This document shows, one piece after another, positions 1-64,000 of a stretch of 64,000 bases of DNA (the stretch's first letter is position 1; each line of letters starts with the position of its first letter). The DNA is from Alteriqipengyuania flavescens (lineage in GTDB: Bacteria > Pseudomonadota > Alphaproteobacteria > Sphingomonadales > Sphingomonadaceae): contig NZ_CP129107.1 of NCBI RefSeq assembly GCF_030406725.1, forward strand, positions 248,001-312,000. Reading direction: 5' to 3'. The notes under the pieces are model-generated. The model was not told the origin of the DNA. It saw only the letters and a list, made by a program, of their open reading frames with translations, and ran no database searches. A program made the translations under genes and the position numbers.

Positions 1-905
1 TTCGCCATGAATTCGTCATAGATGCCATCCTGCACCATCACCCGGTTCGCGCAGACGCAGGTCTGGCCCGCATTGCGGAACTTGCATGCGATCGCGCCTT
101 CGACGGCCGCATCGATATCGGCATCGTCGAACACGATGAAAGGCGCGTTGCCGCCCAGCTCCATCGATAGTTTCTTCAATGTGGAGGCGGACTGTTCGGC
201 CAGGATCTTGCCGACCTTGGTGGATCCGGTGAAGCTGAGCTTGCGCACAGTGGAAGACTTGCACAGCTCTTCCCCCACGGTGGCCGCATCGCTGCTGGTC
301 AGGGTGATGAAGGCATCTTCGGGCACGCCGGCCTCGTGCGCCAGCTTCATGATCGCCAGCGCGCACAGGGGCGTGAGGGCGGCGGGCTTCACCACCACGG
401 TGCAGCCGGCGGCCAGCGCGGGGCTGATTTTGCGGGTGATCATGGCGATGGGGAAATTCCACGGCGTGATCGCCGCGACCACGCCGACCGCCTGCTTGAT
501 CACCACCATCCGCTTGTCGGTATCGTGGCTGGGGATATGGTCGCCGTAGACCCGCTTGGCCTCTTCCCCGAACCATTCGACGAAGCTGGCGCCGTATTCC
601 ACTTCGCCGCGGCTCTCGGTAATGACCTTGCCTTGTTCCAGCGTCATCAGCCGGGCTAGGTCTTCCTTGCGTGCCATGATGGCTTCGAACCAGGCGCGCA
701 GGATATCGGCGCGCTCCTTCACGTTGCGATCGCGCCAGTCCGGCAGGGCGGCCTCTGCCCGGCCGATCGCGTCGCGGACGTCGTCGGCCTTGCAATCCTT
801 CACATAGGCGAGATGCGACAGGTCGGACGGATTGGTCACCTCCACCCCTTCGCCGGTCAGGAAATCCTTCAGCAGGTCGTGGGCCGGCAGGTCAGTGGCT
901 TTCAT
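1..905 (-). CDS. gabD: NAD(P)-dependent succinate-semialdehyde dehydrogenase, 3' end cut by window edge
   Basis: Aldehyde dehydrogenase that oxidises succinate semialdehyde to succinate in the cytoplasm (GABA and related catabolism). About 301 codons are present from an ATG at 905; the C-terminal third lies outside the window. Seen in the translation: the aldehyde dehydrogenase signature VVAAITPWNFPIAMITRK, the coenzyme-binding FTGSTKVGK, the catalytic-glutamate motif MELGGNAPFIVFDDAD, and FRNAGQTCVCANR with the active-site cysteine. The SFTGSTxVGK and FRNAGQTCVCANR pair is typical of the GabD branch. It is followed on the same strand side by a broken GNAT gene. The substrate is inferred from family resemblance; a related semialdehyde substrate is possible. 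Confidence 0.9.
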   Translation of the reverse strand, partial: MKATDLPAHDLLKDFLTGEGVEVTNPSDLSHLAYVKDCKADDVRDAIGRAEAALPDWRDRNVKERADILRAWFEAIMARKEDLARLMTLEQGKVITESRGEVEYGASFVEWFGEEAKRVYGDHIPSHDTDKRMVVIKQAVGVVAAITPWNFPIAMITRKISPALAAGCTVVVKPAALTPLCALAIMKLAHEAGVPEDAFITLTSSDAATVGEELCKSSTVRKLSFTGSTKVGKILAEQSASTLKKLSMELGGNAPFIVFDDADIDAAVEGAIACKFRNAGQTCVCANRVMVQDGIYDEFMA

Positions 906-960
906 GGTGTTCTCCGAAAGGTCTCTCGGAAGACACAGCGCGCGGGCGCGGACAGCGTTC

Positions 961-1454
961 CTAAAGCTCGCCGATCCAGAACTGCATCGTGTGGTCGGTC
1001 GGCTGTTCGTCGCCGATCTCCTTCCACTCGAATGTCGTGACGAGGCCCTTGAGGGGGCGATAGCCCCGCTCACCCCAGAATTCTTCCTGCGCGCGATAAT
1101 CGTCGGGGCGGCGCCGGCGATGGCCCTTGCGCACCACGGCGCAAAAGACGGCCCGGTCGGCGCCGCATCGCCGTGCGTGCTCTTCCCTCAGGTCGAAGAA
1201 GCGGTGGCCGCGCCCACGATCTCGCGCCCGTCGAAGGCCGGGACCTGCGCCGAGTCGGGCGCATTGGAAAAGTCGGAAAGATAGCGCCGCTCCTGATCCG
1301 CATCGCCATCGTAACAATATGGATATTCACGGAATACGGCGATACGCAGCCTGGCGAGGTCAGGCATGCGGGCGGCGATTTCCGCCCCCGTGAGCGGACG
1401 CACATCTATCGGCACAGTAAGGCGACCATACTCCTGTCCGCGCCCGCACCCCAA
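961..1454 (-). pseudogene. GNAT family N-acetyltransferase, disrupted by internal deletion and frameshift
   Basis: Two overlapping minus-strand frames together make a GNAT acetyltransferase. The first frame gives the N-terminus ([21 protein letters not shown] through GREIVGAAT) and then hits a stop at about 1192. The second frame resumes with [20 protein letters not shown] and runs to WIGEL at 961. The join falls at about 1205-1215, and the central segment that should carry beta-4 and the Q/RxxGxG acetyl-CoA loop is missing. In intact relatives roughly 30-40 residues lie here. The junction sequence GGCCACCGC can be read in both phases, which suggests deletion between short direct repeats. The start is uncertain: GTG at about 1415, or ATG 1454. 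Not expected to make an active enzyme. Confidence 0.75.
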
Positions 1455-1607
1455 TTTGGGTCGGGCCCGTCACATTCGCGCCCCGCGCGGTCATTGCCTT
1501 GGCAGGTCACTTCGCCTAAGGCGGGGCCATCCGCCCCGGCATGCCCAGCACCCCTTGCACGGCCCGCCGGGGCGCAGTGTTTTCTCCTCCCGAAGAAGGG
1601 TAATGCC

Positions 1608-2402
1608 ATGTCCCGCCGCCGCCAGATCTACGAAGGCAAGGCCAAGATCCTGTACGAAGGGCCGGAGCCCGGCACCATCATCCAGTATTTCAAGGACGAT
1701 GCTACAGCCTTCAACGCCCAGAAGAAGGGCACGATCAACGGCAAGGGCGTGATCAACAATCGCATCAGCGAACATGTGTTCACGCGTCTGTCGCACATCG
1801 GCATCCCCACCCACTTCATCCGCCGCCTCAACATGCGCGAGCAGCTGGTCCGTCAATGCGAGATCATCCCGATCGAAGTGGTCGTGCGCAACGTTGCCGC
1901 CGGCTCCATTTCCAAGCGCCTCGGCATCGAGGAAGGCGAACCGCTGCCGCACACGCTGCTGGAATATTACTACAAGGACGATGCGCTGGGCGATCCACTG
2001 ATCGCGGAAGAGCACATCGCCTGCTTCGGCTGGGCCAGTAACGAGGAAATGCAGGACATCGCCGCCATGGCGATCCGCGTGAACGACTTCCTCGTGGGCA
2101 TGTTCAGCGCGATCAACATCCGCCTGATCGACTTCAAGCTGGAATTCGGCCGGCTGTGGGACGGCGACTATTCGCGTGTGATCCTGGCCGACGAAATCAG
2201 CCCCGACGGCTGCCGCTTGTGGGACATGGCGAGCGGGGAAAAGCTGGATAAGGACCGCTTCCGCCGCGACCTCGGCGGGGAGGAAGAAGCTTACCAGGAA
2301 GTCGCCCGCCGGCTCGGTCTGCTGCAGGATGACGGCGGCCCGGGCGAGGTGTTCGACCTGTCCGCCCACCGCAAGCTGCGCGGCAAGCCGCCCCGGAAAT
2401 AA
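1608..2402 (+). CDS. purC: Phosphoribosylaminoimidazole-succinocarboxamide synthase (SAICAR synthetase)
   Basis: Joins CAIR and L-aspartate with ATP to form SAICAR in purine biosynthesis. The 264-aa product has normal bacterial PurC length. The N-terminal motif [15 protein letters not shown], the segment [16 protein letters not shown], and the SAICAR synthetase signatures [20 protein letters not shown] and [11 protein letters not shown] are all visible. The ATG at 1608 is chosen because the longer open frame upstream is not conserved-looking and AGAAGGG lies just before it. Other pur genes (purS, purQ, purM, purN) are on the same strand further along, but they are not contiguous with it. Confidence 0.97.
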
Positions 2403-2569
2403 GAGCGGAAATAGGGGCACACGCGAGCCCTAGTGCACCTGCACTAGCATTCAGGGGGCTGACACGCCGGACTTGGCAAATTAGGCTGTCGCGTTAGGAA
2501 TTGGGGGTCGCACGCCTCCGTTTCCGCGACACGCCTGCACCATTCTTGCCATATCCGGGGTCAGTACCG

Positions 2570-5425
2570 ATGAAATCCGTTCGCATGTTAAAGGGCAGCG
2601 CATCTGCCGCCGCCATCGCATCCCTGCTCGCCATCGCGGCGCCTTCTCTCGCGCAGGAAGCCCCGGTCGAAGCCTGGGGCGTCGAGCAGACCGACGTCGA
2701 GGCCGATCCCTCGATCACTTACGGCAGGCTGCCCAATGGCATGAAATACGCCATCCGGCAGAACGACACGCCCGAAGGCGCGGCAAGCTTCCGCCTGCAT
2801 TTCGAATTCGGATCGCTGTACGAGGCCGAGGACGAGCGCGGGCTCGCCCATTTCATCGAACACATGGTCTTCAACGGATCGACCAACGTGCCCGAAGGCG
2901 AAATGGTCGCGCTGCTGGAGCGTCAGGGCCTGGCCTTCGGCGCTGACACCAACGCCTACACCAGCTTCGACGAGACGGTGTACCAGCTCGACGCACCCAA
3001 CGCGACGGACGAGGCGGTCGACACGGCGATGTTCCTGCTGCGCGAAGCCGCCGGTAACGCGACTTTCGCGCCAGAGGCGGTCGACCGGGAGCGCGAGATC
3101 ATCACCAGCGAACGCCGCCAGCGCGACAATGTCTCCCTGCGCGGCCTGATCGACCGGCTGGAATTTCAGCTGCCGGAATCCCTCTATGACGACCGCCTGC
3201 CGATCGGCCTCGACACGGTCCTGCGCGAAGCGCCGGCGGAGCGGCTGAAGTCGCTCTATCACCGCTATTATCGCCCGGAAAACGCCACCCTCGTCGTGGT
3301 CGGCGATTTCGATGTCGCGGCAATGGAAGCCCGCATCGCCGATACGTTCGGCGATTGGGAAGGCGTCGGCGAGGCGGGCGGCAAGCCCGACATCGGCCGC
3401 GTCGACCTCGAACGCGCAGCCGCCTTCAGCGTGTTCACCGATCCGGCATCCTCCTCCAATGTCGTGATCGCCGTCGCCCGCCCCTACACCGACCCGGCCG
3501 ATACGCTGGCAGAGCGCCGAGCCGAGACGCTCGAAAGCCTCGCCACCTCGATCATGAACCGCCGGCTGGAACGCCTCGCCAACAGCGAGGGCTCCCCCTT
3601 GCTGGGCGGAGGGGTGATGACCGAGGCGTTCGATCCCGTGACGGAACTGACCATGCTGTCGATCGGTACCGGTGACGGCCAGTGGGCCCAAGGCCTTGCG
3701 ATTGCAGAGAACGAATTGCGGCGCGCGCTGCAGTACGGCTTCACCGCCAGCGAACTGCAGGAAGCGATCGCGAACACCGAGGCGAGCTATCGCCGCGGGG
3801 CGGAGCAGGCCGATGCGCGCCGCACCCGCGCGCTGGCGGATGCCATCGTCAGTGTCGCTGGGGAGAACGATTTCGTGACCGACCCGGCATGGCGCTACCA
3901 GCTGTTCGGGGCGATGAAGGAAACGCTCACCCTTCCCGCCGTGAACGAGGCGTTCCAGAACCTGTGGACCGGAAGCGCGCCGTTGATCACCATCAATGCA
4001 AAGAGCGTCGACGGCGGCGAGGAAGCGGTCGCTGCCGCCTTTGCCAACGCGGCGACTGTCGCAGTGGAAGCGCCCGCCGATGCAGCCGTCGCCACCTTCG
4101 CATACGACAGTTTCGGCGACGGGCCGGGCGAAGTGGTGGCGGGCACGGTGATCGAAGACCTCGGCATCCGTACCGTCACTTTTGCCAACAATGTGAAGCT
4201 CAACATCAAGCAGACCGATTTCGAACCGGGCCGCGTGCGCTTCAACGTGGCGATGTCGGGCGGCCAGTTCGCGCTGGGCGATGCCGGCCCCGGCGAAGCC
4301 TTGCTGCTGCAGCTGGTTGCGGCACAGGCAGGGACTGCCGCGCACAGCTTCGACGAGATCCAGCAGGTCACGGTCGGCAGGCAGGTGACGCCCGGCTTCG
4401 CTGCCGGCACCGACGATTTCGTGGTCGGCGGCGCGACGACGCCGGCGGATCTCGCTCTGCAAATGAAGGTGGCCGCGGCCTACCTCACCGATCCGGGTTT
4501 CCGGCCGGAGGCGCAGAGCCGCTACACCTCGCTGATCGGGGCCGTCTATGCGCAGCTCACCTCGCAGCCGCCGCTGGTGTTCCAGTTCGAAAGCTCCGGC
4601 GTGCTGACCGACGACCCGCGCTTCGCCTTCCCTTCGCAGGAAGAGCTGCAGGCCGTCAGCCTGGAAGCGATCCGCGCGCCCTTCACCGCCAACGCGGCCG
4701 ACGCGCCGATCGAGATCGCCGTGGTCGGCGACATGGATGCCGACGCAGTCATCGCGGCGGTCGCACAAAGCTTCGGCGCGCTTCCGGCCCGTGCGGACGT
4801 GGCGCCCGATTACAGCGAGCAGCGCGAAGTCGCCTACAACGACCTGTCGGGCGACGAGGTGGCGACCTTCACCCACGGCGGCCCGGCGGACCAGGCGATG
4901 GCCGGCAGCGTCTGGCGCACCGCCGACGATGGCGACTTCCGCGAGGAAGTCACGATGCGCCTGCTGAAGGAAGTGATCGACATCTACGCCACCGAAACCC
5001 TGCGCGAAGAACTGGCCGCGACCTACAGCCCGCTGGTCGACAATTCCATGTCGAGCGATTTCGTGGATACGGGCCAGCTATCCGTGGCCGCGGTCGTCTC
5101 GCCCGATGCGGTGGACCAGGTGCAGGCGCTGATCCCGACGCTGGCCGCACGGCTGCGTAGCGAAGCGGTGAGCGACGACATGCTGCTGCGCGCCCGCCAG
5201 CCGCTGCTGGAGCGGGTGCGCCAGCGGCGCAAGGACAACGGCTTCTGGCTGGGCGTCGCTTCCTCCGCACAGGGCGAGCCCGACCGGCTCGACCGGGCAC
5301 GGGAGGAGGAAGCCATCCTCCAGGGCATCACCGCCGCCGACATCATGGCGCTGGCGAACAAGTACCTGGTGCCGGAACGCCGCGCGGATATTCGCGTGCT
5401 GCCGGCCGCCGCTGCCGCGGAATGA
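2570..5425 (+). CDS. Periplasmic M16 family zinc metallopeptidase (PqqL/insulinase-like)
   Basis: A 951-aa secreted protease with tandem M16 halves. Residues 1-28 form a signal peptide (MKSVRMLKGS then a hydrophobic run ending ASLAQE). The N-terminal catalytic half carries the inverted zinc motif HFIEH at residues 94-98 within RGLAHFIEHMVFNGS. A downstream glutamate in the EREIITSERR region is the likely third ligand. The C-terminal half shows the non-catalytic M16 fold pattern (ATYSPLVDNSM region). The start was set at ATG 2570 so that the signal peptide is at the N-terminus; the frame stays open upstream. It stands alone between purC and a convergent hydrolase gene. The substrate is unknown. 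Confidence 0.93.
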   Translation: MKSVRMLKGSASAAAIASLLAIAAPSLAQEAPVEAWGVEQTDVEADPSITYGRLPNGMKYAIRQNDTPEGAASFRLHFEFGSLYEAEDERGLAHFIEHMVFNGSTNVPEGEMVALLERQGLAFGADTNAYTSFDETVYQLDAPNATDEAVDTAMFLLREAAGNATFAPEAVDREREIITSERRQRDNVSLRGLIDRLEFQLPESLYDDRLPIGLDTVLREAPAERLKSLYHRYYRPENATLVVVGDFDVAAMEARIADTFGDWEGVGEAGGKPDIGRVDLERAAAFSVFTDPASSSNVVIAVARPYTDPADTLAERRAETLESLATSIMNRRLERLANSEGSPLLGGGVMTEAFDPVTELTMLSIGTGDGQWAQGLAIAENELRRALQYGFTASELQEAIANTEASYRRGAEQADARRTRALADAIVSVAGENDFVTDPAWRYQLFGAMKETLTLPAVNEAFQNLWTGSAPLITINAKSVDGGEEAVAAAFANAATVAVEAPADAAVATFAYDSFGDGPGEVVAGTVIEDLGIRTVTFANNVKLNIKQTDFEPGRVRFNVAMSGGQFALGDAGPGEALLLQLVAAQAGTAAHSFDEIQQVTVGRQVTPGFAAGTDDFVVGGATTPADLALQMKVAAAYLTDPGFRPEAQSRYTSLIGAVYAQLTSQPPLVFQFESSGVLTDDPRFAFPSQEELQAVSLEAIRAPFTANAADAPIEIAVVGDMDADAVIAAVAQSFGALPARADVAPDYSEQREVAYNDLSGDEVATFTHGGPADQAMAGSVWRTADDGDFREEVTMRLLKEVIDIYATETLREELAATYSPLVDNSMSSDFVDTGQLSVAAVVSPDAVDQVQALIPTLAARLRSEAVSDDMLLRARQPLLERVRQRRKDNGFWLGVASSAQGEPDRLDRAREEEAILQGITAADIMALANKYLVPERRADIRVLPAAAAAE

Positions 5426-5428
5426 GCG

Positions 5429-6643
5429 TCAGCCGATAGAGGTCGTGTGAATATGGAGGTCGCCTTCCAGCGTCCGGTGAACCGGGCACCGGTCGGCGAT
5501 CTCCATCAGCTTTTCCCGCTGCTCTGAAGTCAGGTCTCCCGTCAGCTCGATCGCCCGGTCGAGCGCCTGGATCTGCGTGCCGTCCTTGTCGCAATCGACG
5601 CAGTCCTGCTGGTGATCGCGCGAATGCTCCAGCTCGATACGCACGCTTTCGAGCGGCCATTTCTTGCGCTCCGCATACATCTGGATCGTCATCGACGTGC
5701 AGGTGCCGAGACTGGCGAGCAGCAAATCGTACGGCGTCGGCCCGTCGTCCCGCCCGCCGTAGCTGACCGGTTCGTCGGCGATGAACTGGTGCGTGGAGGT
5801 GCGCACGAACTGCGCGAACTTCCCGCCCGCGGTCTCCACCTCGACCGTGCCTGACAGGGCGACCTCCTCCGGCTCCGGCGCAGGCAGGTAGCGCGACGCC
5901 CACGCCGCGACGATACCGGCGGCATAGGACGCCGCGCCCGGCTCGGTCAGCAGATGATCCGCCCCGTCCAGCGCGACGAAGCTCTTGGGATGTTTCGCCG
6001 CGCGGAAAATCTCGCCCGCGTCGTGGACGGAGACCGTGTCGTCATCCGGCGCGTGCATGACCAGCAGGGGGAGGTCCAGCGAACCGAGGCGTTCGGCCTG
6101 CGGCTGGTTGCGGCCCTGTTCCAGGAAGTCGCGCGCGATGCGGAACGGGCGTCCGGCGATTTGGACCTCGGCTTCACCGTCGCGCTCGATGGCGTCCACC
6201 GCGTCGCCGAAATGGCCGAACACGTGGCTCGTGTCGAAAGGCGCGCCGATCGTGGCGACGGCGGCCGCGCTGGCGATCCTGCCCGCCGCCGCGATGACGG
6301 CCGCCCCGCCCAGGCTGTGCCCGACCAGCAGCTTCGGCGGCAGGCCTGCCGCCTCCAGCGCGTCGGCTGCCGCGACCAGGTCGTCGATATTGGCTGTAAA
6401 GCCCGCGTTGGCGAAATCGCCTTCGCTGCCGCCCTGCCCGGTGAAATCGAAGCGCAGCACGGCTATGCCCTGCGCCGCCAGCGCCGCCGCAATGCGGGTC
6501 GCCGCGCGGCTCTGCTTGGTGCAGGTGAAGCAATGGGCGAACAGCGCGGCGGCATGGGGCTGGCCGTAAAGAGGCCGTTCCAACCTCCCGTCGAGCCGCT
6601 GTCCGGCCCGCCCTTCGAACGTGAAAGTCTCGGTGGCTATCAT
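5429..6643 (-). CDS. Bifunctional alpha/beta hydrolase - OsmC family protein
   Basis: A 404-aa fusion. Residues 1-255 are a serine hydrolase: FDFTGQGGSEGDF oxyanion region, nucleophile elbow VGHSLGGAA, acidic MHAPDDDTVS and a later GADHLLTE histidine. Residues about 270-404 are an OsmC/Ohr-type domain with the two redox cysteines in LASLGTCTSMTIQMYAERK and DRCPVHRTL. OsmC proteins reduce organic hydroperoxides, so the hydrolase half may release or handle a peroxidised or acylated substrate; that link is inference. The start at ATG 6643 removes about 109 upstream codons that look like shadow translation of purS. It is convergent with the M16 gene (3 bp between stops) and divergent from purS. 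Confidence 0.92.
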   Translation of the reverse strand: MIATETFTFEGRAGQRLDGRLERPLYGQPHAAALFAHCFTCTKQSRAATRIAAALAAQGIAVLRFDFTGQGGSEGDFANAGFTANIDDLVAAADALEAAGLPPKLLVGHSLGGAAVIAAAGRIASAAAVATIGAPFDTSHVFGHFGDAVDAIERDGEAEVQIAGRPFRIARDFLEQGRNQPQAERLGSLDLPLLVMHAPDDDTVSVHDAGEIFRAAKHPKSFVALDGADHLLTEPGAASYAAGIVAAWASRYLPAPEPEEVALSGTVEVETAGGKFAQFVRTSTHQFIADEPVSYGGRDDGPTPYDLLLASLGTCTSMTIQMYAERKKWPLESVRIELEHSRDHQQDCVDCDKDGTQIQALDRAIELTGDLTSEQREKLMEIADRCPVHRTLEGDLHIHTTSIG

Positions 6644-6773
6644 CTCGGTCCTCCCCCCTGCATTGTCGGCGCGCTTTCTGTTCATGGCAACCGCCCACAC
6701 GGTTGCGCCGTTCCGCGCCGCGCGGCATAGGCGGCTGCGAACCTCCACACTGGTACAAGGCACGCACCCGGCC

Positions 6774-7007
6774 ATGAAGCTTCGCATCCTCGTTTCGCTG
6801 AAACCCGGCGTGCTCGACCCGCAGGGCCGCGCCGTCCACCATGCGCTGGAAGGCCTCGGCTTTTCGGGCGTCGAGGATGTCCGCATCGGCCGCACGGTGG
6901 AAATGGATGTCGCCGACGACACCAGCGACGAAGCGATCGACGAGATGTGCCGCAAGCTGCTCGCCAACACGGTGATCGAGGATTACCGCGTCGAGAAGGT
7001 GGGCTGA
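6774..7007 (+). CDS. purS: Phosphoribosylformylglycinamidine synthase subunit PurS
   Basis: Small 77-aa subunit of the three-part FGAM synthetase (PurS-PurQ-PurL), bridging the glutaminase and synthetase subunits. The sequence [20 protein letters not shown] and the following [17 protein letters not shown] pattern is characteristic of PurS. ATG 6774 is chosen over an upstream in-frame start because it begins the conserved beta strand. purQ starts 2 bp after its stop, so the two are translationally close. purL is not in this window. Confidence 0.96.
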
Positions 7008-7009
7008 CG

Positions 7010-7687
7010 ATGGCCTTCCGTTCCGCCGTCATCACCTTTCCCGGATCCAACTGCGACCGCGACATGGCGGTGGCGCTGGAGCAGGTTTCCGGCGCAGCGC
7101 CGCACCGCGTCTGGCACGGCGATGCCGACTTGCCGGACGGGCTCGATTTCATCGCCCTGCCCGGCGGCTTTTCCTACGGCGATTACCTGCGCAGCGGGGC
7201 GATGGCGGCCAACAGCCCTATCCTTGCCGCGGTGAAGAAGCAGGCGGAGCGCGGCGTCCCGGTTTTGGGCGTGTGCAACGGCTTCCAGGTCCTGACCGAA
7301 GCCGGCCTGCTGCCCGGTGCGCTGATGCGCAACGCCCAGATCACCTTCGTCTGCCGCACGGTGGAACTGGAAGTCGCCAACAGCCAGTCGCTGTTCACCG
7401 GAGGCTACGAAAGCGGCCAGCGCATCCAAATCCCGGTCGCGCACCATGACGGCAACTACTACGCCGACGAGGACACGCTGGACCGGATCGAAGGCGACGG
7501 GCGCGTGGCCTTCCGCTACGTGCAGAACTGCAACGGTTCCTCGCGCGATATTGCAGGGGTGCTCAATGCCGCCGGCAACGTCCTCGGCATGATGCCGCAC
7601 CCGGAACGCGCGATCGAGGATGCGCATGGCGGCACCGACGGCCGCGCCCTGTTCGAAAGCGTTGTAAAAAGCCTCGTCGACGCATGA
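7010..7687 (+). CDS. purQ: Phosphoribosylformylglycinamidine synthase subunit PurQ (glutaminase)
   Basis: Class I glutamine amidotransferase subunit that feeds ammonia to PurL for conversion of FGAR to FGAM. The product is 225 aa, normal for stand-alone Pur[14 protein letters not shown] is the oxyanion region, GVCNGFQ carries the nucleophile Cys89, and MMPHPERA provides the catalytic His and Glu near residue 205. It follows purS directly. The convergent GGDEF-EAL gene ends 3 bp beyond its stop. Confidence 0.97.
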
Positions 7688-7690
7688 CGC

Positions 7691-10048
7691 TTACGCGCTC
7701 GCGGCCCGGTGCCGCCGGAACAGCGCCAGCGCATCGGCGGCGTCCATCGGGCGGCCGAAATAATATCCCTGGATCTTGTTGCAGCCGAGCGCGCGGATCA
7801 TTGCCGCTTCTTCCTCGGTCTCCACGCCTTCTGCGGTGGTGTTCATCTCCAGGCTGTCGGCCAGTGCCACCACGGCCTTGATGATGGCAAGGCTCTCGTC
7901 GCTGCCGGCGCTGGCGCCCTGCACGAAGCTTCGGTCCACCTTGATGGTGGAGAAACGCACCTTGCGCAGGTAGCCGAGCGAGGAATAGCCGGTGCCGAAA
8001 TCGTCCAGCGCGACCGAGCAGCCGAGGCCCTTGATCTGCTCCAGCGTGGCGCCTGCCGTCGTCCCGTCGCGCAGGAAGATGCTTTCGGTGACCTCGATTT
8101 CCAGCCGGTTTGCGGCAAGGCCGCTCATCGACAAGGCGCGCACCACGGTGTCCGAGAACGCGGGATCGAGCAGCTGTTCGCCCGAGACGTTGACTGCGAC
8201 GCGCACATGCTCGGGCCACCTGGTCGCTTCCTCGCATGCGCGCTGCATGACCCATTCGCCGATGGGCACGATCAGGCGCGTGTCCTCGGCCAGGGGAATG
8301 AATTTCGCGGGGCTGACGAACCCGTGATCGCGGCTGTTCCAGCGCAGCAAGGCCTCGAAACTGGCGATGCTTTCGGTCTGCGCATCGACAACGGGCTGGA
8401 AGTCGAGCGTCAGCTCGTCCCGCTCCAGCGCGCCGCGCAGCGCGATTTCCAGCCTGCGCCGTTCCTCGGCATGGGCGTGCAATTCCGGCTTGTAGGCGAA
8501 ATGTGCGCTGCCGCCTTCGTCCTTGGCGCGATAAAGCGCCAGGTCGGCGTTGCGCATCAGCATCTCGACCGTGTCGCCGTCACGCGGGCCGAAGGCGCTG
8601 CCGACGCTAGCCCCGACATAAAGCGTGTGGCGGTTCACTTCGTAAGGTTCGGACAGACGCCCGATGACCGCTTGCGCCAGCTCCTCGATCCGCGCCTTGT
8701 TGCCGGCATCGCGGATGACGATGGCGAATTCGTCCCCGCCCAGCCGGCCCACCATCTCGCCGTCGCCCATCAGGCTCTGCAAGCGGTCGGACACGCTGGC
8801 GAGCAGCTGGTCGCCGATCAGGTGGCCGAGCGAATCGTTGACCGACTTGAACCGGTCGAGGTCCAGCATCAGGAAAGCGCAGCGGGTGCGCCACTGCTCG
8901 GCATATTTCATCGCGTCGGCCAGCGTTTCGGTCAACATCAGCCGATTGGGCAGGCCCGTCAGCGTGTCGTAACGGGCGAGCCGCGCGATCTTCTCGGACG
9001 ATTCGCGCTGTTCCGTGACGTCGGAGCCAACCCCGCGGAAGCCCGTGAACTTGCCCTGCTGGTCGAACACGGGCGTTCCCGACAGCTCCCACCAGCGCTG
9101 CTGCGCGCCGATGGCGACCTGTACCAGCAGGTTCGAGAAGCTGGCGCGGCTTTTCAGCCGTTCGGCCAGGTCATGCAGGCTGGGCGGAAACTGACCCGTT
9201 TCCCATGCCTTGCCGGCGATCGCCTGGATGAAGGACGTGCCGTTGTAGCCGGCAGGCTCCCCACCCAGCGCAAAGGCGAAGCGCGGGCTGGCGGAATGGA
9301 TGCGGCGCTGCCGGTCGATCTGCCACAGCCAGTCGGCATCGCCTTCCTCGAATTCGCGCAGCAGCATGGAGACGACTTCGTCCTTTTCCGCCACGCCTGC
9401 CTCCGCCACCCGCACTTTCAGGTAGGAGCGGGCGCTGCGGATGATGCCGACCAGCGCCAGCCCGACGAATCCGATGCTGGCGGCGGCCATGACAAGGTCG
9501 CCGGTAAGCAGGAAGGCCGCGATCTGGGGCACGCCGATGGCGGCGACGAAAATCGCCGTTCCTGCTGGCGCGCTCGAGCGGATGACCATCGCCGCCGCGA
9601 TCAGCGTCGCGGAAATGGTCCACAACACGAGGACATCGACCGAACCGCCGAGGAGTGTGATAGCGATGGCGGGCAGCGACCAGACCGCTCCCAGCGCGCC
9701 GGAGACGACCGCGTTGCGGCGCATCGCTCCTGCGGGCAACCCGTTGCGGTCCGCATCGGCAAGCATGCCGTCCGATTTCCGCAACTGCCACAGCGCAAGG
9801 CCGAGGGCGGTGCCCCAAGCGATGGTGAGGACCAGCGGCAAATCGAAAGCGATCATGGCGAGCGCCACCAGCCCCGCCACTGCGTTGGCGATCAGGAACA
9901 GGGTGCTGGTGTCGGCCAGCCCTGCATGCTGGATGCCGCGCACACGCGCCCAGTCCGCGCCTGCCGGGGTCATCAGACCCAGCAGTGCGTCGGCCGGAAA
10001 ATCCCGCGGCAAAGCCGGAATGTCGTTGCGTTCGCCCGTCACCAGCAT
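7691..10048 (-). CDS. Membrane-bound PAS-GGDEF-EAL cyclic-di-GMP signalling protein
   Basis: A 785-aa regulator of cyclic-di-GMP. Residues 45-205 contain about six hydrophobic segments (three pairs). Residues about 225-345 form a PAS-like sensor ending GVGSDVTEQR. The diguanylate cyclase domain spans 350-515 with intact GRLGGDEFAIV (GGDEF 437-441). The phosphodiesterase domain follows with FEALLRW (EAL 565-567), VNVSGEQLL and DDFGTGYSSLGYL. Both active-site signatures look complete, so the protein could make or break c-di-GMP, and the net direction cannot be told from sequence. It lies between purQ (convergent) and glmS on the same strand, 56 bp downstream of glmS. Confidence 0.95.
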   Translation of the reverse strand: MLVTGERNDIPALPRDFPADALLGLMTPAGADWARVRGIQHAGLADTSTLFLIANAVAGLVALAMIAFDLPLVLTIAWGTALGLALWQLRKSDGMLADADRNGLPAGAMRRNAVVSGALGAVWSLPAIAITLLGGSVDVLVLWTISATLIAAAMVIRSSAPAGTAIFVAAIGVPQIAAFLLTGDLVMAAASIGFVGLALVGIIRSARSYLKVRVAEAGVAEKDEVVSMLLREFEEGDADWLWQIDRQRRIHSASPRFAFALGGEPAGYNGTSFIQAIAGKAWETGQFPPSLHDLAERLKSRASFSNLLVQVAIGAQQRWWELSGTPVFDQQGKFTGFRGVGSDVTEQRESSEKIARLARYDTLTGLPNRLMLTETLADAMKYAEQWRTRCAFLMLDLDRFKSVNDSLGHLIGDQLLASVSDRLQSLMGDGEMVGRLGGDEFAIVIRDAGNKARIEELAQAVIGRLSEPYEVNRHTLYVGASVGSAFGPRDGDTVEMLMRNADLALYRAKDEGGSAHFAYKPELHAHAEERRRLEIALRGALERDELTLDFQPVVDAQTESIASFEALLRWNSRDHGFVSPAKFIPLAEDTRLIVPIGEWVMQRACEEATRWPEHVRVAVNVSGEQLLDPAFSDTVVRALSMSGLAANRLEIEVTESIFLRDGTTAGATLEQIKGLGCSVALDDFGTGYSSLGYLRKVRFSTIKVDRSFVQGASAGSDESLAIIKAVVALADSLEMNTTAEGVETEEEAAMIRALGCNKIQGYYFGRPMDAADALALFRRHRAASA

Positions 10049-10104
10049 GCGGGTAACGGGAAAGGGTTATCGGGGCGTAAACCTTTCCCCCGAAATCGAG
10101 CGAA

Positions 10105-11928
10105 TTATTCGACGGTTACGGACTTGGCCAGATTGCGCGGCTGGTCGACGTCCGTGCCCTTTGCAACGGCCGTGTGATAGGCGAGGAGCTGCACCGGGAT
10201 CGCATAGACCAGGGGCGCGATCAGCGTGTGGACCTTGGGCATCTCGATGGTCGCCATGCACCCCTCGCCCGCCTCTTCCAGCCCCTCGGCGTCCGAGATC
10301 AGGACGATCTTGCCCCCGCGTGCGCTCACTTCCTGCATGTTCGACACGGTCTTTTCGAACAGCGGGCCCGACGGCGCGATCACGATGACCGGCACCGCCT
10401 CGTCGATCAGCGCGATGGGGCCGTGCTTCATCTCGCCCGAAGCATAGCCTTCGGCATGGATGTAGCTGATTTCCTTCAGTTTCAGCGCGCCTTCCATCGC
10501 AATCGGGAAGTCCTGCCCGCGGCCCAGGTACAGCACGTCGCGTGCCGGGGCGATGAGGTGCGCCATGGCGGCAATATCCTCGTCATGGGCGAGCGCGGCG
10601 TTTAGGCAGGCGGGCACCTCGATCAGGTGACGCACGATCTCCGCCTCCTCCGCGCGGTCGATGCGCCCGCGCTTCACCGCCATGTGCGCTGCCAGCGCCG
10701 CAAGCACGGCCAGCTGGCAGGTGAAGGCCTTGGTCGAGGCGACACCGATTTCCGGCCCGGCATGGGTCGGCAGCAGCAAGTCCGCCTCGCGCGCCATCGT
10801 GCTGGTGGGCACGTTGACGACCACTGCGATGGTCTGGCCGTTTTCCTTGCAATGGCGCAGCGCGGCCAGCGTGTCCGCCGTTTCCCCGCTCTGCGAGATG
10901 AACAGCGCCAGCCCGCCCGGCTCCAGCACCGGGTCGCGATAGCGGAATTCGGACGCCACATCGATGTCCACCGGCAGGCGCGCGAACTGTTCGAACCAGT
11001 ATTTCGCCACGAGCCCGGCGTAATAGGATGTGCCGCAGGCGACGATGGTGACGCGGTTGATGGCCGACAGGTCGAAGTCGATCTGCGGCAGCGCCACCGT
11101 GCCGTCTTCGCGCCGGACGTAGGAGGACAGCGTCTGCGCCACCACGGTCGGCTGCTCGAAGATCTCCTTCTGCATGAAGTGGCGGTAATTGCCCTTCTCG
11201 ATCGCGGCGGCGGTCGCGCCCGAGGCGACGACATCGCGCGTCACCTCGTTGTTCTCGCTGTCGTAAATCGTCGCGCCGTCGCGTGTGATGACGACCCAGT
11301 CGCCTTCTTCCAGATAGGTGATGTGCTGGGTCAGCGGGGCCAGCGCCAGCGCGTCGGAGCCGAGGTAGGTCTCCCCTTCGCCATAGCCCACCACCAGCGG
11401 CGAGCCGAGCCGCGCGCCGATCAGCATGTCGGGATGGTCCTTGAACGCGATAGCCAGCGCAAAGGCGCCGCGCAGACGGGGCAGCACGTCCCGCACCGCA
11501 TCGCGCGGCGAGGCACCGTCCTCGTAAGCCTGCGAGACGAGGTGGGCGACGACTTCCGTATCGGTTTCGCTCTCGAAAGTGCGGCCCTTGGCCTGCAGCT
11601 CGTCGCGCAGCTGCTTGAAATTCTCGATGATGCCGTTGTGGACCAGCGCCAGGTGCTCGGTCGCATGCGGGTGCGCGTTCTTGGCGGTCGGCGCGCCGTG
11701 GGTGGCCCAGCGGGTATGCGCAATGCCGATATCGCCCGGCGCATCGTCCTTCTTCAGCACCTCGACGAGGTTGGACAGCTTGCCTTCCGCCCGGCGGCGC
11801 ACAAGCTCGCCATCATGCACGGTGCACACGCCGGCGCTGTCGTAGCCGCGATACTCCATCCGCTTGAGGCCATCGACCAGCCGATCCGCAACCGGCTGAC
11901 TGCCGATAATTCCGATAATTCCGCACAT
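10105..11928 (-). CDS. glmS: Glutamine--fructose-6-phosphate aminotransferase (isomerizing)
   Basis: Makes glucosamine-6-phosphate from fructose-6-phosphate and glutamine, the first step to UDP-GlcNAc for peptidoglycan and LPS. The product is 607 aa, the usual length. It begins MCGIIGIIGS, so Cys2 becomes the N-terminal nucleophile after Met removal, followed by GLKRMEYRGYDSAGV. The isomerase half shows SIS motifs (ACGTSYYAG, ISQSGETADTLAAL) and ends LAKSVTVE. It is encoded 18 bp after the PIN toxin gene, while glmU lies beyond the toxin-antitoxin pair, so its transcription may depend on read-through. No glmS ribozyme is evident upstream. Confidence 0.98.
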   Translation of the reverse strand: MCGIIGIIGSQPVADRLVDGLKRMEYRGYDSAGVCTVHDGELVRRRAEGKLSNLVEVLKKDDAPGDIGIAHTRWATHGAPTAKNAHPHATEHLALVHNGIIENFKQLRDELQAKGRTFESETDTEVVAHLVSQAYEDGASPRDAVRDVLPRLRGAFALAIAFKDHPDMLIGARLGSPLVVGYGEGETYLGSDALALAPLTQHITYLEEGDWVVITRDGATIYDSENNEVTRDVVASGATAAAIEKGNYRHFMQKEIFEQPTVVAQTLSSYVRREDGTVALPQIDFDLSAINRVTIVACGTSYYAGLVAKYWFEQFARLPVDIDVASEFRYRDPVLEPGGLALFISQSGETADTLAALRHCKENGQTIAVVVNVPTSTMAREADLLLPTHAGPEIGVASTKAFTCQLAVLAALAAHMAVKRGRIDRAEEAEIVRHLIEVPACLNAALAHDEDIAAMAHLIAPARDVLYLGRGQDFPIAMEGALKLKEISYIHAEGYASGEMKHGPIALIDEAVPVIVIAPSGPLFEKTVSNMQEVSARGGKIVLISDAEGLEEAGEGCMATIEMPKVHTLIAPLVYAIPVQLLAYHTAVAKGTDVDQPRNLAKSVTVE

Positions 11929-11946
11929 GGTTACAAGGCCTTGCTG

Positions 11947-12315
11947 TCAGAGTGAATAGGGTACGCGGATGCCCGGCATGCGCGCCGGGAAATCCTTGGT
12001 GTTTCGGGTGACGAGGATGCGGCCAGCGACCTGCGCCGACGCCAGGATTATTGCGTCGGGTGCCTTTAGAGACTTGCGCTGATGGCGCAAGTCGGCGGCG
12101 CGGCGGGCAATTTCCTCGTCGATTTCGCTCATCGCGAACAGGCGGAGGAACTCTTCCGTCTCCGATGCGGCGGCATCGGGTACGCCCGACATGACCTCGA
12201 TCCAGGTCATCCGGCTGATCCATGCCCTGCCGACATTGCGCACTTCCGCCCATGCCGCAGGGCGATCGTGCAGCATGTCGATGATGATATTGGTGTCGAA
12301 GAAACGCTCGCTCAC
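11947..12315 (-). CDS. PIN-domain ribonuclease toxin (VapC-like)
   Basis: A 122-aa PIN-domain protein starting at GTG 12315 (sequence VSERFFDTNIIIDMLHDRPA). The PIN acidic residues are visible: D in FFDTNI, E in MTWIEVMSG, D in APDAIILASA and the late NTKDF. This is a complete VapC-type RNase active site, which typically cleaves tRNA or other structured RNA. The start overlaps the antitoxin stop by 4 bp (GTGA), implying translational coupling. The longer open frame upstream only re-reads the antitoxin gene. The module sits between glmU and glmS. Confidence 0.9.
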   Translation of the reverse strand: MSERFFDTNIIIDMLHDRPAAWAEVRNVGRAWISRMTWIEVMSGVPDAAASETEEFLRLFAMSEIDEEIARRAADLRHQRKSLKAPDAIILASAQVAGRILVTRNTKDFPARMPGIRVPYSL

Positions 12316-12584
12316 GGCTTGGGCGGTTTGGCTTGCGCCTGGTCGAGGTCCGCCACGTCGGGCCACTCCCCGCGCAGCTTGCGTTCGTATTCCAACCCGT
12401 CGACCGACGATCCATGGCGCGACCATAGGCCGAAATATTTCTCGAACCCCTGGCGCGATTCGGACGCGAGGTAATCCGCCACCGCCTCGCGGATCAAGGC
12501 CGCGCGCGACTTCGATTCCGCCCGGGCGAGCTCATCGAGGCGAACGAGGTCCTCTTCAGGGATATCTGCTAGCACGCGCGACAC
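12312..12584 (-). CDS. Ribbon-helix-helix antitoxin (VapB/CopG-like)
   Basis: A 90-aa DNA-binding antitoxin with an N-terminal ribbon-helix-helix: RVLADIPEEDLVRLDELARAE followed by SKSRAALIREAVADYL. The charged C-terminal part (residues 50-90, proline/lysine-rich tail AQAKPPKP) would be the toxin-neutralising segment. The start is GTG 12584; no Shine-Dalgarno sequence is obvious and no alternative in-frame Met exists, so a very short leader or leaderless start is possible. Palindromes at 12587-12615 immediately upstream are the likely autoregulatory operator. It is coupled by GTGA to the PIN toxin. Confidence 0.88.
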   Translation of the reverse strand: MSRVLADIPEEDLVRLDELARAESKSRAALIREAVADYLASESRQGFEKYFGLWSRHGSSVDGLEYERKLRGEWPDVADLDQAQAKPPKP

Positions 12585-12586
12585 GG

Positions 12587-12615
12587 TGATATACCGATAT
12601 CATATCGTGATATCA
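12587..12615. promoter_or_regulatory. Candidate operator of the toxin-antitoxin pair (palindromes)
   Basis: Two adjacent inverted repeats lie just upstream of the antitoxin GTG. The first is TGATAT-N4-ATATCA (12587-12602) and the second is TGATATCA (12608-12615), sharing the half-site TGATAT. Multiple spaced palindromes of this kind are the usual binding sites for RHH antitoxin/toxin complexes. The regulatory role is inferred from position. The stretch is also distinctly AT-rich against the surrounding GC-rich DNA. Confidence 0.6.
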
Positions 12616-12630
12616 TCGCAAGAAGAATGT

Positions 12631-13998
12631 TTAGCCGCCCTTCTCCGCCGCCTTCTTCTTGCGCATCGCGTCGTGGAAGCGGTCGGCCCAGCCTGGCTTC
12701 ATCAGCTGTTCGCCGCGGACCAGTCGCAATTCGCCGTCGTCCACGTCGCGCGTCACCGCGCTGCCCGCGCCGACGATGGCATCGCGGCCGATCTTCACCG
12801 GGGCCACCAGCGCGCTGTTGGAGCCGATGAAGGCCCCCTCGCCGATGACCGTCCGGTGCTTGAAATAGCCGTCGTAATTGCAGGTGATCGTGCCCGCCCC
12901 GATATTCGCCTTCGCGCCAACGGTGGCATCGCCGATGTAGCTTAGGTGGTTGGCCTTTGCGCCCTCGCCCAGCGTCGCCTTCTTCATTTCGACGAAATTG
13001 CCGACCTTGGCGCCTTTCTCCATCACCGCGCCCGGGCGCAGGCGGGCATAGGGGCCGACTTCGCAGCCTTCGCCCACCGTAGCGCCTTCAAGGTGGCTGA
13101 ACGCCCGGATCTTCGCGCCCTTCGCCACGCTGGTGCCGGGGCCGAAAACCACGTTGGGCTCCACCACGACATCGCTTGCGAGCTCGGTATCGTAACTGAA
13201 GAACACGGTTTCGGGCGCGCGCAGCGTCACGCCGCCCGCCATCGCATCCTCGCGCCGGTCGGCCTGCCATTGGGCTTCCGCCGCGGCGAGTTCCGCGCGG
13301 CTGTTGATCCCGGTCACTTCCTCCGGCTTGTCGGTCGTCACCACCGCACAATTGCGCCCGTCGCCGATGGCGATGTTGACGATGTCAGGCAGGTAGTATT
13401 CGCCTTGTGCGTTGTCGTTCGACACGCGGTCGAGCAGCGCGAAAAGGTCCGCCGCCTTCGCCGCCATCAGGCCCGAATTGCACAGGGTGCAGGCGCGCTC
13501 CGCCTCGCTCGCGTCCTTGTATTCGACCATCTTCACGATGTGGCCCTGTTGCGCGATCACCCGGCCATAGGCCTTGGCGTCGTCCGGTTCGAAGCCCAGC
13601 ACCACCGCAGCCGGGCTGTCGGCCTCGTTCAACCGGTCGACCATCGCCTGCATCGTGGCCGCGCGCACGAAAGGCACATCGCCGTACATCACCAGCACGT
13701 CGCCTTCGAAGCCAGCGAGCGCGTCCCTCGCCTGCTGGACCGCGTGGCCGGTGCCGTGCTGCGGCATCTGCAGCGCGAAGTCGCAGCGGCCCGCCAGCGC
13801 CTCTTCCACCTGCTCGCGCCCCTCGCCCGTCACCACGACGAGCTTTTCCGGCGACAGCCTTTCCACGCTGGCGAGCAGGTGCTCGACCATGGAACGCCCG
13901 GCGATGGGATGCAGGACCTTGTGCAGGTCGCTCTTCATGCGGGTGCCCTTGCCCGCGGCGAGGATGACGGCGGCGATCGATCGTGTCTGAGTGCTCAT
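12631..13998 (-). CDS. glmU: Bifunctional UDP-N-acetylglucosamine pyrophosphorylase / glucosamine-1-P N-acetyltransferase
   Basis: Converts glucosamine-1-phosphate to UDP-GlcNAc in two steps. The product is 455 aa. The N-terminal uridyltransferase has AAVILAAGKGTRMKSDLHKVL, and MPQHGTGHAV and MYGDVPF for UTP/Mg binding. The C-terminal left-handed beta helix has hexapeptide repeats (GAKVGNFVEMKKATLGEGAK, HLSYIGDA) and ITCNYDG for acetyl transfer. ATG 13998 (MSTQTRSIAAVILAAG) is preferred to the open frame 15 codons upstream, which would overlap the divergent gph leader. The stop is followed within 50 bp by the toxin-antitoxin operator. Confidence 0.98.
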   Translation of the reverse strand: MSTQTRSIAAVILAAGKGTRMKSDLHKVLHPIAGRSMVEHLLASVERLSPEKLVVVTGEGREQVEEALAGRCDFALQMPQHGTGHAVQQARDALAGFEGDVLVMYGDVPFVRAATMQAMVDRLNEADSPAAVVLGFEPDDAKAYGRVIAQQGHIVKMVEYKDASEAERACTLCNSGLMAAKAADLFALLDRVSNDNAQGEYYLPDIVNIAIGDGRNCAVVTTDKPEEVTGINSRAELAAAEAQWQADRREDAMAGGVTLRAPETVFFSYDTELASDVVVEPNVVFGPGTSVAKGAKIRAFSHLEGATVGEGCEVGPYARLRPGAVMEKGAKVGNFVEMKKATLGEGAKANHLSYIGDATVGAKANIGAGTITCNYDGYFKHRTVIGEGAFIGSNSALVAPVKIGRDAIVGAGSAVTRDVDDGELRLVRGEQLMKPGWADRFHDAMRKKKAAEKGG

Positions 13999-14060
13999 GG
14001 AAAGCGCCCATGCCACCAAAGGGTTGCGGATTGAAGTATGCACGGGCAGGTCCCGCCGCC

Positions 14061-14744
14061 ATGAGCGATTTTCCCTTCGACATCGTGGGCTTCGACCTGG
14101 ACGGCACGCTGGTAAACACCAGCGGCGACCTTGGCGCGGCCGTGAACCATGCGCTGGCGCTGGCCGGGCGCCAGCCGGTGCCCCTCGATAATATCCACGA
14201 GATGGTCGGCGGCGGGGCCAAGATGCTGCTGAAACAGGCGCTGGAGCGCACCGGCGGAATGCCCGCCGACGGGTTCAAGCCATATTACAAGGCGCTGCTG
14301 GCTTATTACGGCGAGCATGTCTCGGTCCATTCCCACCCCTACGAAGGCTGCGTGGAGGCGCTGGAAGCGCTTGCGGCGATGGACGTCACGCTGGCGGTGG
14401 TAACCAACAAGTTCGAAAGTTTCGCCCGCACGCTGCTGGGGGACCTCGGCCTCCTCGGCCATTTCGCGCTTCTGGTCGGCGGCGACAGCCTGGGCAAGGA
14501 TGCTGACGGGCAATACCGCGCCAAGCCGATGCCCGATCCCCTGCTCCACATCCGCACGGAATGCGGCGGCGGGCCCATGGCCTATATCGGCGACAGTTCC
14601 TACGACGTAGATGCGGCAAAGGCGGCGGGCATTCCGGTGCTGGTGGCCGGTTGGGGATACAACGACCGCCCGGCAGGGGAACTGGGCGGCGATGCGGTGA
14701 TTCGCGGCTTCGACGAGCTTATCCCCGCCCTCAAGGCGCTTTGA
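14061..14744 (+). CDS. gph: Phosphoglycolate phosphatase, HAD superfamily
   Basis: Dephosphorylates 2-phosphoglycolate formed during DNA repair or oxygenation reactions. The 227-aa product has all HAD motifs: DIVGFDLDGTLVNT (motif I nucleophile Asp), VVTNK (motif II), a lysine in RAKPMPDPLL (motif III) and YIGDSSYDVDAAKAAG (motif IV). ATG 14061 is chosen over an in-frame upstream ATG because it starts the motif I strand directly. It is divergent from glmU with about 60 bp between starts. Other HAD substrates cannot be excluded. Confidence 0.9.
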   Translation: MSDFPFDIVGFDLDGTLVNTSGDLGAAVNHALALAGRQPVPLDNIHEMVGGGAKMLLKQALERTGGMPADGFKPYYKALLAYYGEHVSVHSHPYEGCVEALEALAAMDVTLAVVTNKFESFARTLLGDLGLLGHFALLVGGDSLGKDADGQYRAKPMPDPLLHIRTECGGGPMAYIGDSSYDVDAAKAAGIPVLVAGWGYNDRPAGELGGDAVIRGFDELIPALKAL

Positions 14745-14881
14745 TCACGCGCGCGTTCCCGCGCAAGGCGCGGTCTGACGTTACGGAAAGCGGGGACCCA
14801 TAATCGCGCGGTTGAATTGACCGCCGGTGCATGCCATCGACCCCGCAGAATTCAGCCAGTTTCACGACAGGAGACACCCCC

Positions 14882-15790
14882 ATGTCCATCGATTTCAAAG
14901 ACCGCGTAGCCATCGTCACCGGCGCCGGCGGCGGCCTGGGCCGCGAATATGCGCTCGAACTCGCCCGCCGCGGCGCCAAGGTCGTCGTCAACGACCTCGG
15001 CGGATCGCGCGACGGCACCGGCCATTCCGACGCCGCGCTGCAGGTGGTCGAGGAAATCAGGGAAGCCGGCGGCACCGCCATGTCGAACGGCGGCAGCGTG
15101 ACCGAATTTGCCCAGATGGAAGAAATGGTCGCCAAGGCGAAGGAAGAATGGGGCGGCGTCCACGTCCTGATCAACAACGCCGGCATCCTGCGCGACAAGA
15201 GCTTCGCCAAGATGACGATGGACGACTGGAAGATCGTCGTCGACGTGCACCTCAACGGTAGCGCCAACGTGACCAAGGCCGTGTGGGAAACCATGCGCGA
15301 GCAGGCCTATGGCCGTATCCTGATGACCGCCAGCAGCACCGGCCTGTTCGGCAACTTCGGCCAGGCGAACTACGGCGCGGCCAAGCTCGGCCTCGCCGGC
15401 TTCACCAAGACGCTCTACCTCGAAGGCGCGAAGTACAACATCAAGGTGAACACGCTGGCGCCGGTCGCCGCGACGCGCATGACCGAAGACATCATGCCGG
15501 AAGCCATGTTCAAGATGCTCGGCCCGGAAAACGTCGTCCCGGCGGCGCTCTACCTCGTCAGCGAAGACGCGCCGACCAACGCGATCGTGGGCGCGGGTGC
15601 AGGCGGCTATCACTCCGCCTTCGTGACCATGAACACGCCGGTCATCCTGGACCAGGACGATCGCACGGTCGAAGGTTTCGCCGCCCACTGGGACGAGATT
15701 TCGAAGACCGAGCCAATGACGATCCCGAACTCCGGTGCGGAGCAATCGGGCGCGATCATGACCGCGATGCAGAAGAAGATGGCCGGCTAA
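14882..15790 (+). CDS. SDR family oxidoreductase (MFE-2/HSD17B4-type 3-hydroxyacyl-CoA dehydrogenase-like)
   Basis: A 302-aa short-chain dehydrogenase. The Rossmann motif is VTGAGGGLGREYAL, followed by the VVVNDLGGSRDGTG segment typical of the dehydrogenase domain of peroxisomal-type multifunctional enzyme. NNAGIL and the catalytic Ser-Tyr-Lys set (ASSTGLFGNFGQANYGAAKLG) are intact. The C-terminus extends about 50 residues beyond a minimal SDR. AGGAGA lies at good spacing before ATG 14882. It is a single-gene unit ending in a strong palindromic terminator. A fatty-acid or sterol-type hydroxyacyl-CoA substrate is inferred from the family. Confidence 0.9.
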   Translation: MSIDFKDRVAIVTGAGGGLGREYALELARRGAKVVVNDLGGSRDGTGHSDAALQVVEEIREAGGTAMSNGGSVTEFAQMEEMVAKAKEEWGGVHVLINNAGILRDKSFAKMTMDDWKIVVDVHLNGSANVTKAVWETMREQAYGRILMTASSTGLFGNFGQANYGAAKLGLAGFTKTLYLEGAKYNIKVNTLAPVAATRMTEDIMPEAMFKMLGPENVVPAALYLVSEDAPTNAIVGAGAGGYHSAFVTMNTPVILDQDDRTVEGFAAHWDEISKTEPMTIPNSGAEQSGAIMTAMQKKMAG

Positions 15791-15865
15791 GCCGCCACGC
15801 TGCCGGGCGACATGACGATGCGCCTACCCGCCACCGCCTGATAATTCCGGCGCAGACAGACGGAT

Positions 15866-15900
15866 CCGGCTGCGCAGCTGCGCAGCCGGGCCTTTTCGCG
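15866..15900 (+). terminator. Rho-independent terminator after the SDR gene
   Basis: A perfect 24-bp palindrome at 15866-15889 (arms CCGGCTGCGCAG and its complement) is followed by GCCTTTTC. It lies 75 bp past the SDR stop and just before the convergent DUF2794 gene, so it may stop transcription from both sides. Confidence 0.75.
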
Positions 15901-16257
15901 TCAGGAATCCACCGATTTCAGTAGCCGCCGCTCTATCGGGGCGAGGACGCTGGCGAGCTCCTGCCCGCGCTTGAGCATCTGGCCCTGTTCGCCGACGAGC
16001 GCCCACATGCCTTGCTTCATGCGCAGCGCCGGGCGCTTTTCGATCCGCACCTCAGGGCGTTCCGCCGCGCGGCGAAAGGCGGCGAAGACCGCCACGTCGC
16101 GGGTGAAGTCCATAGCGTAGTCGCGCCACTGGCCGGCGGCGACCATGCGGCCGTAGAGGTCGAGGATGCGCTGCAACTCCAGCCGTTCGAACCCCACCTG
16201 CTGCGGCTGGCGCCCCGGAAACGGCACGATCCGCGCCGCGTCGTTCAAACCCGCCAT
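15901..16257 (-). CDS. DUF2794 domain-containing protein
   Basis: A 118-aa protein of the alphaproteobacterial DUF2794 family; its function is not known. Visible features are VGFERLELQRILDLYGRMVA near the N-terminus, the central WRDYAMDFTRDVAVFAAFRRA, and RPALRMKQGMWALVGEQGQMLKRG, which match the family pattern. No signal peptide or membrane segment is seen. Its ATG overlaps the cysE stop by one base (TGATG), indicating coupled translation with the serine acetyltransferase. Confidence 0.85.
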   Translation of the reverse strand: MAGLNDAARIVPFPGRQPQQVGFERLELQRILDLYGRMVAAGQWRDYAMDFTRDVAVFAAFRRAAERPEVRIEKRPALRMKQGMWALVGEQGQMLKRGQELASVLAPIERRLLKSVDS

Positions 16258-16967
16258 CAGCTATCGGTCCCCGTGGGTCGCGGCGCGTCCCTTTCGGCGC
16301 GCAATTCCTGCAACTGGGCGGAAACCTCCGCCAGCTGTGCCTGCAATTCGGCGATGCGGCCGTCCACATCCGCGGGCAATTCGGGGCACGGCGGGCACGG
16401 TTCCTCGCACGGGGTGCCATAGGGCATGAATTCGCGCGCCCATTCTTCCACCGGCATCAGGGTGGAGCGGGCCTTGAGGCCGATCATCGTCGCGCCTTCT
16501 GGCACATCGTCGGTGACCACCGTGTTGGCGCCGATCCGCGCCCGTTCATTCACCGTGATGGGGCCCAGGATCTGCGCGCCGGAGCCCACGATCACACCAT
16601 CCGCCAGCGTCGGGTGCCGCTTGCCCGGCACGCCGTTGGTCGGGTTGGTGCCGCCCAGCGTCACGCACTGGTAGATCGTCACATCGTCCCCGATCTCCGC
16701 CGTTTCGCCGATCACCGTGAAGCCGTGGTCGATGAAGAGGTGGCGGCCGATCTTGGCGCCGGGATGGATGTCGATGCCGGTCACCATGCGCGACCAGTGG
16801 TTCACCAGCCGGGCGAGGAAGAACAGCTTCCCCCCGAACAGCCAGTGGGCGATGCGGTGGTAGAAGATCGCCCAGACGCCGGGATACAGCAGCACTTCCC
16901 AGCGGCTGCGCGGTGCCGGGTCGCGGGCCTTGATGGAATCGAGAAAGGAGACGAGTTTTTCGAACAT
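16257..16967 (-). CDS. cysE: Serine O-acetyltransferase (EpsC/CysE type)
   Basis: Transfers acetyl from acetyl-CoA to serine, the first step of cysteine synthesis. The product is 236 aa. The alpha-helical N-terminus (LYPGVWAIFYHRIAHWLF) is short, as in EpsC. The left-handed beta helix follows with IDIHPGAKIGRHLFIDHGFTVIGE, including the catalytic His-Asp pair, then VTLGGTN and GKRHPTL. Unusually, a cysteine/proline-rich stretch (GTPCEEPCPPCPEL) and a coiled-coil-like tail of about 35 residues follow the catalytic domain. The start was set at ATG 16967 (MFEKLVSFLDSI). Confidence 0.93.
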   Translation of the reverse strand: MFEKLVSFLDSIKARDPAPRSRWEVLLYPGVWAIFYHRIAHWLFGGKLFFLARLVNHWSRMVTGIDIHPGAKIGRHLFIDHGFTVIGETAEIGDDVTIYQCVTLGGTNPTNGVPGKRHPTLADGVIVGSGAQILGPITVNERARIGANTVVTDDVPEGATMIGLKARSTLMPVEEWAREFMPYGTPCEEPCPPCPELPADVDGRIAELQAQLAEVSAQLQELRAERDAPRPTGTDS

Positions 16968-17041
16968 CGCGGCAATCCTTTCACTTCGGCGCGCATCGCG
17001 CAAGTTTGCCGGCCCGGGCCGCGTTAAAGGATGCGGCCGCG

Positions 17042-17653
17042 TTACAGGAGGCGCGGGGCCTCCGGTCCCTCGACCGCCTCCAGCGCGGCGCGCCAGACTG
17101 CTAGCGACGGCGGGCTCTTGCGCTCCAGGCTGATGCGGTCGATCTCGGCCACGATCTTTTCCGCCCCGGCAAAGCTGCGCGCCATGCGGGGCACGAGGTA
17201 TCTGGTGGCTTCTTCGCCCAGCGCAAGGCCGCGCATCGCCGCGTGTTCTTCTATCAGCGCCGCGAGCATCGCGTCGTCGGGTGCGCCGATTTCGAGCTGC
17301 AGCGCCGCGCCGAGGCGGGAGCGCAGGTCCGGCAGCTTGATATCCCAGCTTTCGCGGTCCACGATCAGCAGCAGCCGCTCGCCCCCTTCGCGGGCGCGAT
17401 TCCAGCGGTGGAACAGCGCGGTCTCGTCCAACGTGTCCGCGCCGTCGATGGTGGTGCCAAGGCCTTGCTGCACGAACCAGCCGCCCATCAGCGACTTGCC
17501 GGAGCGCGGTGGGCCGAGAAGGATCGCGGTGCCGAAAGGCCAGTTCGACGGGTCGGAGATCGCGTCCGCCACATGGGCGTTGGCGGGGCCAAGTACGATG
17601 CGCGAAGGCGCGGCCTTTCCGGCACGCTCCAGCGGAAGGGCGATCTGGCTCAA
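17042..17653 (-). CDS. hdaA: DnaA-related regulatory ATPase, HdaA-like
   Basis: A 203-aa AAA+ protein related to DnaA domain III, lacking the DnaA N-terminal and DNA-binding domains. Walker A is GPPRSGKS (residues 47-54). A Walker-B-like LLLIVDRE follows, as does the sensor-type LRSRLGAALQLEIGAP segment of Hda proteins. The N-terminal QIALPLE resembles the clamp-binding peptide (QL[SP]LPL type) through which Hda binds the DNA polymerase beta clamp. It is expected to trigger hydrolysis of DnaA-ATP after initiation. It lies 10 bp after the DUF2066-like gene on the same strand. Confidence 0.9.
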   Translation of the reverse strand: MSQIALPLERAGKAAPSRIVLGPANAHVADAISDPSNWPFGTAILLGPPRSGKSLMGGWFVQQGLGTTIDGADTLDETALFHRWNRAREGGERLLLIVDRESWDIKLPDLRSRLGAALQLEIGAPDDAMLAALIEEHAAMRGLALGEEATRYLVPRMARSFAGAEKIVAEIDRISLERKSPPSLAVWRAALEAVEGPEAPRLL

Positions 17654-17663
17654 CCGTGCGCCC

Positions 17664-18962
17664 CTAGCGCGTGATGGAGAGCGCGCTGGGGCCCTGCGTC
17701 ACGTTCCAGCCGCGCGCCCGCAATGCAGCGGCCAGAGCCGACAGATCGCCGGTGTAGGTCACGCGCATGACCGAGGTGCCGCCGATCGCCGTCGAGCTCA
17801 CCGAAGCGGCGCCGACGCCGGGCGTGCCGCGGACCGAACCGAGCGCGGCATCGAATGCCGCACCGTCGGGCGAGGCGAACTGGACCACGTATGTCACGGT
17901 CGGTACCGGGGCCGCCGTTTCGGTCGGCATGGGCGAAGGTGTGGCCGCGCCTTCCCCGCTGCCGGAGGAACTGCTGCTGCGCGATGCGCCGCTTGCGGCA
18001 TCGGCCTGCGCCTGGTTTTTCGCCCGCAGCTGGTCGAGAGCGGCGCGCCATTCGGGGCTCAGGCTGAGTGTCTGGCGGCCCAGCGTCGGGTCGGGGCTCA
18101 GCCTACCGTCGGCCAGCGCCTTGCTGTAGATCTGATCGAAGCGGGCGACCGCTTGTTCGTACATCGCGGGGATGGCGGCATCGTTGGCGGCTTTCAGGCG
18201 GAAGCTGCCGAGATATGCGTTGTTGGGGCCATAGCGGGCGACGAAGTTCGCCTCCACCGGTCCGCCGGGATATTGCCGCGTCACTTCGGCGATGGCGACC
18301 AGGACGTCGGACGCGCCGAACTGGTCGAGGATGTTGCGCCACCACACACGGCTGCGGCGGCCGGTCTGGCCATAGGTGAGCAGGAGCGATTCGCCCCCGG
18401 CCCCGCTCGGCCGGACGTAGTCGACCGGGCTCGACCCGAAATTCGCTTCCGCCCAGGCGCGCTGCCATTCGGTGCGGCTTTCGAACATCGTGTAGACGCC
18501 GCCTTCGTTGAGGACGGGCAGCATCAGCATCGGTGCGGAACGCTTGGCCTGGCTGCCCCGGCCAACCATACCGCCGGCGCGCTGACGGTCGAACACCACG
18601 CCCAGCGTGGCGATATAGCGTTTCGGCCCGATCGATTCGCGCTCGATCAGGATGCCCGCGACCATCGAATTGAGCTGGCCGTCGGAGATTTCGGGACCTT
18701 CCAGCTTCTCCCACGCGAGGCGGGCGGCTTCGGTCCAGCCCTTCTCGCGTGCTTCCTGCGCGGTGTCCGCCGTGACATCGACCTCGATCTCGCCGACTTC
18801 GATATCGGTCGACTGCGCGCGCGGCTGGATGCCGCGGTCGCCTTCGATCTGCGCGCGCACCGCCACCAGCGCAACCAGCAGCAGGGCGCCCGCCAGCAGC
18901 ACGCCGATTGCGCGCGCGGACAGGTGCATGATGCGGGGAAGAGGCGGAAGAATGGTCGTCAT
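17664..18962 (-). CDS. DUF2066-like membrane-anchored protein with C-terminal ferredoxin-like domain
   Basis: A 432-aa protein of unknown function. One N-terminal transmembrane segment (residues 18-37, ALLLVALVAVRA) would place the rest in the periplasm. Residues 55-280 follow the DUF2066 pattern (AREKGWTEAARLAWEKL and RYIATLGVVFDRQR). A Ser/Gln/Ala-rich linker near 335-360 leads to a C-terminal HMA-like fold (VTYVVQFASPDGAAF... RVTYTGDLSALAAALRARGW) without the CxxC metal site. It is divergent from purM (68 bp) and upstream of hdaA in one transcription unit. ATG 18962 is used; an internal ATG at 18929 is an alternative. Confidence 0.75.
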   Translation of the reverse strand: MTTILPPLPRIMHLSARAIGVLLAGALLLVALVAVRAQIEGDRGIQPRAQSTDIEVGEIEVDVTADTAQEAREKGWTEAARLAWEKLEGPEISDGQLNSMVAGILIERESIGPKRYIATLGVVFDRQRAGGMVGRGSQAKRSAPMLMLPVLNEGGVYTMFESRTEWQRAWAEANFGSSPVDYVRPSGAGGESLLLTYGQTGRRSRVWWRNILDQFGASDVLVAIAEVTRQYPGGPVEANFVARYGPNNAYLGSFRLKAANDAAIPAMYEQAVARFDQIYSKALADGRLSPDPTLGRQTLSLSPEWRAALDQLRAKNQAQADAASGASRSSSSSGSGEGAATPSPMPTETAAPVPTVTYVVQFASPDGAAFDAALGSVRGTPGVGAASVSSTAIGGTSVMRVTYTGDLSALAAALRARGWNVTQGPSALSITR

Positions 18963-19030
18963 CGGGGAAAGTCAGCGCCTTTTGCCCAAAGCCGAGTGGA
19001 AATCCAAGCGCGAAAGGCTAAGGCGAAGCA

Positions 19031-20128
19031 ATGAGTGGCAAGAACTCCCCCTTTACCTACGAAGACGCGGGCGTCTCCATCGCCGCCGGCAATGCGCTGG
19101 TGAAGGCGATCGGACCGCTGGTGAAAGCGACTGCGCGCCCCGGTGCCGATGGCGAGATCGGCGGCTTCGGCGGCTTCTTCGACCCGAAGGCGGCCGGATA
19201 CAGCGACCCGCTGCTCGTCGCCGCGAACGACGGGGTCGGCACCAAGCTGAAGCTGGCCATCGATACGGGCCGGCACGATACGGTGGGCATCGACCTTGTC
19301 GCCATGTGTGTGAACGACCTGATCGTGCAGGGCGCGGAGCCGCTGTTCTTCCTCGACTATTTCGCCACCGGCAAGCTGGAGCACGGCGTCGCGGAGCGGG
19401 TGATCGCGGGCATTGCGGAAGGCTGCAAGCAGGCCGGCTGCGCGCTGATCGGCGGCGAGACCGCGGAGATGCCCGGCATGTATGCCTCGGGCGATTACGA
19501 CCTCGCCGGCTTCTGCGTCGGCGCGGTGGAGCGCGGCGAGCAATTGACCGGCGAGGGCGTGACGGCTGGCGACTTGCTGGTCGGCCTTGCCTCTTCGGGC
19601 GTGCATTCGAACGGCTATTCGCTCGTGCGCAGGCTGGCGGCGGACAAGGGCTGGAAGCTCGACCGCCCGGCCCCGTTCGATCACGAGCGCCTGCTGATCG
19701 ACCACCTGATCGAGCCGACGCGCATCTATGTGCAAAGCCTGCTGCCAGCGGTGCGCAAGGGGATGGTGAAGGCGATGGCGCATATCACCGGCGGCGGTCT
19801 GCTCGAAAATATCCCCCGTGTCCTGCCCGAAGGCGCACGCGCCGTGGTCGATGCGGATAGCTGGCCGCAGCCCGCGCTGATGGCCTTCCTGCAGGGCCAG
19901 GGAAATATCGAGCCCGAGGAAATGGCCCGCACCTTCAACTGCGGCGTCGGCATGGTGGTGGCGATCGAACCCGACAAGGCGGACGATTTCCTCGAACTGA
20001 TGCGGGCGCAGGGCGAAGGCGCATTCGTGGTCGGCAGCGTGGAGAGCGGCACCAGGGGCTGCACCGTGCGCGGATCGCAGGGAACCTGGGCCGCCAAGGC
20101 CGACTGGTCCGCCGGGCACGATGGCTGA
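19031..20128 (+). CDS. purM: Phosphoribosylformylglycinamidine cyclo-ligase (AIR synthetase)
   Basis: Closes FGAM to aminoimidazole ribotide with ATP in purine synthesis. The product is 365 aa. Visible motifs are [17 protein letters not shown], the glycine-rich [53 protein letters not shown] and [11 protein letters not shown], all diagnostic of Pur[17 protein letters not shown] is the C-terminal signature. Its 3' end overlaps purN by 8 bp. Confidence 0.98.
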
Positions 20129-21098
20129 CCCCGCCCGTGCCCCGAAAGCGCGCGTGGCCGTGCTGATTTCGGGTGCGGGCAGCAACATGGCGGCGCTGCT
20201 TTATGCCAGCCGCCTGCCGGGTGCCGCCTACGAGCTCGTGCTGGTCGCCTCCAACGATCCGGATGCCGCGGGCCTCGCGCTGGCCGAGGCAGAGAGCGTC
20301 GAGACCTTCGCCCTGTCGCACAAGGGGATGGCGCGGGCGGAACACGACGAAGCGATGGACGAGGCCATTCGCGCGAGCGGGGCGGACTATGTCGCGCTGG
20401 CGGGGTACATGCGCATCCTGACCGACGATTTCGCCGCGAAGTGGCGCGGCCGGATGCTCAATATCCACCCGTCGCTGTTGCCGAAATACAAGGGGCTGGA
20501 CACCCATGCGCGGGCGATCGATGCGGGCGACAGTCACGGCGGCGTGTCGGTCCACCTCGTCACGCCGGAGCTGGATGCGGGCGAGGTCCTGGGCCAGCTG
20601 CCCGTCGCGATCCGCGATGGCGACACGGCGGATGACCTTGCCGCGCGGGTCCGCCTCGCCGAACACCAGCTCTATCCGCGCGTGCTGGGCGAATATGTCT
20701 CGCGCGCCTACCGCGCCGACTGGCTGCTGGAGCAGGTCCGGACCCGCGCTCTCGCCCTGCCCGAAGCCGAAGAGCGGCCCAGCCACGGTGCGCCCGGCTG
20801 GCGCACGGCGGGGAAGAGCGGCAAGTATTTCGCCTATTTCAACGACCGCCACCACGGCAGCGATCATATCGCGCTGCTGGTGAAGACCAGCGGGCGGGAC
20901 GAAATGGACAGCCTGATCGAGCGCGCGCCGGAAGCCTATTTCAAGCCAGCCTTCTACGGTGCGAGCGGCTGGATCGGCGTGATCCTCGACCAGCCCGGGC
21001 TCGACTGGCAATCGGTGGAGGACTGGCTGGAGCGAAGCTGGGCCGCAGTGGCGCCCAAACGGCTGGCTAGCCTGCAGCGCGCCGCTGTGGAATTTTAG
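20121..21098 (+). CDS. purN: Phosphoribosylglycinamide formyltransferase fused to an MmcQ/YjbR-like domain
   Basis: Residues 1-195 are PurN, which formylates GAR with 10-formyl-THF: [24 protein letters not shown], the catalytic [16 protein letters not shown], and [15 protein letters not shown]. Residues about 203-325 are an extra domain ([63 protein letters not shown]) that matches the MmcQ/YjbR double-wing fold. Total length is 325 aa against roughly 190-215 for plain PurN. No stop, new start or frameshift separates the two parts. It overlaps purM by 8 bp. The role of the added domain is unknown. Confidence 0.93.
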
Positions 21099-21309
21099 CG
21101 TCGTCCGCTGAACGTTCGCCGGCGTAACGCACCTGCCACAGTAACCGCTCGCCTTCCGGTGCCAGCGAATGGAATATGGTCAGCGTTGCAAGGCCCATCC
21201 CGGCCCGCCGTGTCACCTCGTCTAGCCGGGGGTGGAACCCACGATCCGATCCCATCATTGTTTTCGCCAGCACGAGCAGTTTGTCACGCCCGGCGGTATA
21301 CACATTCAA
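21067..21309 (-). pseudogene. Short TetR-like helix-turn-helix remnant
   Basis: An 80-codon frame from TTG 21309 overlaps the 3' end of purN by about 30 bp. Its middle resembles the TetR N-terminal HTH: LLVLAKTMMGSDRGFHPRL followed by DEVTRRAGMGLATLTIF. This parallels the TetR pattern (AA..LFAERGF...LDEVARRAGVG.ATLYRHF). Only about 20 residues follow before the stop, so the whole ligand-binding domain is missing. It is probably a truncated remnant or a decayed small regulator. The start codon is weak and no Shine-Dalgarno is clear. Confidence 0.4.
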
Positions 21310-21336
21310 GCGCTGATTGGAGGTCTTTACAGGAAA

Positions 21337-21738
21337 TTAGGTCGCAACTTGTCGCGGCTGCGCCAGGATTTGCGACAGGCGCACCGGCTGCGTGCCGTAG
21401 CTCTGGAACTCGGAAACCTTCTTACCGCGCACCTTGGCACGCCACAGCGTATCGTGGTTTAGCGAGGGCTCGTTCGACCGGCTGTGCCCGCTCAACAGCG
21501 CATCGTCCCCGCGCACCGTCTTGCCGGTAATCTCCAGCCTGAAAGACGGATCGAGTTCAAAAAACCGCTCCATCGCCGCACCGATTGCCTGCTCGCCTTC
21601 GATGGCACCGCCGGTGTTGTCGATGAAGCGACAATCGGGGGTGATGAGTTCGGAAACCCGCCGGGAACTGCGCGTGTTGAGGGCCGCGACGAACTGCATC
21701 GCGACATCGATCTTGCGGTTGCTGATCCCTCTGGCCAT
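21337..21738 (-). CDS. Nuclear transport factor 2-like (SnoaL-type) protein
   Basis: A 133-aa protein with the NTF2-like cone fold pattern: KIDVAMQFVAALNTRSSRRVSELITPDCRFIDN, GAIEGEQAIGAAMERFFELDPSFRLEI, then strands VRGDDALLSGHS and LWRAKVRGKKVSEFQSYG. Family members are small hydrolases, isomerases or binding domains; no function is assignable. ATG 21738 is preceded by GGAGGGG at good spacing, and the frame upstream of it is not conserved-looking. It lies downstream of ndk on the same strand, separated by a terminator hairpin. Confidence 0.75.
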   Translation of the reverse strand: MARGISNRKIDVAMQFVAALNTRSSRRVSELITPDCRFIDNTGGAIEGEQAIGAAMERFFELDPSFRLEITGKTVRGDDALLSGHSRSNEPSLNHDTLWRAKVRGKKVSEFQSYGTQPVRLSQILAQPRQVAT

Positions 21739-21774
21739 CGGCGCCCCTCCGAGTCGGCATCGCCAATATAACGC

Positions 21775-21840
21775 AAAAGGGGGCCGGACGCAGCCCGTCC
21801 GACCCCCTTTTGGCAAGCGCCTGATTCAGCGAAGAATCAG
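21775..21840 (-). terminator. Terminator hairpins after ndk
   Basis: A strong near-perfect hairpin at 21775-21811 has arms of the AAAAGGGGG.CGGACG type; both flanks carry A/T runs, so it could act on either strand. A smaller hairpin (CTGATTC / GAATCAG, 21821-21840) overlaps the ndk stop codon. For ndk (minus strand) the long stem is followed by TTTTGCG. Confidence 0.75.
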
Positions 21841-22259
21841 CCGACGATCTCACTGTCGTCGAAGAAGTATTCGATTTCGATCTTGGCGTTTTCATCGCTG
21901 TCGGACCCGTGGACCGAATTGGCTTCGATCGATTCCGCATAGGTCTTGCGGATCGTGCCTTCGTCGGCATCGGCGGGGTTGGTCGCGCCCATGACGTCGC
22001 GGTTGGTCTTCACGGCATCTTCGCCTTCCAGCACCTGCACCACGACCGGGCCGGAGACCATGAAGTCCACCAGTTCACCGAAGAAGGGGCGTTCCTTGTG
22101 CACCGCGTAGAAGCCTTCGGCCTGTTCGCGGGTCATCTGGATGCGCTTGGAAGCGACGACGCGCAGGCCGGCGTCTTCCAGCATCTTGGTGACCGCGCCG
22201 GTCAGGTTGCGGCGGGTGGCATCGGGCTTGATAATCGAAAAGGTGCGGGTAACCGCCAT
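21837..22259 (-). CDS. ndk: Nucleoside diphosphate kinase
   Basis: Equilibrates NTP and NDP pools through a phosphohistidine intermediate. The 140-aa product is standard length. It begins with [18 protein letters not shown]; the active-site signature is NSVHGSDS, with phospho-accepting His117, and [17 protein letters not shown] is the nucleotide loop. A terminator follows, so it appears monocistronic. Confidence 0.98.
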
Positions 22260-22341
22260 GGTGATTTCCTTGGGTTGTCTTGTGGGGGAAAATTGTTGCG
22301 CGCGCCACTACCCCCGGGGGCGGCGTTAGGCAAGCGGATAG

Positions 22342-22410
22342 GCCGATGAGCGTTCGCGTGCCGAGGTGGCGGCAAAATCCTATCTCGATTTGGTGAGTGA
22401 TGAATTGTGA
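22342..22410 (+). pseudogene. C-terminal remnant of an unidentified gene (start of phage-like remnant block)
   Basis: A 22-codon open stretch (ADERSRAEVAAKSYLDLVSDEL, then TGA) begins immediately after an in-frame TAG and ends in a GTGA overlap with the next small ORF. The overlap and the charged helical composition suggest the tail of a real protein whose body is lost on the ndk side. There is no start codon of its own, and it was too short to be found by an ORF-length cut-off. Confidence 0.3.
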
Positions 22411-22556
22411 AGCGCTATCTAGTCTCAGTATGGCGTTGGCTGCGCTTCATCGATGGTAGAGAGGCCGCGACCCTATCGATGCGATGGGCGCGCCCGTTTG
22501 CCTTCATGTCCTTCACAGTGCTCTTGGTGAGCGGCCATTGGATCCCGACGCGATGA
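22407..22556 (+). CDS. Small putative membrane protein, 49 aa, phage-like remnant block
   Basis: Starts at GTG 22407, overlapping the preceding stop by 4 bp, and reads VKRYLVSVWRWLRFIDGRE with a C-terminal hydrophobic stretch FAFMSFTVLLVSGHW. The Trp/Arg-rich amphipathic N-terminus followed by one short membrane segment resembles small phage lysis or membrane proteins, but no family was recognised. Its TGA overlaps the next ORF's ATG (ATGA). Local DNA is less GC-rich than the neighbouring genes. It may be a remnant rather than a functional gene. Confidence 0.4.
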   Translation: MKRYLVSVWRWLRFIDGREAATLSMRWARPFAFMSFTVLLVSGHWIPTR

Positions 22557-22693
22557 GCGCCTATTTCACCGCCATGGCGTAGGCACCCGCGTGGTTGAGC
22601 AATGTCCTAACCATCCTGATTCTTGGCCTCGCGGTTGAGAAAGGCATCGCCCACCCCATCAGCGGAGTGATCAAAGCCGTGAAGGGTAAATGA
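22553..22693 (+). pseudogene. Small hydrophobic protein interrupted by an amber codon, holin-like
   Basis: ATG 22553 overlaps the previous stop (ATGA). The frame reads MSAYFTAMA, a TAG at codon 10 (22580-22582), then APAWLSNVLTILILGLAVE and KGIAHPISGVIKAVKGK to TGA 22693. Without the amber codon it would be a 46-aa protein with one transmembrane helix and a basic tail, holin-like in outline. A single base change (for example CAG to TAG) would explain the break. Suppression or a downstream start cannot be excluded. No homologue was recognised. Confidence 0.4.
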
Positions 22694-22718
22694 CCGAAAT
22701 CATCATGATGATGCCGTC

Positions 22719-22751
22719 ATGGATTCGAATGAGTCCATCCCCGCCTTTTTC
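22719..22751 (+). terminator. Terminator hairpin closing the small-ORF block
   Basis: An 8-bp stem (ATGGATTC / GAGTCCAT, one G-U pair) with a GAAT loop at 22719-22738 is followed by CCCCGCCTTTTTC. It lies 26 bp after the amber-interrupted ORF. A second G/C hairpin followed by TTTTT is at about 22799-22817. Confidence 0.55.
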
Positions 22752-22759
22752 TTCACATA

Positions 22760-23084
22760 TACGTTTTGGGCCTTGCCAGCCTCACCAGCCTAGCATTCGC
22801 GGGGACTCGCCCCTTTTTGTGGAGATGGCGGGGAAAAGATTAGGGTTAGAAGAGACCCGTCGCGCTTGACGGTAACGAGTTCAGGGATTCATTACCTGTG
22901 GCGTGGTCAGCGCCATGGATTCCAAGCCAATGGCGTGGGGGGCACACCGGAGCCTGCTTGTTCCGCTACGTGTCGCCTCCCCACCACACTTTCTTAGCCT
23001 CAAGCCATTGGGTTTCGCAAATCCGCCCGATGGACCATTCGCTAGGCTGTCGCTCGCTTTTGCACTGGTTTTTCGAGTAGGCGC
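22760..23084. other. Gene-poor stretch with no recognised gene
   Basis: About 325 bp between the small-ORF remnant and the holC stop. Short open frames exist on both strands but none has a recognisable product, a good start or biased codon use. A G/C hairpin with a T run lies at its left end. I see no tRNA, no clear IS ends and no attachment-site duplication. It may be residual DNA from the same lost element. Confidence 0.4.
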
Positions 23085-23522
23085 TCAGCCCTTCTTCACC
23101 CAGCGCCCGTCCTCGCGCGCGAAGAACTCGCGTTCCAGCCCGTCGCGATCTTCCAGCGCCTTCCACGTCTTGCGCGCCGCATCGCGGCCGTCCTCGTCGA
23201 AGAACAGGAAGGCGCGTTCGAAATCCTGCGCCGCATCGCGCCAGCGCCCGTCCGCAAGGCCGACAAAGGTCGCCCCGTTGGCGGCATCGCACTCCTCGGA
23301 AATGAGGATCGGCTGGCGCGCATCGTGCGGCCCGCCCGCCTCGCCATGCGCCAGGAATTCCTGCGGCTGCTCGGTCCACAGCCCCTTGTCGAGCCGCGCG
23401 CGCAGGTCCGCATCCTGCGTCACCAGCAGCATGCGGCTGCCGCCTTCGAGCACCTTGACCGCGATCTGAGCGATCGCGCTTTCCAGGGGCATGTCGGCGA
23501 CGAGATAGAAGCCCAGCTTCAT
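23085..23522 (-). CDS. holC: DNA polymerase III subunit chi
   Basis: Accessory clamp-loader subunit that links the polymerase III holoenzyme to SSB. The 145-aa product has the HolC pattern: [61 protein letters not shown] and YxxK-like tail [18 protein letters not shown] 23522 overlaps the stop of the DUF2256 microgene (ATGA), so its translation is probably coupled. The pepA-holC order is shared with many Gram-negative bacteria. Confidence 0.92.
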
Positions 23523-23695
23523 GCCTCGGCCCCGCTCGCTGCTTTGTCTGCTGACTTGCCCGCGCGGCGGCAGCGGTCGGAACAGAACTTCACGCTGTCC
23601 CAGTCCCGCTCCCACTTCTTGCGCCAGGCGAACGGCAGGCCGCAGGACGCGCAGGTCTTGGTGGGCAGATCAGATTTTTTCCGCATCCTGGGCAT
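23519..23695 (-). CDS. DUF2256 domain-containing small zinc-ribbon-like protein
   Basis: A 58-aa gene read as [20 protein letters not shown], then [20 protein letters not shown] and [18 protein letters not shown]. The CxxC and CxxxC pairs and the WRKKWxxxWxxVKFCSxxCR core are the DUF2256 signature, presumably binding Zn. Its stop overlaps the holC start by ATGA. The Shine-Dalgarno AGGA, 7 nt before the ATG, lies within the last copy of the 34-bp tandem repeat (23702-23831). Function unknown. Its short length makes it easy to miss. Confidence 0.85.
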
Positions 23696-23701
23696 TTTGT
23701 T

Positions 23702-23831
23702 GTCCTACCGCTTCGCTGCTTGAGGACAAGCTTTCGTCCTACCGCTTCGCTGCTTGAGGACAAGCTTTCGTCCTACCGCTTCGCTGCTTGAGGACAAGCT
23801 TTCGTCCTACCGCTTCGCTGCTTGAGGACAA
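23702..23831. repeat. 34-bp tandem hairpin repeat, 3.8 copies, in the pepA leader-side spacer
   Basis: Four near-identical copies start at 23702, 23736, 23770 and 23804; the last is cut to 28 bp. The unit begins GTCCTACCGCTTCGCTGC and ends GAGGACAAGCTTTC. GTCCT and AGGAC at its ends can pair, so each copy is a potential hairpin on either strand. The array fills the space between the pepA stop (23833) and the DUF2256 start (23695). In the minus-strand transcript the AGGA of the last copy is the only apparent Shine-Dalgarno for DUF2256. There are no spacers of varying sequence, so it is not a CRISPR. Confidence 0.95.
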
Positions 23832-23832
23832 A

Positions 23833-25281
23833 TTACCCCTTCACCGTGTCACGGATGAGGCGGTCGAGCAGGCGCACGCCGTAGCCGGTCGCGCCCTTGC
23901 CCCAGGCGTGGCCGGGCTTGTCCGCCCAGACCATGCCGGCGATGTCGAGATGCGCCCAGGGGGTGTCGTTCTCGATGAAGCGCTGCAGGAACTGGGCTGC
24001 CGTGATGGAGCCTGCGCCCTTGCCGCCAATGTTCTGCATGTCGGCGATCGGGCTGTTGATTTGCTTGTCGTATTCCACTGACAACGGCATGCGCCACAGC
24101 TTGTCGCCCGTCGCGGTGCCGGCGGCGAGCAGGTCGTTGGCCAGCGCGTCGTTGTTCGAGAAGAGCCCGCCGTGTTCGTTGCCGAGCGCGATGATCATCG
24201 CCCCGGTCAGCGTGGCGAGGTCGACGATGCGCGCCGGCTTGAACTCGCGCTGCGTCCACGTCAGCACGTCGGCCAGCACCAGCCGCCCTTCGGCATCGGT
24301 GTTGAGCACTTCGATGGTCTGGCCGGACATGGATTTCACCACGTCGCCGGGGCGCTGGGCCTTGCCGTCGGGCATGTTCTCGACCAGCCCGACCACGCCG
24401 ACGACGTTGGCCTTCGCCTTGCGCTTCGCCAGCGTCAGCATCGCGCCGACCACGGCCGCGCTGCCCCCCATGTCGAACTTCATGTCGCCCATGCCGGGGC
24501 CCGGCTTCAGGCTGATGCCGCCGGTGTCGAACGTCACGCCCTTGCCGACGAAGGCGACGGGGGCATCGTGGGCATTGCCGCCCATCCATTTGACCGCGAG
24601 GATACGCGAAGGCTGCTCGCTACCCTGCCCTACGCCGAGGAGCGAACCCATGCCGAGCTCTTCCATCTGCGGCACATCGAGCACGACGAGCTCCGCGCCC
24701 GTTCCTTCGAAAGCCTTGCGGCAATGTTCGACATAGCTGACCGGGAAAATCACGTTGGCCGGTTCCGTCACCAGTACGCGGGCGAATTCGATCCCCTCGG
24801 CCACGGCGGCGGCATCGTCCCACGCGGCGTCCATCCCTTCGGGCGCGCCGACGACATGGATCGTCTGCAGGCTGACCTTCTGGTCGTCCTTCAACGTGGT
24901 GCGGTGCGCATCGTAACGCCAACCGCGCAGGACCGCGCCCAGCAGCACGGACGCCGCGCCGTCCGCATCGAGGCCGCTACCGCCGAAATCGATGGCGATG
25001 GCCTCGTTGCCCGAGGTCATGAACTTCGCCGCGAGCGCGCTGCCGGCCTTTTCGAGCTTGGTGGGGCTGGCATCGCCGATCCCCGCCAGCACGACATGGT
25101 GCACGCCGTCCTCGCCATCGGCGAAGCTTTCGAACAGCTGCCCCGCGGCGCCCGTGAACCGGCTCCGCTCTGCGCCTTTCGCAATCGCGTTGGGCAGGTC
25201 GGCGGGCAGGTGGTCCTTTTTCGCAAGCCGTGCATAGGGCATGGCCGCGCCGCTGGGGGACTGGTCGAAAGTGATTTTCAT
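23833..25281 (-). CDS. pepA: Leucyl aminopeptidase (M17)
   Basis: Cytosolic dinuclear metallo-aminopeptidase of 482 aa that removes N-terminal residues from peptides; homologues can also bind DNA. The M17 signature NTDAEGRLVLADVL is intact, preceded by metal-binding GKGVTFDTGGISLKPG and followed by LATLTGAMIIALG. ATG 25281 (MKITFDQSPSGAAMP) is used; the longer frame upstream runs into the divergent lptD region. It heads the pepA-DUF2256-holC unit and is divergent from lptD. Confidence 0.96.
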   Translation of the reverse strand: MKITFDQSPSGAAMPYARLAKKDHLPADLPNAIAKGAERSRFTGAAGQLFESFADGEDGVHHVVLAGIGDASPTKLEKAGSALAAKFMTSGNEAIAIDFGGSGLDADGAASVLLGAVLRGWRYDAHRTTLKDDQKVSLQTIHVVGAPEGMDAAWDDAAAVAEGIEFARVLVTEPANVIFPVSYVEHCRKAFEGTGAELVVLDVPQMEELGMGSLLGVGQGSEQPSRILAVKWMGGNAHDAPVAFVGKGVTFDTGGISLKPGPGMGDMKFDMGGSAAVVGAMLTLAKRKAKANVVGVVGLVENMPDGKAQRPGDVVKSMSGQTIEVLNTDAEGRLVLADVLTWTQREFKPARIVDLATLTGAMIIALGNEHGGLFSNNDALANDLLAAGTATGDKLWRMPLSVEYDKQINSPIADMQNIGGKGAGSITAAQFLQRFIENDTPWAHLDIAGMVWADKPGHAWGKGATGYGVRLLDRLIRDTVKG

Positions 25282-25390
25282 GGGATCGGGCTCCGGCTGG
25301 ATGGCGCGGAAACCACGGCCCTGCGGCCATTTTTCACGCGCTGCAATTCGCGGCGTTGCGCTTAGGCATCGCCGGTGCGATAGGCAAGCC

Positions 25391-27751
25391 ATGCCCTGCG
25401 ACACGCAGCCTGCGCTGCCGATCCTGACTGCCCCCGGTCTCCACCGTTTTGGCCCGCATCGGCGCACCGCCGGGCTTGCCGCATTGGCGGGCCTGCTGCT
25501 GCCGCTGGGCGCTCAGGCACAAGAAGGCGCGGCGCCGGGCACCGATACCGCGCAGGACCAGATCGACCCTGCCCAGCCAGAGCAGGACGCGCCGCAACCG
25601 GCTGCGCCTGTCGAGGCCGTAGCGGCGGAAGAAAACCCGCTCGCCGGGCGCGAGATCGAGTTCGAGGCGAACACGATCGAATATCTCTCCGACCCCGAGA
25701 TCGTCACCGCATCCGGCAATGTCATCCTGCGCAGCGAGGACGATTCGGTCATCGCCGACCGGATCGTCTGGAACCGCGAGACCGGCGTGATCCGTGCAGA
25801 GGGCGACGTGCGCGTCGTCGATCCGGACGGCAACCAGCTGTACACCGACAGCGTGGAACTGGACGGCGACCTGCGCGTCGGCGCGATGGAGAACCTGCTC
25901 CTCGCCCTGCGCGCCGGGGGCCGGTTGGCCGCAGTGCAGGGATCGCGCGGCGAGGACGGCGCCGTCGTGCTGGAGCGCGCGGCCTACTCCGCCTGCGCCA
26001 TCACCGGGCCGGACGGTTGTGCAAAGAACCCCAGCTGGCGCATCACCGCCGACCGTGTTGTCTACGATCCCGAGACGCAGGAGATCGATTTCCGCGGCGC
26101 TTACCTCGAGCTCTTCGGCAAGCGCCTGCTGCCGCTGCCCGGCCTCGCCATTTCCACCGACGGCAGCGCGCGTTCGGGCATTCTCGTGCCCAACCTGCGC
26201 CTGTCGGCTTCCAACGGGCTGGAGGTTTCGGGCAGCTATTACTGGCGGCTGGCGGAGAACCGCGACCTCACCGCTTCCGGCTATCTTTACACCGGCGCGC
26301 CGCCGATGGTGTCTGCGCAATACCGCCAACTTGGGGAAACCGGCGCGTTCCAGGCAACCGGCTATCTCACCCGATCCAGCCGCATCTCCATCGGCGACAA
26401 TCCCGGCGATCCGGAGCGATCCTGGCGCGGCTATGTCTATGCCAACGGGCGCTACCAGTTCGATCCCAACTGGTCGGCCACCGGATCCATTCGCGTGGCG
26501 AGCGACCGCACCTTCCTGCGCCGTTACGACATCAGCCGCGACGACCGGCTGCGATCCACTGTCGAGGTCGAGCGGATCGACGACGACAGCTATCTCTCCA
26601 TCGCCGGCTGGGCCTTCCAGACGCTACGGTTCGGCGACGACCAGGGCGAAGTGCCCTTCGCCATTCCCGCAATCGATTTCCGCCAGCGCCTGTCCGACCC
26701 GCTGCTGGGCGGCAAGGTCGAATTGCAGGCCAATTCGCTCAATATCCTGCGCACGGACGGGCAGGACACGCAGCGCGCCTTTGCCGGGGCGCGGTGGGAC
26801 CGGCGCAGCATCCTGCCCATGGGCCAGGAAGTGACCGTCACCGCGCTGGCCCGGGGCGATGTCTACCATTCCGGCGACAACCTGCTCAGTCCCACGGAAT
26901 TCTATCGGGGCGAGGAAGGCTGGCAGACACGTTTCGTGGCGCTCGGCGCAGTCGACGTGAAATGGCCGCTGGTCGGGGAGGCGTTCGGCGGCACGCAGGT
27001 GCTCACCCCGCGCGTCCAGCTCGTGGCCAGCCCGCCGATCCGCAACCTTGCCATCCCGAACGAGGATGCCCGCGCGATCGACCTGGAAGATTCCAACCTT
27101 TTCGCACTCAACCGCTTCCCCGGCTACGATCGGGTGGAAGACGGGGTGCGCGTCACTTACGGCTTCGACTGGAAATTCACCGCGCCCGGCTGGCGCGTGC
27201 TGGCGACGCTGGGCCAGTCCTATCGCCTGACGTCCAGCGACGACATCCTTCCCGACGGCACCGGCCTGTCCGAACGGGTCAGCGACATCGTCGGGCGGAC
27301 GGAGGTGCGCTACAAGGATTTCGTCCAGTTCACCCATCGCTTCCGGCTGGACAAGGACGATCTGGCCGTCCGCCGCAACGAATTCGACGCCACGGTCGGG
27401 ACGCGGCGGACCTATGTCGAAGTCGGCTACCTGCGCCTCAACCGCGATATCGCCATCAATATCGAGGATCTGCAGGACCGCGAGGAACTGCGCCTCGCCG
27501 GCCGCTATGCCTTTGCCAATTACTGGTCGGTGTTCGGCTCCGGCGTGTTCAACCTCACCGACCGCGAGGAAGACCCCAGCTTCACCGCCGACGGTTTCGA
27601 CCCGCTGCGCACCCGCCTCGGTGTGGCGTACGAGGACGATTGCATCGAATTGGGCGCTACCTGGCGGCGCGACTATTTCGCCACCGGCGACGTGGAGCGC
27701 GGCAACACCTACCAGGTCTATATCAACCTGAAGAACCTCGGTTTCCGGTAA
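25391..27751 (+). CDS. lptD: LPS assembly protein LptD
   Basis: Outer-membrane beta barrel that inserts LPS into the outer leaflet with LptE. The product is 786 aa. An N-terminal signal sequence (TAGLAALAGLLLPLGAQAQE) and a Pro/Gln-rich segment lead to the periplasmic OstA/LptA-like domain (IEFEANTIEYLSDPEIVTASGNVILRSED). The long C-terminal barrel ends NTYQVYINLKNLGFR with aromatic-terminated strand character. ATG 25391 is chosen to put the signal peptide at the start. It begins the classic lptD-surA-pdxA-rsmA order. Confidence 0.95.
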   Translation: MPCDTQPALPILTAPGLHRFGPHRRTAGLAALAGLLLPLGAQAQEGAAPGTDTAQDQIDPAQPEQDAPQPAAPVEAVAAEENPLAGREIEFEANTIEYLSDPEIVTASGNVILRSEDDSVIADRIVWNRETGVIRAEGDVRVVDPDGNQLYTDSVELDGDLRVGAMENLLLALRAGGRLAAVQGSRGEDGAVVLERAAYSACAITGPDGCAKNPSWRITADRVVYDPETQEIDFRGAYLELFGKRLLPLPGLAISTDGSARSGILVPNLRLSASNGLEVSGSYYWRLAENRDLTASGYLYTGAPPMVSAQYRQLGETGAFQATGYLTRSSRISIGDNPGDPERSWRGYVYANGRYQFDPNWSATGSIRVASDRTFLRRYDISRDDRLRSTVEVERIDDDSYLSIAGWAFQTLRFGDDQGEVPFAIPAIDFRQRLSDPLLGGKVELQANSLNILRTDGQDTQRAFAGARWDRRSILPMGQEVTVTALARGDVYHSGDNLLSPTEFYRGEEGWQTRFVALGAVDVKWPLVGEAFGGTQVLTPRVQLVASPPIRNLAIPNEDARAIDLEDSNLFALNRFPGYDRVEDGVRVTYGFDWKFTAPGWRVLATLGQSYRLTSSDDILPDGTGLSERVSDIVGRTEVRYKDFVQFTHRFRLDKDDLAVRRNEFDATVGTRRTYVEVGYLRLNRDIAINIEDLQDREELRLAGRYAFANYWSVFGSGVFNLTDREEDPSFTADGFDPLRTRLGVAYEDDCIELGATWRRDYFATGDVERGNTYQVYINLKNLGFR

Positions 27752-27899
27752 GCGCGCCTGCGTGCCGCTTGGCACCGCAGGGACGATGCGGTATCGGCGC
27801 GGGCAGATCATGCACTAAGCTGCGGTTAAGCCGGAATTCGCCAGGGCTTGCCGCCAATAGCGGGCACAGCATGCGCCGCATCGATGACAGGATGATTTC

Positions 27900-29279
27900 G
27901 TGACCTCGACTTATTCCCGGATTGCCACGACCCTTCTTGCTGCGGGCGGGATCGCCCTTGCGGCCATGCCCGGCACGGCCCTCGCCAATGCGCAGGACGC
28001 CGCGGCTGACGGATCCGCCTCTGCCGCCGTGAACCCGGCCGGCCTGCAACTGCCGGGCCAGGGCGAGCTTCGCATCGGCAGCGATCCCAACGTCCGCTTG
28101 CCGACCGCCACGGTCAACGGCCGGATCATCACCGGCACCGACGTGCAGCAGCGCATGGCGCTGTTCATCGCGGGTACGGAACAGCAAGCCACGCCCGAGC
28201 AGATCGCCCAGCTGCGCGCCCAGACCCTGCGCGACCTGATCGACGAAATGCTGAAGATCCAGGAATCCGCTGCACAGGACATGCCGGTCACGGCGGATGA
28301 AGTGACCGCGGCCTACAACGCGGTGGCGCAGAACAACTTCAACATGACGCCGCAGCAGATGGACGAATACCTGACCTCGATCGGGTCCTCCACCGCTTCG
28401 CTGCGCCGCCAGATCGAAGGCGAATTGGCATGGCGCAACCTGATTGCGCGCAACATCGATCCCTTCGTGAACGTCTCCATCGAGGAAGTGAACGAAGTCA
28501 TCGCCCGGCTGGAAGCGAGCAAGGGTCTGGACGAATTTAATGTCGCCGAAATCTACCTGTCGGCCACAGCTGCGACCTCCGCCGAAGTGGAAGCGAACGC
28601 CCGCGCGCTGATGCAGCAGATTCGCCAGGGCGCCAATTTCCAGGCGGCAGCGGCCCAATTCTCGGAAGCGTCGACCGCAGCGAGCGGCGGCCTGCTGGGC
28701 TGGGTCCGCCTGCCGCAGCTGCCGGTGGAAATCGCGACCGAATTGCGCAGCATGAACCCCGGCCAGATCGTCGGACCGATCCCGCTGCAGGGCGGCGGCT
28801 ATTCGATCATCTACCTCGTCGACCGTCGCCAGGTTCTCACCGCCGATCCGCGCGATGCCACGCTGTCGCTGAAGCAGATCACCATCGCTTTCGACCAGGG
28901 CATGACCCAGGCGGCGGCCGAGCAGCGGCTCGAAACCTTTGGCCAGGGCGTGGCGCGCCTGCGCGGCTGCGGCAACGCGGAGCAGATCGCTGCCGAAACC
29001 GGCGCCGAAGTGCGCGCCAATGACGTGCGCGTGCGCGAATTGCCGGGTCCGCTGCAGAACGCCCTGCTGGAAATGCAGGTCGGCCAGGTCACCTCGCCCT
29101 TCGGCAGCGTGGAGGAAGGCGTCAGCGTCCTCGTGCTGTGCGGCCGCGATGACCCCAAGGCCGCCGACGCGCCCAGCCCCGAGCGCCTTCAGGCGCAAAT
29201 GAAGCAGGAACGCATCGACCGCCGGGGCGAGCGCTACCTGCGCGACCTGCGCCGCGATGCGGTGATCGAACTCAACTGA
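27900..29279 (+). CDS. surA: Periplasmic chaperone / peptidyl-prolyl isomerase SurA
   Basis: Escorts outer-membrane proteins to the BAM complex. The 459-aa product has a signal peptide (residues 1-30, ending TALANAQ), an N-terminal SurA chaperone domain (ATVNGRIITGTDVQQRMALF, LRDLIDEMLKIQESA), and parvulin-type PPIC segments around 195-300 (FNVAEIYLSATA, GGLLGWVRLPQLP). A second, less conserved PPIC-like region lies near 310-425. The start is a GTG preceded by ACAGG. It sits between lptD and pdxA. Confidence 0.92.
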   Translation: MTSTYSRIATTLLAAGGIALAAMPGTALANAQDAAADGSASAAVNPAGLQLPGQGELRIGSDPNVRLPTATVNGRIITGTDVQQRMALFIAGTEQQATPEQIAQLRAQTLRDLIDEMLKIQESAAQDMPVTADEVTAAYNAVAQNNFNMTPQQMDEYLTSIGSSTASLRRQIEGELAWRNLIARNIDPFVNVSIEEVNEVIARLEASKGLDEFNVAEIYLSATAATSAEVEANARALMQQIRQGANFQAAAAQFSEASTAASGGLLGWVRLPQLPVEIATELRSMNPGQIVGPIPLQGGGYSIIYLVDRRQVLTADPRDATLSLKQITIAFDQGMTQAAAEQRLETFGQGVARLRGCGNAEQIAAETGAEVRANDVRVRELPGPLQNALLEMQVGQVTSPFGSVEEGVSVLVLCGRDDPKAADAPSPERLQAQMKQERIDRRGERYLRDLRRDAVIELN

Positions 29280-29286
29280 CCTGCCG

Positions 29287-30315
29287 GTGACGTCTTCGTC
29301 CGCCGTGAAGCCGCTCGCCGTATCGGTGGGCGATCCGGCGGGCATCGGGCCGGAACTGGTCGTCCGCAGCTGGCTGCGGCGCGGCGAAGGGCTCGCGCCC
29401 TTTGCCGTGGTCGGTGGCGCAGGCGTTCTGGAAGCCTCTGCGGCAAGCATGAGCGTGGACTGTCCGGTCGTGCGGATCGATACTGTTGCGGAAGCTGACG
29501 AGGTTTTTGCCGCCGCGCTGCCGGTGCTCGACAACGCCGACGCAGATTACACGCCGGGCGCGCCTTCGCCGGAGGGCGCACGGTTGGCGCTGCAGTCACT
29601 GGAACGCGCGGTCGATCTGGCGCGTCGCAGCGAAGCCGGCGGCGTGATGACCGCGCCGATCGCCAAGGCGCTGCTTGCCGACGTCGGCTTTGCCCATCCC
29701 GGCCAGACCGAATTCTGCGCTGCGACCTGCGGTGTGGCGGAAGCGGACACGGTGATGATGCTCGCCGGGCCGAGCCTGCGCACCGTGCCCGTCACCATTC
29801 ATTGCGCGCTGGCCGAAGTGCCGCAGCGCCTTTCCGCAGACCTCATCGTGAGCCGGGCACGCATCACCGCCGCTGCGCTCGCCGGGGACTTCGGCATCGC
29901 CCGCCCGCGCCTCGCCGTGACTGGCCTCAACCCGCATGCAGGCGAGAACGGCCGCATGGGGCGCGAGGAGATCGAGGTCATCGCGCCCGCCATCACCGCC
30001 TTGCGCGCGGAAGGGATCGAGGCGAGCGGCCCGCATCCTGCCGACGCGATCTTCACCCCGCGCGCACGCGATGGCTACGACGCGGCGATCTGCATGTATC
30101 ACGACCAGGCGCTGGTGCCGCTGAAAGCGCTCGACTTCGATGCGGGCGTCAACGTCACGCTCGGCCTGCCCATCGTGCGTACCAGCCCCGACCATGGCAC
30201 CGGGTTCGACATTGCGGGCAAGGGCATCGCAGGCGAAGGCGCGACGATGGCCGCCCTGCGGCTAGCGGGCGAAATTGCGGCGCGACGGGCCCATGCCCTG
30301 TCCCGCTCAGCCTGA
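29287..30315 (+). CDS. pdxA: 4-hydroxythreonine-4-phosphate dehydrogenase
   Basis: NAD-dependent enzyme of the DXP-dependent pyridoxal phosphate route. The product is 342 aa. PLAVSVGDPAGIGPELVVRS is the PdxA N-terminal signature; metal ligands lie in GHPGQTEF-like AHPGQTEFCA, GLNPHAGENGRMG and MYHDQALVPLKAL. DHGTGFDIAGKG is conserved at the C-terminal end. The start is GTG 29287, 7 bp after surA. The last four codons and stop (SRSA then TGA) come from the arm of a REP element, so the extreme C-terminus is probably replaced sequence. Confidence 0.95.
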   Translation: MTSSSAVKPLAVSVGDPAGIGPELVVRSWLRRGEGLAPFAVVGGAGVLEASAASMSVDCPVVRIDTVAEADEVFAAALPVLDNADADYTPGAPSPEGARLALQSLERAVDLARRSEAGGVMTAPIAKALLADVGFAHPGQTEFCAATCGVAEADTVMMLAGPSLRTVPVTIHCALAEVPQRLSADLIVSRARITAAALAGDFGIARPRLAVTGLNPHAGENGRMGREEIEVIAPAITALRAEGIEASGPHPADAIFTPRARDGYDAAICMYHDQALVPLKALDFDAGVNVTLGLPIVRTSPDHGTGFDIAGKGIAGEGATMAALRLAGEIAARRAHALSRSA

Positions 30316-30380
30316 GCTTGTCGAAGGCCACGCATTGACGCTAGCGGACTGCCCATGCTTCGACAGGCTCAGCATGAGCG
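30302..30380. repeat. REPIN-like inverted repeat pair between pdxA and rsmA
   Basis: Two inverted REP arms, GCTCAGCCTGAGCTTGTCGA on the left and CTTCGACAGGCTCAGCATGA on the right, separated by about 30 bp. The left arm contains the pdxA stop codon and the right arm ends 22 bp before the rsmA GTG. The same arm sequence occurs inside glcB (33267-33345). Such doublets are mobilised by RAYT-type transposases; no such gene is in the window. Confidence 0.85.
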
Positions 30381-30402
30381 CCAGCATGACCAAAGGTGCC
30401 AA

Positions 30403-31224
30403 GTGACCGACCTCCCGCCCCTTCGCGACGTGATTGCCCGCCACGGCCTGTCCGCATCCAAGGCGCTGGGGCAGAATTTCCTGTTCGACGAGCAGCTCCT
30501 GGACCGCATCGCCGCCATTCCCGGGGACTTGCAGGACAAGGCGGTGCTGGAGATCGGGCCCGGGCCCGGCGGCCTCACCCGCGCACTCCTGCGTGCCGGG
30601 GCGCGCGTCACGGCGATCGAGATGGATCGCCGCTGCCTGCCCGCCCTAGCCGAACTTGCCGAAGTCTTTCCCGGCCAGCTGACCGTGGTGGAAGGCGATG
30701 CCATGGCCATCGACCACGGCGCCCTGCTGGGGGAACCCTTCGCCGTCGTCGCCAACCTGCCCTACAACGTCGGGACCGCGCTGTTCGTGCGCTGGTTGTC
30801 CGGCGAAAGCTGGCCACCGCAATGGAGCTCGCTGACGCTGATGTTTCAGCAGGAGGTGGCCCAGCGGATCGTCGCGCAGCCGGGCACCCCGGCCTACGGG
30901 CGCCTCGCAGTCCTCTCCCAGTGGCGCAGCGCCGCCAGCCTTGCCATGAAAGTCCACCGCAGCGCCTTCACCCCGCCGCCCAAGGTGATGAGCGCCATCG
31001 TCCACGTCACGCCCGGCGCAATGCCCGAAGGCGTCTCTGCGCGAACGCTGGAGCGATTGACGGAGGCCGCCTTCGGGCAGCGCCGCAAGATGCTGCGGCA
31101 GAGCCTGAAATCCGTGCCCGGCGCAGTCGACACGCTCGATCGCGTGGGCATCGACCCGCAAAGGCGCGCGGAAACGCTGTCGGTGGAGGAATTCGTCGCG
31201 CTGGCGCGGGCGCTGGACGGCTGA
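30403..31224 (+). CDS. rsmA: 16S rRNA (adenine1518-N6/adenine1519-N6)-dimethyltransferase
   Basis: Dimethylates two adjacent adenines in the 16S rRNA 3' hairpin during 30S maturation. The product is 273 aa. Visible motifs: [23 protein letters not shown]-binding [15 protein letters not shown], catalytic [13 protein letters not shown] and the C-terminal [14 protein letters not shown]. The start is taken as GTG 30403 ([15 protein letters not shown]). A further upstream in-frame ATG would translate the REP arm ([10 protein letters not shown]) and is rejected. Last gene of the lptD-surA-pdxA-rsmA block. Confidence 0.96.
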
Positions 31225-31225
31225 A

Positions 31226-32047
31226 CTACAGGCCGAAAGTGTAAGTCAGCGCGACGCCGCCTTCTAACTGGTCCTTCGATCCATAGGCCGCCACCACCGG
31301 CGAATCCGCCGGATCGCCCAGCAGCCGGTCGTATTTTACGTAGCCGAACATGCCCCATTCGGGCGTGAACTGCTGCACCACGCCAAGCGCGCCGCCGACC
31401 GACTGCAGGCCGCCGCCGGGGTCGTAGGCGGCGAGGCCGGATGCCAGGGCTTCGTCAGGCGCGACCCCGTAATAGGAGCGCTGGTAGCGCGCATCGGTAA
31501 GCGTCAGGCGCGGACCGATGGAGACGACCGTGTCGTCCTCGTCCCGCAAGACGTAATCGGCGCTGGCGACAGAAATGAAACCGTCGTGCCCGCTCACCGC
31601 CTGCCGCGCTTCCAAGCGAAACCGCAGGCTGGGGCTCGCTTCGAGCTGCGCAAATCCGCCGAGTTCGACGGAAAAGCCCACGTCGGGCAAGGCGCCGCCC
31701 ACGTCCTCAGAATCGCGCTTGCCCTGGAAGCCGAGCGACGGCCCGATGGAGAAACCGCCGGCGCGGTAGAGGTCGAAGCCCGTGCTCTCGTCGGGCGCTT
31801 CGAAGGCGAATTGCTCACCCGGCAGCGCGCGCGAGAATTCGAACAGCGGGCCGATGTTGTGCTCGTCCGATCCGGGCCAGCTCGGCACCACCCGCGGGCC
31901 GAGGCCGATGCGGATGCGGGTTTCGCCCGACACACCCTCGGTCTCCGCACGCGGCGCGGGGATATCGCTTTCCTGCGCCTGCGCGGCGAGTGGAAGTGTG
32001 GCCAGCACGAGCGCACCGGCTACACTGGAATGAAACGTTTTCGACAT
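31226..32047 (-). CDS. MipA/OmpV family outer-membrane protein
   Basis: A 273-aa beta-barrel protein with a signal peptide (MSKTFHSSVAGALVLATLPL AAQAQE, cleavage after AQA). The MipA/OmpV pattern is visible: IRIGLGPRVVPSWPGSDEH, GPLFEFSRALPGEQFAFEAP, GFSIGPSLGFQGKRD and the terminal GGVALTYTFGL with C-terminal aromatic-X strand. Family members scaffold murein-synthesising enzymes or act as outer-membrane channels; the exact role is unknown. ATG 32047 gives the signal peptide. Convergent with rsmA, 1 bp between stops, and downstream of glcB. Confidence 0.9.
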   Translation of the reverse strand: MSKTFHSSVAGALVLATLPLAAQAQESDIPAPRAETEGVSGETRIRIGLGPRVVPSWPGSDEHNIGPLFEFSRALPGEQFAFEAPDESTGFDLYRAGGFSIGPSLGFQGKRDSEDVGGALPDVGFSVELGGFAQLEASPSLRFRLEARQAVSGHDGFISVASADYVLRDEDDTVVSIGPRLTLTDARYQRSYYGVAPDEALASGLAAYDPGGGLQSVGGALGVVQQFTPEWGMFGYVKYDRLLGDPADSPVVAAYGSKDQLEGGVALTYTFGL

Positions 32048-32076
32048 GGCGACCCCCTGCGCGGTTTTTCCGGCCT

Positions 32077-34248
32077 TTACGAGGCCTTCTTGCGCAAACG
32101 CCAGTCGTGCAGGAGCGGTTCCGTATAGCCGCTCGGCTGGCGCGTTCCTTCGAACACGAGGTCGCACGCCGCCTTGAAGGCCATGCTGGTTTCCCAGTTG
32201 CCGGCCATTGGCTCGTATGCCGGATCGCCTTCGTTCTGCGCGTCGACCTTGGCCGCCATGCGCTGCAGCGAATCCATCACCTGTTCGCGCGTGCAGACGC
32301 CGTGGTGGAGCCAGTTCGCCATGTGCTGGCTGGAGATGCGCAGCGTCGCTCGGTCTTCCATCAGGCCGACATCGTTGAGGTCCGGCACCTTGGAACAGCC
32401 GACGCCCTGGTCGATCCAGCGCACGACATAGCCGAGCAAACCTTGCGCGTTGTTGTCGAGCTCCTCGCGGATTTCGTCCTCGCTCCAGTTCGTCCCGCGC
32501 GCGAGCGGGATGGTGAGCAGCGGCTCCAGACCCGGAATGTCGCCGAGGCCCTTCTGCGCCTCGAACACGTCTTCCCGGTGGTAATGCAGCGCATGGAGCG
32601 TTGCTGCCGTCGGGCTCGGCACCCAGGCGGTGTTGGCGCCGGCGCGCAAATGACCGATCTTCTCGATCATCATCTTGCCCATCAGGTCGGGCGCAGGCCA
32701 CATGCCCTTGCCGATCTGCGCGCGGCCCGACAGGCCGTGCTTCAGCCCGATGCCGACATTGCGCGCCTCGTAGGCGGAAAGCCAGTCCGCGTTCTTCATC
32801 TCCGCCTTGCGGATCATCGGCCCCGCTTCCATCGACGTGTGGATCTCGTCCCCCGTCCGGTCGAGGAAGCCGGTGTTGATGAAGACGATGCGGTCCTTCA
32901 CCGCATGGATGCAGGCGGCAAGGTTGGCGCTGGTGCGGCGTTCCTCGTCCATCACGCCGACCTTGATCGTGTGGCGCGGCAGTTCGAGCAAATCCTCCAC
33001 CGCATCGAACAAGTCGTTCGTAAAGGCGCATTCCTCCGGCCCGTGCATCTTGGGCTTCACGATATAGATGCTGCCGGAGCGGCTGTTGCGCAGCGCGCCG
33101 AGCCCCTTCAAGTCGTGCATCGCGATGGCGCTGGTCATCACCGCATCCATGATGCCTTCGGGGATCTCCCCCCCGCCCGGCAGCAGAATCGCCGGATTGG
33201 TCATCAGGTGGCCGACATTGCGCACGAACAGCAGGCTACGCCCCGGCAAGGTCTTCTCGCCCACTTCCGCTCGTCCTGAGCTTGTCGAAGCATGCTCGTG
33301 CCGTGCCATGCCTCCGGGGGCTTCCACAGGCTCAGCCTGAGCGGGGATATAGGTCTTATCCGCAGAAAGCTTGCGGGTCAGCGACTTGCCGCCCTTTTCG
33401 AAGGTTTCCTCGAGATTGCCGCGCATCAGGCCCAGCCAGTTGGTGTAAGCCAGCCGCTTGTCTTCCGCATCCACGGCGGCGACCGAATCTTCCATGTCGA
33501 CGATGGTCGTCAGCGCCGCTTCCAGCACGATATCGGCGATGCCCGCCTTGTCGGTCTGCCCGATCGGGCTTTCCGGATCGAAGACAACTTCGATGTGCAA
33601 GCCGTTGTTCTGGAACAGCAAGCCGCGTTCCGTCCGGCCGACGTACTGGTCCTCGTCCACCAGCTTGCCGTCGTCCGGTCCGCCAAGGTCGGCCCAGCTC
33701 TGGTCCACCAGCGGCAGCGTCTCGTCGAGGAATTCGCGCCCGCGCGCGATTACCGCATCGCCGCGCGCCCTGTCGTATCCGCCCGGCCTGGCCGCCGGTG
33801 CGTCCAGAGCGTCGGTCCCGTATAGCGCGTCGTACAGGCTACCCCAGCGCGCGTTCGCGGCGTTGAGCACGAAGCGGGCGTTGAGCGAAGGCACCACCAG
33901 CTGCGGGCCCGCCATCCGGGCAATCTCGCTATCGACATTTTCCGTGCCAATGGTGAAGTCGCCAGGCTCGGGAACGAGGTAGCCGATCTCTTCCAGAAAC
34001 GCGCGATAGGCGGCCGCATCGTGGTCTTGCCCGCGCCGCTCCTTGTGCCATGCATCGATCTTCGCCTGCAGCGCCTCGCGCTTCTCCAGCAGGTCGCGAT
34101 TGCGCGGAGCGAAGCGATCGCAAATCTCGGCAAAGCCTTGCCAGAACGTCGCGACATCGCGGCCCAGCGGGGCCAGCACCTTGTTCTCGGCAAAGGCGGC
34201 AAGAGCGGCGTCGACTTTCAGGCCGGACCGTTCGACGTAATCGGACAT
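32077..34248 (-). CDS. glcB: Malate synthase G, with an in-frame REP-derived insertion
   Basis: Condenses glyoxylate with acetyl-CoA to malate in the glyoxylate shunt. The product is 723 aa. It starts [19 protein letters not shown] after GAGGAGT. Family motifs include [38 protein letters not shown], the KMHGPEE loop and the C-terminal [16 protein letters not shown]. Residues about 302-328 ([11 protein letters not shown], then [15 protein letters not shown]) do not belong to the family and are the translation of a REP doublet (33267-33345). They fall between [10 protein letters not shown] and TLPGRSLLF, a surface-loop region. The frame is intact, so the enzyme is probably still made. Confidence 0.95.
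33267..33345. repeat. REPIN-like element inserted within the glcB coding region
   Basis: Inverted arms CTGAGCTTGTCGAAGC and CCACAGGCTCAGCCTGAGCG flank a short centre. The arms match the pdxA-rsmA REPIN at 30302-30380 apart from a few bases. The element is read through in frame by malate synthase G and contributes about 26 residues. Confidence 0.88.
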
Positions 34249-34438
34249 GCAATACTCCTCGGGCGTGTGCGCGCATCGGCGCATACAGGTTTTTCAGTGT
34301 CCGGGGAGGAGCGATGCGCCTTCTGGCGAAGCGCGCCCGCCATTGCAAGTGCAGGCATGAACTGCAGGGATGAAGAATGAGGATGTCTGGGGGCACGGGG
34401 TGGACAGGAAGGCGCGGCGCGTTAGAGGCTGGTTGCCG

Positions 34439-35650
34439 ATGAAACCTGTCCCGCAGCCCATTCGCCCCGCGCTCGACGCCATCGATGGCGCCACCATGCT
34501 CGCGCAGGTCGAACGCTGGGCGACAATCAACAGCGGCACGACCAACCTTGCCGGGCTTGCGGCCATGGCGGGCGAATTGTCCGATGCCTTTGCGCAGCTT
34601 CCGGGCGAGGTCCGGCTGGTCGACCCCGCCCCCATCACCGCCATCGCCGCCGACGGGCGCGAAGTGGAAGTGCAGAACGGCCGGCATCTTGTTGTCTCGG
34701 TGCGGCCGGAGGCACAGCGCCGCTTCATCTTTACCGGCCACATGGACACCGTCTTTCCCGCCGACCACCCGTTTCAGGAACTGGCGTGGCTGGACGACGA
34801 CGTGCTGAACGGCCCCGGCACCGCCGACATGAAAGGCGGGATCGCGGTCATGCTGGAGGCGCTCCGCGTCCTCGAAACCTTCGCCCCGTGGCAGCATTGC
34901 GGTTACGACGTGATGATCAATGCGGACGAGGAGACAGGCTCGCTTTCCTCCGCCCCGCTGATCGAGGAGCTGGCGCGCGGCAAGTTCGCCGCCCTCACCT
35001 ATGAACCCGCCGCCACGCCGGAAGGCACGCTGGCCCACGCGCGTGGCGGCAGCGGCAATTACGCGCTGACCGTGACCGGGCGCAGCGCCCACGCCGGGCG
35101 CAACCCGCACGACGGGCGCAACGCCATCGTCGCCGCCGCCACCCTCGCCGTGGCGCTGAAGGAATTGCAGCGGGACGATATCAGCGTGAACCCCGCCAGG
35201 ATCGAAGGCGGCGCGGCCAACAACGTCGTGCCCGACCATGCGGTGCTGCGCTTCAACATCCGCCCGAAAGAGCCCGCCGCCGCCGACTATTTCACCACCG
35301 CGATGAACGCGGTGATCGGCGAGGTGAAGCAGCGGCACGAGGTCGACGTCCATGTCCATGGCGGGATCAGCCGGCCGCCCAAGCCGGTCGACCGCAAGGC
35401 GCAGAAACTGTTCGACCTGGTGCGCGAATGCGGCGCATCGCTGGGGCAGGCCATCGACTGGAAATCGACCGGCGGGGTGTGCGACGGCAACAATATCGCG
35501 GCCACCGGGGTGCCGGTGGTCGATACGATGGGCGTGCGCGGGGGCAAGATCCACTCGCCCGACGAATTCATGATTGCGCCGTCGCTGGCGGAACGCGCGG
35601 CCTTGTCCGCGCTGGTCCTGTCGCGGCTGGCAGAGGGGGAAGATTTGTGA
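34439..35650 (+). CDS. M20 family metallopeptidase/deacylase, in arginine-succinyltransferase operon
   Basis: A 403-aa dinuclear zinc hydrolase of the M20 (ArgE/DapE/CPG2) group. Metal ligands are visible in FIFTGHMDTVFP (HxD), GPGTADMKGGIAVM, the catalytic pair in MINADEETGS, and the later DWKSTGGVCDGNN and GKIHSPDEF. The lid domain carries GRSAHAGRNPHDGRNAI. Its stop overlaps the astA start (GTGA), and astB follows. From this context it may remove succinate from N2-succinylglutamate or a related intermediate, replacing the usual AstE; this is inference. ATG 34439 is favoured over an upstream ATG that would lengthen the product without recognisable sequence. Confidence 0.88.
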   Translation: MKPVPQPIRPALDAIDGATMLAQVERWATINSGTTNLAGLAAMAGELSDAFAQLPGEVRLVDPAPITAIAADGREVEVQNGRHLVVSVRPEAQRRFIFTGHMDTVFPADHPFQELAWLDDDVLNGPGTADMKGGIAVMLEALRVLETFAPWQHCGYDVMINADEETGSLSSAPLIEELARGKFAALTYEPAATPEGTLAHARGGSGNYALTVTGRSAHAGRNPHDGRNAIVAAATLAVALKELQRDDISVNPARIEGGAANNVVPDHAVLRFNIRPKEPAAADYFTTAMNAVIGEVKQRHEVDVHVHGGISRPPKPVDRKAQKLFDLVRECGASLGQAIDWKSTGGVCDGNNIAATGVPVVDTMGVRGGKIHSPDEFMIAPSLAERAALSALVLSRLAEGEDL

Positions 35651-36669
35651 GTTTCCGTTTGCGGGCCAGCCGCCCGTCCGATCTCGAACACCTGTACGAA
35701 ATGGCCAAGCTGACCGGCGGCGGTTTTACCAACCTGCCGCCCGATCGCGACGCGCTGGCCAAGAAACTGGAAACGAGCGCGAAGGCCTTTGCCAACACCG
35801 GCAGCGATCTGGTGGACGAGACCTTCGTGCTGGTGCTCGAAAACACGGAAACCGGGCAAGTGCGCGGCACGTGCCAGCTGATGACGCAGGTCGGCCAGCA
35901 GTGGCCGTTCTATTCTTATCGCCTCAACACGCTGACCCAGCACAGCCAGGAACTCGATCGCACGGTGCGGGCCGAACTGCTCAGCCTGACGACCGATCTG
36001 GAAGGCTGCAGCGAAGTGGGCGGGCTGTTCCTCCATCCCGGGGAACGGGCCGGCGGGCTCGGCCTGTTGCTGGCGCGCAGCCGTTACCTGTTCATCAAGA
36101 TGCACCGGCAGCGGTTTGCCGGCCGCATCCTGGCCGAATTGCGCGGCATCATCGACGATCGCGGCGGGTCGCCGTTCTGGGACGGGGTGGCCGGGCGCTT
36201 CTTCGGCATGACCTTCCAGGAAGCGGACTATTTCAACGCCATCAACGGCAACCAGTTCATCGCCGACCTGATGCCCAAGCACCCGGTCTATGTCGCCATG
36301 CTGGACGACGATGCGCGCGACGTCATCGGCCTGCCCCACCCCACCGGCCGCGCGGCGATGCGGATGCTCGAAAAAGAAGGCTTCCGCTATGAAGGCTATG
36401 TCGACATTTTCGATGGCGGGCCGACCATGCTGGCGCGCACCGACGACGTGGTGAGCGTGAAGGACGCGCGCGGCGGCGAGGTGACGGGCGTGGGGCTGGA
36501 AGACGGCGCCGCCTCGACCGCGTCGATCGTGGCAACGGGCTCGCTGGCGGACTTCCGCAGCTGCTATGGCCGCGCGGCGTGGGGCGATGACGGGGTGCAG
36601 CTGGGTACGGCGGCGGCGGAAACGCTCGGCGTCGGTGTCGGCGACCAGGTCCACGCGGTGGCACGATGA
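35647..36669 (+). CDS. astA: Arginine N-succinyltransferase
   Basis: First enzyme of the ammonia-producing AST pathway: arginine plus succinyl-CoA gives N2-succinylarginine. The product is 340 aa. Conserved stretches include FRLRASRPSDLEHLYEMAKLTGGGFTNLP, EVGGLFLHPGERAGGLGLLLARSRYLF, GRILAELRGIIDDRGGSPFWDGVAGRFFGM and the EGFRYEGYVDIFDGGP tail region. The start is GTG 35647, overlapping the M20 stop by 4 bp. astB overlaps its end by 4 bp, so the three genes are translationally coupled. Confidence 0.96.
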   Translation: MSFRLRASRPSDLEHLYEMAKLTGGGFTNLPPDRDALAKKLETSAKAFANTGSDLVDETFVLVLENTETGQVRGTCQLMTQVGQQWPFYSYRLNTLTQHSQELDRTVRAELLSLTTDLEGCSEVGGLFLHPGERAGGLGLLLARSRYLFIKMHRQRFAGRILAELRGIIDDRGGSPFWDGVAGRFFGMTFQEADYFNAINGNQFIADLMPKHPVYVAMLDDDARDVIGLPHPTGRAAMRMLEKEGFRYEGYVDIFDGGPTMLARTDDVVSVKDARGGEVTGVGLEDGAASTASIVATGSLADFRSCYGRAAWGDDGVQLGTAAAETLGVGVGDQVHAVAR

Positions 36670-37928
36670 GCAGGGCGTCGAAGCTGGTCGAAATCAATTT
36701 CGACGGCATCGTCGGGCCGAGCCACAATTACGCCGGCCTCAGCCTCGGCAACATCGCCTCGTCCAGCCATGCGGGCGACGTGTCGCATCCGCGCGCCGCG
36801 GCGCTGCAGGGTCTCGCCAAGATGCGCGGCAACATGGCGCGCGGCCTGCCGCAGGGATTCCTGCTGCCGCTGCCGCGCCCGAACGGTGACTACCTGGCGC
36901 GGCTAGGGGCCGACAGCGCGACCGATCGCCGCCTGCTGGCGCAAAGCTGGTCAGCCAGCTCAATGTGGACCGCCAATGCCGCTACGGTAAGCCCCGCACC
37001 CGACACGGCAGACGGCACCTGCCACCTGACGCCCGCCAACCTCGTCACCATGCCGCACCGCGCGCAGGAATGGCCAGACACCAAGCGGATGCTCGAACTG
37101 GCCTTTGCCGACCCCGCGCATTTCACGATCCACGATCCCGTGCCGCCCACTTTCGGAGACGAGGGCGCGGCCAACCACATGCGCCTGTGCGAAGGGCACG
37201 GCGCGCGCGGTGTGGAGATCTTCGTCTATGGCGAAAGCGGCGGCCCCTTCCCCGCCCGCCAGCACGAACAGGCCAGCCGCGCGGTCGCTCGCCTCCACGG
37301 CCTCGCTCCCGCGCGCACGCTGTTCATCGAGCAGAACCCCGAAGCGATCGCCGCCGGGGCCTTCCACAATGACGTCGTGGCCGTCGCCAACGAGCGGGTG
37401 CTGTTCACGCACGAGCGCGCCTTCGCCCGCCCTAAGGAGGCCTACGCCGAAATCCGCGAAGCCTTCCCCGCGCTGGAACTGGTGGTGGTGCCCGAAGCCG
37501 AAGTGGGCTTGGGCGAGGCGATCAAGACCTACCTTTTCAACGCGCAGCTGGTCACGCTGCCCGACGGATCGACCGCGCTGATCGTGCCGGGCGAGTGCAT
37601 GGAATCGGGCGCGGTGCGCAGCTGGGCGGAGCGGACGACCGCTTCCAACGGCCCGATCCGCCAGGTCATCCCGGTCGACGTGCGTCAGTCCATGGCCAAC
37701 GGCGGCGGCCCCGCCTGTTTGCGCCTGCGCGTGGTCGCGGACCCGGAAACGGTCGACGCGCGTTTCATGCTCGATGAAAACAAGGCCGACCGCATTGCCC
37801 GCATTATCGAGCGCCACTGGCCGGAAAGCATCGCGCCCAGCCAGCTCGGCGACGAGGCCTTGGCGCGTGAAGTGGTGGCAGCCCGCGAAGCCCTGTTGCA
37901 GGAACTCGATCTCGGCGAACTCGCATGA
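36666..37928 (+). CDS. astB: N-succinylarginine dihydrolase
   Basis: Hydrolyses N2-succinylarginine to N2-succinylornithine, CO2 and two ammonia. The product is 420 aa. The AstB pattern is clear: EINFDGIVGPSHNYAGLSLGN, LTPANLVTMPHRAQEWPDT, DEGAANHMRLC, AAGAFHNDVVAVANERVLF with the catalytic His, and the C-terminal SMANGGGPACLRLRVV with the nucleophilic Cys. It begins with ATGA overlapping astA. astC, astD and a classical astE are not in the window. Confidence 0.96.
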   Translation: MSRASKLVEINFDGIVGPSHNYAGLSLGNIASSSHAGDVSHPRAAALQGLAKMRGNMARGLPQGFLLPLPRPNGDYLARLGADSATDRRLLAQSWSASSMWTANAATVSPAPDTADGTCHLTPANLVTMPHRAQEWPDTKRMLELAFADPAHFTIHDPVPPTFGDEGAANHMRLCEGHGARGVEIFVYGESGGPFPARQHEQASRAVARLHGLAPARTLFIEQNPEAIAAGAFHNDVVAVANERVLFTHERAFARPKEAYAEIREAFPALELVVVPEAEVGLGEAIKTYLFNAQLVTLPDGSTALIVPGECMESGAVRSWAERTTASNGPIRQVIPVDVRQSMANGGGPACLRLRVVADPETVDARFMLDENKADRIARIIERHWPESIAPSQLGDEALAREVVAAREALLQELDLGELA

Positions 37929-38032
37929 TCCGTCGGCAGGCTTTACAAGTCCGCGACTATTAACCACCCTGTCCCCGCATTCCCGCCGCTGGCACGATGC
38001 TTGCTGCGGAAATAGTTAAGGAAAGGGAGCTG

Positions 38033-38281
38033 ATGCTGCGCAAGATTGGCCGACTGTTCGTGATCAAGAACCGCTTCGAAGCCTATCTGATCATCTTCGC
38101 CCTGGCGCTGGGCGCGATGGAACGCGGCAGCCACTATCTCGACGCCATGCCCGGCTGGCCCGGCCAGCTGTTGTTCGCAGCCTGCAGCGGCGCCGTGTTC
38201 CTCGGCGGCGCGAAAATCCTCGACTGCCTGAAATTCGAAAAGGCCCGGCGCGAGGCCGAGGCTCTCGAGACTGCCGACTGA
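38033..38281 (+). CDS. Small inner-membrane protein, hypothetical
   Basis: An 82-aa protein starting MLRKIGRLFVIKNRFEAYLI with GGAAAGGGAG upstream of ATG 38033. Two hydrophobic segments are visible: residues 16-30 (EAYLIIFALALGAME) and about 44-62 (QLLFAACSGAVFLGGAKIL). A charged C-terminal helix (KFEKARREAEALE) follows. I do not recognise the family. It stands alone between astB and the ssrA downstream repeats. Confidence 0.7.
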   Translation: MLRKIGRLFVIKNRFEAYLIIFALALGAMERGSHYLDAMPGWPGQLLFAACSGAVFLGGAKILDCLKFEKARREAEALETAD

Positions 38282-38292
38282 AAAAGGAAAGC

Positions 38293-38504
38293 GGGGCGGT
38301 TCTGTTGCTAGGCCCGCAGCTTTTCTGTCGCGGGGCGAGGACCGTCGCGTGACCAGCGACCGAGGCCGCTCTCATGTAAAGTTAGTGGGGCGGTTCTGTT
38401 GCTAGGCCCGCAGCTTTTCTGTCGCGGGGCGAGGACCGTCGCGTGACCAGCGACCGAGGCCGCTCTCATGTGAGGTAAGTGGGGCGGTTCTGTTGCTAGG
38501 CCCG
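38293..38504. repeat. 94-bp tandem repeat downstream of ssrA (two full copies and a 24-bp third)
   Basis: Units start at 38293, 38387 and 38481, each beginning GGGGCGGTTCTGTTGCTAGG; the third is only the first 24 bp and forms the 3' end of the tmRNA coding piece. Copies 1 and 2 differ by about three bases near ATGTAAAGTTAGTG versus ATGTGAGGTAAGTG. The unit contains CCCGC/GCGGG and other pairable stretches. It looks like a duplication of the tmRNA 3' hairpin plus trailer. Confidence 0.9.
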
Positions 38505-38800
38505 CCCCGGGCCCCCGGTATCCGCTTCTGTTGCCCGGTGGGTCCAACCGCGCTTTAGCTTTGTAAGATCAGGCCGTTAGGCCGTCAGGTTACGCAGCGA
38601 TTGCGAGTGCTTCGTTATCGTTGGCACTTGTGTGTTTGAACAGTTTTACGGGTTACTCAGCCCGAGTGAAAACAGCGCCTTTCAACACACGTCGATCCTG
38701 GTTCGGCCCCGTCAACACCGGCTGGAATCGCCGCTGATGGTGGAGCCGCCGGGTACTGCCCCCGGGTCCGCTGTGCCTATTGCACGCTACCATTTATCAC
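38484..38800 (-). ncRNA. ssrA: Transfer-messenger RNA, circularly permuted two-piece form
   Basis: Read on the minus strand, the acceptor piece comes first and ends GGCGGCTCCACCA (CCA at 38738-38740). A roughly 27-nt intervening segment precedes the coding piece, which starts GGGGCCGAACCAGGATCGAC at 38710. GGGGCCG pairs with CGGCTCC to form the tRNA-like acceptor stem (one G-U). The tag frame 38625-38590 encodes ANDNEALAIAA then TAA. The coding piece ends in a hairpin with GGGGCGG/CCGCCCC arms at about 38484-38511. Two-piece permuted tmRNA is typical of alphaproteobacteria. Ends are approximate. Confidence 0.93.
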
Positions 38801-38810
38801 CATAGCCGAC

Positions 38811-38850
38811 AAAAAAGCCGGCATCCCCCATATAGGGAACGCCGGCTTAA
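38811..38850 (-). terminator. Rho-independent terminator of mscL
   Basis: On the minus strand, AAGCCGGC and GCCGGCTT arms form an 8-bp stem with an internal GGGGAT/CCC pairing, followed by TTTTTT. It lies 22 bp past the mscL stop and immediately upstream of ssrA, so ssrA needs its own promoter or read-through. Confidence 0.88.
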
Positions 38851-38871
38851 ATGGAAGTGAATGGTGTAAAA

Positions 38872-39339
38872 TCAGCCCATCGGGCCGTTCTGCGGGGCGC
38901 CCGGCGCGCCCGATTTCAGCGCGTCGCGAATTTCCTTGAGCAGTTCGACCTCGGTCGGTTCGGCGGGGCCTTCCTCTTCCGCCGGCTTCTCGAATCGCGC
39001 GGTCACCTTGTTGGCGTAGCGGACCAGCAGGAAGATGATGAACGCCAGGATCAGGAAGTTGATCACCGCCGTGATGAAGGCGCCGTAGCCGATCATCGCC
39101 GCGCCCGCTTCCTTCAGCGCGGCGTAGTCCGTGGTCGACCCGGTGTAACCTTCCGGCGTGCTCAGGAGGATGAAATAGCTGGAGAAATCGGCGCCGCCGA
39201 AGATATATCCGACCAGCGGCATGATCAGATCGTCGGTCAGCGATCCGACGATGGTGGCGAAAGCGCCCGCGATGATCACGGCGACCGCCAGTTCCATCAC
39301 GTTGCCCTTGGCGATGAAATCCTTGAATTCCTGCAGCAC
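38872..39339 (-). CDS. mscL: Large-conductance mechanosensitive channel MscL
   Basis: Inner-membrane homopentameric channel that opens on hypo-osmotic shock. The product is 155 aa. It begins at GTG 39339 (VLQEFKDFIAKGNVMELAVAV) after GAGG. TM1 is the conserved AVIIAGAFATIVGSLTDDLIMPLVG; TM2 is YGAFITAVINFLILAFIIFLLVR; the cytoplasmic helix ends PTEVELLKEIRDALKS. The ATG further upstream would add residues without family resemblance. A strong terminator follows. Confidence 0.95.
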   Translation of the reverse strand: MLQEFKDFIAKGNVMELAVAVIIAGAFATIVGSLTDDLIMPLVGYIFGGADFSSYFILLSTPEGYTGSTTDYAALKEAGAAMIGYGAFITAVINFLILAFIIFLLVRYANKVTARFEKPAEEEGPAEPTEVELLKEIRDALKSGAPGAPQNGPMG

Positions 39340-39472
39340 GATTATTCCTCCCCTAACCCTTGAAAACCGCGGTCCTCTGCCATTTACTGCCGGAATGCTC
39401 AAGCGGGATAAATCCTTGCAGATCCGCCCAGCCGTGCTATCTCGATAATACAGTCAATCAAGGGGACCACAC

Positions 39473-40090
39473 ATGTCGCTTGCCCGTTCCGCCCGCCTTA
39501 TGCTGGTCGTCATGGCCACCGCCGCGCTTGCCGCCTGCGGCATCAATTCCGTGCCCACCAAGGAAGAGGCTGCAAAGGCCCGCTGGGCGGACGTGGAAAG
39601 CGCCTACCAGCGCCGCGCCGACCTGATCCCCAACCTTGTCGCCACGGTGCGCGGCGGCGCGGAATCGGAACTCGCCATCCTGACCGAAGTGACCGAGGCG
39701 CGCAGCCGCGCAAGCTCGGTCCAGATCGATGCAGACGACCTTTCGAATCCGGAAAAGTTCCAGCAGTTCGAAGCCGCACAGGGCGAATTGAGCGGCGCGC
39801 TCAGCCGCCTGCTGGTAACGGTCGAGGCCTATCCCCAGATCACCAGCAGCCGCGGGTACGACGACCTGCGTACGGCGCTGGAAAGCGCGGAAAACCGCAT
39901 CGACAATGCCCGCACCAAGTACAATGCGGCGGTGCAGGATTATAACACCGAAATCCGCGTGTTCCCGTCTTCCATCGGCGCAAACATCATTCACGGTGCG
40001 GAGCCGATGGAAGCGTTCAAGGCCGAAGCCGGTGCGAACGAAGCGCCCGATATCGACGCCGCCGACCTGACGCCGACCGGCGGCAATTGA
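39473..40090 (+). CDS. LemA family lipoprotein-like protein
   Basis: A 205-aa protein of the LemA family with an N-terminal lipobox (MLVVMATAALAACG). The LemA signature follows: ARWADVESAYQRRADLIPNLVATVRG, LTEVTEARSRAS, SGALSRLLVTVEAYPQI, ESAENRIDNARTKYNAAVQDYN. LemA proteins are mostly helical and of unclear function; they often sit beside TPM-domain genes, as here. The TPM gene's possible TTG start overlaps its stop; its likelier ATG is 33 bp later. Confidence 0.92.
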   Translation: MSLARSARLMLVVMATAALAACGINSVPTKEEAAKARWADVESAYQRRADLIPNLVATVRGGAESELAILTEVTEARSRASSVQIDADDLSNPEKFQQFEAAQGELSGALSRLLVTVEAYPQITSSRGYDDLRTALESAENRIDNARTKYNAAVQDYNTEIRVFPSSIGANIIHGAEPMEAFKAEAGANEAPDIDAADLTPTGGN

Positions 40091-40122
40091 GGACCAGCGC
40101 GCCCGCAACGGAAACCCCCGTG

Positions 40123-40947
40123 ATGCGCCACATCTCCGCGTGCCTGGCAATTTGCCTCGCCCTGCTCCTCGCGCTCACGGCGGGGGGCGCGGCGGCGCAG
40201 GATTTCCCGCCGCGGCCGGACGGCCCGGTCTATGACGGGGCCGAAATCCTGCCTGATGCGCAGGAGGCCGAGCTCGACCAGCGCCTGCGCGATTACAACG
40301 CGAAAACGGGCCGGGCCGTGGTCGTAGCCACCGTCCCTTCTCTGGATGGCGAGCCTGCCGCGACCTACGCGCCCGCGCTGGGCGAGGCATGGGGCATCGG
40401 CGGGCAGGAGACGGAACAGGGCATCCTGCTACTGGTCGCGCCCAACGAACGCGAGGTCTTCATCGCCACTGCGCGCGGCGCGCAGACCGCGCTGACCGAT
40501 ATCGCCAGCGGCCGGATTATTCGTAACGACATCGTCCCGGCCTTTAAGGCGGGCGACTACGCCGGCGGCATCATCGCCGGAGTTGACGGGATCATCGGCT
40601 GGCTGGACACCGAGCCTGCCGACCAGCTGGCGATCGAGGAGGCGGAGCGTGCCGCCCAGCGCCAGAACGCGGATGTCGATGCGTCCACCGTCGGCAGCGC
40701 GTTTTTCTGGGTCATGATGATCCTCGCCTTCATGTTCATTTTCGGCCGCGGCGGCCGTCGGCGCGGGCGCCGCTATCGCCGCGGCAGCGGCATCGGCGAA
40801 GTCATCCTGTGGTCCGCCCTCAACAGCGCCATGCGTAGCGGGGGCGGCGGTGGCGGCTTCGGCGGCGGTGGTGGAGGCGGCGGCTTCGGCGGTTTCGGCG
40901 GCGGTGGCGGCGGCTTCAACGGCGGCGGCGCCGGGGGGAGCTGGTAA
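40123..40947 (+). CDS. TPM-domain membrane protein with glycine-rich tail (YgcG family)
   Basis: A 274-aa protein from ATG 40123, where the signal peptide begins (MRHISACLAICLALLLAL, cleaved near AAAQ). A TTG at 40087 overlapping lemA is an alternative. The TPM domain spans about 30-165 (VYDGAEILPDAQEAELDQRL, TGRAVVVATVPSLDG, LLLVAPNEREVFIATARG). One transmembrane segment follows (FFWVMMILAFMFIF), then an Arg-rich patch and a Gly/Phe-rich low-complexity C-terminus ending GGAGGSW. Family members are linked to photosystem repair or envelope functions; the role here is unknown. Confidence 0.88.
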   Translation: MRHISACLAICLALLLALTAGGAAAQDFPPRPDGPVYDGAEILPDAQEAELDQRLRDYNAKTGRAVVVATVPSLDGEPAATYAPALGEAWGIGGQETEQGILLLVAPNEREVFIATARGAQTALTDIASGRIIRNDIVPAFKAGDYAGGIIAGVDGIIGWLDTEPADQLAIEEAERAAQRQNADVDASTVGSAFFWVMMILAFMFIFGRGGRRRGRRYRRGSGIGEVILWSALNSAMRSGGGGGGFGGGGGGGGFGGFGGGGGGFNGGGAGGSW

Positions 40948-41624
40948 TGCCATCCTATCTGTCGGAAACCGATCACGCCAAGGTGACGCAGGCCGTCCGC
41001 ACGGCGGAGGAGCAGACGTCGGGCGAGATCGTAACCGTGCTGGCCGACCGGTCGGACGGGTACAGCGACATCGCGCTGTCGTGGGCGGCGTTCCTCGCCT
41101 TCACCGTCCTGACCCTTGCGGCTCTGTTCCCCGATCCGCCGCTGCGCTTCTACGCCTCGCTCCACGCCACATGGAATGCCGAGTGGAGCCCGGGCGAGGT
41201 CTTCGCCATGGCGAGCGGCATGGGCATCCTCACCTTCCTCGTCGTCTGGCTGCTCCAGTTCATCGACGCGGTGCGCTTCGCCATGATCCCGCGCATCGTG
41301 AAGCGCAATCGCGTGTTCGACCGCGCCGTGTCGCATTTCAAGGTGGGCGCGGAACGGCGCACGCACGGCCGCACCGGCGTGCTCCTCTACCTGTCCATGC
41401 GCGAACACCGGGCAGAGATCGTGGCAGACGAGACGATCGCGCAAAAGGTCGATCCCGAGGTCTGGGGCGAGGCCATGGTCGACATGCTGGTGCAGGTGAA
41501 GAAGGGCGACATCGCCGGAGGGCTGGTCGCCGGTATCCGCGATGTCGGCGCCGTCCTGGCGGAACATTTCCCGCGGCAAGAGGACGACCAGAACGAATTG
41601 CCCGACAGGCTGATCGAATTGTGA
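40947..41624 (+). CDS. TPM-domain membrane protein
   Basis: A 225-aa protein whose ATG overlaps the previous stop by one base (TAATG). The N-terminus is a shortened TPM-like unit (ETDHAKVTQAVRTAEEQTSGEIVTVLADRSDGY). Two to three hydrophobic segments follow (ALSWAAFLAFTVLTLAALF, ASGMGILTFLVVWLLQF). The C-terminal half continues the TPM pattern (HGRTGVLLYLSMREHRAEIVADETIAQKV, QVKKGDIAGGLVAGIRDVG). It completes a lemA-TPM-TPM operon, a common arrangement in alphaproteobacteria. Confidence 0.88.
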   Translation: MPSYLSETDHAKVTQAVRTAEEQTSGEIVTVLADRSDGYSDIALSWAAFLAFTVLTLAALFPDPPLRFYASLHATWNAEWSPGEVFAMASGMGILTFLVVWLLQFIDAVRFAMIPRIVKRNRVFDRAVSHFKVGAERRTHGRTGVLLYLSMREHRAEIVADETIAQKVDPEVWGEAMVDMLVQVKKGDIAGGLVAGIRDVGAVLAEHFPRQEDDQNELPDRLIEL

Positions 41625-41702
41625 GGGATTTCCCTTCCCCTGTTCATGAGCCGTAATGGGACGGCGCGCGCGGAACGCGGCCACTGCCCGCAGGCGCCGC
41701 AC

Positions 41703-41806
41703 ACCCATCCCCAACCCCTTCCCTCGAGGGAAGGGGCTGTCTCCCTCCCTTCGCCCTGAAAGTAGCTTTCTCCCTCCCCTCCCCTTGGGGAGGGGTCGGG
41801 GGTGGG
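41703..41806. repeat. GC-rich REPIN-like doublet of perfect hairpins
   Basis: Two hairpins in inverted order: a perfect 22-bp palindrome at 41715-41736 (arms CCCCTTCCCTC) and CCCCTCCCC-TT-GGGGAGGGG at 41776-41795. The flanks are also inverted copies of each other (CCCATCCCCAACC on the left, GGTCGGGGGTGGG on the right). This fits a pair of REP elements, different in sequence from the REPIN near pdxA. It occupies the gap between the TPM operon and the NUDIX gene, and may double as a terminator. Confidence 0.8.
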
Positions 41807-41843
41807 GGTTCGGCGCGGGTAGAAAAGGTCTGCTTTCGCCCTT

Positions 41844-42410
41844 ATGCAACCTGCCATGACAAGCGATCCCGACGCGGCCAAGCCCGAAGAAATCATGTGG
41901 CAGGGCCAGTTCGTCACCGCCAAGCGGCGCGGGCGATGGGAATATGCCGGGCGTTCGCGCGGCATCCGTGCCGCTGCCATCGTGGCCATCGATAAGGAGG
42001 GCCACGTGCTGCTGGTGGAGCAATACCGCGTGCCGCTGGGCAAGCGCTGCCTCGAAATTCCCGCCGGACTGATCGGCGACCACGAAGGCGACGAGGACGA
42101 GGCGCCCGAAGCCGCCGCCGCGCGCGAACTGGAGGAAGAAACCGGCTATCGCGCCGACACATGGGAGACGCTGGGCGAATTCTACTCCAGCCCCGGCATG
42201 GTCAGCGAAAGCTTCACCCTGCTGCGCGCCAGCGATCTCACGAAGGTCGGCGAAGGCGGCGGGACGGATAGCGAAGACATCCGCGTCCACCGCGTTGCCC
42301 TCAATAATCTTGCCGAATTCGTTGCCGCCCGCCGCGCCGAAGGGCTAGCGATCGATGTAAGGATCGCCATGCTGATGGCGGCAGGCTGGTTTGGAGACGA
42401 GGATGGCTGA
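41844..42410 (+). CDS. NUDIX hydrolase, ADP-ribose pyrophosphatase-like
   Basis: A 188-aa NUDIX protein. The Nudix box is present as a glycine-led IPAGLIGD segment, an acidic expansion (HEGDEDEAPEA), then AAAARELEEETGYRAD with the REUXEEXGU core. The preceding HVLLVEQYRVPLGKRCLEIPAG is typical of ADP-ribose/NDP-sugar pyrophosphatases. The acidic insertion lengthens the usual spacing inside the box by about three to five residues. The start may be ATG 41844 or ATG 41856. It overlaps the following SDR gene by 8 bp. Confidence 0.88.
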   Translation: MQPAMTSDPDAAKPEEIMWQGQFVTAKRRGRWEYAGRSRGIRAAAIVAIDKEGHVLLVEQYRVPLGKRCLEIPAGLIGDHEGDEDEAPEAAAARELEEETGYRADTWETLGEFYSSPGMVSESFTLLRASDLTKVGEGGGTDSEDIRVHRVALNNLAEFVAARRAEGLAIDVRIAMLMAAGWFGDEDG

Positions 42411-43185
42411 TCGGGTAGCGGGCAAGAAGGCACTGGTGACAGGCGGGGCGCAGGGGCTGGGCGCGGCGGCGAGCCGGCGCTTGGCAGCGGAAGGAGCGCA
42501 GGTGCTGGTGACGGACGTGAACGCGGCCGGGGCGGAGGAAACCGCCGCTGCGATCAATGAAGAACACGGCGCCGGGACCGCCTTCGCCCTCACGCTCGAC
42601 GTGACGCAGGAAAGCCAGTGGGAAGCAGCGGTTGATGCCGCGCAAGAGCATATGGGCGGCCTCTCCGTGCTGCTCAACAACGCCGGCATCGGCGTGCGCG
42701 GCGATATCCTCACTTGCACGCTGGAGGAATGGCATCGCGGCTTTGCGGTCAATGTCGATAGCGTGTTCCTGGGCTGCCAGAAGGCGCTGCCGCTGATGAA
42801 GGAAAGCCAGCCGGGTTCCATCATCAACATCTCCAGCATCGCCGGCCTGATCGCGAGCGACACCATGCCAGGCTACAACGCCAGCAAGGCAGCGGTGTGG
42901 ATGCTGACCAAGTCGGTCGCGCTCTATTGCGCGAAGCAGAAGTGGGACATTCGCTGCAACTCGATCCATCCCACCTTCGTCGATACGCCAATCCTCGACG
43001 GGATCAGCCGCAGTGCCGGCATCCCGAAGGACGTGGTGATGGGCAAGCTGGCGCGGCAGGTGCCGCTCGGCCGGGTCGGCGAACCCGACGATGTGGCGAA
43101 CGGCGTGGTCTATCTCGCCAGCAACGAAAGCAAGTTCATGACCGGCGCCGAGCTGAAGCTCGACGGCGGCATCTCGGCAATGTGA
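42403..43185 (+). CDS. SDR family oxidoreductase (glucose/3-hydroxyacyl dehydrogenase type)
   Basis: A 260-aa short-chain dehydrogenase. KALVTGGAQGLGAAASRRLA is the NAD(P) motif; an acidic residue at the end of beta-2 (VTDVNAAGA) suggests NAD preference. LNNAGIG, SIINISSIAGLIASDTMPGYNASKAAV (Ser-Tyr-Lys) and the C-terminal FMTGAELKLDGGISAM complete the classical SDR. ATG 42403 follows GGAGACGAGG inside the NUDIX 3' end. The next gene starts 2 bp past its stop, so all three probably form one operon. Substrate unknown; a hydroxyacyl-CoA is plausible from the neighbouring ACAD. Confidence 0.9.
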   Translation: MADRVAGKKALVTGGAQGLGAAASRRLAAEGAQVLVTDVNAAGAEETAAAINEEHGAGTAFALTLDVTQESQWEAAVDAAQEHMGGLSVLLNNAGIGVRGDILTCTLEEWHRGFAVNVDSVFLGCQKALPLMKESQPGSIINISSIAGLIASDTMPGYNASKAAVWMLTKSVALYCAKQKWDIRCNSIHPTFVDTPILDGISRSAGIPKDVVMGKLARQVPLGRVGEPDDVANGVVYLASNESKFMTGAELKLDGGISAM

Positions 43186-43187
43186 GC

Positions 43188-44798
43188 ATGGATGTCGCAG
43201 GCGCCAGGCGGCTGGTGGAGACCTTGTCCGTAACCGCAGACGATGCGGCGCGCGGGCTGAAGGACATCACCGGGGGCGATCCAACACGGCAGGACGAACG
43301 CCAGATCGAATGCTTCGACCTCGCTTGGGCAATCGCCGACATACGCGCAGCCCGATCTGCGCTTAAGGCCGATGCCGGTCTCGACCGCGACCTCGCCATC
43401 CTGTTCCTGCGCCGCCACGCCCGCCGCACACTCGACCGGCTCGGCGATATCGCCCACGCGCTGGGCCGCGATGCCGCCCCCCTCCACGAGATCCGCGACG
43501 GGGCCGACTGGCAGGCGCTGGCCGACTGGACGACGCCGGACCGGGTTCAGCAGATCGGCCGGGCGGTCATCGCGGCGGAAGGGGAAGTCGGCACGCCCGC
43601 CCTGCCCGGCGATGCTGCCATGGCGCAGGCCAGCTTCGCCCGCTTTGCCGCCGACACGGTCGCCCCGCTGGCCGAAGCGATCCACCGCGAAGACTTGACC
43701 GTGCCCGAAGCCATCCTCGGCCCAATGCGCGAACTCGGCGCCTTCGGCCTTGCCATACCCGAGGCATACGGCGGCACCGCGGACGGAGACGGCGAGGATG
43801 CGACGACGATGATCGCGGTGACCGAAGCGCTGTCGCAGGCCTCGCTCGCCGCAGCCGGCAGCCTCATCACCCGGCCCGAAATCCTCTCCCGCGCTTTGCT
43901 GGCCGGCGGTACCGAAGCACAAAAGGAGCTTTGGCTGCCGCGCATCGCATCGGGCGAGACACTATGCGCCATCGCCATTACCGAGCCCGACTACGGCTCC
44001 GACGTCGCGGGCCTGCAGCTACGCGCTCGCAAGGTGGACGGCGGCTGGCGGCTGAGCGGCGGGAAAACCTGGTGCACTTTTGCCGGCAAGGCGGAGCTGC
44101 TGATGGTCGTTGCGCGCACCGATCCCGACCCCACCGCGGGCCATCGCGGCCTGTCGCTGATGCTGGTCGAAAAGCCGTCTGACGAAGGCCACGCCTTCCA
44201 CCACCATCGCGACGGCGGCACGCTTTCGGGCAAGGCGATCCCCACCATCGGCTATCGCGGGATGCACAGCTTCGACCTGTCGTTTGAAGACTGGTTCGTG
44301 GCCGACGACCGCGTGATCGGTGAAGCGGAGGGTACCGGGCGCGGTTTCTACCTCACCATGGCGGGCATGATGGGCGGCCGGATGCAGACCGCCGCGCGCG
44401 CCTGCGGCGTGATGCGGGCGGCGTTGAAATCGGCCATCGGATACTCGCAGGACCGCAAGGTTTTCGGCCAGCCCCTGTCCGCCTATCCGCTGACCCTTGC
44501 AAAGATCGCCGGGATGGCCGCGAAGCTCGCCGCCTGCCGCGCACTGGCGTACGAGGTTGCCGGCACGACCGACGCCCCGAACCGGGCGATGGATGCCAGC
44601 CTCGCCAAGCTCGTCGCGTGCCGCGCGGCGGAGGAAGTCACGCGCGAGGCGCTGCAGTTGCACGGCGGCATGGGCTACGCGGAAGAAAGCGCCGTCAGCC
44701 GCTATTTCGTCGACGCGAGAGTGCTCTCGATCTTCGAAGGCGCGGAAGAAACGCTGGCGCTGAAGATCATCGCCCGCGGCGCCATTGCCGCCGCCTAG
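43188..44798 (+). CDS. Acyl-CoA dehydrogenase with N-terminal extension, methylsuccinyl-CoA dehydrogenase-like
   Basis: A 536-aa FAD-dependent dehydrogenase. Residues 1-145 are an extension absent from ordinary ACADs (about 380-400 aa). The ACAD core begins near FARFAADTVAPLAEAIHRED and shows LGAFGLAIPEAYGG, AIAITEPDYGSDVAGL, KTWCTFAGKAELLMVVART, IGYRGMHSFDLSFEDWFV, RMQTAARACGVM and the terminal VLSIFEGAEETLALKI with the catalytic Glu region. Overall size, the extension, GSLITRPEIL and the GYRGM/QTAARA segments resemble (2S)-methylsuccinyl-CoA dehydrogenase of the ethylmalonyl-CoA pathway. The exact substrate is not proven. Third gene of the NUDIX-SDR-ACAD operon. Confidence 0.85.
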   Translation: MDVAGARRLVETLSVTADDAARGLKDITGGDPTRQDERQIECFDLAWAIADIRAARSALKADAGLDRDLAILFLRRHARRTLDRLGDIAHALGRDAAPLHEIRDGADWQALADWTTPDRVQQIGRAVIAAEGEVGTPALPGDAAMAQASFARFAADTVAPLAEAIHREDLTVPEAILGPMRELGAFGLAIPEAYGGTADGDGEDATTMIAVTEALSQASLAAAGSLITRPEILSRALLAGGTEAQKELWLPRIASGETLCAIAITEPDYGSDVAGLQLRARKVDGGWRLSGGKTWCTFAGKAELLMVVARTDPDPTAGHRGLSLMLVEKPSDEGHAFHHHRDGGTLSGKAIPTIGYRGMHSFDLSFEDWFVADDRVIGEAEGTGRGFYLTMAGMMGGRMQTAARACGVMRAALKSAIGYSQDRKVFGQPLSAYPLTLAKIAGMAAKLAACRALAYEVAGTTDAPNRAMDASLAKLVACRAAEEVTREALQLHGGMGYAEESAVSRYFVDARVLSIFEGAEETLALKIIARGAIAAA

Positions 44799-45886
44799 CG
44801 CACTGCTTCCATCCCGATCTGTTCCAGCCGCGCCGCGGAGCGCGGGCGCATCCAGATGCCGAGCATCCGGTTGTCGCAAGCGGGCACATCGATCAGCGCC
44901 GCCCCAATGTCGGACCCGGGTCGCTTGGGCGCACCGCAATCCACCGTGACCGCAACCGCGGCAGTATCCCCGTTCAGCGCAACGCGGTAGCGACCCGGCG
45001 CCAGCGTCACCGCCTGCGACAAGGCGAGCCGTGTCACTGCGCCATCGTTTGCGAGCACGAGCCCCTCGCCCTTATCCGCCGTGCGAAAGGCGAGATCACC
45101 AGCAGGATGGCGTTGCCAGCCGAAGGGCGAGCGACCGTCCCCGGCGAATTGCGGGTCGGCAATCGACCCATCCGAAGCCTGCTCCGGGCAATGTACCCGC
45201 CACAGGTCTTCGGCTACCTGTCGCTCACCATTTGCCAGTAACCGGCGAGCGAGCTGCGCAGGCTCATCGCAACCGAACGGCGTGTTGGCCAGGAAAGACG
45301 TGGCAAACAGCGCAGCCCGCGCCCGCAGCGCATCGACTGGTACATCAGGCCCAGGATTGAGGAACCGCGCTGTCCAGCCCGGCCTCACTGCGACGCGCCG
45401 CGCCAGCGCCTTGCGCGCCGCCTCTTCGTCGAACGCTGCCAGAAGCGCCTCACCTTGCGGGGACTGCGGATCGTCACGCAGGATTGCATCGGCGCGCAAG
45501 GCCGCGTTCTCCCACGCCCCTGCCTGTCGCGCGGCTTCGAACCAGTAGAGCTGGGTCGCCCCGTCGCGCCAGCCAAGCTGCGCGGAAAGCCGGAACACCG
45601 CCTCCGCCTGTTCGCCTTGCCCTTCGCGCAACAAGGCCGCGCCGAGCAGGCCGAGCGCGCGCGCATCGTAGGGGTTTGCCGCCACCGCGTCTCGGGCCGC
45701 AGCGACAGCGCCCTGCCCCTCCAGCAAGGCAGAGCGCGCCCGGACCTTGGCAGCTTCGGCAGCGAACGCCGGCGGGACCAGGCGGGCGAGCGAGGGCGAC
45801 AGCGCGCTCATCCGGTCGAGCCCGCTCAGCAAGGCCAGCGCAACGAAAGCGAGGATCGCGGCGCTGGCTGCGATGCGCGCCTTCAC
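44795..45886 (-). CDS. TPR-like secreted/membrane-anchored protein of the exopolysaccharide operon
   Basis: A 363-aa protein with an N-terminal membrane anchor or signal (residues 5-22, ASAAILAFVALALLSGL). Residues 45-160 contain TPR-like helical repeats (AAARDAVAANPYDARALGLLGAALLREGQGEQAEAVFRLSAQ). The C-terminal 140 residues look beta-rich (VTLAPGRYRVALNGDTAAVAVTVDCG, MLGIWMRPRS) and may be a carbohydrate-binding-like module. No family was identified with confidence. Its ATG overlaps the Wzc-type gene stop by 4 bp, tying it to polysaccharide export. It is convergent with the ACAD gene, overlapping by 4 bp at the stops. Confidence 0.75.
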   Translation of the reverse strand: MKARIAASAAILAFVALALLSGLDRMSALSPSLARLVPPAFAAEAAKVRARSALLEGQGAVAAARDAVAANPYDARALGLLGAALLREGQGEQAEAVFRLSAQLGWRDGATQLYWFEAARQAGAWENAALRADAILRDDPQSPQGEALLAAFDEEAARKALARRVAVRPGWTARFLNPGPDVPVDALRARAALFATSFLANTPFGCDEPAQLARRLLANGERQVAEDLWRVHCPEQASDGSIADPQFAGDGRSPFGWQRHPAGDLAFRTADKGEGLVLANDGAVTRLALSQAVTLAPGRYRVALNGDTAAVAVTVDCGAPKRPGSDIGAALIDVPACDNRMLGIWMRPRSAARLEQIGMEAVR

Positions 45887-48075
45887 GCCTTTTCCGCCCC
45901 GCTTTCGTAGCGATAATAGTCGTAACCGTAATAGGCCGAATAGCCGTGGCCGGCGCGCTGCGGATCGAACTTGGTGAGGACCGCGCCGAGGACGTTGGCA
46001 TTCACTGCGCGCAGGCGGCGCAGGGCCGATTTCAGCGCGCCGCGGCCGCCGCGGTTGGATTCGACGACGAAGGCGACGCCGTCGCTGATCGCCGCGAGTG
46101 CCGGCGCATCGGCAAGGCCAAGGACGGGCGGGGAGTCGACCACGACAGCGTCATATTCCTCACCCAGCCGTTCCAGCAGCAACGCCATGCGCGGTCCGGT
46201 CAGCAGTTCGGTCGGGCTCGGCGGTTGCTTGCCGGACGGCAGCACGACCAGCCCTTCGGTGGAGGTGGCGGACAGAAAATCGCCCGGCGCAGCGTCCGAC
46301 GTCAGCAGGTCCGACAGGCCCCGCTCGTTGGCGATGCCGGCGCGGCGATGTATCGAGGGACGCCGCATGTCGGCATCCACCAGCACCACCCTCCGGCCCA
46401 TCCGTGCGAGCGAGGCGGCGGTCGCCCAGCTGGTCGTGCTCTTGCCCTCGGTGGGCTGCGAGCTGGTGATGAGGAGGATCTTCGGCAGGCCTTCGCGAGT
46501 CGCGTGGAGGAGTGAACCCCGCAGAGAGTTGTAAGCCTCGGCGATCGATGACTTGGGATCTTCCATGGCGGTGCCGACATCCTCGTCGCGCGGCACGACG
46601 CCGAGCAGCGGGATACCGAATTTCGCGTCGATATCCTCAGGCACCCGGATCCGGTCGTCGAGCTGGTCGCGGAGGAACACCGCAACGCCCGCGATCGCGG
46701 TGCCGAGGATGAGCGCGAGCAGCAGGTTGCGCATCACGTTGGGCGAGGACGGGCCGAGCGGTGGCTCGGCGGGATCGATGATGCTGATGTTGCTCGCCGC
46801 CACCCCTGCCGAGGCATTCAGCTCGCGGTAGCGTTCGAGCAGCCCGTCGTAGATCGACCGGTTGGTATCGGCCTCGCGCGCCAGCGTGTTGTAGCGCACG
46901 CTGCGGTCCTGCTCGGCCAGCGTCTCGCGCTCCAGCCTGCCGACCTGTCCGCGCAGCTGGCTCTCCGCCTCGCGCGCGGCAGTGTAGCGCGCGCGGATGC
47001 CGTTGCGGACGTTGCGCGCCGCGGCATTCAGCTGGCGCTCGATCTCGGCGATCTGGCTCGTCAGCTCGCGCACCTGAGGATGATCGTCGAGATAGCGTTC
47101 GCGGGCGGACTGCAATTCGGCGCGACGCGCGGCCCGCTGCTGCATCAGGCTTTGCACCGTGGGATCGGCAAGCACGGTTTCCGACGAAAGCAGCGGCGTG
47201 TTGCTTTCCGCCCGCCAGCGCGCTTCGGCCGCCACCCGGTCCGCCTGCGCGCGGTTGGCCGCCTCGTTGAGCTGCAACAGGCTGGAGCTGGTCACGCTGC
47301 TGGTGCGGTTGCTGCTGTCGTCGCTGATGCCCGGCTCGCGCGCGCGGATCAGGCCGGCATCGCGGGCATAGGCGTTGAGCTCGCGCTCCGATGCTTCGAG
47401 CTGGGCGCGCGCCTCATCCAGCTGCTCGGCCACGAAGTTGCGGGCATAGGCGGACTTGTCGAAACGGCGGCGCAGGCTGGCCTGGATGAATTCCTCCGCG
47501 AAACCGTTGGCGACGCGCGCGCTCATGTCGGGATTGGTGCTGTCGAAGCTGATCCGCGCAACGCGGCTGTTGCGCGGCAAGTCGACGCCGAGCCCCGCCT
47601 GCAGCAAGCCGACAACCTGGTCCTCGCGCATTCGCTCCGACAAGCCGTCGGCAGGCGGCGGCACTTCCATGGCGGCGAGGAAAGCCTCGTCACCGAATAG
47701 CTCCAGTCGCCGCGCCACTCGCTCCGCCAGTTCGCGGCTGCGCAGCACTTCGATCTGGGTGTTGAGGAACCGGTCTATGTCCCAGCCGGAATCCTCGATC
47801 ACTGCATCTTCCAGGTCCTCGCCCAGCACGCTGGCGGTCTGGTCGTCGATCTGGACGGTGGTGACGGCGGTGTAGCGCGGCGTCTGCAGCATGGTCCAGA
47901 CGAGCGCCGCTGCCACGACGACCGCGATGACCGCCGCAATCAGCCAGAGATTCCGGCGGACGACCGAAAGGATGTAGCGCAGTGCATCGCCGGGTCCCCC
48001 GCGCAAGTCCCCATAGGTGCCGTATTGCGGATAGGCCGGATAGGGCGCTGCCTGGATGTCGGGTGCGCTCGCCAT
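45883..48075 (-). CDS. Polysaccharide co-polymerase / autophosphorylating tyrosine kinase (Wzc/ExoP type)
   Basis: A 730-aa inner-membrane protein controlling EPS chain length and export. TM1 is at residues 43-63 (LWLIAAVIAVVVAAALVW) and the Wzz-type periplasmic domain follows, with long coiled coils (about 190-400). TM2 precedes the cytoplasmic BY-kinase domain. Walker A is SSQPTEGKSTTSWATA, A' is VVLVDADMRRPSIH, Walker B is AVVVDSPPVLG. The C-terminus is a tyrosine cluster (YSAYYGYDYYRYESG) for autophosphorylation. The start is ATG 48075 (MASAPDIQAAPYPAYP); the frame upstream only re-reads the Wza gene. 2 bp separate it from the wza-like gene. Confidence 0.95.
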   Translation of the reverse strand: MASAPDIQAAPYPAYPQYGTYGDLRGGPGDALRYILSVVRRNLWLIAAVIAVVVAAALVWTMLQTPRYTAVTTVQIDDQTASVLGEDLEDAVIEDSGWDIDRFLNTQIEVLRSRELAERVARRLELFGDEAFLAAMEVPPPADGLSERMREDQVVGLLQAGLGVDLPRNSRVARISFDSTNPDMSARVANGFAEEFIQASLRRRFDKSAYARNFVAEQLDEARAQLEASERELNAYARDAGLIRAREPGISDDSSNRTSSVTSSSLLQLNEAANRAQADRVAAEARWRAESNTPLLSSETVLADPTVQSLMQQRAARRAELQSARERYLDDHPQVRELTSQIAEIERQLNAAARNVRNGIRARYTAAREAESQLRGQVGRLERETLAEQDRSVRYNTLAREADTNRSIYDGLLERYRELNASAGVAASNISIIDPAEPPLGPSSPNVMRNLLLALILGTAIAGVAVFLRDQLDDRIRVPEDIDAKFGIPLLGVVPRDEDVGTAMEDPKSSIAEAYNSLRGSLLHATREGLPKILLITSSQPTEGKSTTSWATAASLARMGRRVVLVDADMRRPSIHRRAGIANERGLSDLLTSDAAPGDFLSATSTEGLVVLPSGKQPPSPTELLTGPRMALLLERLGEEYDAVVVDSPPVLGLADAPALAAISDGVAFVVESNRGGRGALKSALRRLRAVNANVLGAVLTKFDPQRAGHGYSAYYGYDYYRYESGAEKA

Positions 48076-48077
48076 CG

Positions 48078-48791
48078 TCAGAACAGGTAGAAGATGTTGA
48101 ACAACGGGGCGGCGCGCAGCACTTCCTGCAGGCCGCTGCGCAAGTTGTCGTGGCCGACCACCACGATGTCGCCCGGCCGCAGCGCCGGATCGTCGGCGCG
48201 GCCCGCGCGAATGTCGGTCAGGTCGAAGCGTGCGCCGGCCCTGCGGCCATCGATGCGGCGGAAGACCAGCACCTCGTCGAGCGCAGCCGTGTCCGACGGG
48301 CTGCCGGCCAGCGCCATCGCCGTCAGCAGGCTGGCGCCGGGGGGTATCTCGTAGACGCCTGGCTTGGCAACCGAGCCTTCGACCGCCACGGTGCGCGCGG
48401 CCGTTTCCACGACCGAAACGGTAACTTGGGGATCGCGTAGGTAGCGCGCGCCGTAGGCATTCTCGATCAGGATCGCGAGTTCGGCAGGGCTGCGGCCCTC
48501 TGCGGTTACCTCGTCGATGAGCGGAAGCGCCAGATTGCCCGCCTCGTCCACCTGCACCCGCTCGCGGCTCAATTCCGCCTCGCGGTACACGTCGACCGAG
48601 ACCACGTCGCCGGGCTGGAGGAGGTAGGTGCGCGCCTGCATCGGCGCAGGTTCCGGCACCGCGATGGCTGCCGCGGCATCGGCGCCGGTCGGCAGGTCCG
48701 ACTGCAGGCTGGGCTGGCAGGCTGCGCACAGCGCGGCAAGGCAGGCGCTCGCAAGCGCTCGTCCACTCCGCCAAGCCATCATCGCCATCAT
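48078..48791 (-). CDS. Polysaccharide export outer-membrane lipoprotein (Wza/KpsD type)
   Basis: A 237-aa lipoprotein: signal peptide then lipobox ALCAAC (Cys near residue 25). The Poly_export domain is clear (YLLQPGDVVSVDVYREAELSRERVQVDEAGNLALPLI), followed by a SLBB-like repeat (VAVEGSVAKPGVYEIPPGASLLTAMALAG). It would form the outer-membrane exit for the EPS made here. Its start overlaps the upstream O-antigen ligase stop (ATGA). It works with the Wzc-like kinase encoded next. Confidence 0.93.
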   Translation of the reverse strand: MMAMMAWRSGRALASACLAALCAACQPSLQSDLPTGADAAAAIAVPEPAPMQARTYLLQPGDVVSVDVYREAELSRERVQVDEAGNLALPLIDEVTAEGRSPAELAILIENAYGARYLRDPQVTVSVVETAARTVAVEGSVAKPGVYEIPPGASLLTAMALAGSPSDTAALDEVLVFRRIDGRRAGARFDLTDIRAGRADDPALRPGDIVVVGHDNLRSGLQEVLRAAPLFNIFYLF

Positions 48792-50125
48792 CCCGTCGCG
48801 ACCCCGCTCTCATCGTCCCGCCGCGGGACGAACAGCAATCCTGCAGCCATAGCCGCGAGGCAGGCGAGAGTCATCGAACGCAGAGGGTAATCAACAGCCG
48901 AATGCAGGGCGACGATCGCCAGCGTGGCGCCGGCAAAGCCGGTTATCGGCCGCTGCGAAGGATCGGCGCGCCATCGCCGCACGAATTGCCACGCCAGTGC
49001 CAACATGATGGCGGCGACGAGCAAGAGGCCCGGCAGGCCTGCTTCGAGCGCGAATTCGAGGTAGTCGTTATGCGCGCGATTGGGCTGGGTCGCGTCCACG
49101 ACCTCCAACCGCTCTGCCGCGATGACGGCAGGGACGAAGCTGCCGATCCCTCCGCCGAGTGGCCAGAACTGACCGGCGGCGAAGGCCGCGTCGCGCCACA
49201 GTTCGGTCCGGAAATCGCCGGCAACGGCGAAGCGCTCCCCCACTCGGCCGAGCGCGCCGCCGGCAAAGGTCGGCACCAGTGCGGCAACGGCGAACAGGGC
49301 GGCGACGACGCCGAGCCCCCTGCGCTTCTCCCGCAACAGGACCCACGCAAGTATGGCAGGTACGAGCAGCAGTGCGATTCCGGTGCGCGATCCGGTGAAG
49401 ATCACCGCGACGGCCAGGATCACGCACAGCGCCGCAGCCATCCCGCGCGGCAGCCGCGCCATCCCGTCACGCCGGCGGGACGCGGCGAGCGCGACGGCCG
49501 CGCAGAGCCCGATCAACAGGACATCCGCCGCGGCGTTGCGATTGGCCATGAAGCCCGTGATCCAGCCGCGGTGGCTGGCAGCATAAGCCCGCCAGGCACC
49601 CTCGCCGCCCGCAAGCTGGAATGCGCCAACGACGGCCGTGAGACCCGCACCGCCCAAGACAGCGAATAGCACAATATGTCGCTGGCGGGTCCCAAGGCGA
49701 CCGGCAACCAACATACCGACAGCAGCTGAAATGATCGCGAGCCATCCGGCCAATGTCGCATGGGGCGTGAGGGACAGGGGCTGCCATCCGCCCTCCCCGC
49801 GCGCCAGTTCCAGCGCGGCGGTGCTCGTTGTCCGGCCCGGCAACGCCTCCCAAATGCGGGGCGGAAGGGGAATTAATTGCAGCAGGGGAAAGATCGCCAT
49901 CGCCGCGACGATCGCGGTAAATAATGGCCCGGGCGAGCGGCGGGAAAGTCCGTGGGACCACCAGACCCACACCGCCGCGACGGCTGCAATGACGAGTTGC
50001 AACAGAAGCTCCGCGCCGGGAGCCGGACTTCCGCCACCACCCAGCAGGACCGCGCACAAAACGAATCCCGCGGCAACCGCCGCCTGCCGACCGGAAAAGT
50101 CACGCTGCTGATCCGGCACTGCCAT
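48788..50125 (-). CDS. O-antigen ligase / Wzy-like polymerase family membrane protein
   Basis: A 445-aa polytopic protein with about ten to twelve transmembrane segments. The Wzy_C/WaaL pattern is visible: FTGSRTGIALLLVPAILAWVLL, then GGGIGSFVPAV and the periplasmic AHNDYLEFALEAGLPGLLLVAA signature. In this operon it more likely polymerises EPS repeat units than ligates O-antigen; the two cannot be separated by sequence alone. The N-terminus starts MAVPDQQRDFSGRQAAV. Confidence 0.92.
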   Translation of the reverse strand: MAVPDQQRDFSGRQAAVAAGFVLCAVLLGGGGSPAPGAELLLQLVIAAVAAVWVWWSHGLSRRSPGPLFTAIVAAMAIFPLLQLIPLPPRIWEALPGRTTSTAALELARGEGGWQPLSLTPHATLAGWLAIISAAVGMLVAGRLGTRQRHIVLFAVLGGAGLTAVVGAFQLAGGEGAWRAYAASHRGWITGFMANRNAAADVLLIGLCAAVALAASRRRDGMARLPRGMAAALCVILAVAVIFTGSRTGIALLLVPAILAWVLLREKRRGLGVVAALFAVAALVPTFAGGALGRVGERFAVAGDFRTELWRDAAFAAGQFWPLGGGIGSFVPAVIAAERLEVVDATQPNRAHNDYLEFALEAGLPGLLLVAAIMLALAWQFVRRWRADPSQRPITGFAGATLAIVALHSAVDYPLRSMTLACLAAMAAGLLFVPRRDDESGVATG

Positions 50126-50221
50126 CCCTCACCCGTTGCGAGGCGAGAGTGTGCGACGCGCATGCGCTTGCGGCAAGCGCCCGGCGCGCGGTGTCAACAC
50201 ATCAGTGGAGGAGTACCCGGC

Positions 50222-50590
50222 TCAGCCGGGGCTGTCGTTGCTGCCATTGCCGATGGTCAAAGCCAACACGACGCCGAACGTGGCGACCAGCGCGGCAATG
50301 AACGCGGTTTGCGCGTACCACGGCTGCGCTGCCGCGGCGATGCGGCACCCGAACGGTTCGCCGTCGACGTCCAGCAGGACGCGGCCGTCTTCGCCGACCT
50401 TGACGAATTCGTCGTCGATTTCGGCGCAGCGGACCTCTTCGTTGTCGAAGTCGGCCTGGATTTGCGACAGGGCCAAGCCTGCCGTCGGGATGGCATCGGC
50501 AGAACGAACGGCAGCGTAGGACGCAGGCGCGTGCAGGCCCATCGCCGCGATGGCGAAGCTGGCAGCAAGATAGCCCTTCAATCTACGCAT
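50222..50590 (-). CDS. Small secreted protein with C-terminal membrane segment, hypothetical
   Basis: A 122-aa protein with a signal peptide (MRRLKGYLAASFAIAAMGLH, cleavage near SYAA). A 60-residue acidic domain (ADFDNEEVRCAEIDDEFVKVGEDGRVLLDVDG) contains two Cys (RCAE and FGCR) that could form a disulphide. A C-terminal transmembrane helix follows (FIAALVATFGVVLALTI), with a short polar tail NGSNDSPG. Family unknown. It lies between the initiating sugar transferase and the ligase gene, so a role in EPS production is inferred. Similar in design to the 73-aa gene at 52360. Confidence 0.7.
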   Translation of the reverse strand: MRRLKGYLAASFAIAAMGLHAPASYAAVRSADAIPTAGLALSQIQADFDNEEVRCAEIDDEFVKVGEDGRVLLDVDGEPFGCRIAAAAQPWYAQTAFIAALVATFGVVLALTIGNGSNDSPG

Positions 50591-50688
50591 GGTTCGGCAC
50601 CCGATCGTTCACGTCCATCTCTATATCGCTGCATTGCAACAATAACAAGAATCGAGAATTAACCTTTTGGGCCAAGGCTTAACGCATC

Positions 50689-52077
50689 TCAGTACGCCCG
50701 CTCGTGCACGATGACGCGCGCGGTGCGCAGCATGATGAGGCAGTCCTGCCACAGGCTCCAGCGCGCGGCATATTCGAGGTCAGCCTGCAGCCGCGCCGCA
50801 AGATGCTCTTCGGTTTCCGTCGCTCCGCGCAAGCCTCGCACCTGCGCCAGACCCGTCAGGCCGGGCTTCAGCGAATGGCGCTGCGAATAGCGCCGGTCGA
50901 TATCCCAGAACAGCCGGCTGCCCGCTTGCGAGCCGATCGCATGGGGCCGCGGGCCGACGAAGGACATCTGGCCCAGCAGGATATTCATCAGCTGCGGCAA
51001 TTCATCGATGCTGCTGGCACGCAGGAAGCGGCCGACGCGAGTCACCCGCTCGTCCTCTCGGCCCGTCGATACCGCACCGTCGCTATCGGCGGCATCCACC
51101 CGCATCGTGCGGAATTTCCAGATATCGAAGAAGCGGTTGGCACGTCCCATGCGGCGCTGGCGGAAGAGAACCGGCCCGCCATCGTCGAGCTTGATCGCCA
51201 CCGCGACCAGAGCGAGCGGCACGGCCAGCAAGACCAGCGCGATGGTTGAAAGCGCGAGGTCGAAGGCGCGCTTCACCACCCGGTCGCGGATGCGCAGCGG
51301 TCCGCGGCTGATGAGGAGTGTGGTAAGATTGCTTGCCGCATGCCGTTCGAGGCCGAGCGCGTCGATCCGGGCGATCGCCTCGCTGGCCAGTTCGCCGGTC
51401 ACGCCGCTCCCGCGCAGCACTTCAACCCATGCTTCACGGTCTTCTTCGCGCGTGCTCACGATAACACGGTCCATGTTGCGCATCGCACTGCCGATCCGGT
51501 CGAGCGCTTGCGGATCGGCGGGATCGGGGCGCAAATCGAGTTGCGCCGCGTGGACCCGATAGGCGCCAGGCAGGTTCACCGCAGGGCCGCCGGCATCGAT
51601 GACAAGCACGTTCTGCAGCCGCCCGGAGTAGCGCCGCTGCACTTGCCGGCTCACGATCAGCCGCCAACCGGCCAGGAGAAGCACGCTGATCAGGAGGCCG
51701 ATGGCGAAACTGGCGCGCGAAAGCTGCGTGCTGGCCCTTGCGAAGAAGACGATGAAGTTCACCAGCGCGCTCGAAAGTAGCAGCGCCACGGCCATCCGCT
51801 GCACGCCATACCGCCGGCTTTCGAGCGAGGAGAGCGAATAGGTCCCGTTATAGAGCGCCAGCGTCAGGAACAGCGGCAGCATCAATTGCCCGGCCAGCAT
51901 GGCGCGAAATTCGCCAAACTCGCCGCGATAGAGCAGCCCGCTCGTCGCGAAACCGAGCGCGATCAGGGCGACGTCGCCCAGCAGCAGCACGAGGTACAGC
52001 TGCAGGCGCCGTTTCTCGAGCGACTGCGCCGGCGCCGGGCGGACCTTGGCCGCAGGAAGATGGACAGGTGCGTTCAC
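50689..52077 (-). CDS. Undecaprenyl-phosphate sugar phosphotransferase (initiating, polyprenyl glycosylphosphotransferase)
   Basis: A 462-aa membrane enzyme that transfers a sugar-1-phosphate to undecaprenyl phosphate, the first step of EPS assembly. The N-terminal half has four to five TM segments and a Rossmann-like CoA-binding domain (VLVIDAGGPAV). The C-terminal catalytic domain (about 275-460) begins VVKRAFDLALSTIALVLLAVPL and carries FRQRRMGRANRFFDIWKFRTMR, SIDELPQLMNILLGQMSFVGPRP and RHSLKPGLTGLAQVRG. Sugar specificity cannot be told. First gene of the minus-strand EPS operon. Confidence 0.95.
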   Translation of the reverse strand: MNAPVHLPAAKVRPAPAQSLEKRRLQLYLVLLLGDVALIALGFATSGLLYRGEFGEFRAMLAGQLMLPLFLTLALYNGTYSLSSLESRRYGVQRMAVALLLSSALVNFIVFFARASTQLSRASFAIGLLISVLLLAGWRLIVSRQVQRRYSGRLQNVLVIDAGGPAVNLPGAYRVHAAQLDLRPDPADPQALDRIGSAMRNMDRVIVSTREEDREAWVEVLRGSGVTGELASEAIARIDALGLERHAASNLTTLLISRGPLRIRDRVVKRAFDLALSTIALVLLAVPLALVAVAIKLDDGGPVLFRQRRMGRANRFFDIWKFRTMRVDAADSDGAVSTGREDERVTRVGRFLRASSIDELPQLMNILLGQMSFVGPRPHAIGSQAGSRLFWDIDRRYSQRHSLKPGLTGLAQVRGLRGATETEEHLAARLQADLEYAARWSLWQDCLIMLRTARVIVHERAY

Positions 52078-52294
52078 TAATCACCGCATCGCCCGGGAAT
52101 GTCCGGAACTGTTGTAATGCTTAGGGCAAAATACCTACCCGGTCATGAACCATGATTGCACGCACGGGGGAAAACGCGTGAAACCGAATTGAAAAGGAGA
52201 CGGCGCAAAAAGCTTCCCTGGCGCGGCCAACCCATCGAGAAATCTGCCCGGCCACGCAAACGAGCAGCCCCGTTTTCGCCAAGACAACGCAAAA

Positions 52295-52320
52295 CGGGCG
52301 CCCCGTAGGGGACGCCCGCA
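52295..52320 (-). terminator. Terminator after the 73-aa membrane protein gene
   Basis: Arms CGGGCG and CGCCCG with an internal CCCC/GGGG form a compact stem; on the minus strand it is followed by TTTTGCG. It lies about 40 bp after the stop at 52360 and upstream of the EPS operon. Confidence 0.7.
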
Positions 52321-52359
52321 TTGGTGATCATAAGAACGCAGCCGACGCTGCGAGGTCGA

Positions 52360-52581
52360 TCAGACGCTGACCGGGATCGTCGTGTCGTCATCATCGTCGG
52401 CGATCACGAAGATCGCGCCGATGATGGCAGCGAGGCCGAGCAGCAGCGGAAGGATGCTGATGCCGTCGAGCGATTCGCCTTCGACGTTGGCAGCTGCACG
52501 TGCGTCGACCGGAGCGGCCTGGGCAACCGAGGTGCCGGCAACCATCGAAAGGGCAGCGGCGGAAAGCAGGATTTTACGCAT
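52360..52581 (-). CDS. Small secreted protein with C-terminal membrane segment and acidic tail
   Basis: A 73-aa protein: signal peptide MRKILLSAAALSMVAGTSVA cleaved near AQA, a 20-residue spacer, one transmembrane helix (ILPLLLGLAAIIGAIFVIA) and a terminal acidic stretch DDDDDTTIPVSV. Function unknown. Such signal-peptide/TM/acidic-tail microproteins occur near EPS genes; the layout parallels the 122-aa gene at 50222, though the sequences do not align clearly. It is followed by a terminator and so is transcribed alone. Confidence 0.75.
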   Translation of the reverse strand: MRKILLSAAALSMVAGTSVAQAAPVDARAAANVEGESLDGISILPLLLGLAAIIGAIFVIADDDDDTTIPVSV

Positions 52582-52790
52582 AGTGTCAGGACCTCATTAA
52601 ATTCTTACGTTTCTTGTTTATGGCCAGGCTCGTCCGGTCCCCTCAAAGGCCGTCCAACCCGTTCGATGCGGTCGTTGCCATCAAAAGGTGACAACATCGT
52701 TACCACCGCCCTAAGGTGGGTGAACCCCACCGTCGAACCGGGAGAATCCCCCTGGCAACGCCCCCATCGAGAGCCGTTGAGGCCCCTCCT

Positions 52791-53777
52791 ATGCGATTAC
52801 CGCCCCTGATTGCAACCGCCTTGGCCGGTTTTCTCTTGCTTTTTAGCGCGAAAGCCCAAGCAACTGACGCGAATATGACACAGTTGGACGCGCGCCTTTC
52901 CGGTGTCGCACATCGAATTACTGCCGCCAACGCACCGCTTTGCAGGTACTCGATGCCCGGACTTGGCCTGTCGCTAATCAGTCGCGACCAGTATTCGGAC
53001 ACCCCTTATGACCAGCCCCACCCTGCCTTCATCGACGACAGCCGGGTTGCCCTGAGTGCCGTGGCGGCGGACGGGCCTGCCGCCCGGGCAGGGCTGCGGG
53101 CGGGTGACGCGCTGTGGCTGGCAGCCGGGGAGCCGCTCCCGGAGCGCCGCGAGGAGGATCAGTTCCGCTATATGTCCGTGTTCAGCGCGCTGGCGGACCG
53201 GGATTCCGCCGCGCCAGTCACCCTTTCCGTTTCACGGGGCGCATATCTGACGGAAGTGACGGTCGAACCCGCACCGGCCTGCCGTTCGCTGATCGAGATT
53301 TTCCCGTCGAACGAGAAATTCGCCCGTGCGGACGCCGAGATCGTGCAGATCTCCTCCGCGCTCGCGGCGACGCTGGATGACGGACAGCTTGCTGTGGTCG
53401 TGGCCCACGAGCTGGCCCACCAGGTGCTGGAACATCGGCGCCGGCTGGAAGAAGCGGGAGTCAGAAAAGGCCTGCTCGCCGAATTCGGCAAGAACGCCCG
53501 CCGAAACCGGCGCGCAGAGATCGAGGCGGACCGGCTGAGCGTCCACCTGCTTGCGAATGCGGGGTATGATCCGATGCTCGCCCCGCAATTCTGGCTCTCC
53601 GAAACAGGTGCCGAGCGAGACGGAGGCTGGCTACGCAGCCGCGCCTACCCCGCGCGAGAACGCCGCGCCGCGTTAATGGAAACAGAAATAGTCGAGTGGA
53701 GCCTGGAAGCCGGCAAATTCTCGTCTGCAGCCCCGCTCGTAGCGTGGCGCGACAGGTCAATCGACATAGAAGAATGA
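52791..53777 (+). CDS. Secreted PDZ-M48 family metalloprotease
   Basis: A 328-aa protein with a signal peptide (residues 1-24, LIATALAGFLLLFSAKAQA). Residues about 60-160 form a PDZ-like domain (VALSAVAADGPAARAGLRAGDALWLAAGEPL). The M48 catalytic domain follows with VVVAHELAHQVLEH (HExxH) and the third ligand Glu in RRAEIEADRLSVHLLANAGYDP. Both zinc motifs are intact. Unlike BepA, no TPR domain is seen. It is probably a periplasmic quality-control protease; the target is unknown. ATG 52791 puts the signal peptide first. Confidence 0.9.
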   Translation: MRLPPLIATALAGFLLLFSAKAQATDANMTQLDARLSGVAHRITAANAPLCRYSMPGLGLSLISRDQYSDTPYDQPHPAFIDDSRVALSAVAADGPAARAGLRAGDALWLAAGEPLPERREEDQFRYMSVFSALADRDSAAPVTLSVSRGAYLTEVTVEPAPACRSLIEIFPSNEKFARADAEIVQISSALAATLDDGQLAVVVAHELAHQVLEHRRRLEEAGVRKGLLAEFGKNARRNRRAEIEADRLSVHLLANAGYDPMLAPQFWLSETGAERDGGWLRSRAYPARERRAALMETEIVEWSLEAGKFSSAAPLVAWRDRSIDIEE

Positions 53778-53935
53778 ATAGCGGCGACCTCAGCCATCTC
53801 CCGGCATGGCGACATACGATTGAAGCCAATTGACCGCTTTCGAAGCCAGGCGAAGGACATCGTGCTAGCTAGCGAAGTCGGCTCCACATTTTTCTTCACT
53901 TCTTATGTGCTTGCGCTACCGATCAGGCGGGTGGC

Positions 53936-54757
53936 ATGGTAACCGTGGACGACAAGGCCGATCTCGATATCGAATTGATTTCCGCGCTTTATCGGGCAGC
54001 GGGTGAGCGGGACGCCTTCGATGAATTGATTACGACCCTTAAGGCACGCTACGTCGACGTGCACGGTCGCGATGAGGAAACCCGTCCAGCGGTTGTGGAT
54101 CAGCTTCACCGCATCGACCAATTCCTGCCACATTCCATTGAAAGCTGGCGCGACGAGCTCGAACGTGCGGTCGAGGATGTTCCAAGCGCCGCCATCGTGT
54201 TCGACACGGCGGGCAACGTCATGGTCGCCAACCGGGACGGAGAAGAATTGTTCGGCACCAAGCCGGGTCGCCGCGTGGGGCTCGATATCGTCGATCCAGC
54301 CTATCGTTCGGCACTGCGCGATTTTTTCGCCGATGCGCGCAAGGGTATCAACCATCGGCGAATGATCGTCAGGCTGGATACAGAAGAACTCGCGCGCCGC
54401 AAAATCAGCGTCCGCGCGATGGAATTGTGCGAAGCGGTAATTGTTGAGGACAGCCGGCGCAATTATCCATGCATCGCGCTGAGAGTGCTCGACATCCCGT
54501 GGACGGAAGATCTCGAGGCGCAGCTGGATGAAGCCTTTGCCCTCACAGAGGCAGAGCGCGGGATCGCGCGCGAATTCTACGAGCTGCGCGGCAGCGCTAG
54601 GGTCGCCGTCGCACGCGGGACCAGCCCGGCGACGGTACGCACCCAGATTAAGTCTATTTTCGGCAAGACCAGCACGACCAACCAGGCAGGGCTGCTTCAC
54701 CTGCTTTCCCTGCTGGCGGCGCGCGCGGCGAAGTGGCGGCTTGGACCAATCCGCTAG
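53936..54757 (+). CDS. PAS-containing LuxR-type transcriptional regulator
   Basis: A 273-aa regulator. Residues about 80-190 look like a PAS sensor (VPSAAIVFDTAGNVMVANRDGEELFG). The C-terminal 65 residues form a LuxR-type HTH: FALTEAERGIAREFYELRGSARVAVARGTSPATVRTQIKSIFGKT followed by AGLLHLLSLLAARAA. The usual signal-binding autoinducer domain is absent. An alpha/beta hydrolase gene overlaps its 3' end by 25 bp, so the two are probably co-expressed. The start ATG 53936 follows a TGC-rich AT spacer; its Shine-Dalgarno is not strong. Confidence 0.85.
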   Translation: MVTVDDKADLDIELISALYRAAGERDAFDELITTLKARYVDVHGRDEETRPAVVDQLHRIDQFLPHSIESWRDELERAVEDVPSAAIVFDTAGNVMVANRDGEELFGTKPGRRVGLDIVDPAYRSALRDFFADARKGINHRRMIVRLDTEELARRKISVRAMELCEAVIVEDSRRNYPCIALRVLDIPWTEDLEAQLDEAFALTEAERGIAREFYELRGSARVAVARGTSPATVRTQIKSIFGKTSTTNQAGLLHLLSLLAARAAKWRLGPIR

Positions 54758-55635
54758 GGCGCGAGTTTGCCCATCGTCGCGGGGACGGGCGCGTCCTTCG
54801 CTACATGTGGCAGGGTGCGCCCGATGGCCAGCCGGTGCTGGTGCTGCACGGCTACACGATGGCCAACGCAGTGTCGCCTGAGGCCGAGCGCGTGTTCCGC
54901 GATGCCGGCTATCGCCTGCTCGTCGTCTCGCGCCCCGGTTTCGGCGCCAGCGAGTACGATCAGGGGCGCGACGCCGGCGAGGAAAGTGCCGACGCGATCG
55001 TGGGACTCTGCCAGCATCTCGGGCTGACCGATACGCCTGCTCTTGCAATCAGTACCGGCATGGTGCCGCTCGCCGCCGTGCTTGCCCGGCAGCCGCACCT
55101 CGTTCGCAGCATCGTGATGACCGGCCACCTGTTTCTTGGCGAGGTTTCGCTCAATCCGCAGCTATCATTTTATCAGCGTCTCATGCTGAACCTGATGCGC
55201 CGGGCGCCGCGGGTGCAAAGCACCTTTTCCCGCATCGCCTATCGCAATATGCAGCGCGTCGGCGTGGACTGGTACATCGAGCGGCTGATCGAGGCCGGAT
55301 CGAGCGACGAAGCCTATTTCCGCTCCGGCCAAAATGCCGACCTCGTCCGCGCGGCGGCGAGCCATCTGTTCGCTCAGGGACCCGATGTCTTCTCGCGGGA
55401 ATTGCGGATTGATCGGTCGCCCGGGGTCTCCTTGATGCGCGACTCCCGATACCCGCTGCTGGCGCTGGTCCAAGGCGAGAACGCCGTCCACGGCTTTAAG
55501 AGCTATCGCGATTTCCTTAATCTTGGATCCCATACCCGAATCGAGGAACTGGTAGGGCACGGCGACCTGTATTTCTATAGCGCCGGAGAGCAAATCGCGC
55601 GCATGGCCGTCGATCATTTCGCTGCATCATCTTAG
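54733..55635 (+). CDS. Alpha/beta hydrolase paired with the LuxR-type regulator
   Basis: A 300-aa hydrolase-fold protein. LVLHGYTMANAVSPEAE is the oxyanion loop; VVSRPGFGASEYDQGRD follows strand 4. The nucleophile elbow is LAISTGMVPLAA, so the serine sits in AxSxG rather than GxSxG. A late His in VGHGDLYFYSAGEQIA could complete the triad. The start is GTG 54733, within the regulator gene; a later start would cut the N-terminal strand. No signal peptide. The substrate is unknown; given the pairing it may make or degrade the ligand sensed by the regulator (inference). Confidence 0.85.
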   Translation: MAAWTNPLGREFAHRRGDGRVLRYMWQGAPDGQPVLVLHGYTMANAVSPEAERVFRDAGYRLLVVSRPGFGASEYDQGRDAGEESADAIVGLCQHLGLTDTPALAISTGMVPLAAVLARQPHLVRSIVMTGHLFLGEVSLNPQLSFYQRLMLNLMRRAPRVQSTFSRIAYRNMQRVGVDWYIERLIEAGSSDEAYFRSGQNADLVRAAASHLFAQGPDVFSRELRIDRSPGVSLMRDSRYPLLALVQGENAVHGFKSYRDFLNLGSHTRIEELVGHGDLYFYSAGEQIARMAVDHFAASS

Positions 55636-55763
55636 CGTCCGCCCGTTTCCCGTCCAACGCGACCGAAAGTGCAATTAACCGGCGCCCCATACCCCAGCTG
55701 GGCTATGACACCGCCGCCCCGATCATCGCATGGCACCCGCTCGCAAAAAACGGGAGCTCACTC

Positions 55764-57962
55764 ATGATCAATCTTACATTCGCATCGCCCACGGCTCTCA
55801 CCATAGTCGGCATGGCCGCAGTACTCACTTCAAGCACGGCGCAGGCCGACGACTGCCTGCTCGACCGCGACAATGATGGCGTCGTCGATGCCGGTACAGA
55901 CAACGATGGCGGAGCTAATTCGAACAATGATAATCGCGCGCTCGCGTGCGGCATCGGTGCCACGGCGACCGGGGCGAACGGAGCCACCGCCGTCGGCACG
56001 GACTCTGCGGCAACCGGCGTCGCATCCACCGCCGTAGGCGAATTTGCCACCGCCAGCGGAACTGAGAGCGTGGCGATCGGCGAAGATTCCGATGCTACTC
56101 AACAGGGCGCGACTGCGGTCGGCAGCGGAGCGCAGGCGACGGGTTTAGCCTCGACGGCGGTCGGCGGTGATATTGATCCGACGGGCAGTACGAATGCAGC
56201 CCTGGCTTCCGGAGCACAATCGACTGCTATCGGCTCCAGTGCCAAGGCGACCGCATTCAACACAACCGCTCTTGGTTTCGGGGCGGCAGCAACTGAAACC
56301 GATGCGACTGCACTGGGTGTCAACGCGGCAGCCAGTGGAGGATACAGTGTCGCTGTAGGTAACTTTTCGCGAACGACAGGCGACTATGGCGTAGCGGTTG
56401 GCAACCAGGCTGAGGCTTCCATTAATGCTGTCGCGATCGGGCCCTCATCAGTGGCGAGCGAATGGAACGCAATTGCCATCGGCTCGAGCTCCGAGGCTTC
56501 CGGCTGGGATGGCGTCGCTATCGGCCTCGATGCCAAGGCGACTGGGCATTTTTCAACAGCGATAGGGGGCGGAGCGATTGCCGACTTCGGCGATTCGACT
56601 GCTCTTGGATACAGCGCAGACATCGGCGGCGTTGGCGCAACGGCCGTGGGTTCCAAAGCCGGCGCACAAGGAGAATCTTCGGTCGCTATTCGAAGAAGGA
56701 CTTATTCTTCGGGGGTAGGCAGCATTGCCATCGGAGGTGATGGAGACGATTCTGGCGGCGAAGGCGCACGAGCTTGGGGAGGGTCCGCAATAAGCATCGG
56801 AGCGGATGCATACGCTTCCGGTGAGGCAGCGATCGCATTGGGAGGCGGTGCGGGCGTCACCGCCGACGGCGCGATGGCGCTAGGTGCAGATGCCGTGGCA
56901 AACATGAATTCGATTGCCTTGGGGCGTGAGTCCAGCGCCACCGGCGAAAGCGCCTTTGCAGGCGGTAATGCCAGCGTGGCGAATGGGCTTGCCGCGCTTG
57001 CTCTTGGCGGGGATGGCGACGATCTCGATGCAATTGGCGCCCAGGCTATCGGATTGGCTGCCGTGGCCCTTGGCGCGGACACGCGGGCCTTGGCCGGAAA
57101 CAGTGTGGCGATTGGCCGCGAGACACTGGCGAACCAGGTATCCGCCACGGCGATCGGCCTGCGGGCGCAGGCTACGGGCGAGAATGCGACGGCGATCGGT
57201 TCGGTTGCCGATGCGGGCGCCCGGTTCGGCACGGCGGTCGGTCGCTCGGCCACGGTCGGCGGGATCGGCTCCACTTCGGTGGGTGCGTTCACCAGCACGT
57301 CGGGCAATTCGGCAACGGCGGTCGGTTACCAGGCGACGGCCGGCGGCAACGCGACTGCCATCGGGCGCGAATCCTCGGCGACCGGCGGCGGGGCGACGGC
57401 AGTGGGGCGCCTGTCCAATGCTGCCAACGACCGCGCCACGGCCGTCGACTTTGCCGCTACCACCACCGCTGACGACCAGGTGATGCTGGGCGGTGCGGGC
57501 AGCTCGGTCGCCATCGGCGACATCGCTGCTTCCGACGCGGCGCAAGTGGGCGAAGAGCAGTTCGTCACCATCGACGGCAACGGCACGCTCGGCGTCTCCA
57601 ACGCCGCGACCGCCGCCTCGGTCGCCACCGTGCGGGCGCAGGTCCAGTCCATCGCCGCGGTCAGCGACATGCAGTTCGCGGCGCTGGAGGGGCGGGTGAC
57701 CGATCTCGACTTTCGCCTGGACGAGCTCGACGGCTCGACCCGCGGCGGGATCGCGCAGGCGATGGCGATGGGCGGCACGATGGTGGTGCCCGACAGCACC
57801 ATCTCGGTCAGCGTCAACGCGGCGACCTATCGCGGCGAGCAGGGCCTGTCCGGCTCGGTCGTCGCGCGCATCGCCCCGCGCGTCTACGTCAACGGCGCGG
57901 TCGCCACCTCCACCGCCGACAAGGAAGCCAGCGGCCGCGTGGGCGTCGCCTTCGGGTTCTGA
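55764..57962 (+). CDS. Trimeric autotransporter-like (YadA-type) adhesin
   Basis: A 732-aa surface protein. A signal peptide (residues 1-28, ending STAQAD) leads to an Asp/Asn-rich Ca-binding-like segment (CLLDRDNDGVVDAGTDND). Residues about 65-600 are YadA-head repeats of about 14 residues (AxAxGxxAxAxG type). Two longer units share GGDGDD (residues about 325 and 420). A short coiled coil (SVATVRAQVQSIAAVSDMQF) precedes the YadA membrane anchor, which ends TADKEASGRVGVAFGF. The anchor is complete, so surface display is expected. The head region is less GC-rich than the anchor. A terminator follows. Confidence 0.92.
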   Translation: MINLTFASPTALTIVGMAAVLTSSTAQADDCLLDRDNDGVVDAGTDNDGGANSNNDNRALACGIGATATGANGATAVGTDSAATGVASTAVGEFATASGTESVAIGEDSDATQQGATAVGSGAQATGLASTAVGGDIDPTGSTNAALASGAQSTAIGSSAKATAFNTTALGFGAAATETDATALGVNAAASGGYSVAVGNFSRTTGDYGVAVGNQAEASINAVAIGPSSVASEWNAIAIGSSSEASGWDGVAIGLDAKATGHFSTAIGGGAIADFGDSTALGYSADIGGVGATAVGSKAGAQGESSVAIRRRTYSSGVGSIAIGGDGDDSGGEGARAWGGSAISIGADAYASGEAAIALGGGAGVTADGAMALGADAVANMNSIALGRESSATGESAFAGGNASVANGLAALALGGDGDDLDAIGAQAIGLAAVALGADTRALAGNSVAIGRETLANQVSATAIGLRAQATGENATAIGSVADAGARFGTAVGRSATVGGIGSTSVGAFTSTSGNSATAVGYQATAGGNATAIGRESSATGGGATAVGRLSNAANDRATAVDFAATTTADDQVMLGGAGSSVAIGDIAASDAAQVGEEQFVTIDGNGTLGVSNAATAASVATVRAQVQSIAAVSDMQFAALEGRVTDLDFRLDELDGSTRGGIAQAMAMGGTMVVPDSTISVSVNAATYRGEQGLSGSVVARIAPRVYVNGAVATSTADKEASGRVGVAFGF

Positions 57963-57983
57963 GCCGGTAACAGAAAAAGGAAG

Positions 57984-58010
57984 GGGGCGGCCCGCGCGGT
58001 CGCCCCTTTT
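57984..58010 (+). terminator. Terminator of the adhesin gene
   Basis: GGGGCG and CGCCCC arms (57984-58006) with a GC-rich loop are followed by TTTTCG, 21 bp past the adhesin stop. Confidence 0.75.
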
Positions 58011-58145
58011 CGCATATTCTGGATTGAGCCGCGGGCAGGTAGCTTGCAGCAACTCGATCACCCGAAGCACACTTAAGTCGAACTCCTACCGCGCTGCGCA
58101 CGACGCAACTCGAAGGAAAAATGTATATATATCAACAGAGTGCTT

Positions 58146-58234
<89 letters not shown>

Positions 58235-58403
58235 GCAAGAAAAGCACACGGCCCATGTGCGGGCCGCCGGTCCGGGAAGCGCGGCGGTTAGCGAAAGCGG
58301 TGCGGCTTGCCAAGCCTGCAATGCTGCGACTGCGTAAATTTCCGGGCACTGCCTAGCGCCGCTTTCTTGTTTCGCTAACCTGCAGACCCTATTTTAACAG
58401 GCG

Positions 58404-58787
58404 ATGATGGACCGTACCGAATTCTATTCCGCGCAGGCCGGCCGCCGGATCGATGCGCCGCGCAGCAACGAGGCGCGCTTTGCGATCGGCGATATCGTGC
58501 GCCACCGCCTGTTCGATTTCCGCGGCGTGGTGTTCGATATCGACCCTGTCTTCGCCAACAGCGAGGAATGGTACGAATCCATACCGCAGGACGTGCGCCC
58601 GAAGCGTGAACAGCCGTTCTACCACTTGCTGGCAGAGAACGACGACAGCAGCTACGTCGCCTACGTCAGCCAACAGAACCTGCTGGAAGACAGCCTTGGC
58701 GGGCCAGTGGACCATCCCACCGTGCCGCAGTTGTTCGAGGATTTTGCCGACGGGCGTTATCGCCTGCGCCGCAGCCTGAGCCACTAG
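58404..58787 (+). CDS. hspQ: Heat shock protein HspQ (hemimethylated DNA-binding/YccV-like)
   Basis: A 127-aa protein with the YccV-like fold: FAIGDIVRHRLFDFRGVVFDIDPVFANSEEWYESI, RPKREQPFYHLLAENDDSSYVAYVSQQNLLEDS. HspQ is a small heat-shock-induced protein that in E. coli helps Lon degrade DnaA and other substrates. It starts at ATG 58404 or the adjacent ATG 58407. It is convergent with the ABC-2 permease gene, with 10 bp between the stops. Confidence 0.92.
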   Translation: MMDRTEFYSAQAGRRIDAPRSNEARFAIGDIVRHRLFDFRGVVFDIDPVFANSEEWYESIPQDVRPKREQPFYHLLAENDDSSYVAYVSQQNLLEDSLGGPVDHPTVPQLFEDFADGRYRLRRSLSH

Positions 58788-58797
58788 GCCCGCTGCT

Positions 58798-59688
58798 TCA
58801 GCTTTTTAGCTTCCACCCGCTCTTCAGTAGGCGGTAGGTAATCACCGCCACCACGATATTCAGCGCCAGCACGCCCAGCGCCGCGTGCCACACCGCCGCG
58901 TCGGTCGAAGCGATGTCGGTCTCCCCCAGGAAACCGTAACGGAAGCCTGAAATCACGTAGAAGAACGGGTTCAGCCGGCTGATCGTCTGGAATGTCGGGG
59001 CAAGGTTGTCGATGACGTAGAACGTGCCCGACAGCAGCGTCAGCGGCGCGATCACGAAGTTGGTGATCGCCGCATTGTGGTCGAACTTCTCGGCCCAGAT
59101 CGAGGTGATCAGCCCGACCAGCGCCAGCAGCATTGCGCCCATCAGCCCGAACCAGGCGATGGCCCAGGGATGTTCCGCGGACAGGGTCACACCGGGATAG
59201 AGCCACATGGCCAGCGCCACCGCCGCGCCGACCATCACTGCGCGCGTAATTGCCGCGGCGACGATCGCCAGCATCAGCTCCCACGAAGCGATCGGCGGCA
59301 TCAAATAATCGACGATCGTACCCTGAATCTTGCCGACCAGCAGGCCGAAGCTGGAATTGGCAAAGGCGTTCTGCATCATGCCCATCATGATGAGGCCCGG
59401 TGCCACGAAGCTGCCGAACGGCACGCCCAGCACTTCGCGCCCGCTGCGGCCCAGCGCGACGGTAAAGATGACAAGGAACAGCAGCGTCGTGATCGCGGGC
59501 GCCCAGACGGTCTGCGTCTGCACCTTGAGAAACCGGCGGACCTCCTTTACATAGAGCGTCCACAGCCCGACACGGTTCATGCCGTGGAAGCGGGCTTCCC
59601 CCGGGGGCGGAAACTTGCCCGCCGATGCGCCATTGTCCTGCCGCAGGACGGGCGCTTCGGAAGCAAGCGATTGCGCTTGATCGGTCAT
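58798..59688 (-). CDS. ABC-2 type transporter permease
   Basis: A 296-aa permease with six predicted TM segments. The N-terminal cytoplasmic RFHGMNRVGLWTLYVKEVRRFLKV precedes TM1 (PAITTLLFLVIFTVALG). ABC2_membrane features include FGSFVAPGLIMMGMMQNAF, GTIVDYLMPPIASWELMLAIV and NFVIAPLTLLSGTFYVIDNLA. No ATPase gene lies next to it in the window, so its partner is elsewhere. The start ATG 59688 precedes divergent gcrA by 78 bp. Substrate unknown (polysaccharide, lipid or drug). Confidence 0.92.
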   Translation of the reverse strand: MTDQAQSLASEAPVLRQDNGASAGKFPPPGEARFHGMNRVGLWTLYVKEVRRFLKVQTQTVWAPAITTLLFLVIFTVALGRSGREVLGVPFGSFVAPGLIMMGMMQNAFANSSFGLLVGKIQGTIVDYLMPPIASWELMLAIVAAAITRAVMVGAAVALAMWLYPGVTLSAEHPWAIAWFGLMGAMLLALVGLITSIWAEKFDHNAAITNFVIAPLTLLSGTFYVIDNLAPTFQTISRLNPFFYVISGFRYGFLGETDIASTDAAVWHAALGVLALNIVVAVITYRLLKSGWKLKS

Positions 59689-59766
59689 GGGACGTGCGCC
59701 TATCGGGCGGCGCCCCTGCTGGCAAGCGCGCCGCGCGCCCCGAATTGAGAACGCACAGGAATTTGC

Positions 59767-60474
59767 ATGAGCTGGACCGAAGACCGTATCGCCACCCTCA
59801 CCAAGATGTGGGAAGGCGGTGCCACGGCAAGCCAGATCGCCGACGAGCTGGGCGGCGTGTCGCGTAACGCCGTGATCGGCAAGGCGCATCGCCTCGGGCT
59901 GAAAAGCCGTCCCTCGCCGGTGAAAGCGAACGAGAAGAAGGCCGCGCCGGCCGCCAAGAAGAAAAAGGCTGCAACTGCCAAACCTGCGCCGAAGAAGGCC
60001 GCGGCACCTGCGCCCGCGCCCGCTCCCGCGGCGAAACCGGCTGCCGCGCCTGCGCAGGCCCCGGGCCAGCGTCCGGCCGCCGCATCGCAGCCGGTCCAAA
60101 GCCAGCCGATCCCCGGCGCAACCAACCGCGCCGACCAGCCCAAGATCGTCTCGGTCGGCCCCGGCGGCTTCCTGCGGCAAGGGCCCGGCGACCAGCAACC
60201 GCCGATCCCGCCCGCGCCGCCGCGCCGGCTGGTGCCTGCCAAGCCCGACCCGTCGATTGCAGACAAGACCAGCCTGCTCGACCTGTCGGACAAGGTCTGC
60301 CGCTGGCCGATGGGCCACCCGGGCGAAAGCGATTTCCACTTCTGCGGCGAGGCGGTGAACCCCGGCTTCCCCTATTGCGTCGAACATTGCGGGCGGGCGT
60401 ATCAGGCACAGCTTCCGCGCGGTGCTCGCCGTCCCCCGCCGCCCCTGCCCTTCGGCGGGCCCCGCGTCCGCTGA
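59767..60474 (+). CDS. gcrA: GcrA cell-cycle regulator
   Basis: A 235-aa alphaproteobacterial transcription factor that works with sigma70 and CcrM methylation to drive S-phase genes. The N-terminal DNA-binding part SWTEDRIATLTKMWEGGATASQIADELGGVSRNAVIGKAHRLGL is intact. A long Lys/Ala/Pro-rich linker (residues about 48-165) follows. The C-terminal sigma-interacting domain shows LSDKVCRWPMGHPGESDFHFCGEAVNPGFPYCVEHCGRAYQ. AGGAA lies before the ATG. A strong terminator follows. Confidence 0.96.
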   Translation: MSWTEDRIATLTKMWEGGATASQIADELGGVSRNAVIGKAHRLGLKSRPSPVKANEKKAAPAAKKKKAATAKPAPKKAAAPAPAPAPAAKPAAAPAQAPGQRPAAASQPVQSQPIPGATNRADQPKIVSVGPGGFLRQGPGDQQPPIPPAPPRRLVPAKPDPSIADKTSLLDLSDKVCRWPMGHPGESDFHFCGEAVNPGFPYCVEHCGRAYQAQLPRGARRPPPPLPFGGPRVR

Positions 60475-60508
60475 TCCGGCAACAACCTATTGCCGCGACA
60501 CAAAATCC

Positions 60509-60542
60509 GGGCCCGGCAGTTACAAGGCTGCCGGGCCCTTTT
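60509..60542 (+). terminator. Rho-independent terminator of gcrA
   Basis: An 11-bp perfect stem (GGGCCCGGCAG / CTGCCGGGCCC) with a short loop at 60509-60538 is followed by TTTT. It lies 35 bp after the gcrA stop. Confidence 0.9.
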
Positions 60543-60566
60543 CATTGCCCATTAGTGGAGCTTCCC

Positions 60567-61100
60567 ATGGCCATATCCCTCCACACCGCCTTCGTCGGCA
60601 GCTGCCGCCAGATCCTTACCGGGCTCGACGGGCTCGTCTCCAAGGCGGAGACCCATGTGCGCGACAATGATCTCGACGACGGCGAGCTGCTGCAGGCGAA
60701 GCTGGCGGACGACATGTGGGACCTGCCCTGGCACGTGCGCGCCTGCTGGATGCATTCGGCCTATGCACTGCGCCAGGCGGCGGGCGGCGAATTCACGCCC
60801 GACTTCACCGAGCTGCCTATGGATTGGGGCGCGATGCAAGCCATGATCACCGATGCGCAGGATACGCTGGGCCAGGTCAGTGAAGGCGAGCTGGCCCAAC
60901 TGGCCGGTCGCAACGTAAAATTCGTCCTCGGCGGCAAGCCGCGCTTCGAAGGCCCGGCCGAAGAATTCCTTATGAGCTTCAACCTGCCGAATTTCTATTT
61001 CCACGCCACGACCTTCTACGACATCCTGCGGATGAAGGGCGTTTCTCTGGGCAAGCGCGACTATCTCGGCGCGCTACGTCTCTCGCAGATCGAAGGCTAG
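60567..61100 (+). CDS. DUF1993 domain-containing protein
   Basis: A 177-aa protein with the DUF1993 pattern: LHTAFVGSCRQILTGLDGLVSKAETHVRDNDLDDGELLQAKLADDMWDLPWHVRACW near the N-terminus, and SFNLPNFYFHATTFYDILRMKGVSLGKRDYLGAL near the C-terminus. The family has a DinB-like four-helix bundle and unknown function. ATG 60567 is preceded by GTGGAG. It stands between the gcrA terminator and the DUF481 gene. Confidence 0.88.
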   Translation: MAISLHTAFVGSCRQILTGLDGLVSKAETHVRDNDLDDGELLQAKLADDMWDLPWHVRACWMHSAYALRQAAGGEFTPDFTELPMDWGAMQAMITDAQDTLGQVSEGELAQLAGRNVKFVLGGKPRFEGPAEEFLMSFNLPNFYFHATTFYDILRMKGVSLGKRDYLGALRLSQIEG

Positions 61101-61222
61101 GAAAAGGTCTTCAAGCCGATCATCGAGATGGGCTGACGGTCGGTCGACCGGGCTTGCAAAAATGGCCAGGCGGCCTCTAGGCGTCTTTGCATATTCGTAA
61201 AGCAGCCGGGGCCGCCCGATCC

Positions 61223-62158
61223 ATGTTTGCCATCCCTGACCCGATCCGCCGCGCCGCACCGCTGGCCGCGCTTGTCCTTCTTGCCACGCCGGCCGCGGCG
61301 CAGGATCTGCCGGAGCCGGTTCGCGCGATGGTGGAGGCCGCAATCGACACGGGCGATGCGGCAAAGGTCGCGGCCGTCGCCGAAGCGGCGCGCACGACCA
61401 ACCCCGATGCGGTCGAGGAAATCGACGGACTGGTAGCGGCGTTCACCGCCGAACGCGAGCGGATCGCGGCCGAAAAAGCCGCCGAGGAAAAGCGCGCGCT
61501 GCGCGAAGCCGACGTTTTCGCCCACTGGTCCGGTGAAGGCCAGCTCGGCGGGTTCCGCGCCACCGGGAACGCCGACCAGCTGGGTCTGACGGCCGGCGCG
61601 AAGCTGGAGCGCGAGGGGATCGACTGGACGCACAAGATTGCGCTGCTGGCCGATTACCAGGAAAACAATGGCGTCGCCGCGCGCGAGCAGTACCGGGCGA
61701 CGTACGAGCCCAACTACCGGGTGGACGACTGGGTGTTTCTCTATGGCCTCGCCCAGTTCGAAAGCGACCGGTTCCAGGGTTACGACGCGCGCTTTTCGGT
61801 CTCCGGCGGCGCGGGCCTGACCCTGCTCGACGAAAAGGACCGGCAGCTTTCGGTCAAGGGCGGTCCGGCCTGGCGACGCACGGAGAGGGTGGAGGGCACG
61901 GCGCGGGAGCGCATCTCCGCCCTCGCCGCGCTGGATTTCGACTGGCAGGTGGCGGAGCGACTGAAACTGTTCGAGGATGCCAGCGTGTTCTACGAACCCG
62001 AAGGCACGACGCTGGCGGCGCGCACGGGGCTGGAGGCCGGGCTCGGGGCCTCGCTATCCGCGCGTTTCAGCTACGCCGTGGAATACGAGACCGATCCGCT
62101 GGCAGGCGCGGTTTCGACCGACACCCTCACCCGGTTCACGCTCATCTACGGCTTTTGA
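61223..62158 (+). CDS. DUF481 family outer-membrane protein
   Basis: A 311-aa protein with a signal peptide (residues 1-27, ending AAAQD). Residues 30-105 form a charged helical segment (RIAAEKAAEEKRALREADVF). The C-terminal beta barrel follows (GEGQLGGFRATGNADQLGLTAGAKLEREG, KIALLADYQENNG, VLEAGLGASLSARFSYAVEYETDPLAG) and ends LTRFTLIYGF with a C-terminal Phe, as in outer-membrane proteins. Function unknown; some family members are salt-induced. ATG 61223 is used so that the signal peptide is first. Confidence 0.9.
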   Translation: MFAIPDPIRRAAPLAALVLLATPAAAQDLPEPVRAMVEAAIDTGDAAKVAAVAEAARTTNPDAVEEIDGLVAAFTAERERIAAEKAAEEKRALREADVFAHWSGEGQLGGFRATGNADQLGLTAGAKLEREGIDWTHKIALLADYQENNGVAAREQYRATYEPNYRVDDWVFLYGLAQFESDRFQGYDARFSVSGGAGLTLLDEKDRQLSVKGGPAWRRTERVEGTARERISALAALDFDWQVAERLKLFEDASVFYEPEGTTLAARTGLEAGLGASLSARFSYAVEYETDPLAGAVSTDTLTRFTLIYGF

Positions 62159-62161
62159 GCC

Positions 62162-62842
62162 TCAACGCTTTCGCGCGAACCAGATGAAGTGCTGCGGGCC
62201 CTTGTTGTTGGGCCGCGCGCGCACCCGGCGGACCTCCACATCGAAACGTGCATCGCGCAGGCGCTGGGTGAACTTGTGATCGTCCGCCGCCGACCATACG
62301 GCCAGCAGACCGCCCGGGTTCAGCGCGTCGCGCGCCCGGGCTAGCCCGGTGCGCGTGTAAAGCCGTTCGTTGCCATCATGGACGATGCCGTCGGGCCCGT
62401 TGTCCACGTCCAGCAGGATCGCGTCGTAACGCGGTGTAGTGCCGTCCACCGCATCGTCGATCAGCGCGGCGACATCGGCAATCACGATTTCCCCGCGCGG
62501 ATCGTCCAGGCAATCGCCGGTCAATTCCGCCAGCGGACCTTTTGCCCATTCGAGGATATCGGGGACTACCTCCGCCACCGTCACCTTGCCCCTTTCGGGC
62601 AGGGCGGCCAGTGCCGCGCGATAAGTGAAGCCCATGCCGTAGCCGCCGATCAGCAGGTTCGGCGCACTTGCTGCCAGTCGCTCCACCGTGAGCTCGGCCA
62701 GTTGCTCCTCGCTAAAGCGCATCCTCGTGCCCATGAGCTCGTCGCGGCCCAGCATGATGATGAAGTCGCGCCCGTGGCTGGCCAGTTCCAGCGTGCCCCC
62801 GCCCGGAATCTCCGCCGTGGCGACATGTTCACGCGGCAGCAT
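62162..62842 (-). CDS. Spermidine-synthase-like SAM-dependent protein
   Basis: A 226-aa Rossmann protein: LLIGGYGMGFTYRAALAALP is the SAM/dcSAM motif, VTVAEVVPDILEWAKGPLAELTG follows, and DAILLDVDNGPDGIVHDGNERLYT replaces the DxxDP-type active site. It lacks the usual N-terminal beta domain of spermidine synthases, so it may be a methyltransferase or a polyamine synthase relative. Its start overlaps the histidine kinase gene by 14 bp on the same strand, suggesting co-expression. Convergent with the DUF481 gene. Confidence 0.8.
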   Translation of the reverse strand: MLPREHVATAEIPGGGTLELASHGRDFIIMLGRDELMGTRMRFSEEQLAELTVERLAASAPNLLIGGYGMGFTYRAALAALPERGKVTVAEVVPDILEWAKGPLAELTGDCLDDPRGEIVIADVAALIDDAVDGTTPRYDAILLDVDNGPDGIVHDGNERLYTRTGLARARDALNPGGLLAVWSAADDHKFTQRLRDARFDVEVRRVRARPNNKGPQHFIWFARKR

Positions 62843-63908
62843 CGTAATCCTCCGGTTGCGAAGCGGGGATCACGAGGCGGGCGATCGCGCCCTTCCCGTC
62901 AACCCGGTTGTCCAGCGTAAATTCCCCGCGCAGCCCCTTGGCGAGAGTGCAGGCAATCCGCAGGCCGAGGCTGTCCGATCCTTCCAGCTCGAAGCCATCG
63001 GGCAAGCCGGTGCCTTCGTCCTGGATGCAGATGATGTAGCAGCGGTCCGCCTCGTCCTCGTACTCGTTCTCGACCACTGTCACCTCAAGCGGGCCGCCGG
63101 CGTAGGCATAAGCGTGCTCCAGCGCGTTGCTGATTGCTTCCGCCACGACGAGGGCCGTCGGCACTGCATCTTTCGCTTCCAGCGTGCCTTGCGCTTTCTC
63201 GTCGAACACATAGCGGATATCGCGCCTGCCCGACGCGTCCAGCGTGTCCTGCGCGATGCGGTTGATGTAGCTGCCCAGCGGCAACTGCGCGCCGTCGGAA
63301 CGGTACAGCGTCCGTTGCAGGCGGCCGATCAACCCCAACCTGCGCGAGGCATCGGCCAGGGCCTGCTTGCCCTCCCCTTCGCGCATGCCCCGCTGCTGCA
63401 CCGTGAGGAGCGAGGACACCATCTGCAGGTTGTTGCCGACGCGGTGCTGCAGTTCCTTGAACAGCATTTCGCGCGTCTCGGCCAGCTCGGCGCTCTTTCG
63501 CTGTTCCAGTGCCAGGCGCGCGTTGGCGATCTGCATCCAGTGGACGAGAGCAATGTCCACCACGACGATTCCGAGGAAGAAAGCCAGAGCCACCACCGCC
63601 CGGAAGTCGAGCGCGAAGCTGTCGACCGGAGGGATGAAGAAATACCAGCTCAGCAGGCCGCACAGCAGTGCCGCGAGCGCACCCGGCCCGACACCGAAGA
63701 AGAACGCGGTCAGGATCACGGGGGGAAAGAAGGTGATGTAGGGGAAGCCGTCCGGCAGCGCCCCGCCAACCGCCCAGCGCAGCAACAGCCCGGCGAGACT
63801 GGACAGAATGGCGACGCCATAGCCGATCCACGGACGGCGGCGAGCCAGCGGCAGGCGCTGCAGGAAGGTCAGACTATCGGGCGGAAGGTCCCTGAGGGCC
63901 TTGAACAT
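62829..63908 (-). CDS. HisKA_2-type sensor histidine kinase with DUF4118 membrane domain
   Basis: A 359-aa kinase. Residues 27-125 contain four TM segments of the KdpD-like DUF4118 type (WIGYGVAILSSLAGLLLRW, FFPPVILTAFFFGVGPGALAALLCG). The DHp helix carries the phospho-acceptor in LFKELQHRVGNNLQMVSSLL, followed by LADASRRLGLIGRLQRTLY. ATP-binding N and G boxes are AISNALEHAYAYAG, CIQDEGTGLPDGF and SDSLGLRIACTLAKGLRGEF. This class often feeds the PhyR-EcfG general stress response in alphaproteobacteria; no response regulator lies in the window. Confidence 0.92.
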   Translation of the reverse strand: MFKALRDLPPDSLTFLQRLPLARRRPWIGYGVAILSSLAGLLLRWAVGGALPDGFPYITFFPPVILTAFFFGVGPGALAALLCGLLSWYFFIPPVDSFALDFRAVVALAFFLGIVVVDIALVHWMQIANARLALEQRKSAELAETREMLFKELQHRVGNNLQMVSSLLTVQQRGMREGEGKQALADASRRLGLIGRLQRTLYRSDGAQLPLGSYINRIAQDTLDASGRRDIRYVFDEKAQGTLEAKDAVPTALVVAEAISNALEHAYAYAGGPLEVTVVENEYEDEADRCYIICIQDEGTGLPDGFELEGSDSLGLRIACTLAKGLRGEFTLDNRVDGKGAIARLVIPASQPEDYDAAA

Positions 63909-63942
63909 CGGATCGGGTCGCTTTCGTCTGGCAATTATTGAA

Positions 63943-63974
63943 AGGGCCGCGGAAGCGCATACTCCCGCGGCCCT
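63943..63974 (-). terminator. Terminator hairpin at right window edge
   Basis: AGGGCCGCGG and CCGCGGCCCT arms form a 10-bp stem with a 12-nt loop. On the minus strand it is followed by TTTCAATAATT, so it may end a gene to the right of the window upstream of the kinase. Confidence 0.6.
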
Positions 63975-64000
63975 GAAATGCCAAAAGGCGTTTGAAGGAT

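Follow-up and report, generated by a model that had tools for sequence, protein, structure and literature searches.

A putative split regulator with a hydrolase-fold sensor half beside a YadA-like adhesin gene in Alteriqipengyuania flavescens

Introduction

Two overlapping genes of Alteriqipengyuania flavescens, one for a putative regulator and one for a hydrolase-like protein, lie beside an adhesin gene, which raises the question of whether an enzyme here acts on the small molecule that its partner senses or whether the two reading frames are related in some other way. The stretch analyzed, hereafter the window, comprises 64,000 nucleotides of contig NZ_CP129107.1 (positions 248,001 to 312,000), and coordinates refer to positions within it. 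The initial annotation had placed the two open reading frames (ORFs) correctly, both on the forward strand, in different frames and with an overlap of 25 bp. The features discussed are the following.

53936 to 54757, forward strand: regulator half with an N-terminal helical stretch, PAS and LuxR-type HTH; 273 aa from ATG
54728 to 54741, forward strand: shortened linker of 14 nt, identified by linker comparison, with the frame change inside
54733 to 54757, forward strand: 25-bp overlap of the two reading frames, which differ in frame
54733 to 55635, forward strand: alpha/beta-hydrolase-fold half with incomplete triad and AISTG elbow; 300 aa from GTG
55688 to 55707, no strand assigned: candidate operator CATACCCCAGCTGGGCTATG, with one mismatch to the 20-bp palindrome CATACCCC-N4-GGGGTATG
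55764 to 57962, forward strand: YadA-like trimeric autotransporter adhesin, the likely target; 732 aa

Fused relatives

Relatives of the pair were sought in 199 genomes of the same family with the hydrolase half as query (matches with E below 1e-19). Besides the window, 11 places matched, all within open frames of 574–675 aa that the regulator half matches as well. A profile of the fused proteins retrieved further relatives among 296 genomes of the order, and a search of named genome contigs with the fused alignment yielded five loci (Erythrobacter, Altererythrobacter, Sphingomonadaceae, Alphaproteobacteria, and Hyphomicrobiales); the window hydrolase alone, used as query of the named genome contigs, found no relative. 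The core relatives are 14 distinct genes (L061, L062, two in L063, L064–L070, L110, L132, and L134; L130, L131, and L133 are the same contigs as L068, L063, and L066 and are not counted), with gene calls at the compared loci based on ORF length and composition and start codons uncertain. Each is a single ORF of 560–675 aa, and the proposal that the two genes belong together, for which co-conservation was the check, is thereby upheld: the 14 core relatives all carry them as one polypeptide. Among the strong matches of the family and order searches, only the window carries the two halves in two frames, and its genome holds one match per half. The fused architecture consists of PAS, a LuxR-type HTH, and a C-terminal alpha/beta-hydrolase fold lacking the full triad; predicted one-component regulators of this kind occur in at least three orders of Alphaproteobacteria.

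The regulator half

The first ORF aligns over its whole length with the fused relatives. Its initial description as a PAS-HTH regulator stands in part. Pfam gives a weak PAS match (PF00989, E = 2.9e-4, 21.3 bits against a cut-off of 22.6), and the GerE domain is matched at E ≤ 0.01 by 6 of the 11 aligned fused relatives (best, 2.7e-7), but the window protein itself has no GerE match in Pfam even at E ≤ 1. In the AlphaFold2 model of the fused relative L132, the order of elements appears PAS-like and HTH-like by eye. The reported lack of an autoinducer domain was borne out, with none among the Pfam and NCBIfam matches, and an identity as a quorum-sensing LuxR was rejected on this ground. A sigma-70 scan of 53700–55800 found no promoter-like site. 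Directly upstream of the regulator lies an M48-type peptidase gene (52716–53777) with a weak PDZ-like stretch.

The hydrolase-fold half

For the second ORF, PF00561 falls just below its cut-off (E = 2e-5, 24.8 bits against 25.8). The AlphaFold2 model (pLDDT 79.9, pTM 0.82) retrieves esterases with Foldseek (best E 1.4e-14, TM 0.68–0.74), and residues 272–562 of L132 compare with 9wlv at Z 25.4 and rmsd 2.9 over 280 aligned residues. By its modeled fold, the second half belongs to the alpha/beta-hydrolase superfamily, and the AxSxG elbow noted at the outset is present as AISTG.

Triad columns were read from a profile alignment of 43 rows (42 fused proteins and the window), for which hmmsearch alignments to esterases of solved structure served as anchors; 8 of the rows are gapped at the nucleophile column. 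In the window, the nucleophile, acid, and His columns hold Ser, Asn, and Asp, respectively. Across the alignment, 6 of the 43 rows have Ser at the nucleophile column and 3 have His at the His column; in no row (0 of 43) does a nucleophile, be it Ser, Asp, or Cys, occur together with His. Because Asp persists at the acid column in 30 of the 43 rows, the triad is broken mainly at the nucleophile and His. Seven further rows from plasmid homologues show Ser in three and His in none; over these and the 43 aligned rows, the combination of nucleophile and His is found in 0 of 50. Stand-alone hydrolases from the same family of genomes served as controls (10 loci among L013–L030 with an open frame below 400 aa, picked by length); all 10 keep the nucleophile (9 Ser, 1 Asp), and both of the two in which the alignment reached the His column have His there.

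As aligned, the window half thus does not possess the nucleophile–acid–His triad of active alpha/beta hydrolases, and catalysis by the hydrolase-fold domain is unlikely. A fold that is kept while catalysis is unlikely points to a binding role, and we infer that this half is best read as a sensor domain. The initial annotation had instead suggested that the second protein is an enzyme that makes, modifies, or removes the regulator's ligand. The elbow Ser and the intact fold of the window protein would fit such an active hydrolase, as would the example of RsbQ, which works with a PAS partner and requires its triad (PMC3183031). However, the His and acid columns hold Asp and Asn in the window, nucleophile and His are combined in none of the 50 rows, and a diffusible product would be unneeded because the relatives are fused. 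The active enzyme was rejected on account of the incomplete triad in the window and the fused relatives, and we regard it as very unlikely.

Origin of the split

Between the HTH and the hydrolase fold, the fused core relatives have a linker of 30 nt (10 aa) in 12 of 14 cases and of 27 and 33 nt (9 and 11 aa) in the other two. In the window, the corresponding stretch is bordered by the ARA codons at the HTH end (54719–54727) and the codon of a conserved Trp (54742–54744; the conserved aromatic residue is Tyr in L062), and because it measures 14 nt instead of 30, the frame changes. In separate trees, both window halves stand beside L061 (branch support 0.994 and 0.991), the pattern that splitting of a single fused gene would leave, and since the nearest relative of both is L061, their pairing exceeds chance. 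From these comparisons, the window pair looks like the fission of a fused gene, which explains the tight pairing better than the coming together of two genes.

A sequencing or assembly error in an ordinary fused regulator gene would be compatible with the best explanation of the locus, and would agree with the fusion seen in all 14 core relatives, with the retention by the window of most positions invariant in the core (all 11 in the regulator half and 9 of 11 in the hydrolase half), with the GC-rich character of the region (GCGGCGCGCGCGGCG), and with the fact that the split is known from one genome of the genus, a single strain. On the other side, the linker is 16 nt below the usual 30 and not a single-base slip (although an in-frame shortening combined with a one-base error is possible), no long homopolymer was found at the linker, and the genome is one contig of 2,719,067 bases that is 100% complete. 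We consider such an error unlikely, while granting it appreciable weight.

To the same degree unlikely is that the split gene is a decaying pseudogene, its hydrolase half no longer made and its regulator half inert or constitutive. The branch of the window is longer than that of its sister L061 in the hydrolase half (1.11 against 0.78; 0.78 against 0.79 in the regulator half), and the second half may thus be under relaxed constraint. No Shine-Dalgarno sequence is evident by eye before the GTG at 54733, another adhesin of the window genome is also in two ORFs, and a homologous gene lies in two annotated pieces on one Pseudosulfitobacter plasmid. Against decay stand the 300 codons of the hydrolase half, still open and with coding-like GC by codon position, and the presence before the adhesin gene of a site unmatched elsewhere in the genome at ≤2 mismatches (see below). 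The Pseudosulfitobacter gene (L174, NZ_CP087076.1, 3941–5697) is a distant homologue, a broken allele annotated as two 'hypothetical proteins'; in the other 25 Pseudosulfitobacter records, one alpha/beta hydrolase is annotated beneath the match. Such breaks do, therefore, occur elsewhere.

A programmed −1 frameshift could yield a fused protein from the two ORFs, given that the overlap of the frames is open and that a −1 shift would be needed, yet the overlap (54733–54757) contains no X-XXY-YYZ slippery heptamer; this account was rejected for that reason and appears extremely improbable. If the fused gene was instead split, as we prefer to read it, both halves are probably made, with re-initiation at GTG 54733 giving the second, and they may re-associate in trans, or the regulator half may act alone.

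The adjoining adhesin gene

The adhesin gene reported next to the pair is real. Its product matches YadA_head (PF05658) in 17 stretches (E = 2.7e-45) and YadA_anchor (PF03895) with 26.6 bits against a cut-off of 22.7, the latter falling below the cut-off, to 20.8 bits, in a separate scan of the protein; with head repeats and anchor, it is predicted to be a YadA-type trimeric autotransporter adhesin. A YadA-head adhesin adjoins 10 of the 15 core genes, window included, those without one being L067, L068, L070, L110, and L134; at L061, the gap to the adhesin is 1.4 kb and holds a doubtful opposite-strand ORF. Because YadA anchors number 1–10 per genome in eight of the genomes concerned, a chance neighborhood would be rare. 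YadA heads occur in 85 of the 199 family genomes and the core regulator in only 8 of those 85, so the adhesins do not need the regulator. The conserved neighborhood, together with a candidate operator just before the gene, gives strong support to the YadA-like adhesin as the likely target of the regulator, a role that had been suggested for it from the start as a possibility.

The other adhesin of the window genome mentioned above, the one in two ORFs (L164, G000:C1:660001-672000, 6919–9270, reverse strand), shares with the window adhesin, in the C-terminal part of the latter, 847 bp at 94.7% identity that start at about the break. Such a stretch is suggestive of exchange between adhesins by recombination or gene conversion. 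Hydrolase folds were also seen near adhesins in other settings. L062 carries, among adhesins, a 533-aa regulator-like fusion (L062:3913-5511, reverse strand) with an alpha/beta hydrolase at residues 300–514 and an N-terminus that resembles a SARP-type winged helix by eye, Pfam giving no match there. A stand-alone hydrolase of G107 with nucleophile, acid, and His (L129:9260-10153) is divergent to a giant YadA-head protein (10581–20003, >3100 aa) that is truncated by the locus edge.

A candidate operator

The palindrome CATACCCC-N4-GGGGTATG was derived by comparing the upstream stretches of 20 adhesin genes, window included; three more adhesin ORFs lacking a recognizable mature start were dropped. 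The word CATACCCC/GGGGTATG is common to 6 of the 20 stretches, as many as share the GC-rich word GGCGGCGG (6 of 20), and of these only CATACCCC/GGGGTATG is a palindrome half. The window site follows the hydrolase stop by 52 bp and precedes the adhesin ATG by 56 bp. It is the only site with ≤3 mismatches in the 64-kb window (0.15 expected; at least one site in 13 of 100 shuffles) and the only one with ≤2 in the 2.72-Mb genome, where two others have 3.

When sites were ranked by number of mismatches, 13 of 14 core loci (12 of 13 fused loci and the window) had their best site ≤250 bp from an end of the fused gene, with about 0.056 expected per locus; the test omits L124 and L129, where no fused gene was called. 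The sites of L062 and L064 have four mismatches each and that of L068 three. A leave-one-locus-out matrix places the best site by the fused gene in all 14 core loci, weakly so in L134 (9.9 bits). Since the training sites of the matrix come from the same flanks and the consensus set includes the window, loci never used were called for, and seven plasmid loci from other orders were tested (three from Paracoccus and one each from Pseudosulfitobacter, Aliiroseovarius, Peteryoungia, and Agrobacterium). In all seven, the top site of the whole 11–16 kb locus is 12–89 bp from the fused gene. Two of the Paracoccus loci, with an identical site, are arranged alike, and so are the two Rhizobiaceae loci, which leaves about 5 independent cases.

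For 9 of 10 adhesin-linked core genes, the site precedes the adhesin or falls within the divergent region that the two genes share; the exception is L061, where it precedes the regulator gene. A site upstream of the regulator gene occurs in four loci (L061, L067, L068, and L070) and suggests autoregulation there.

Throughout the 199 family genomes, 13 sites with ≤1 mismatch were found in 12 genomes (reversed control, 1 genome), 5 of them by fused genes and 8 elsewhere. None of the three gene clusters used in this comparison occurs within 1.5 kb on either side of the sites in G128, G007, G171, G091, G066, G041, and G131 (2316266), and the G056 site sits immediately beyond the 3′ end of a LuxR-type ORF. 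At ≤3 mismatches, the motif is no commoner than the reversed control in G016 (2 versus 2) and G053 (4 versus 4), with 3 versus 2 in G160, so site quality and place carry the argument. The eight sites elsewhere would suit a palindrome that belongs to another regulator, with the hydrolase-fold family merely traveling along, as would the fact that DNA binding by the hydrolase-fold regulator is deduced from sequence. This explanation is nevertheless quite unlikely, given that the best site is next to the fused gene both in the core loci (13 of 14) and in the plasmid loci (7 of 7), where neighbors differ.

Adhesins remote from the fused gene were also inspected. No good site was found for those examined in G053, G016, G130, G157, and G000; the remote adhesin of G187 (L166) is cut at the contig end, its upstream side falling outside this comparison. 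In G131, one of two remote places has sites: L150:5288 (20.2 bits) and L150:10120 (11.2 bits) precede adhesins by 124 and 113 bp. These adhesins, some 270 kb away from the fused gene, are possible targets in trans.

Plasmid homologues and the wider clade

Homologues were retrieved from 35 plasmid records; 8 regions were compared, of which 7, all except the broken allele L174, were scanned for the site, and 27 records (24 Pseudosulfitobacter, 2 Paracoccus, and Phaeobacter) were left out of the comparison. The plasmid homologues are of the full-length fused type, with ≥80% of the query covered by a single place in 34 of 35 records, and share the operator in all seven scanned loci. The annotation reads 'alpha/beta hydrolase' or 'alpha/beta fold hydrolase' in 32 of the 35; the Aliiroseovarius protein is named a LuxR C-terminal-related regulator, and two are each called 'hypothetical protein'. 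Unlike at the window locus, no neighbor is annotated as an adhesin in the 8 regions compared. In the Pseudosulfitobacter locus L168 (4696–6825), the operator stands at the start of a divergent gene for a VWA-domain protein, beside the fused gene, so targets may differ between orders.

In a wider second clade, the same consensus is found by the gene in 6 of 26 loci: strongly in L073 (1 mismatch), moderately in L112 and L122 (4 mismatches), and as 5-mismatch ties in the other three. The fused gene of this clade lies near a secreted-looking protein (cluster C2, 256–434 aa as called) in 11 of 26 loci (L072–L076, L079, L111, L114, L115, L117, and L118); the one cluster C2 member scanned had no Pfam match.

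Comparison with known systems

Hydrolase folds are known to act as receptors: D14 and GID1 are plant hormone receptors of this fold, and KAI2 and D14 retain the triad. The proposed regulator would resemble KAI2 in using a hydrolase fold as a receptor, and would differ from KAI2 and D14 in that the fold is fused directly to a DNA-binding domain. The resemblance to LuxR/NarL-type regulators lies in the GerE-type HTH matched by 6 of 11 fused relatives, whereas no receiver or autoinducer domain was found, the putative sensor parts being PAS and a dead hydrolase. NarL sites are arranged 7-2-7. The candidate operator likewise consists of two inverted heptamers with a 2-bp spacer, though its TACCCCA differs at the last base from the NarL heptamer TACYYMT (PMC4886647).

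In the RsbQ–RsbP system of Bacillus subtilis, PAS and an alpha/beta hydrolase together make up a sensing module that precedes an output domain. The hydrolase, RsbQ, is a protein of its own whose gene lies upstream of that for RsbP, and it requires its catalytic triad; the outputs reported for RsbQ–PAS modules are phosphatase, kinase, or cyclase, not HTH (PMC3183031). The presence of PAS and an alpha/beta hydrolase in one module is common to both systems. Here, however, the hydrolase fold is C-terminal, fused in the relatives, and incomplete in its triad, and the output is an HTH, so that a separate upstream RsbQ gene, an intact triad, and an output domain known for that module are all lacking. 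In the titles and abstract beginnings searched, no description of a LuxR–hydrolase fusion regulator or of the palindrome operator was found, the slash in 'alpha/beta hydrolase' probably weakening part of this search.

Proposed mechanism and significance

We consider it probable that the window pair is a split one-component regulator whose dead-hydrolase half senses a ligand and which switches the adjoining YadA-like adhesin through the palindrome. The regulator would bind the palindrome as a dimer, in line with its 7-2-7 inverted repeat TACCCCA-N2-TGGGGTA. A small ligand in the pocket of the dead hydrolase, perhaps together with the PAS domain, would alter DNA binding and thereby switch the adhesin gene; activation and repression are both allowed. 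More tentatively, it is quite possible that the window pair belongs to a widespread, undescribed class of alphaproteobacterial regulators that use a catalytically dead alpha/beta hydrolase as ligand receptor, have a 20-bp operator of their own, and switch surface adhesins in sphingomonads, the window showing a case in which the receptor is split into DNA-binding and sensing subunits.

If this is true, a set of genes annotated as hydrolases would encode transcription factors with a predictable operator, and their targets could be read from genome sequence alone. The family would be a bacterial counterpart of the hydrolase-fold hormone receptors, its members in public plasmid records mostly named hydrolases. 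It would also offer a testable system for the passage from dead enzyme to receptor and would link a chemical cue to bacterial adhesion.
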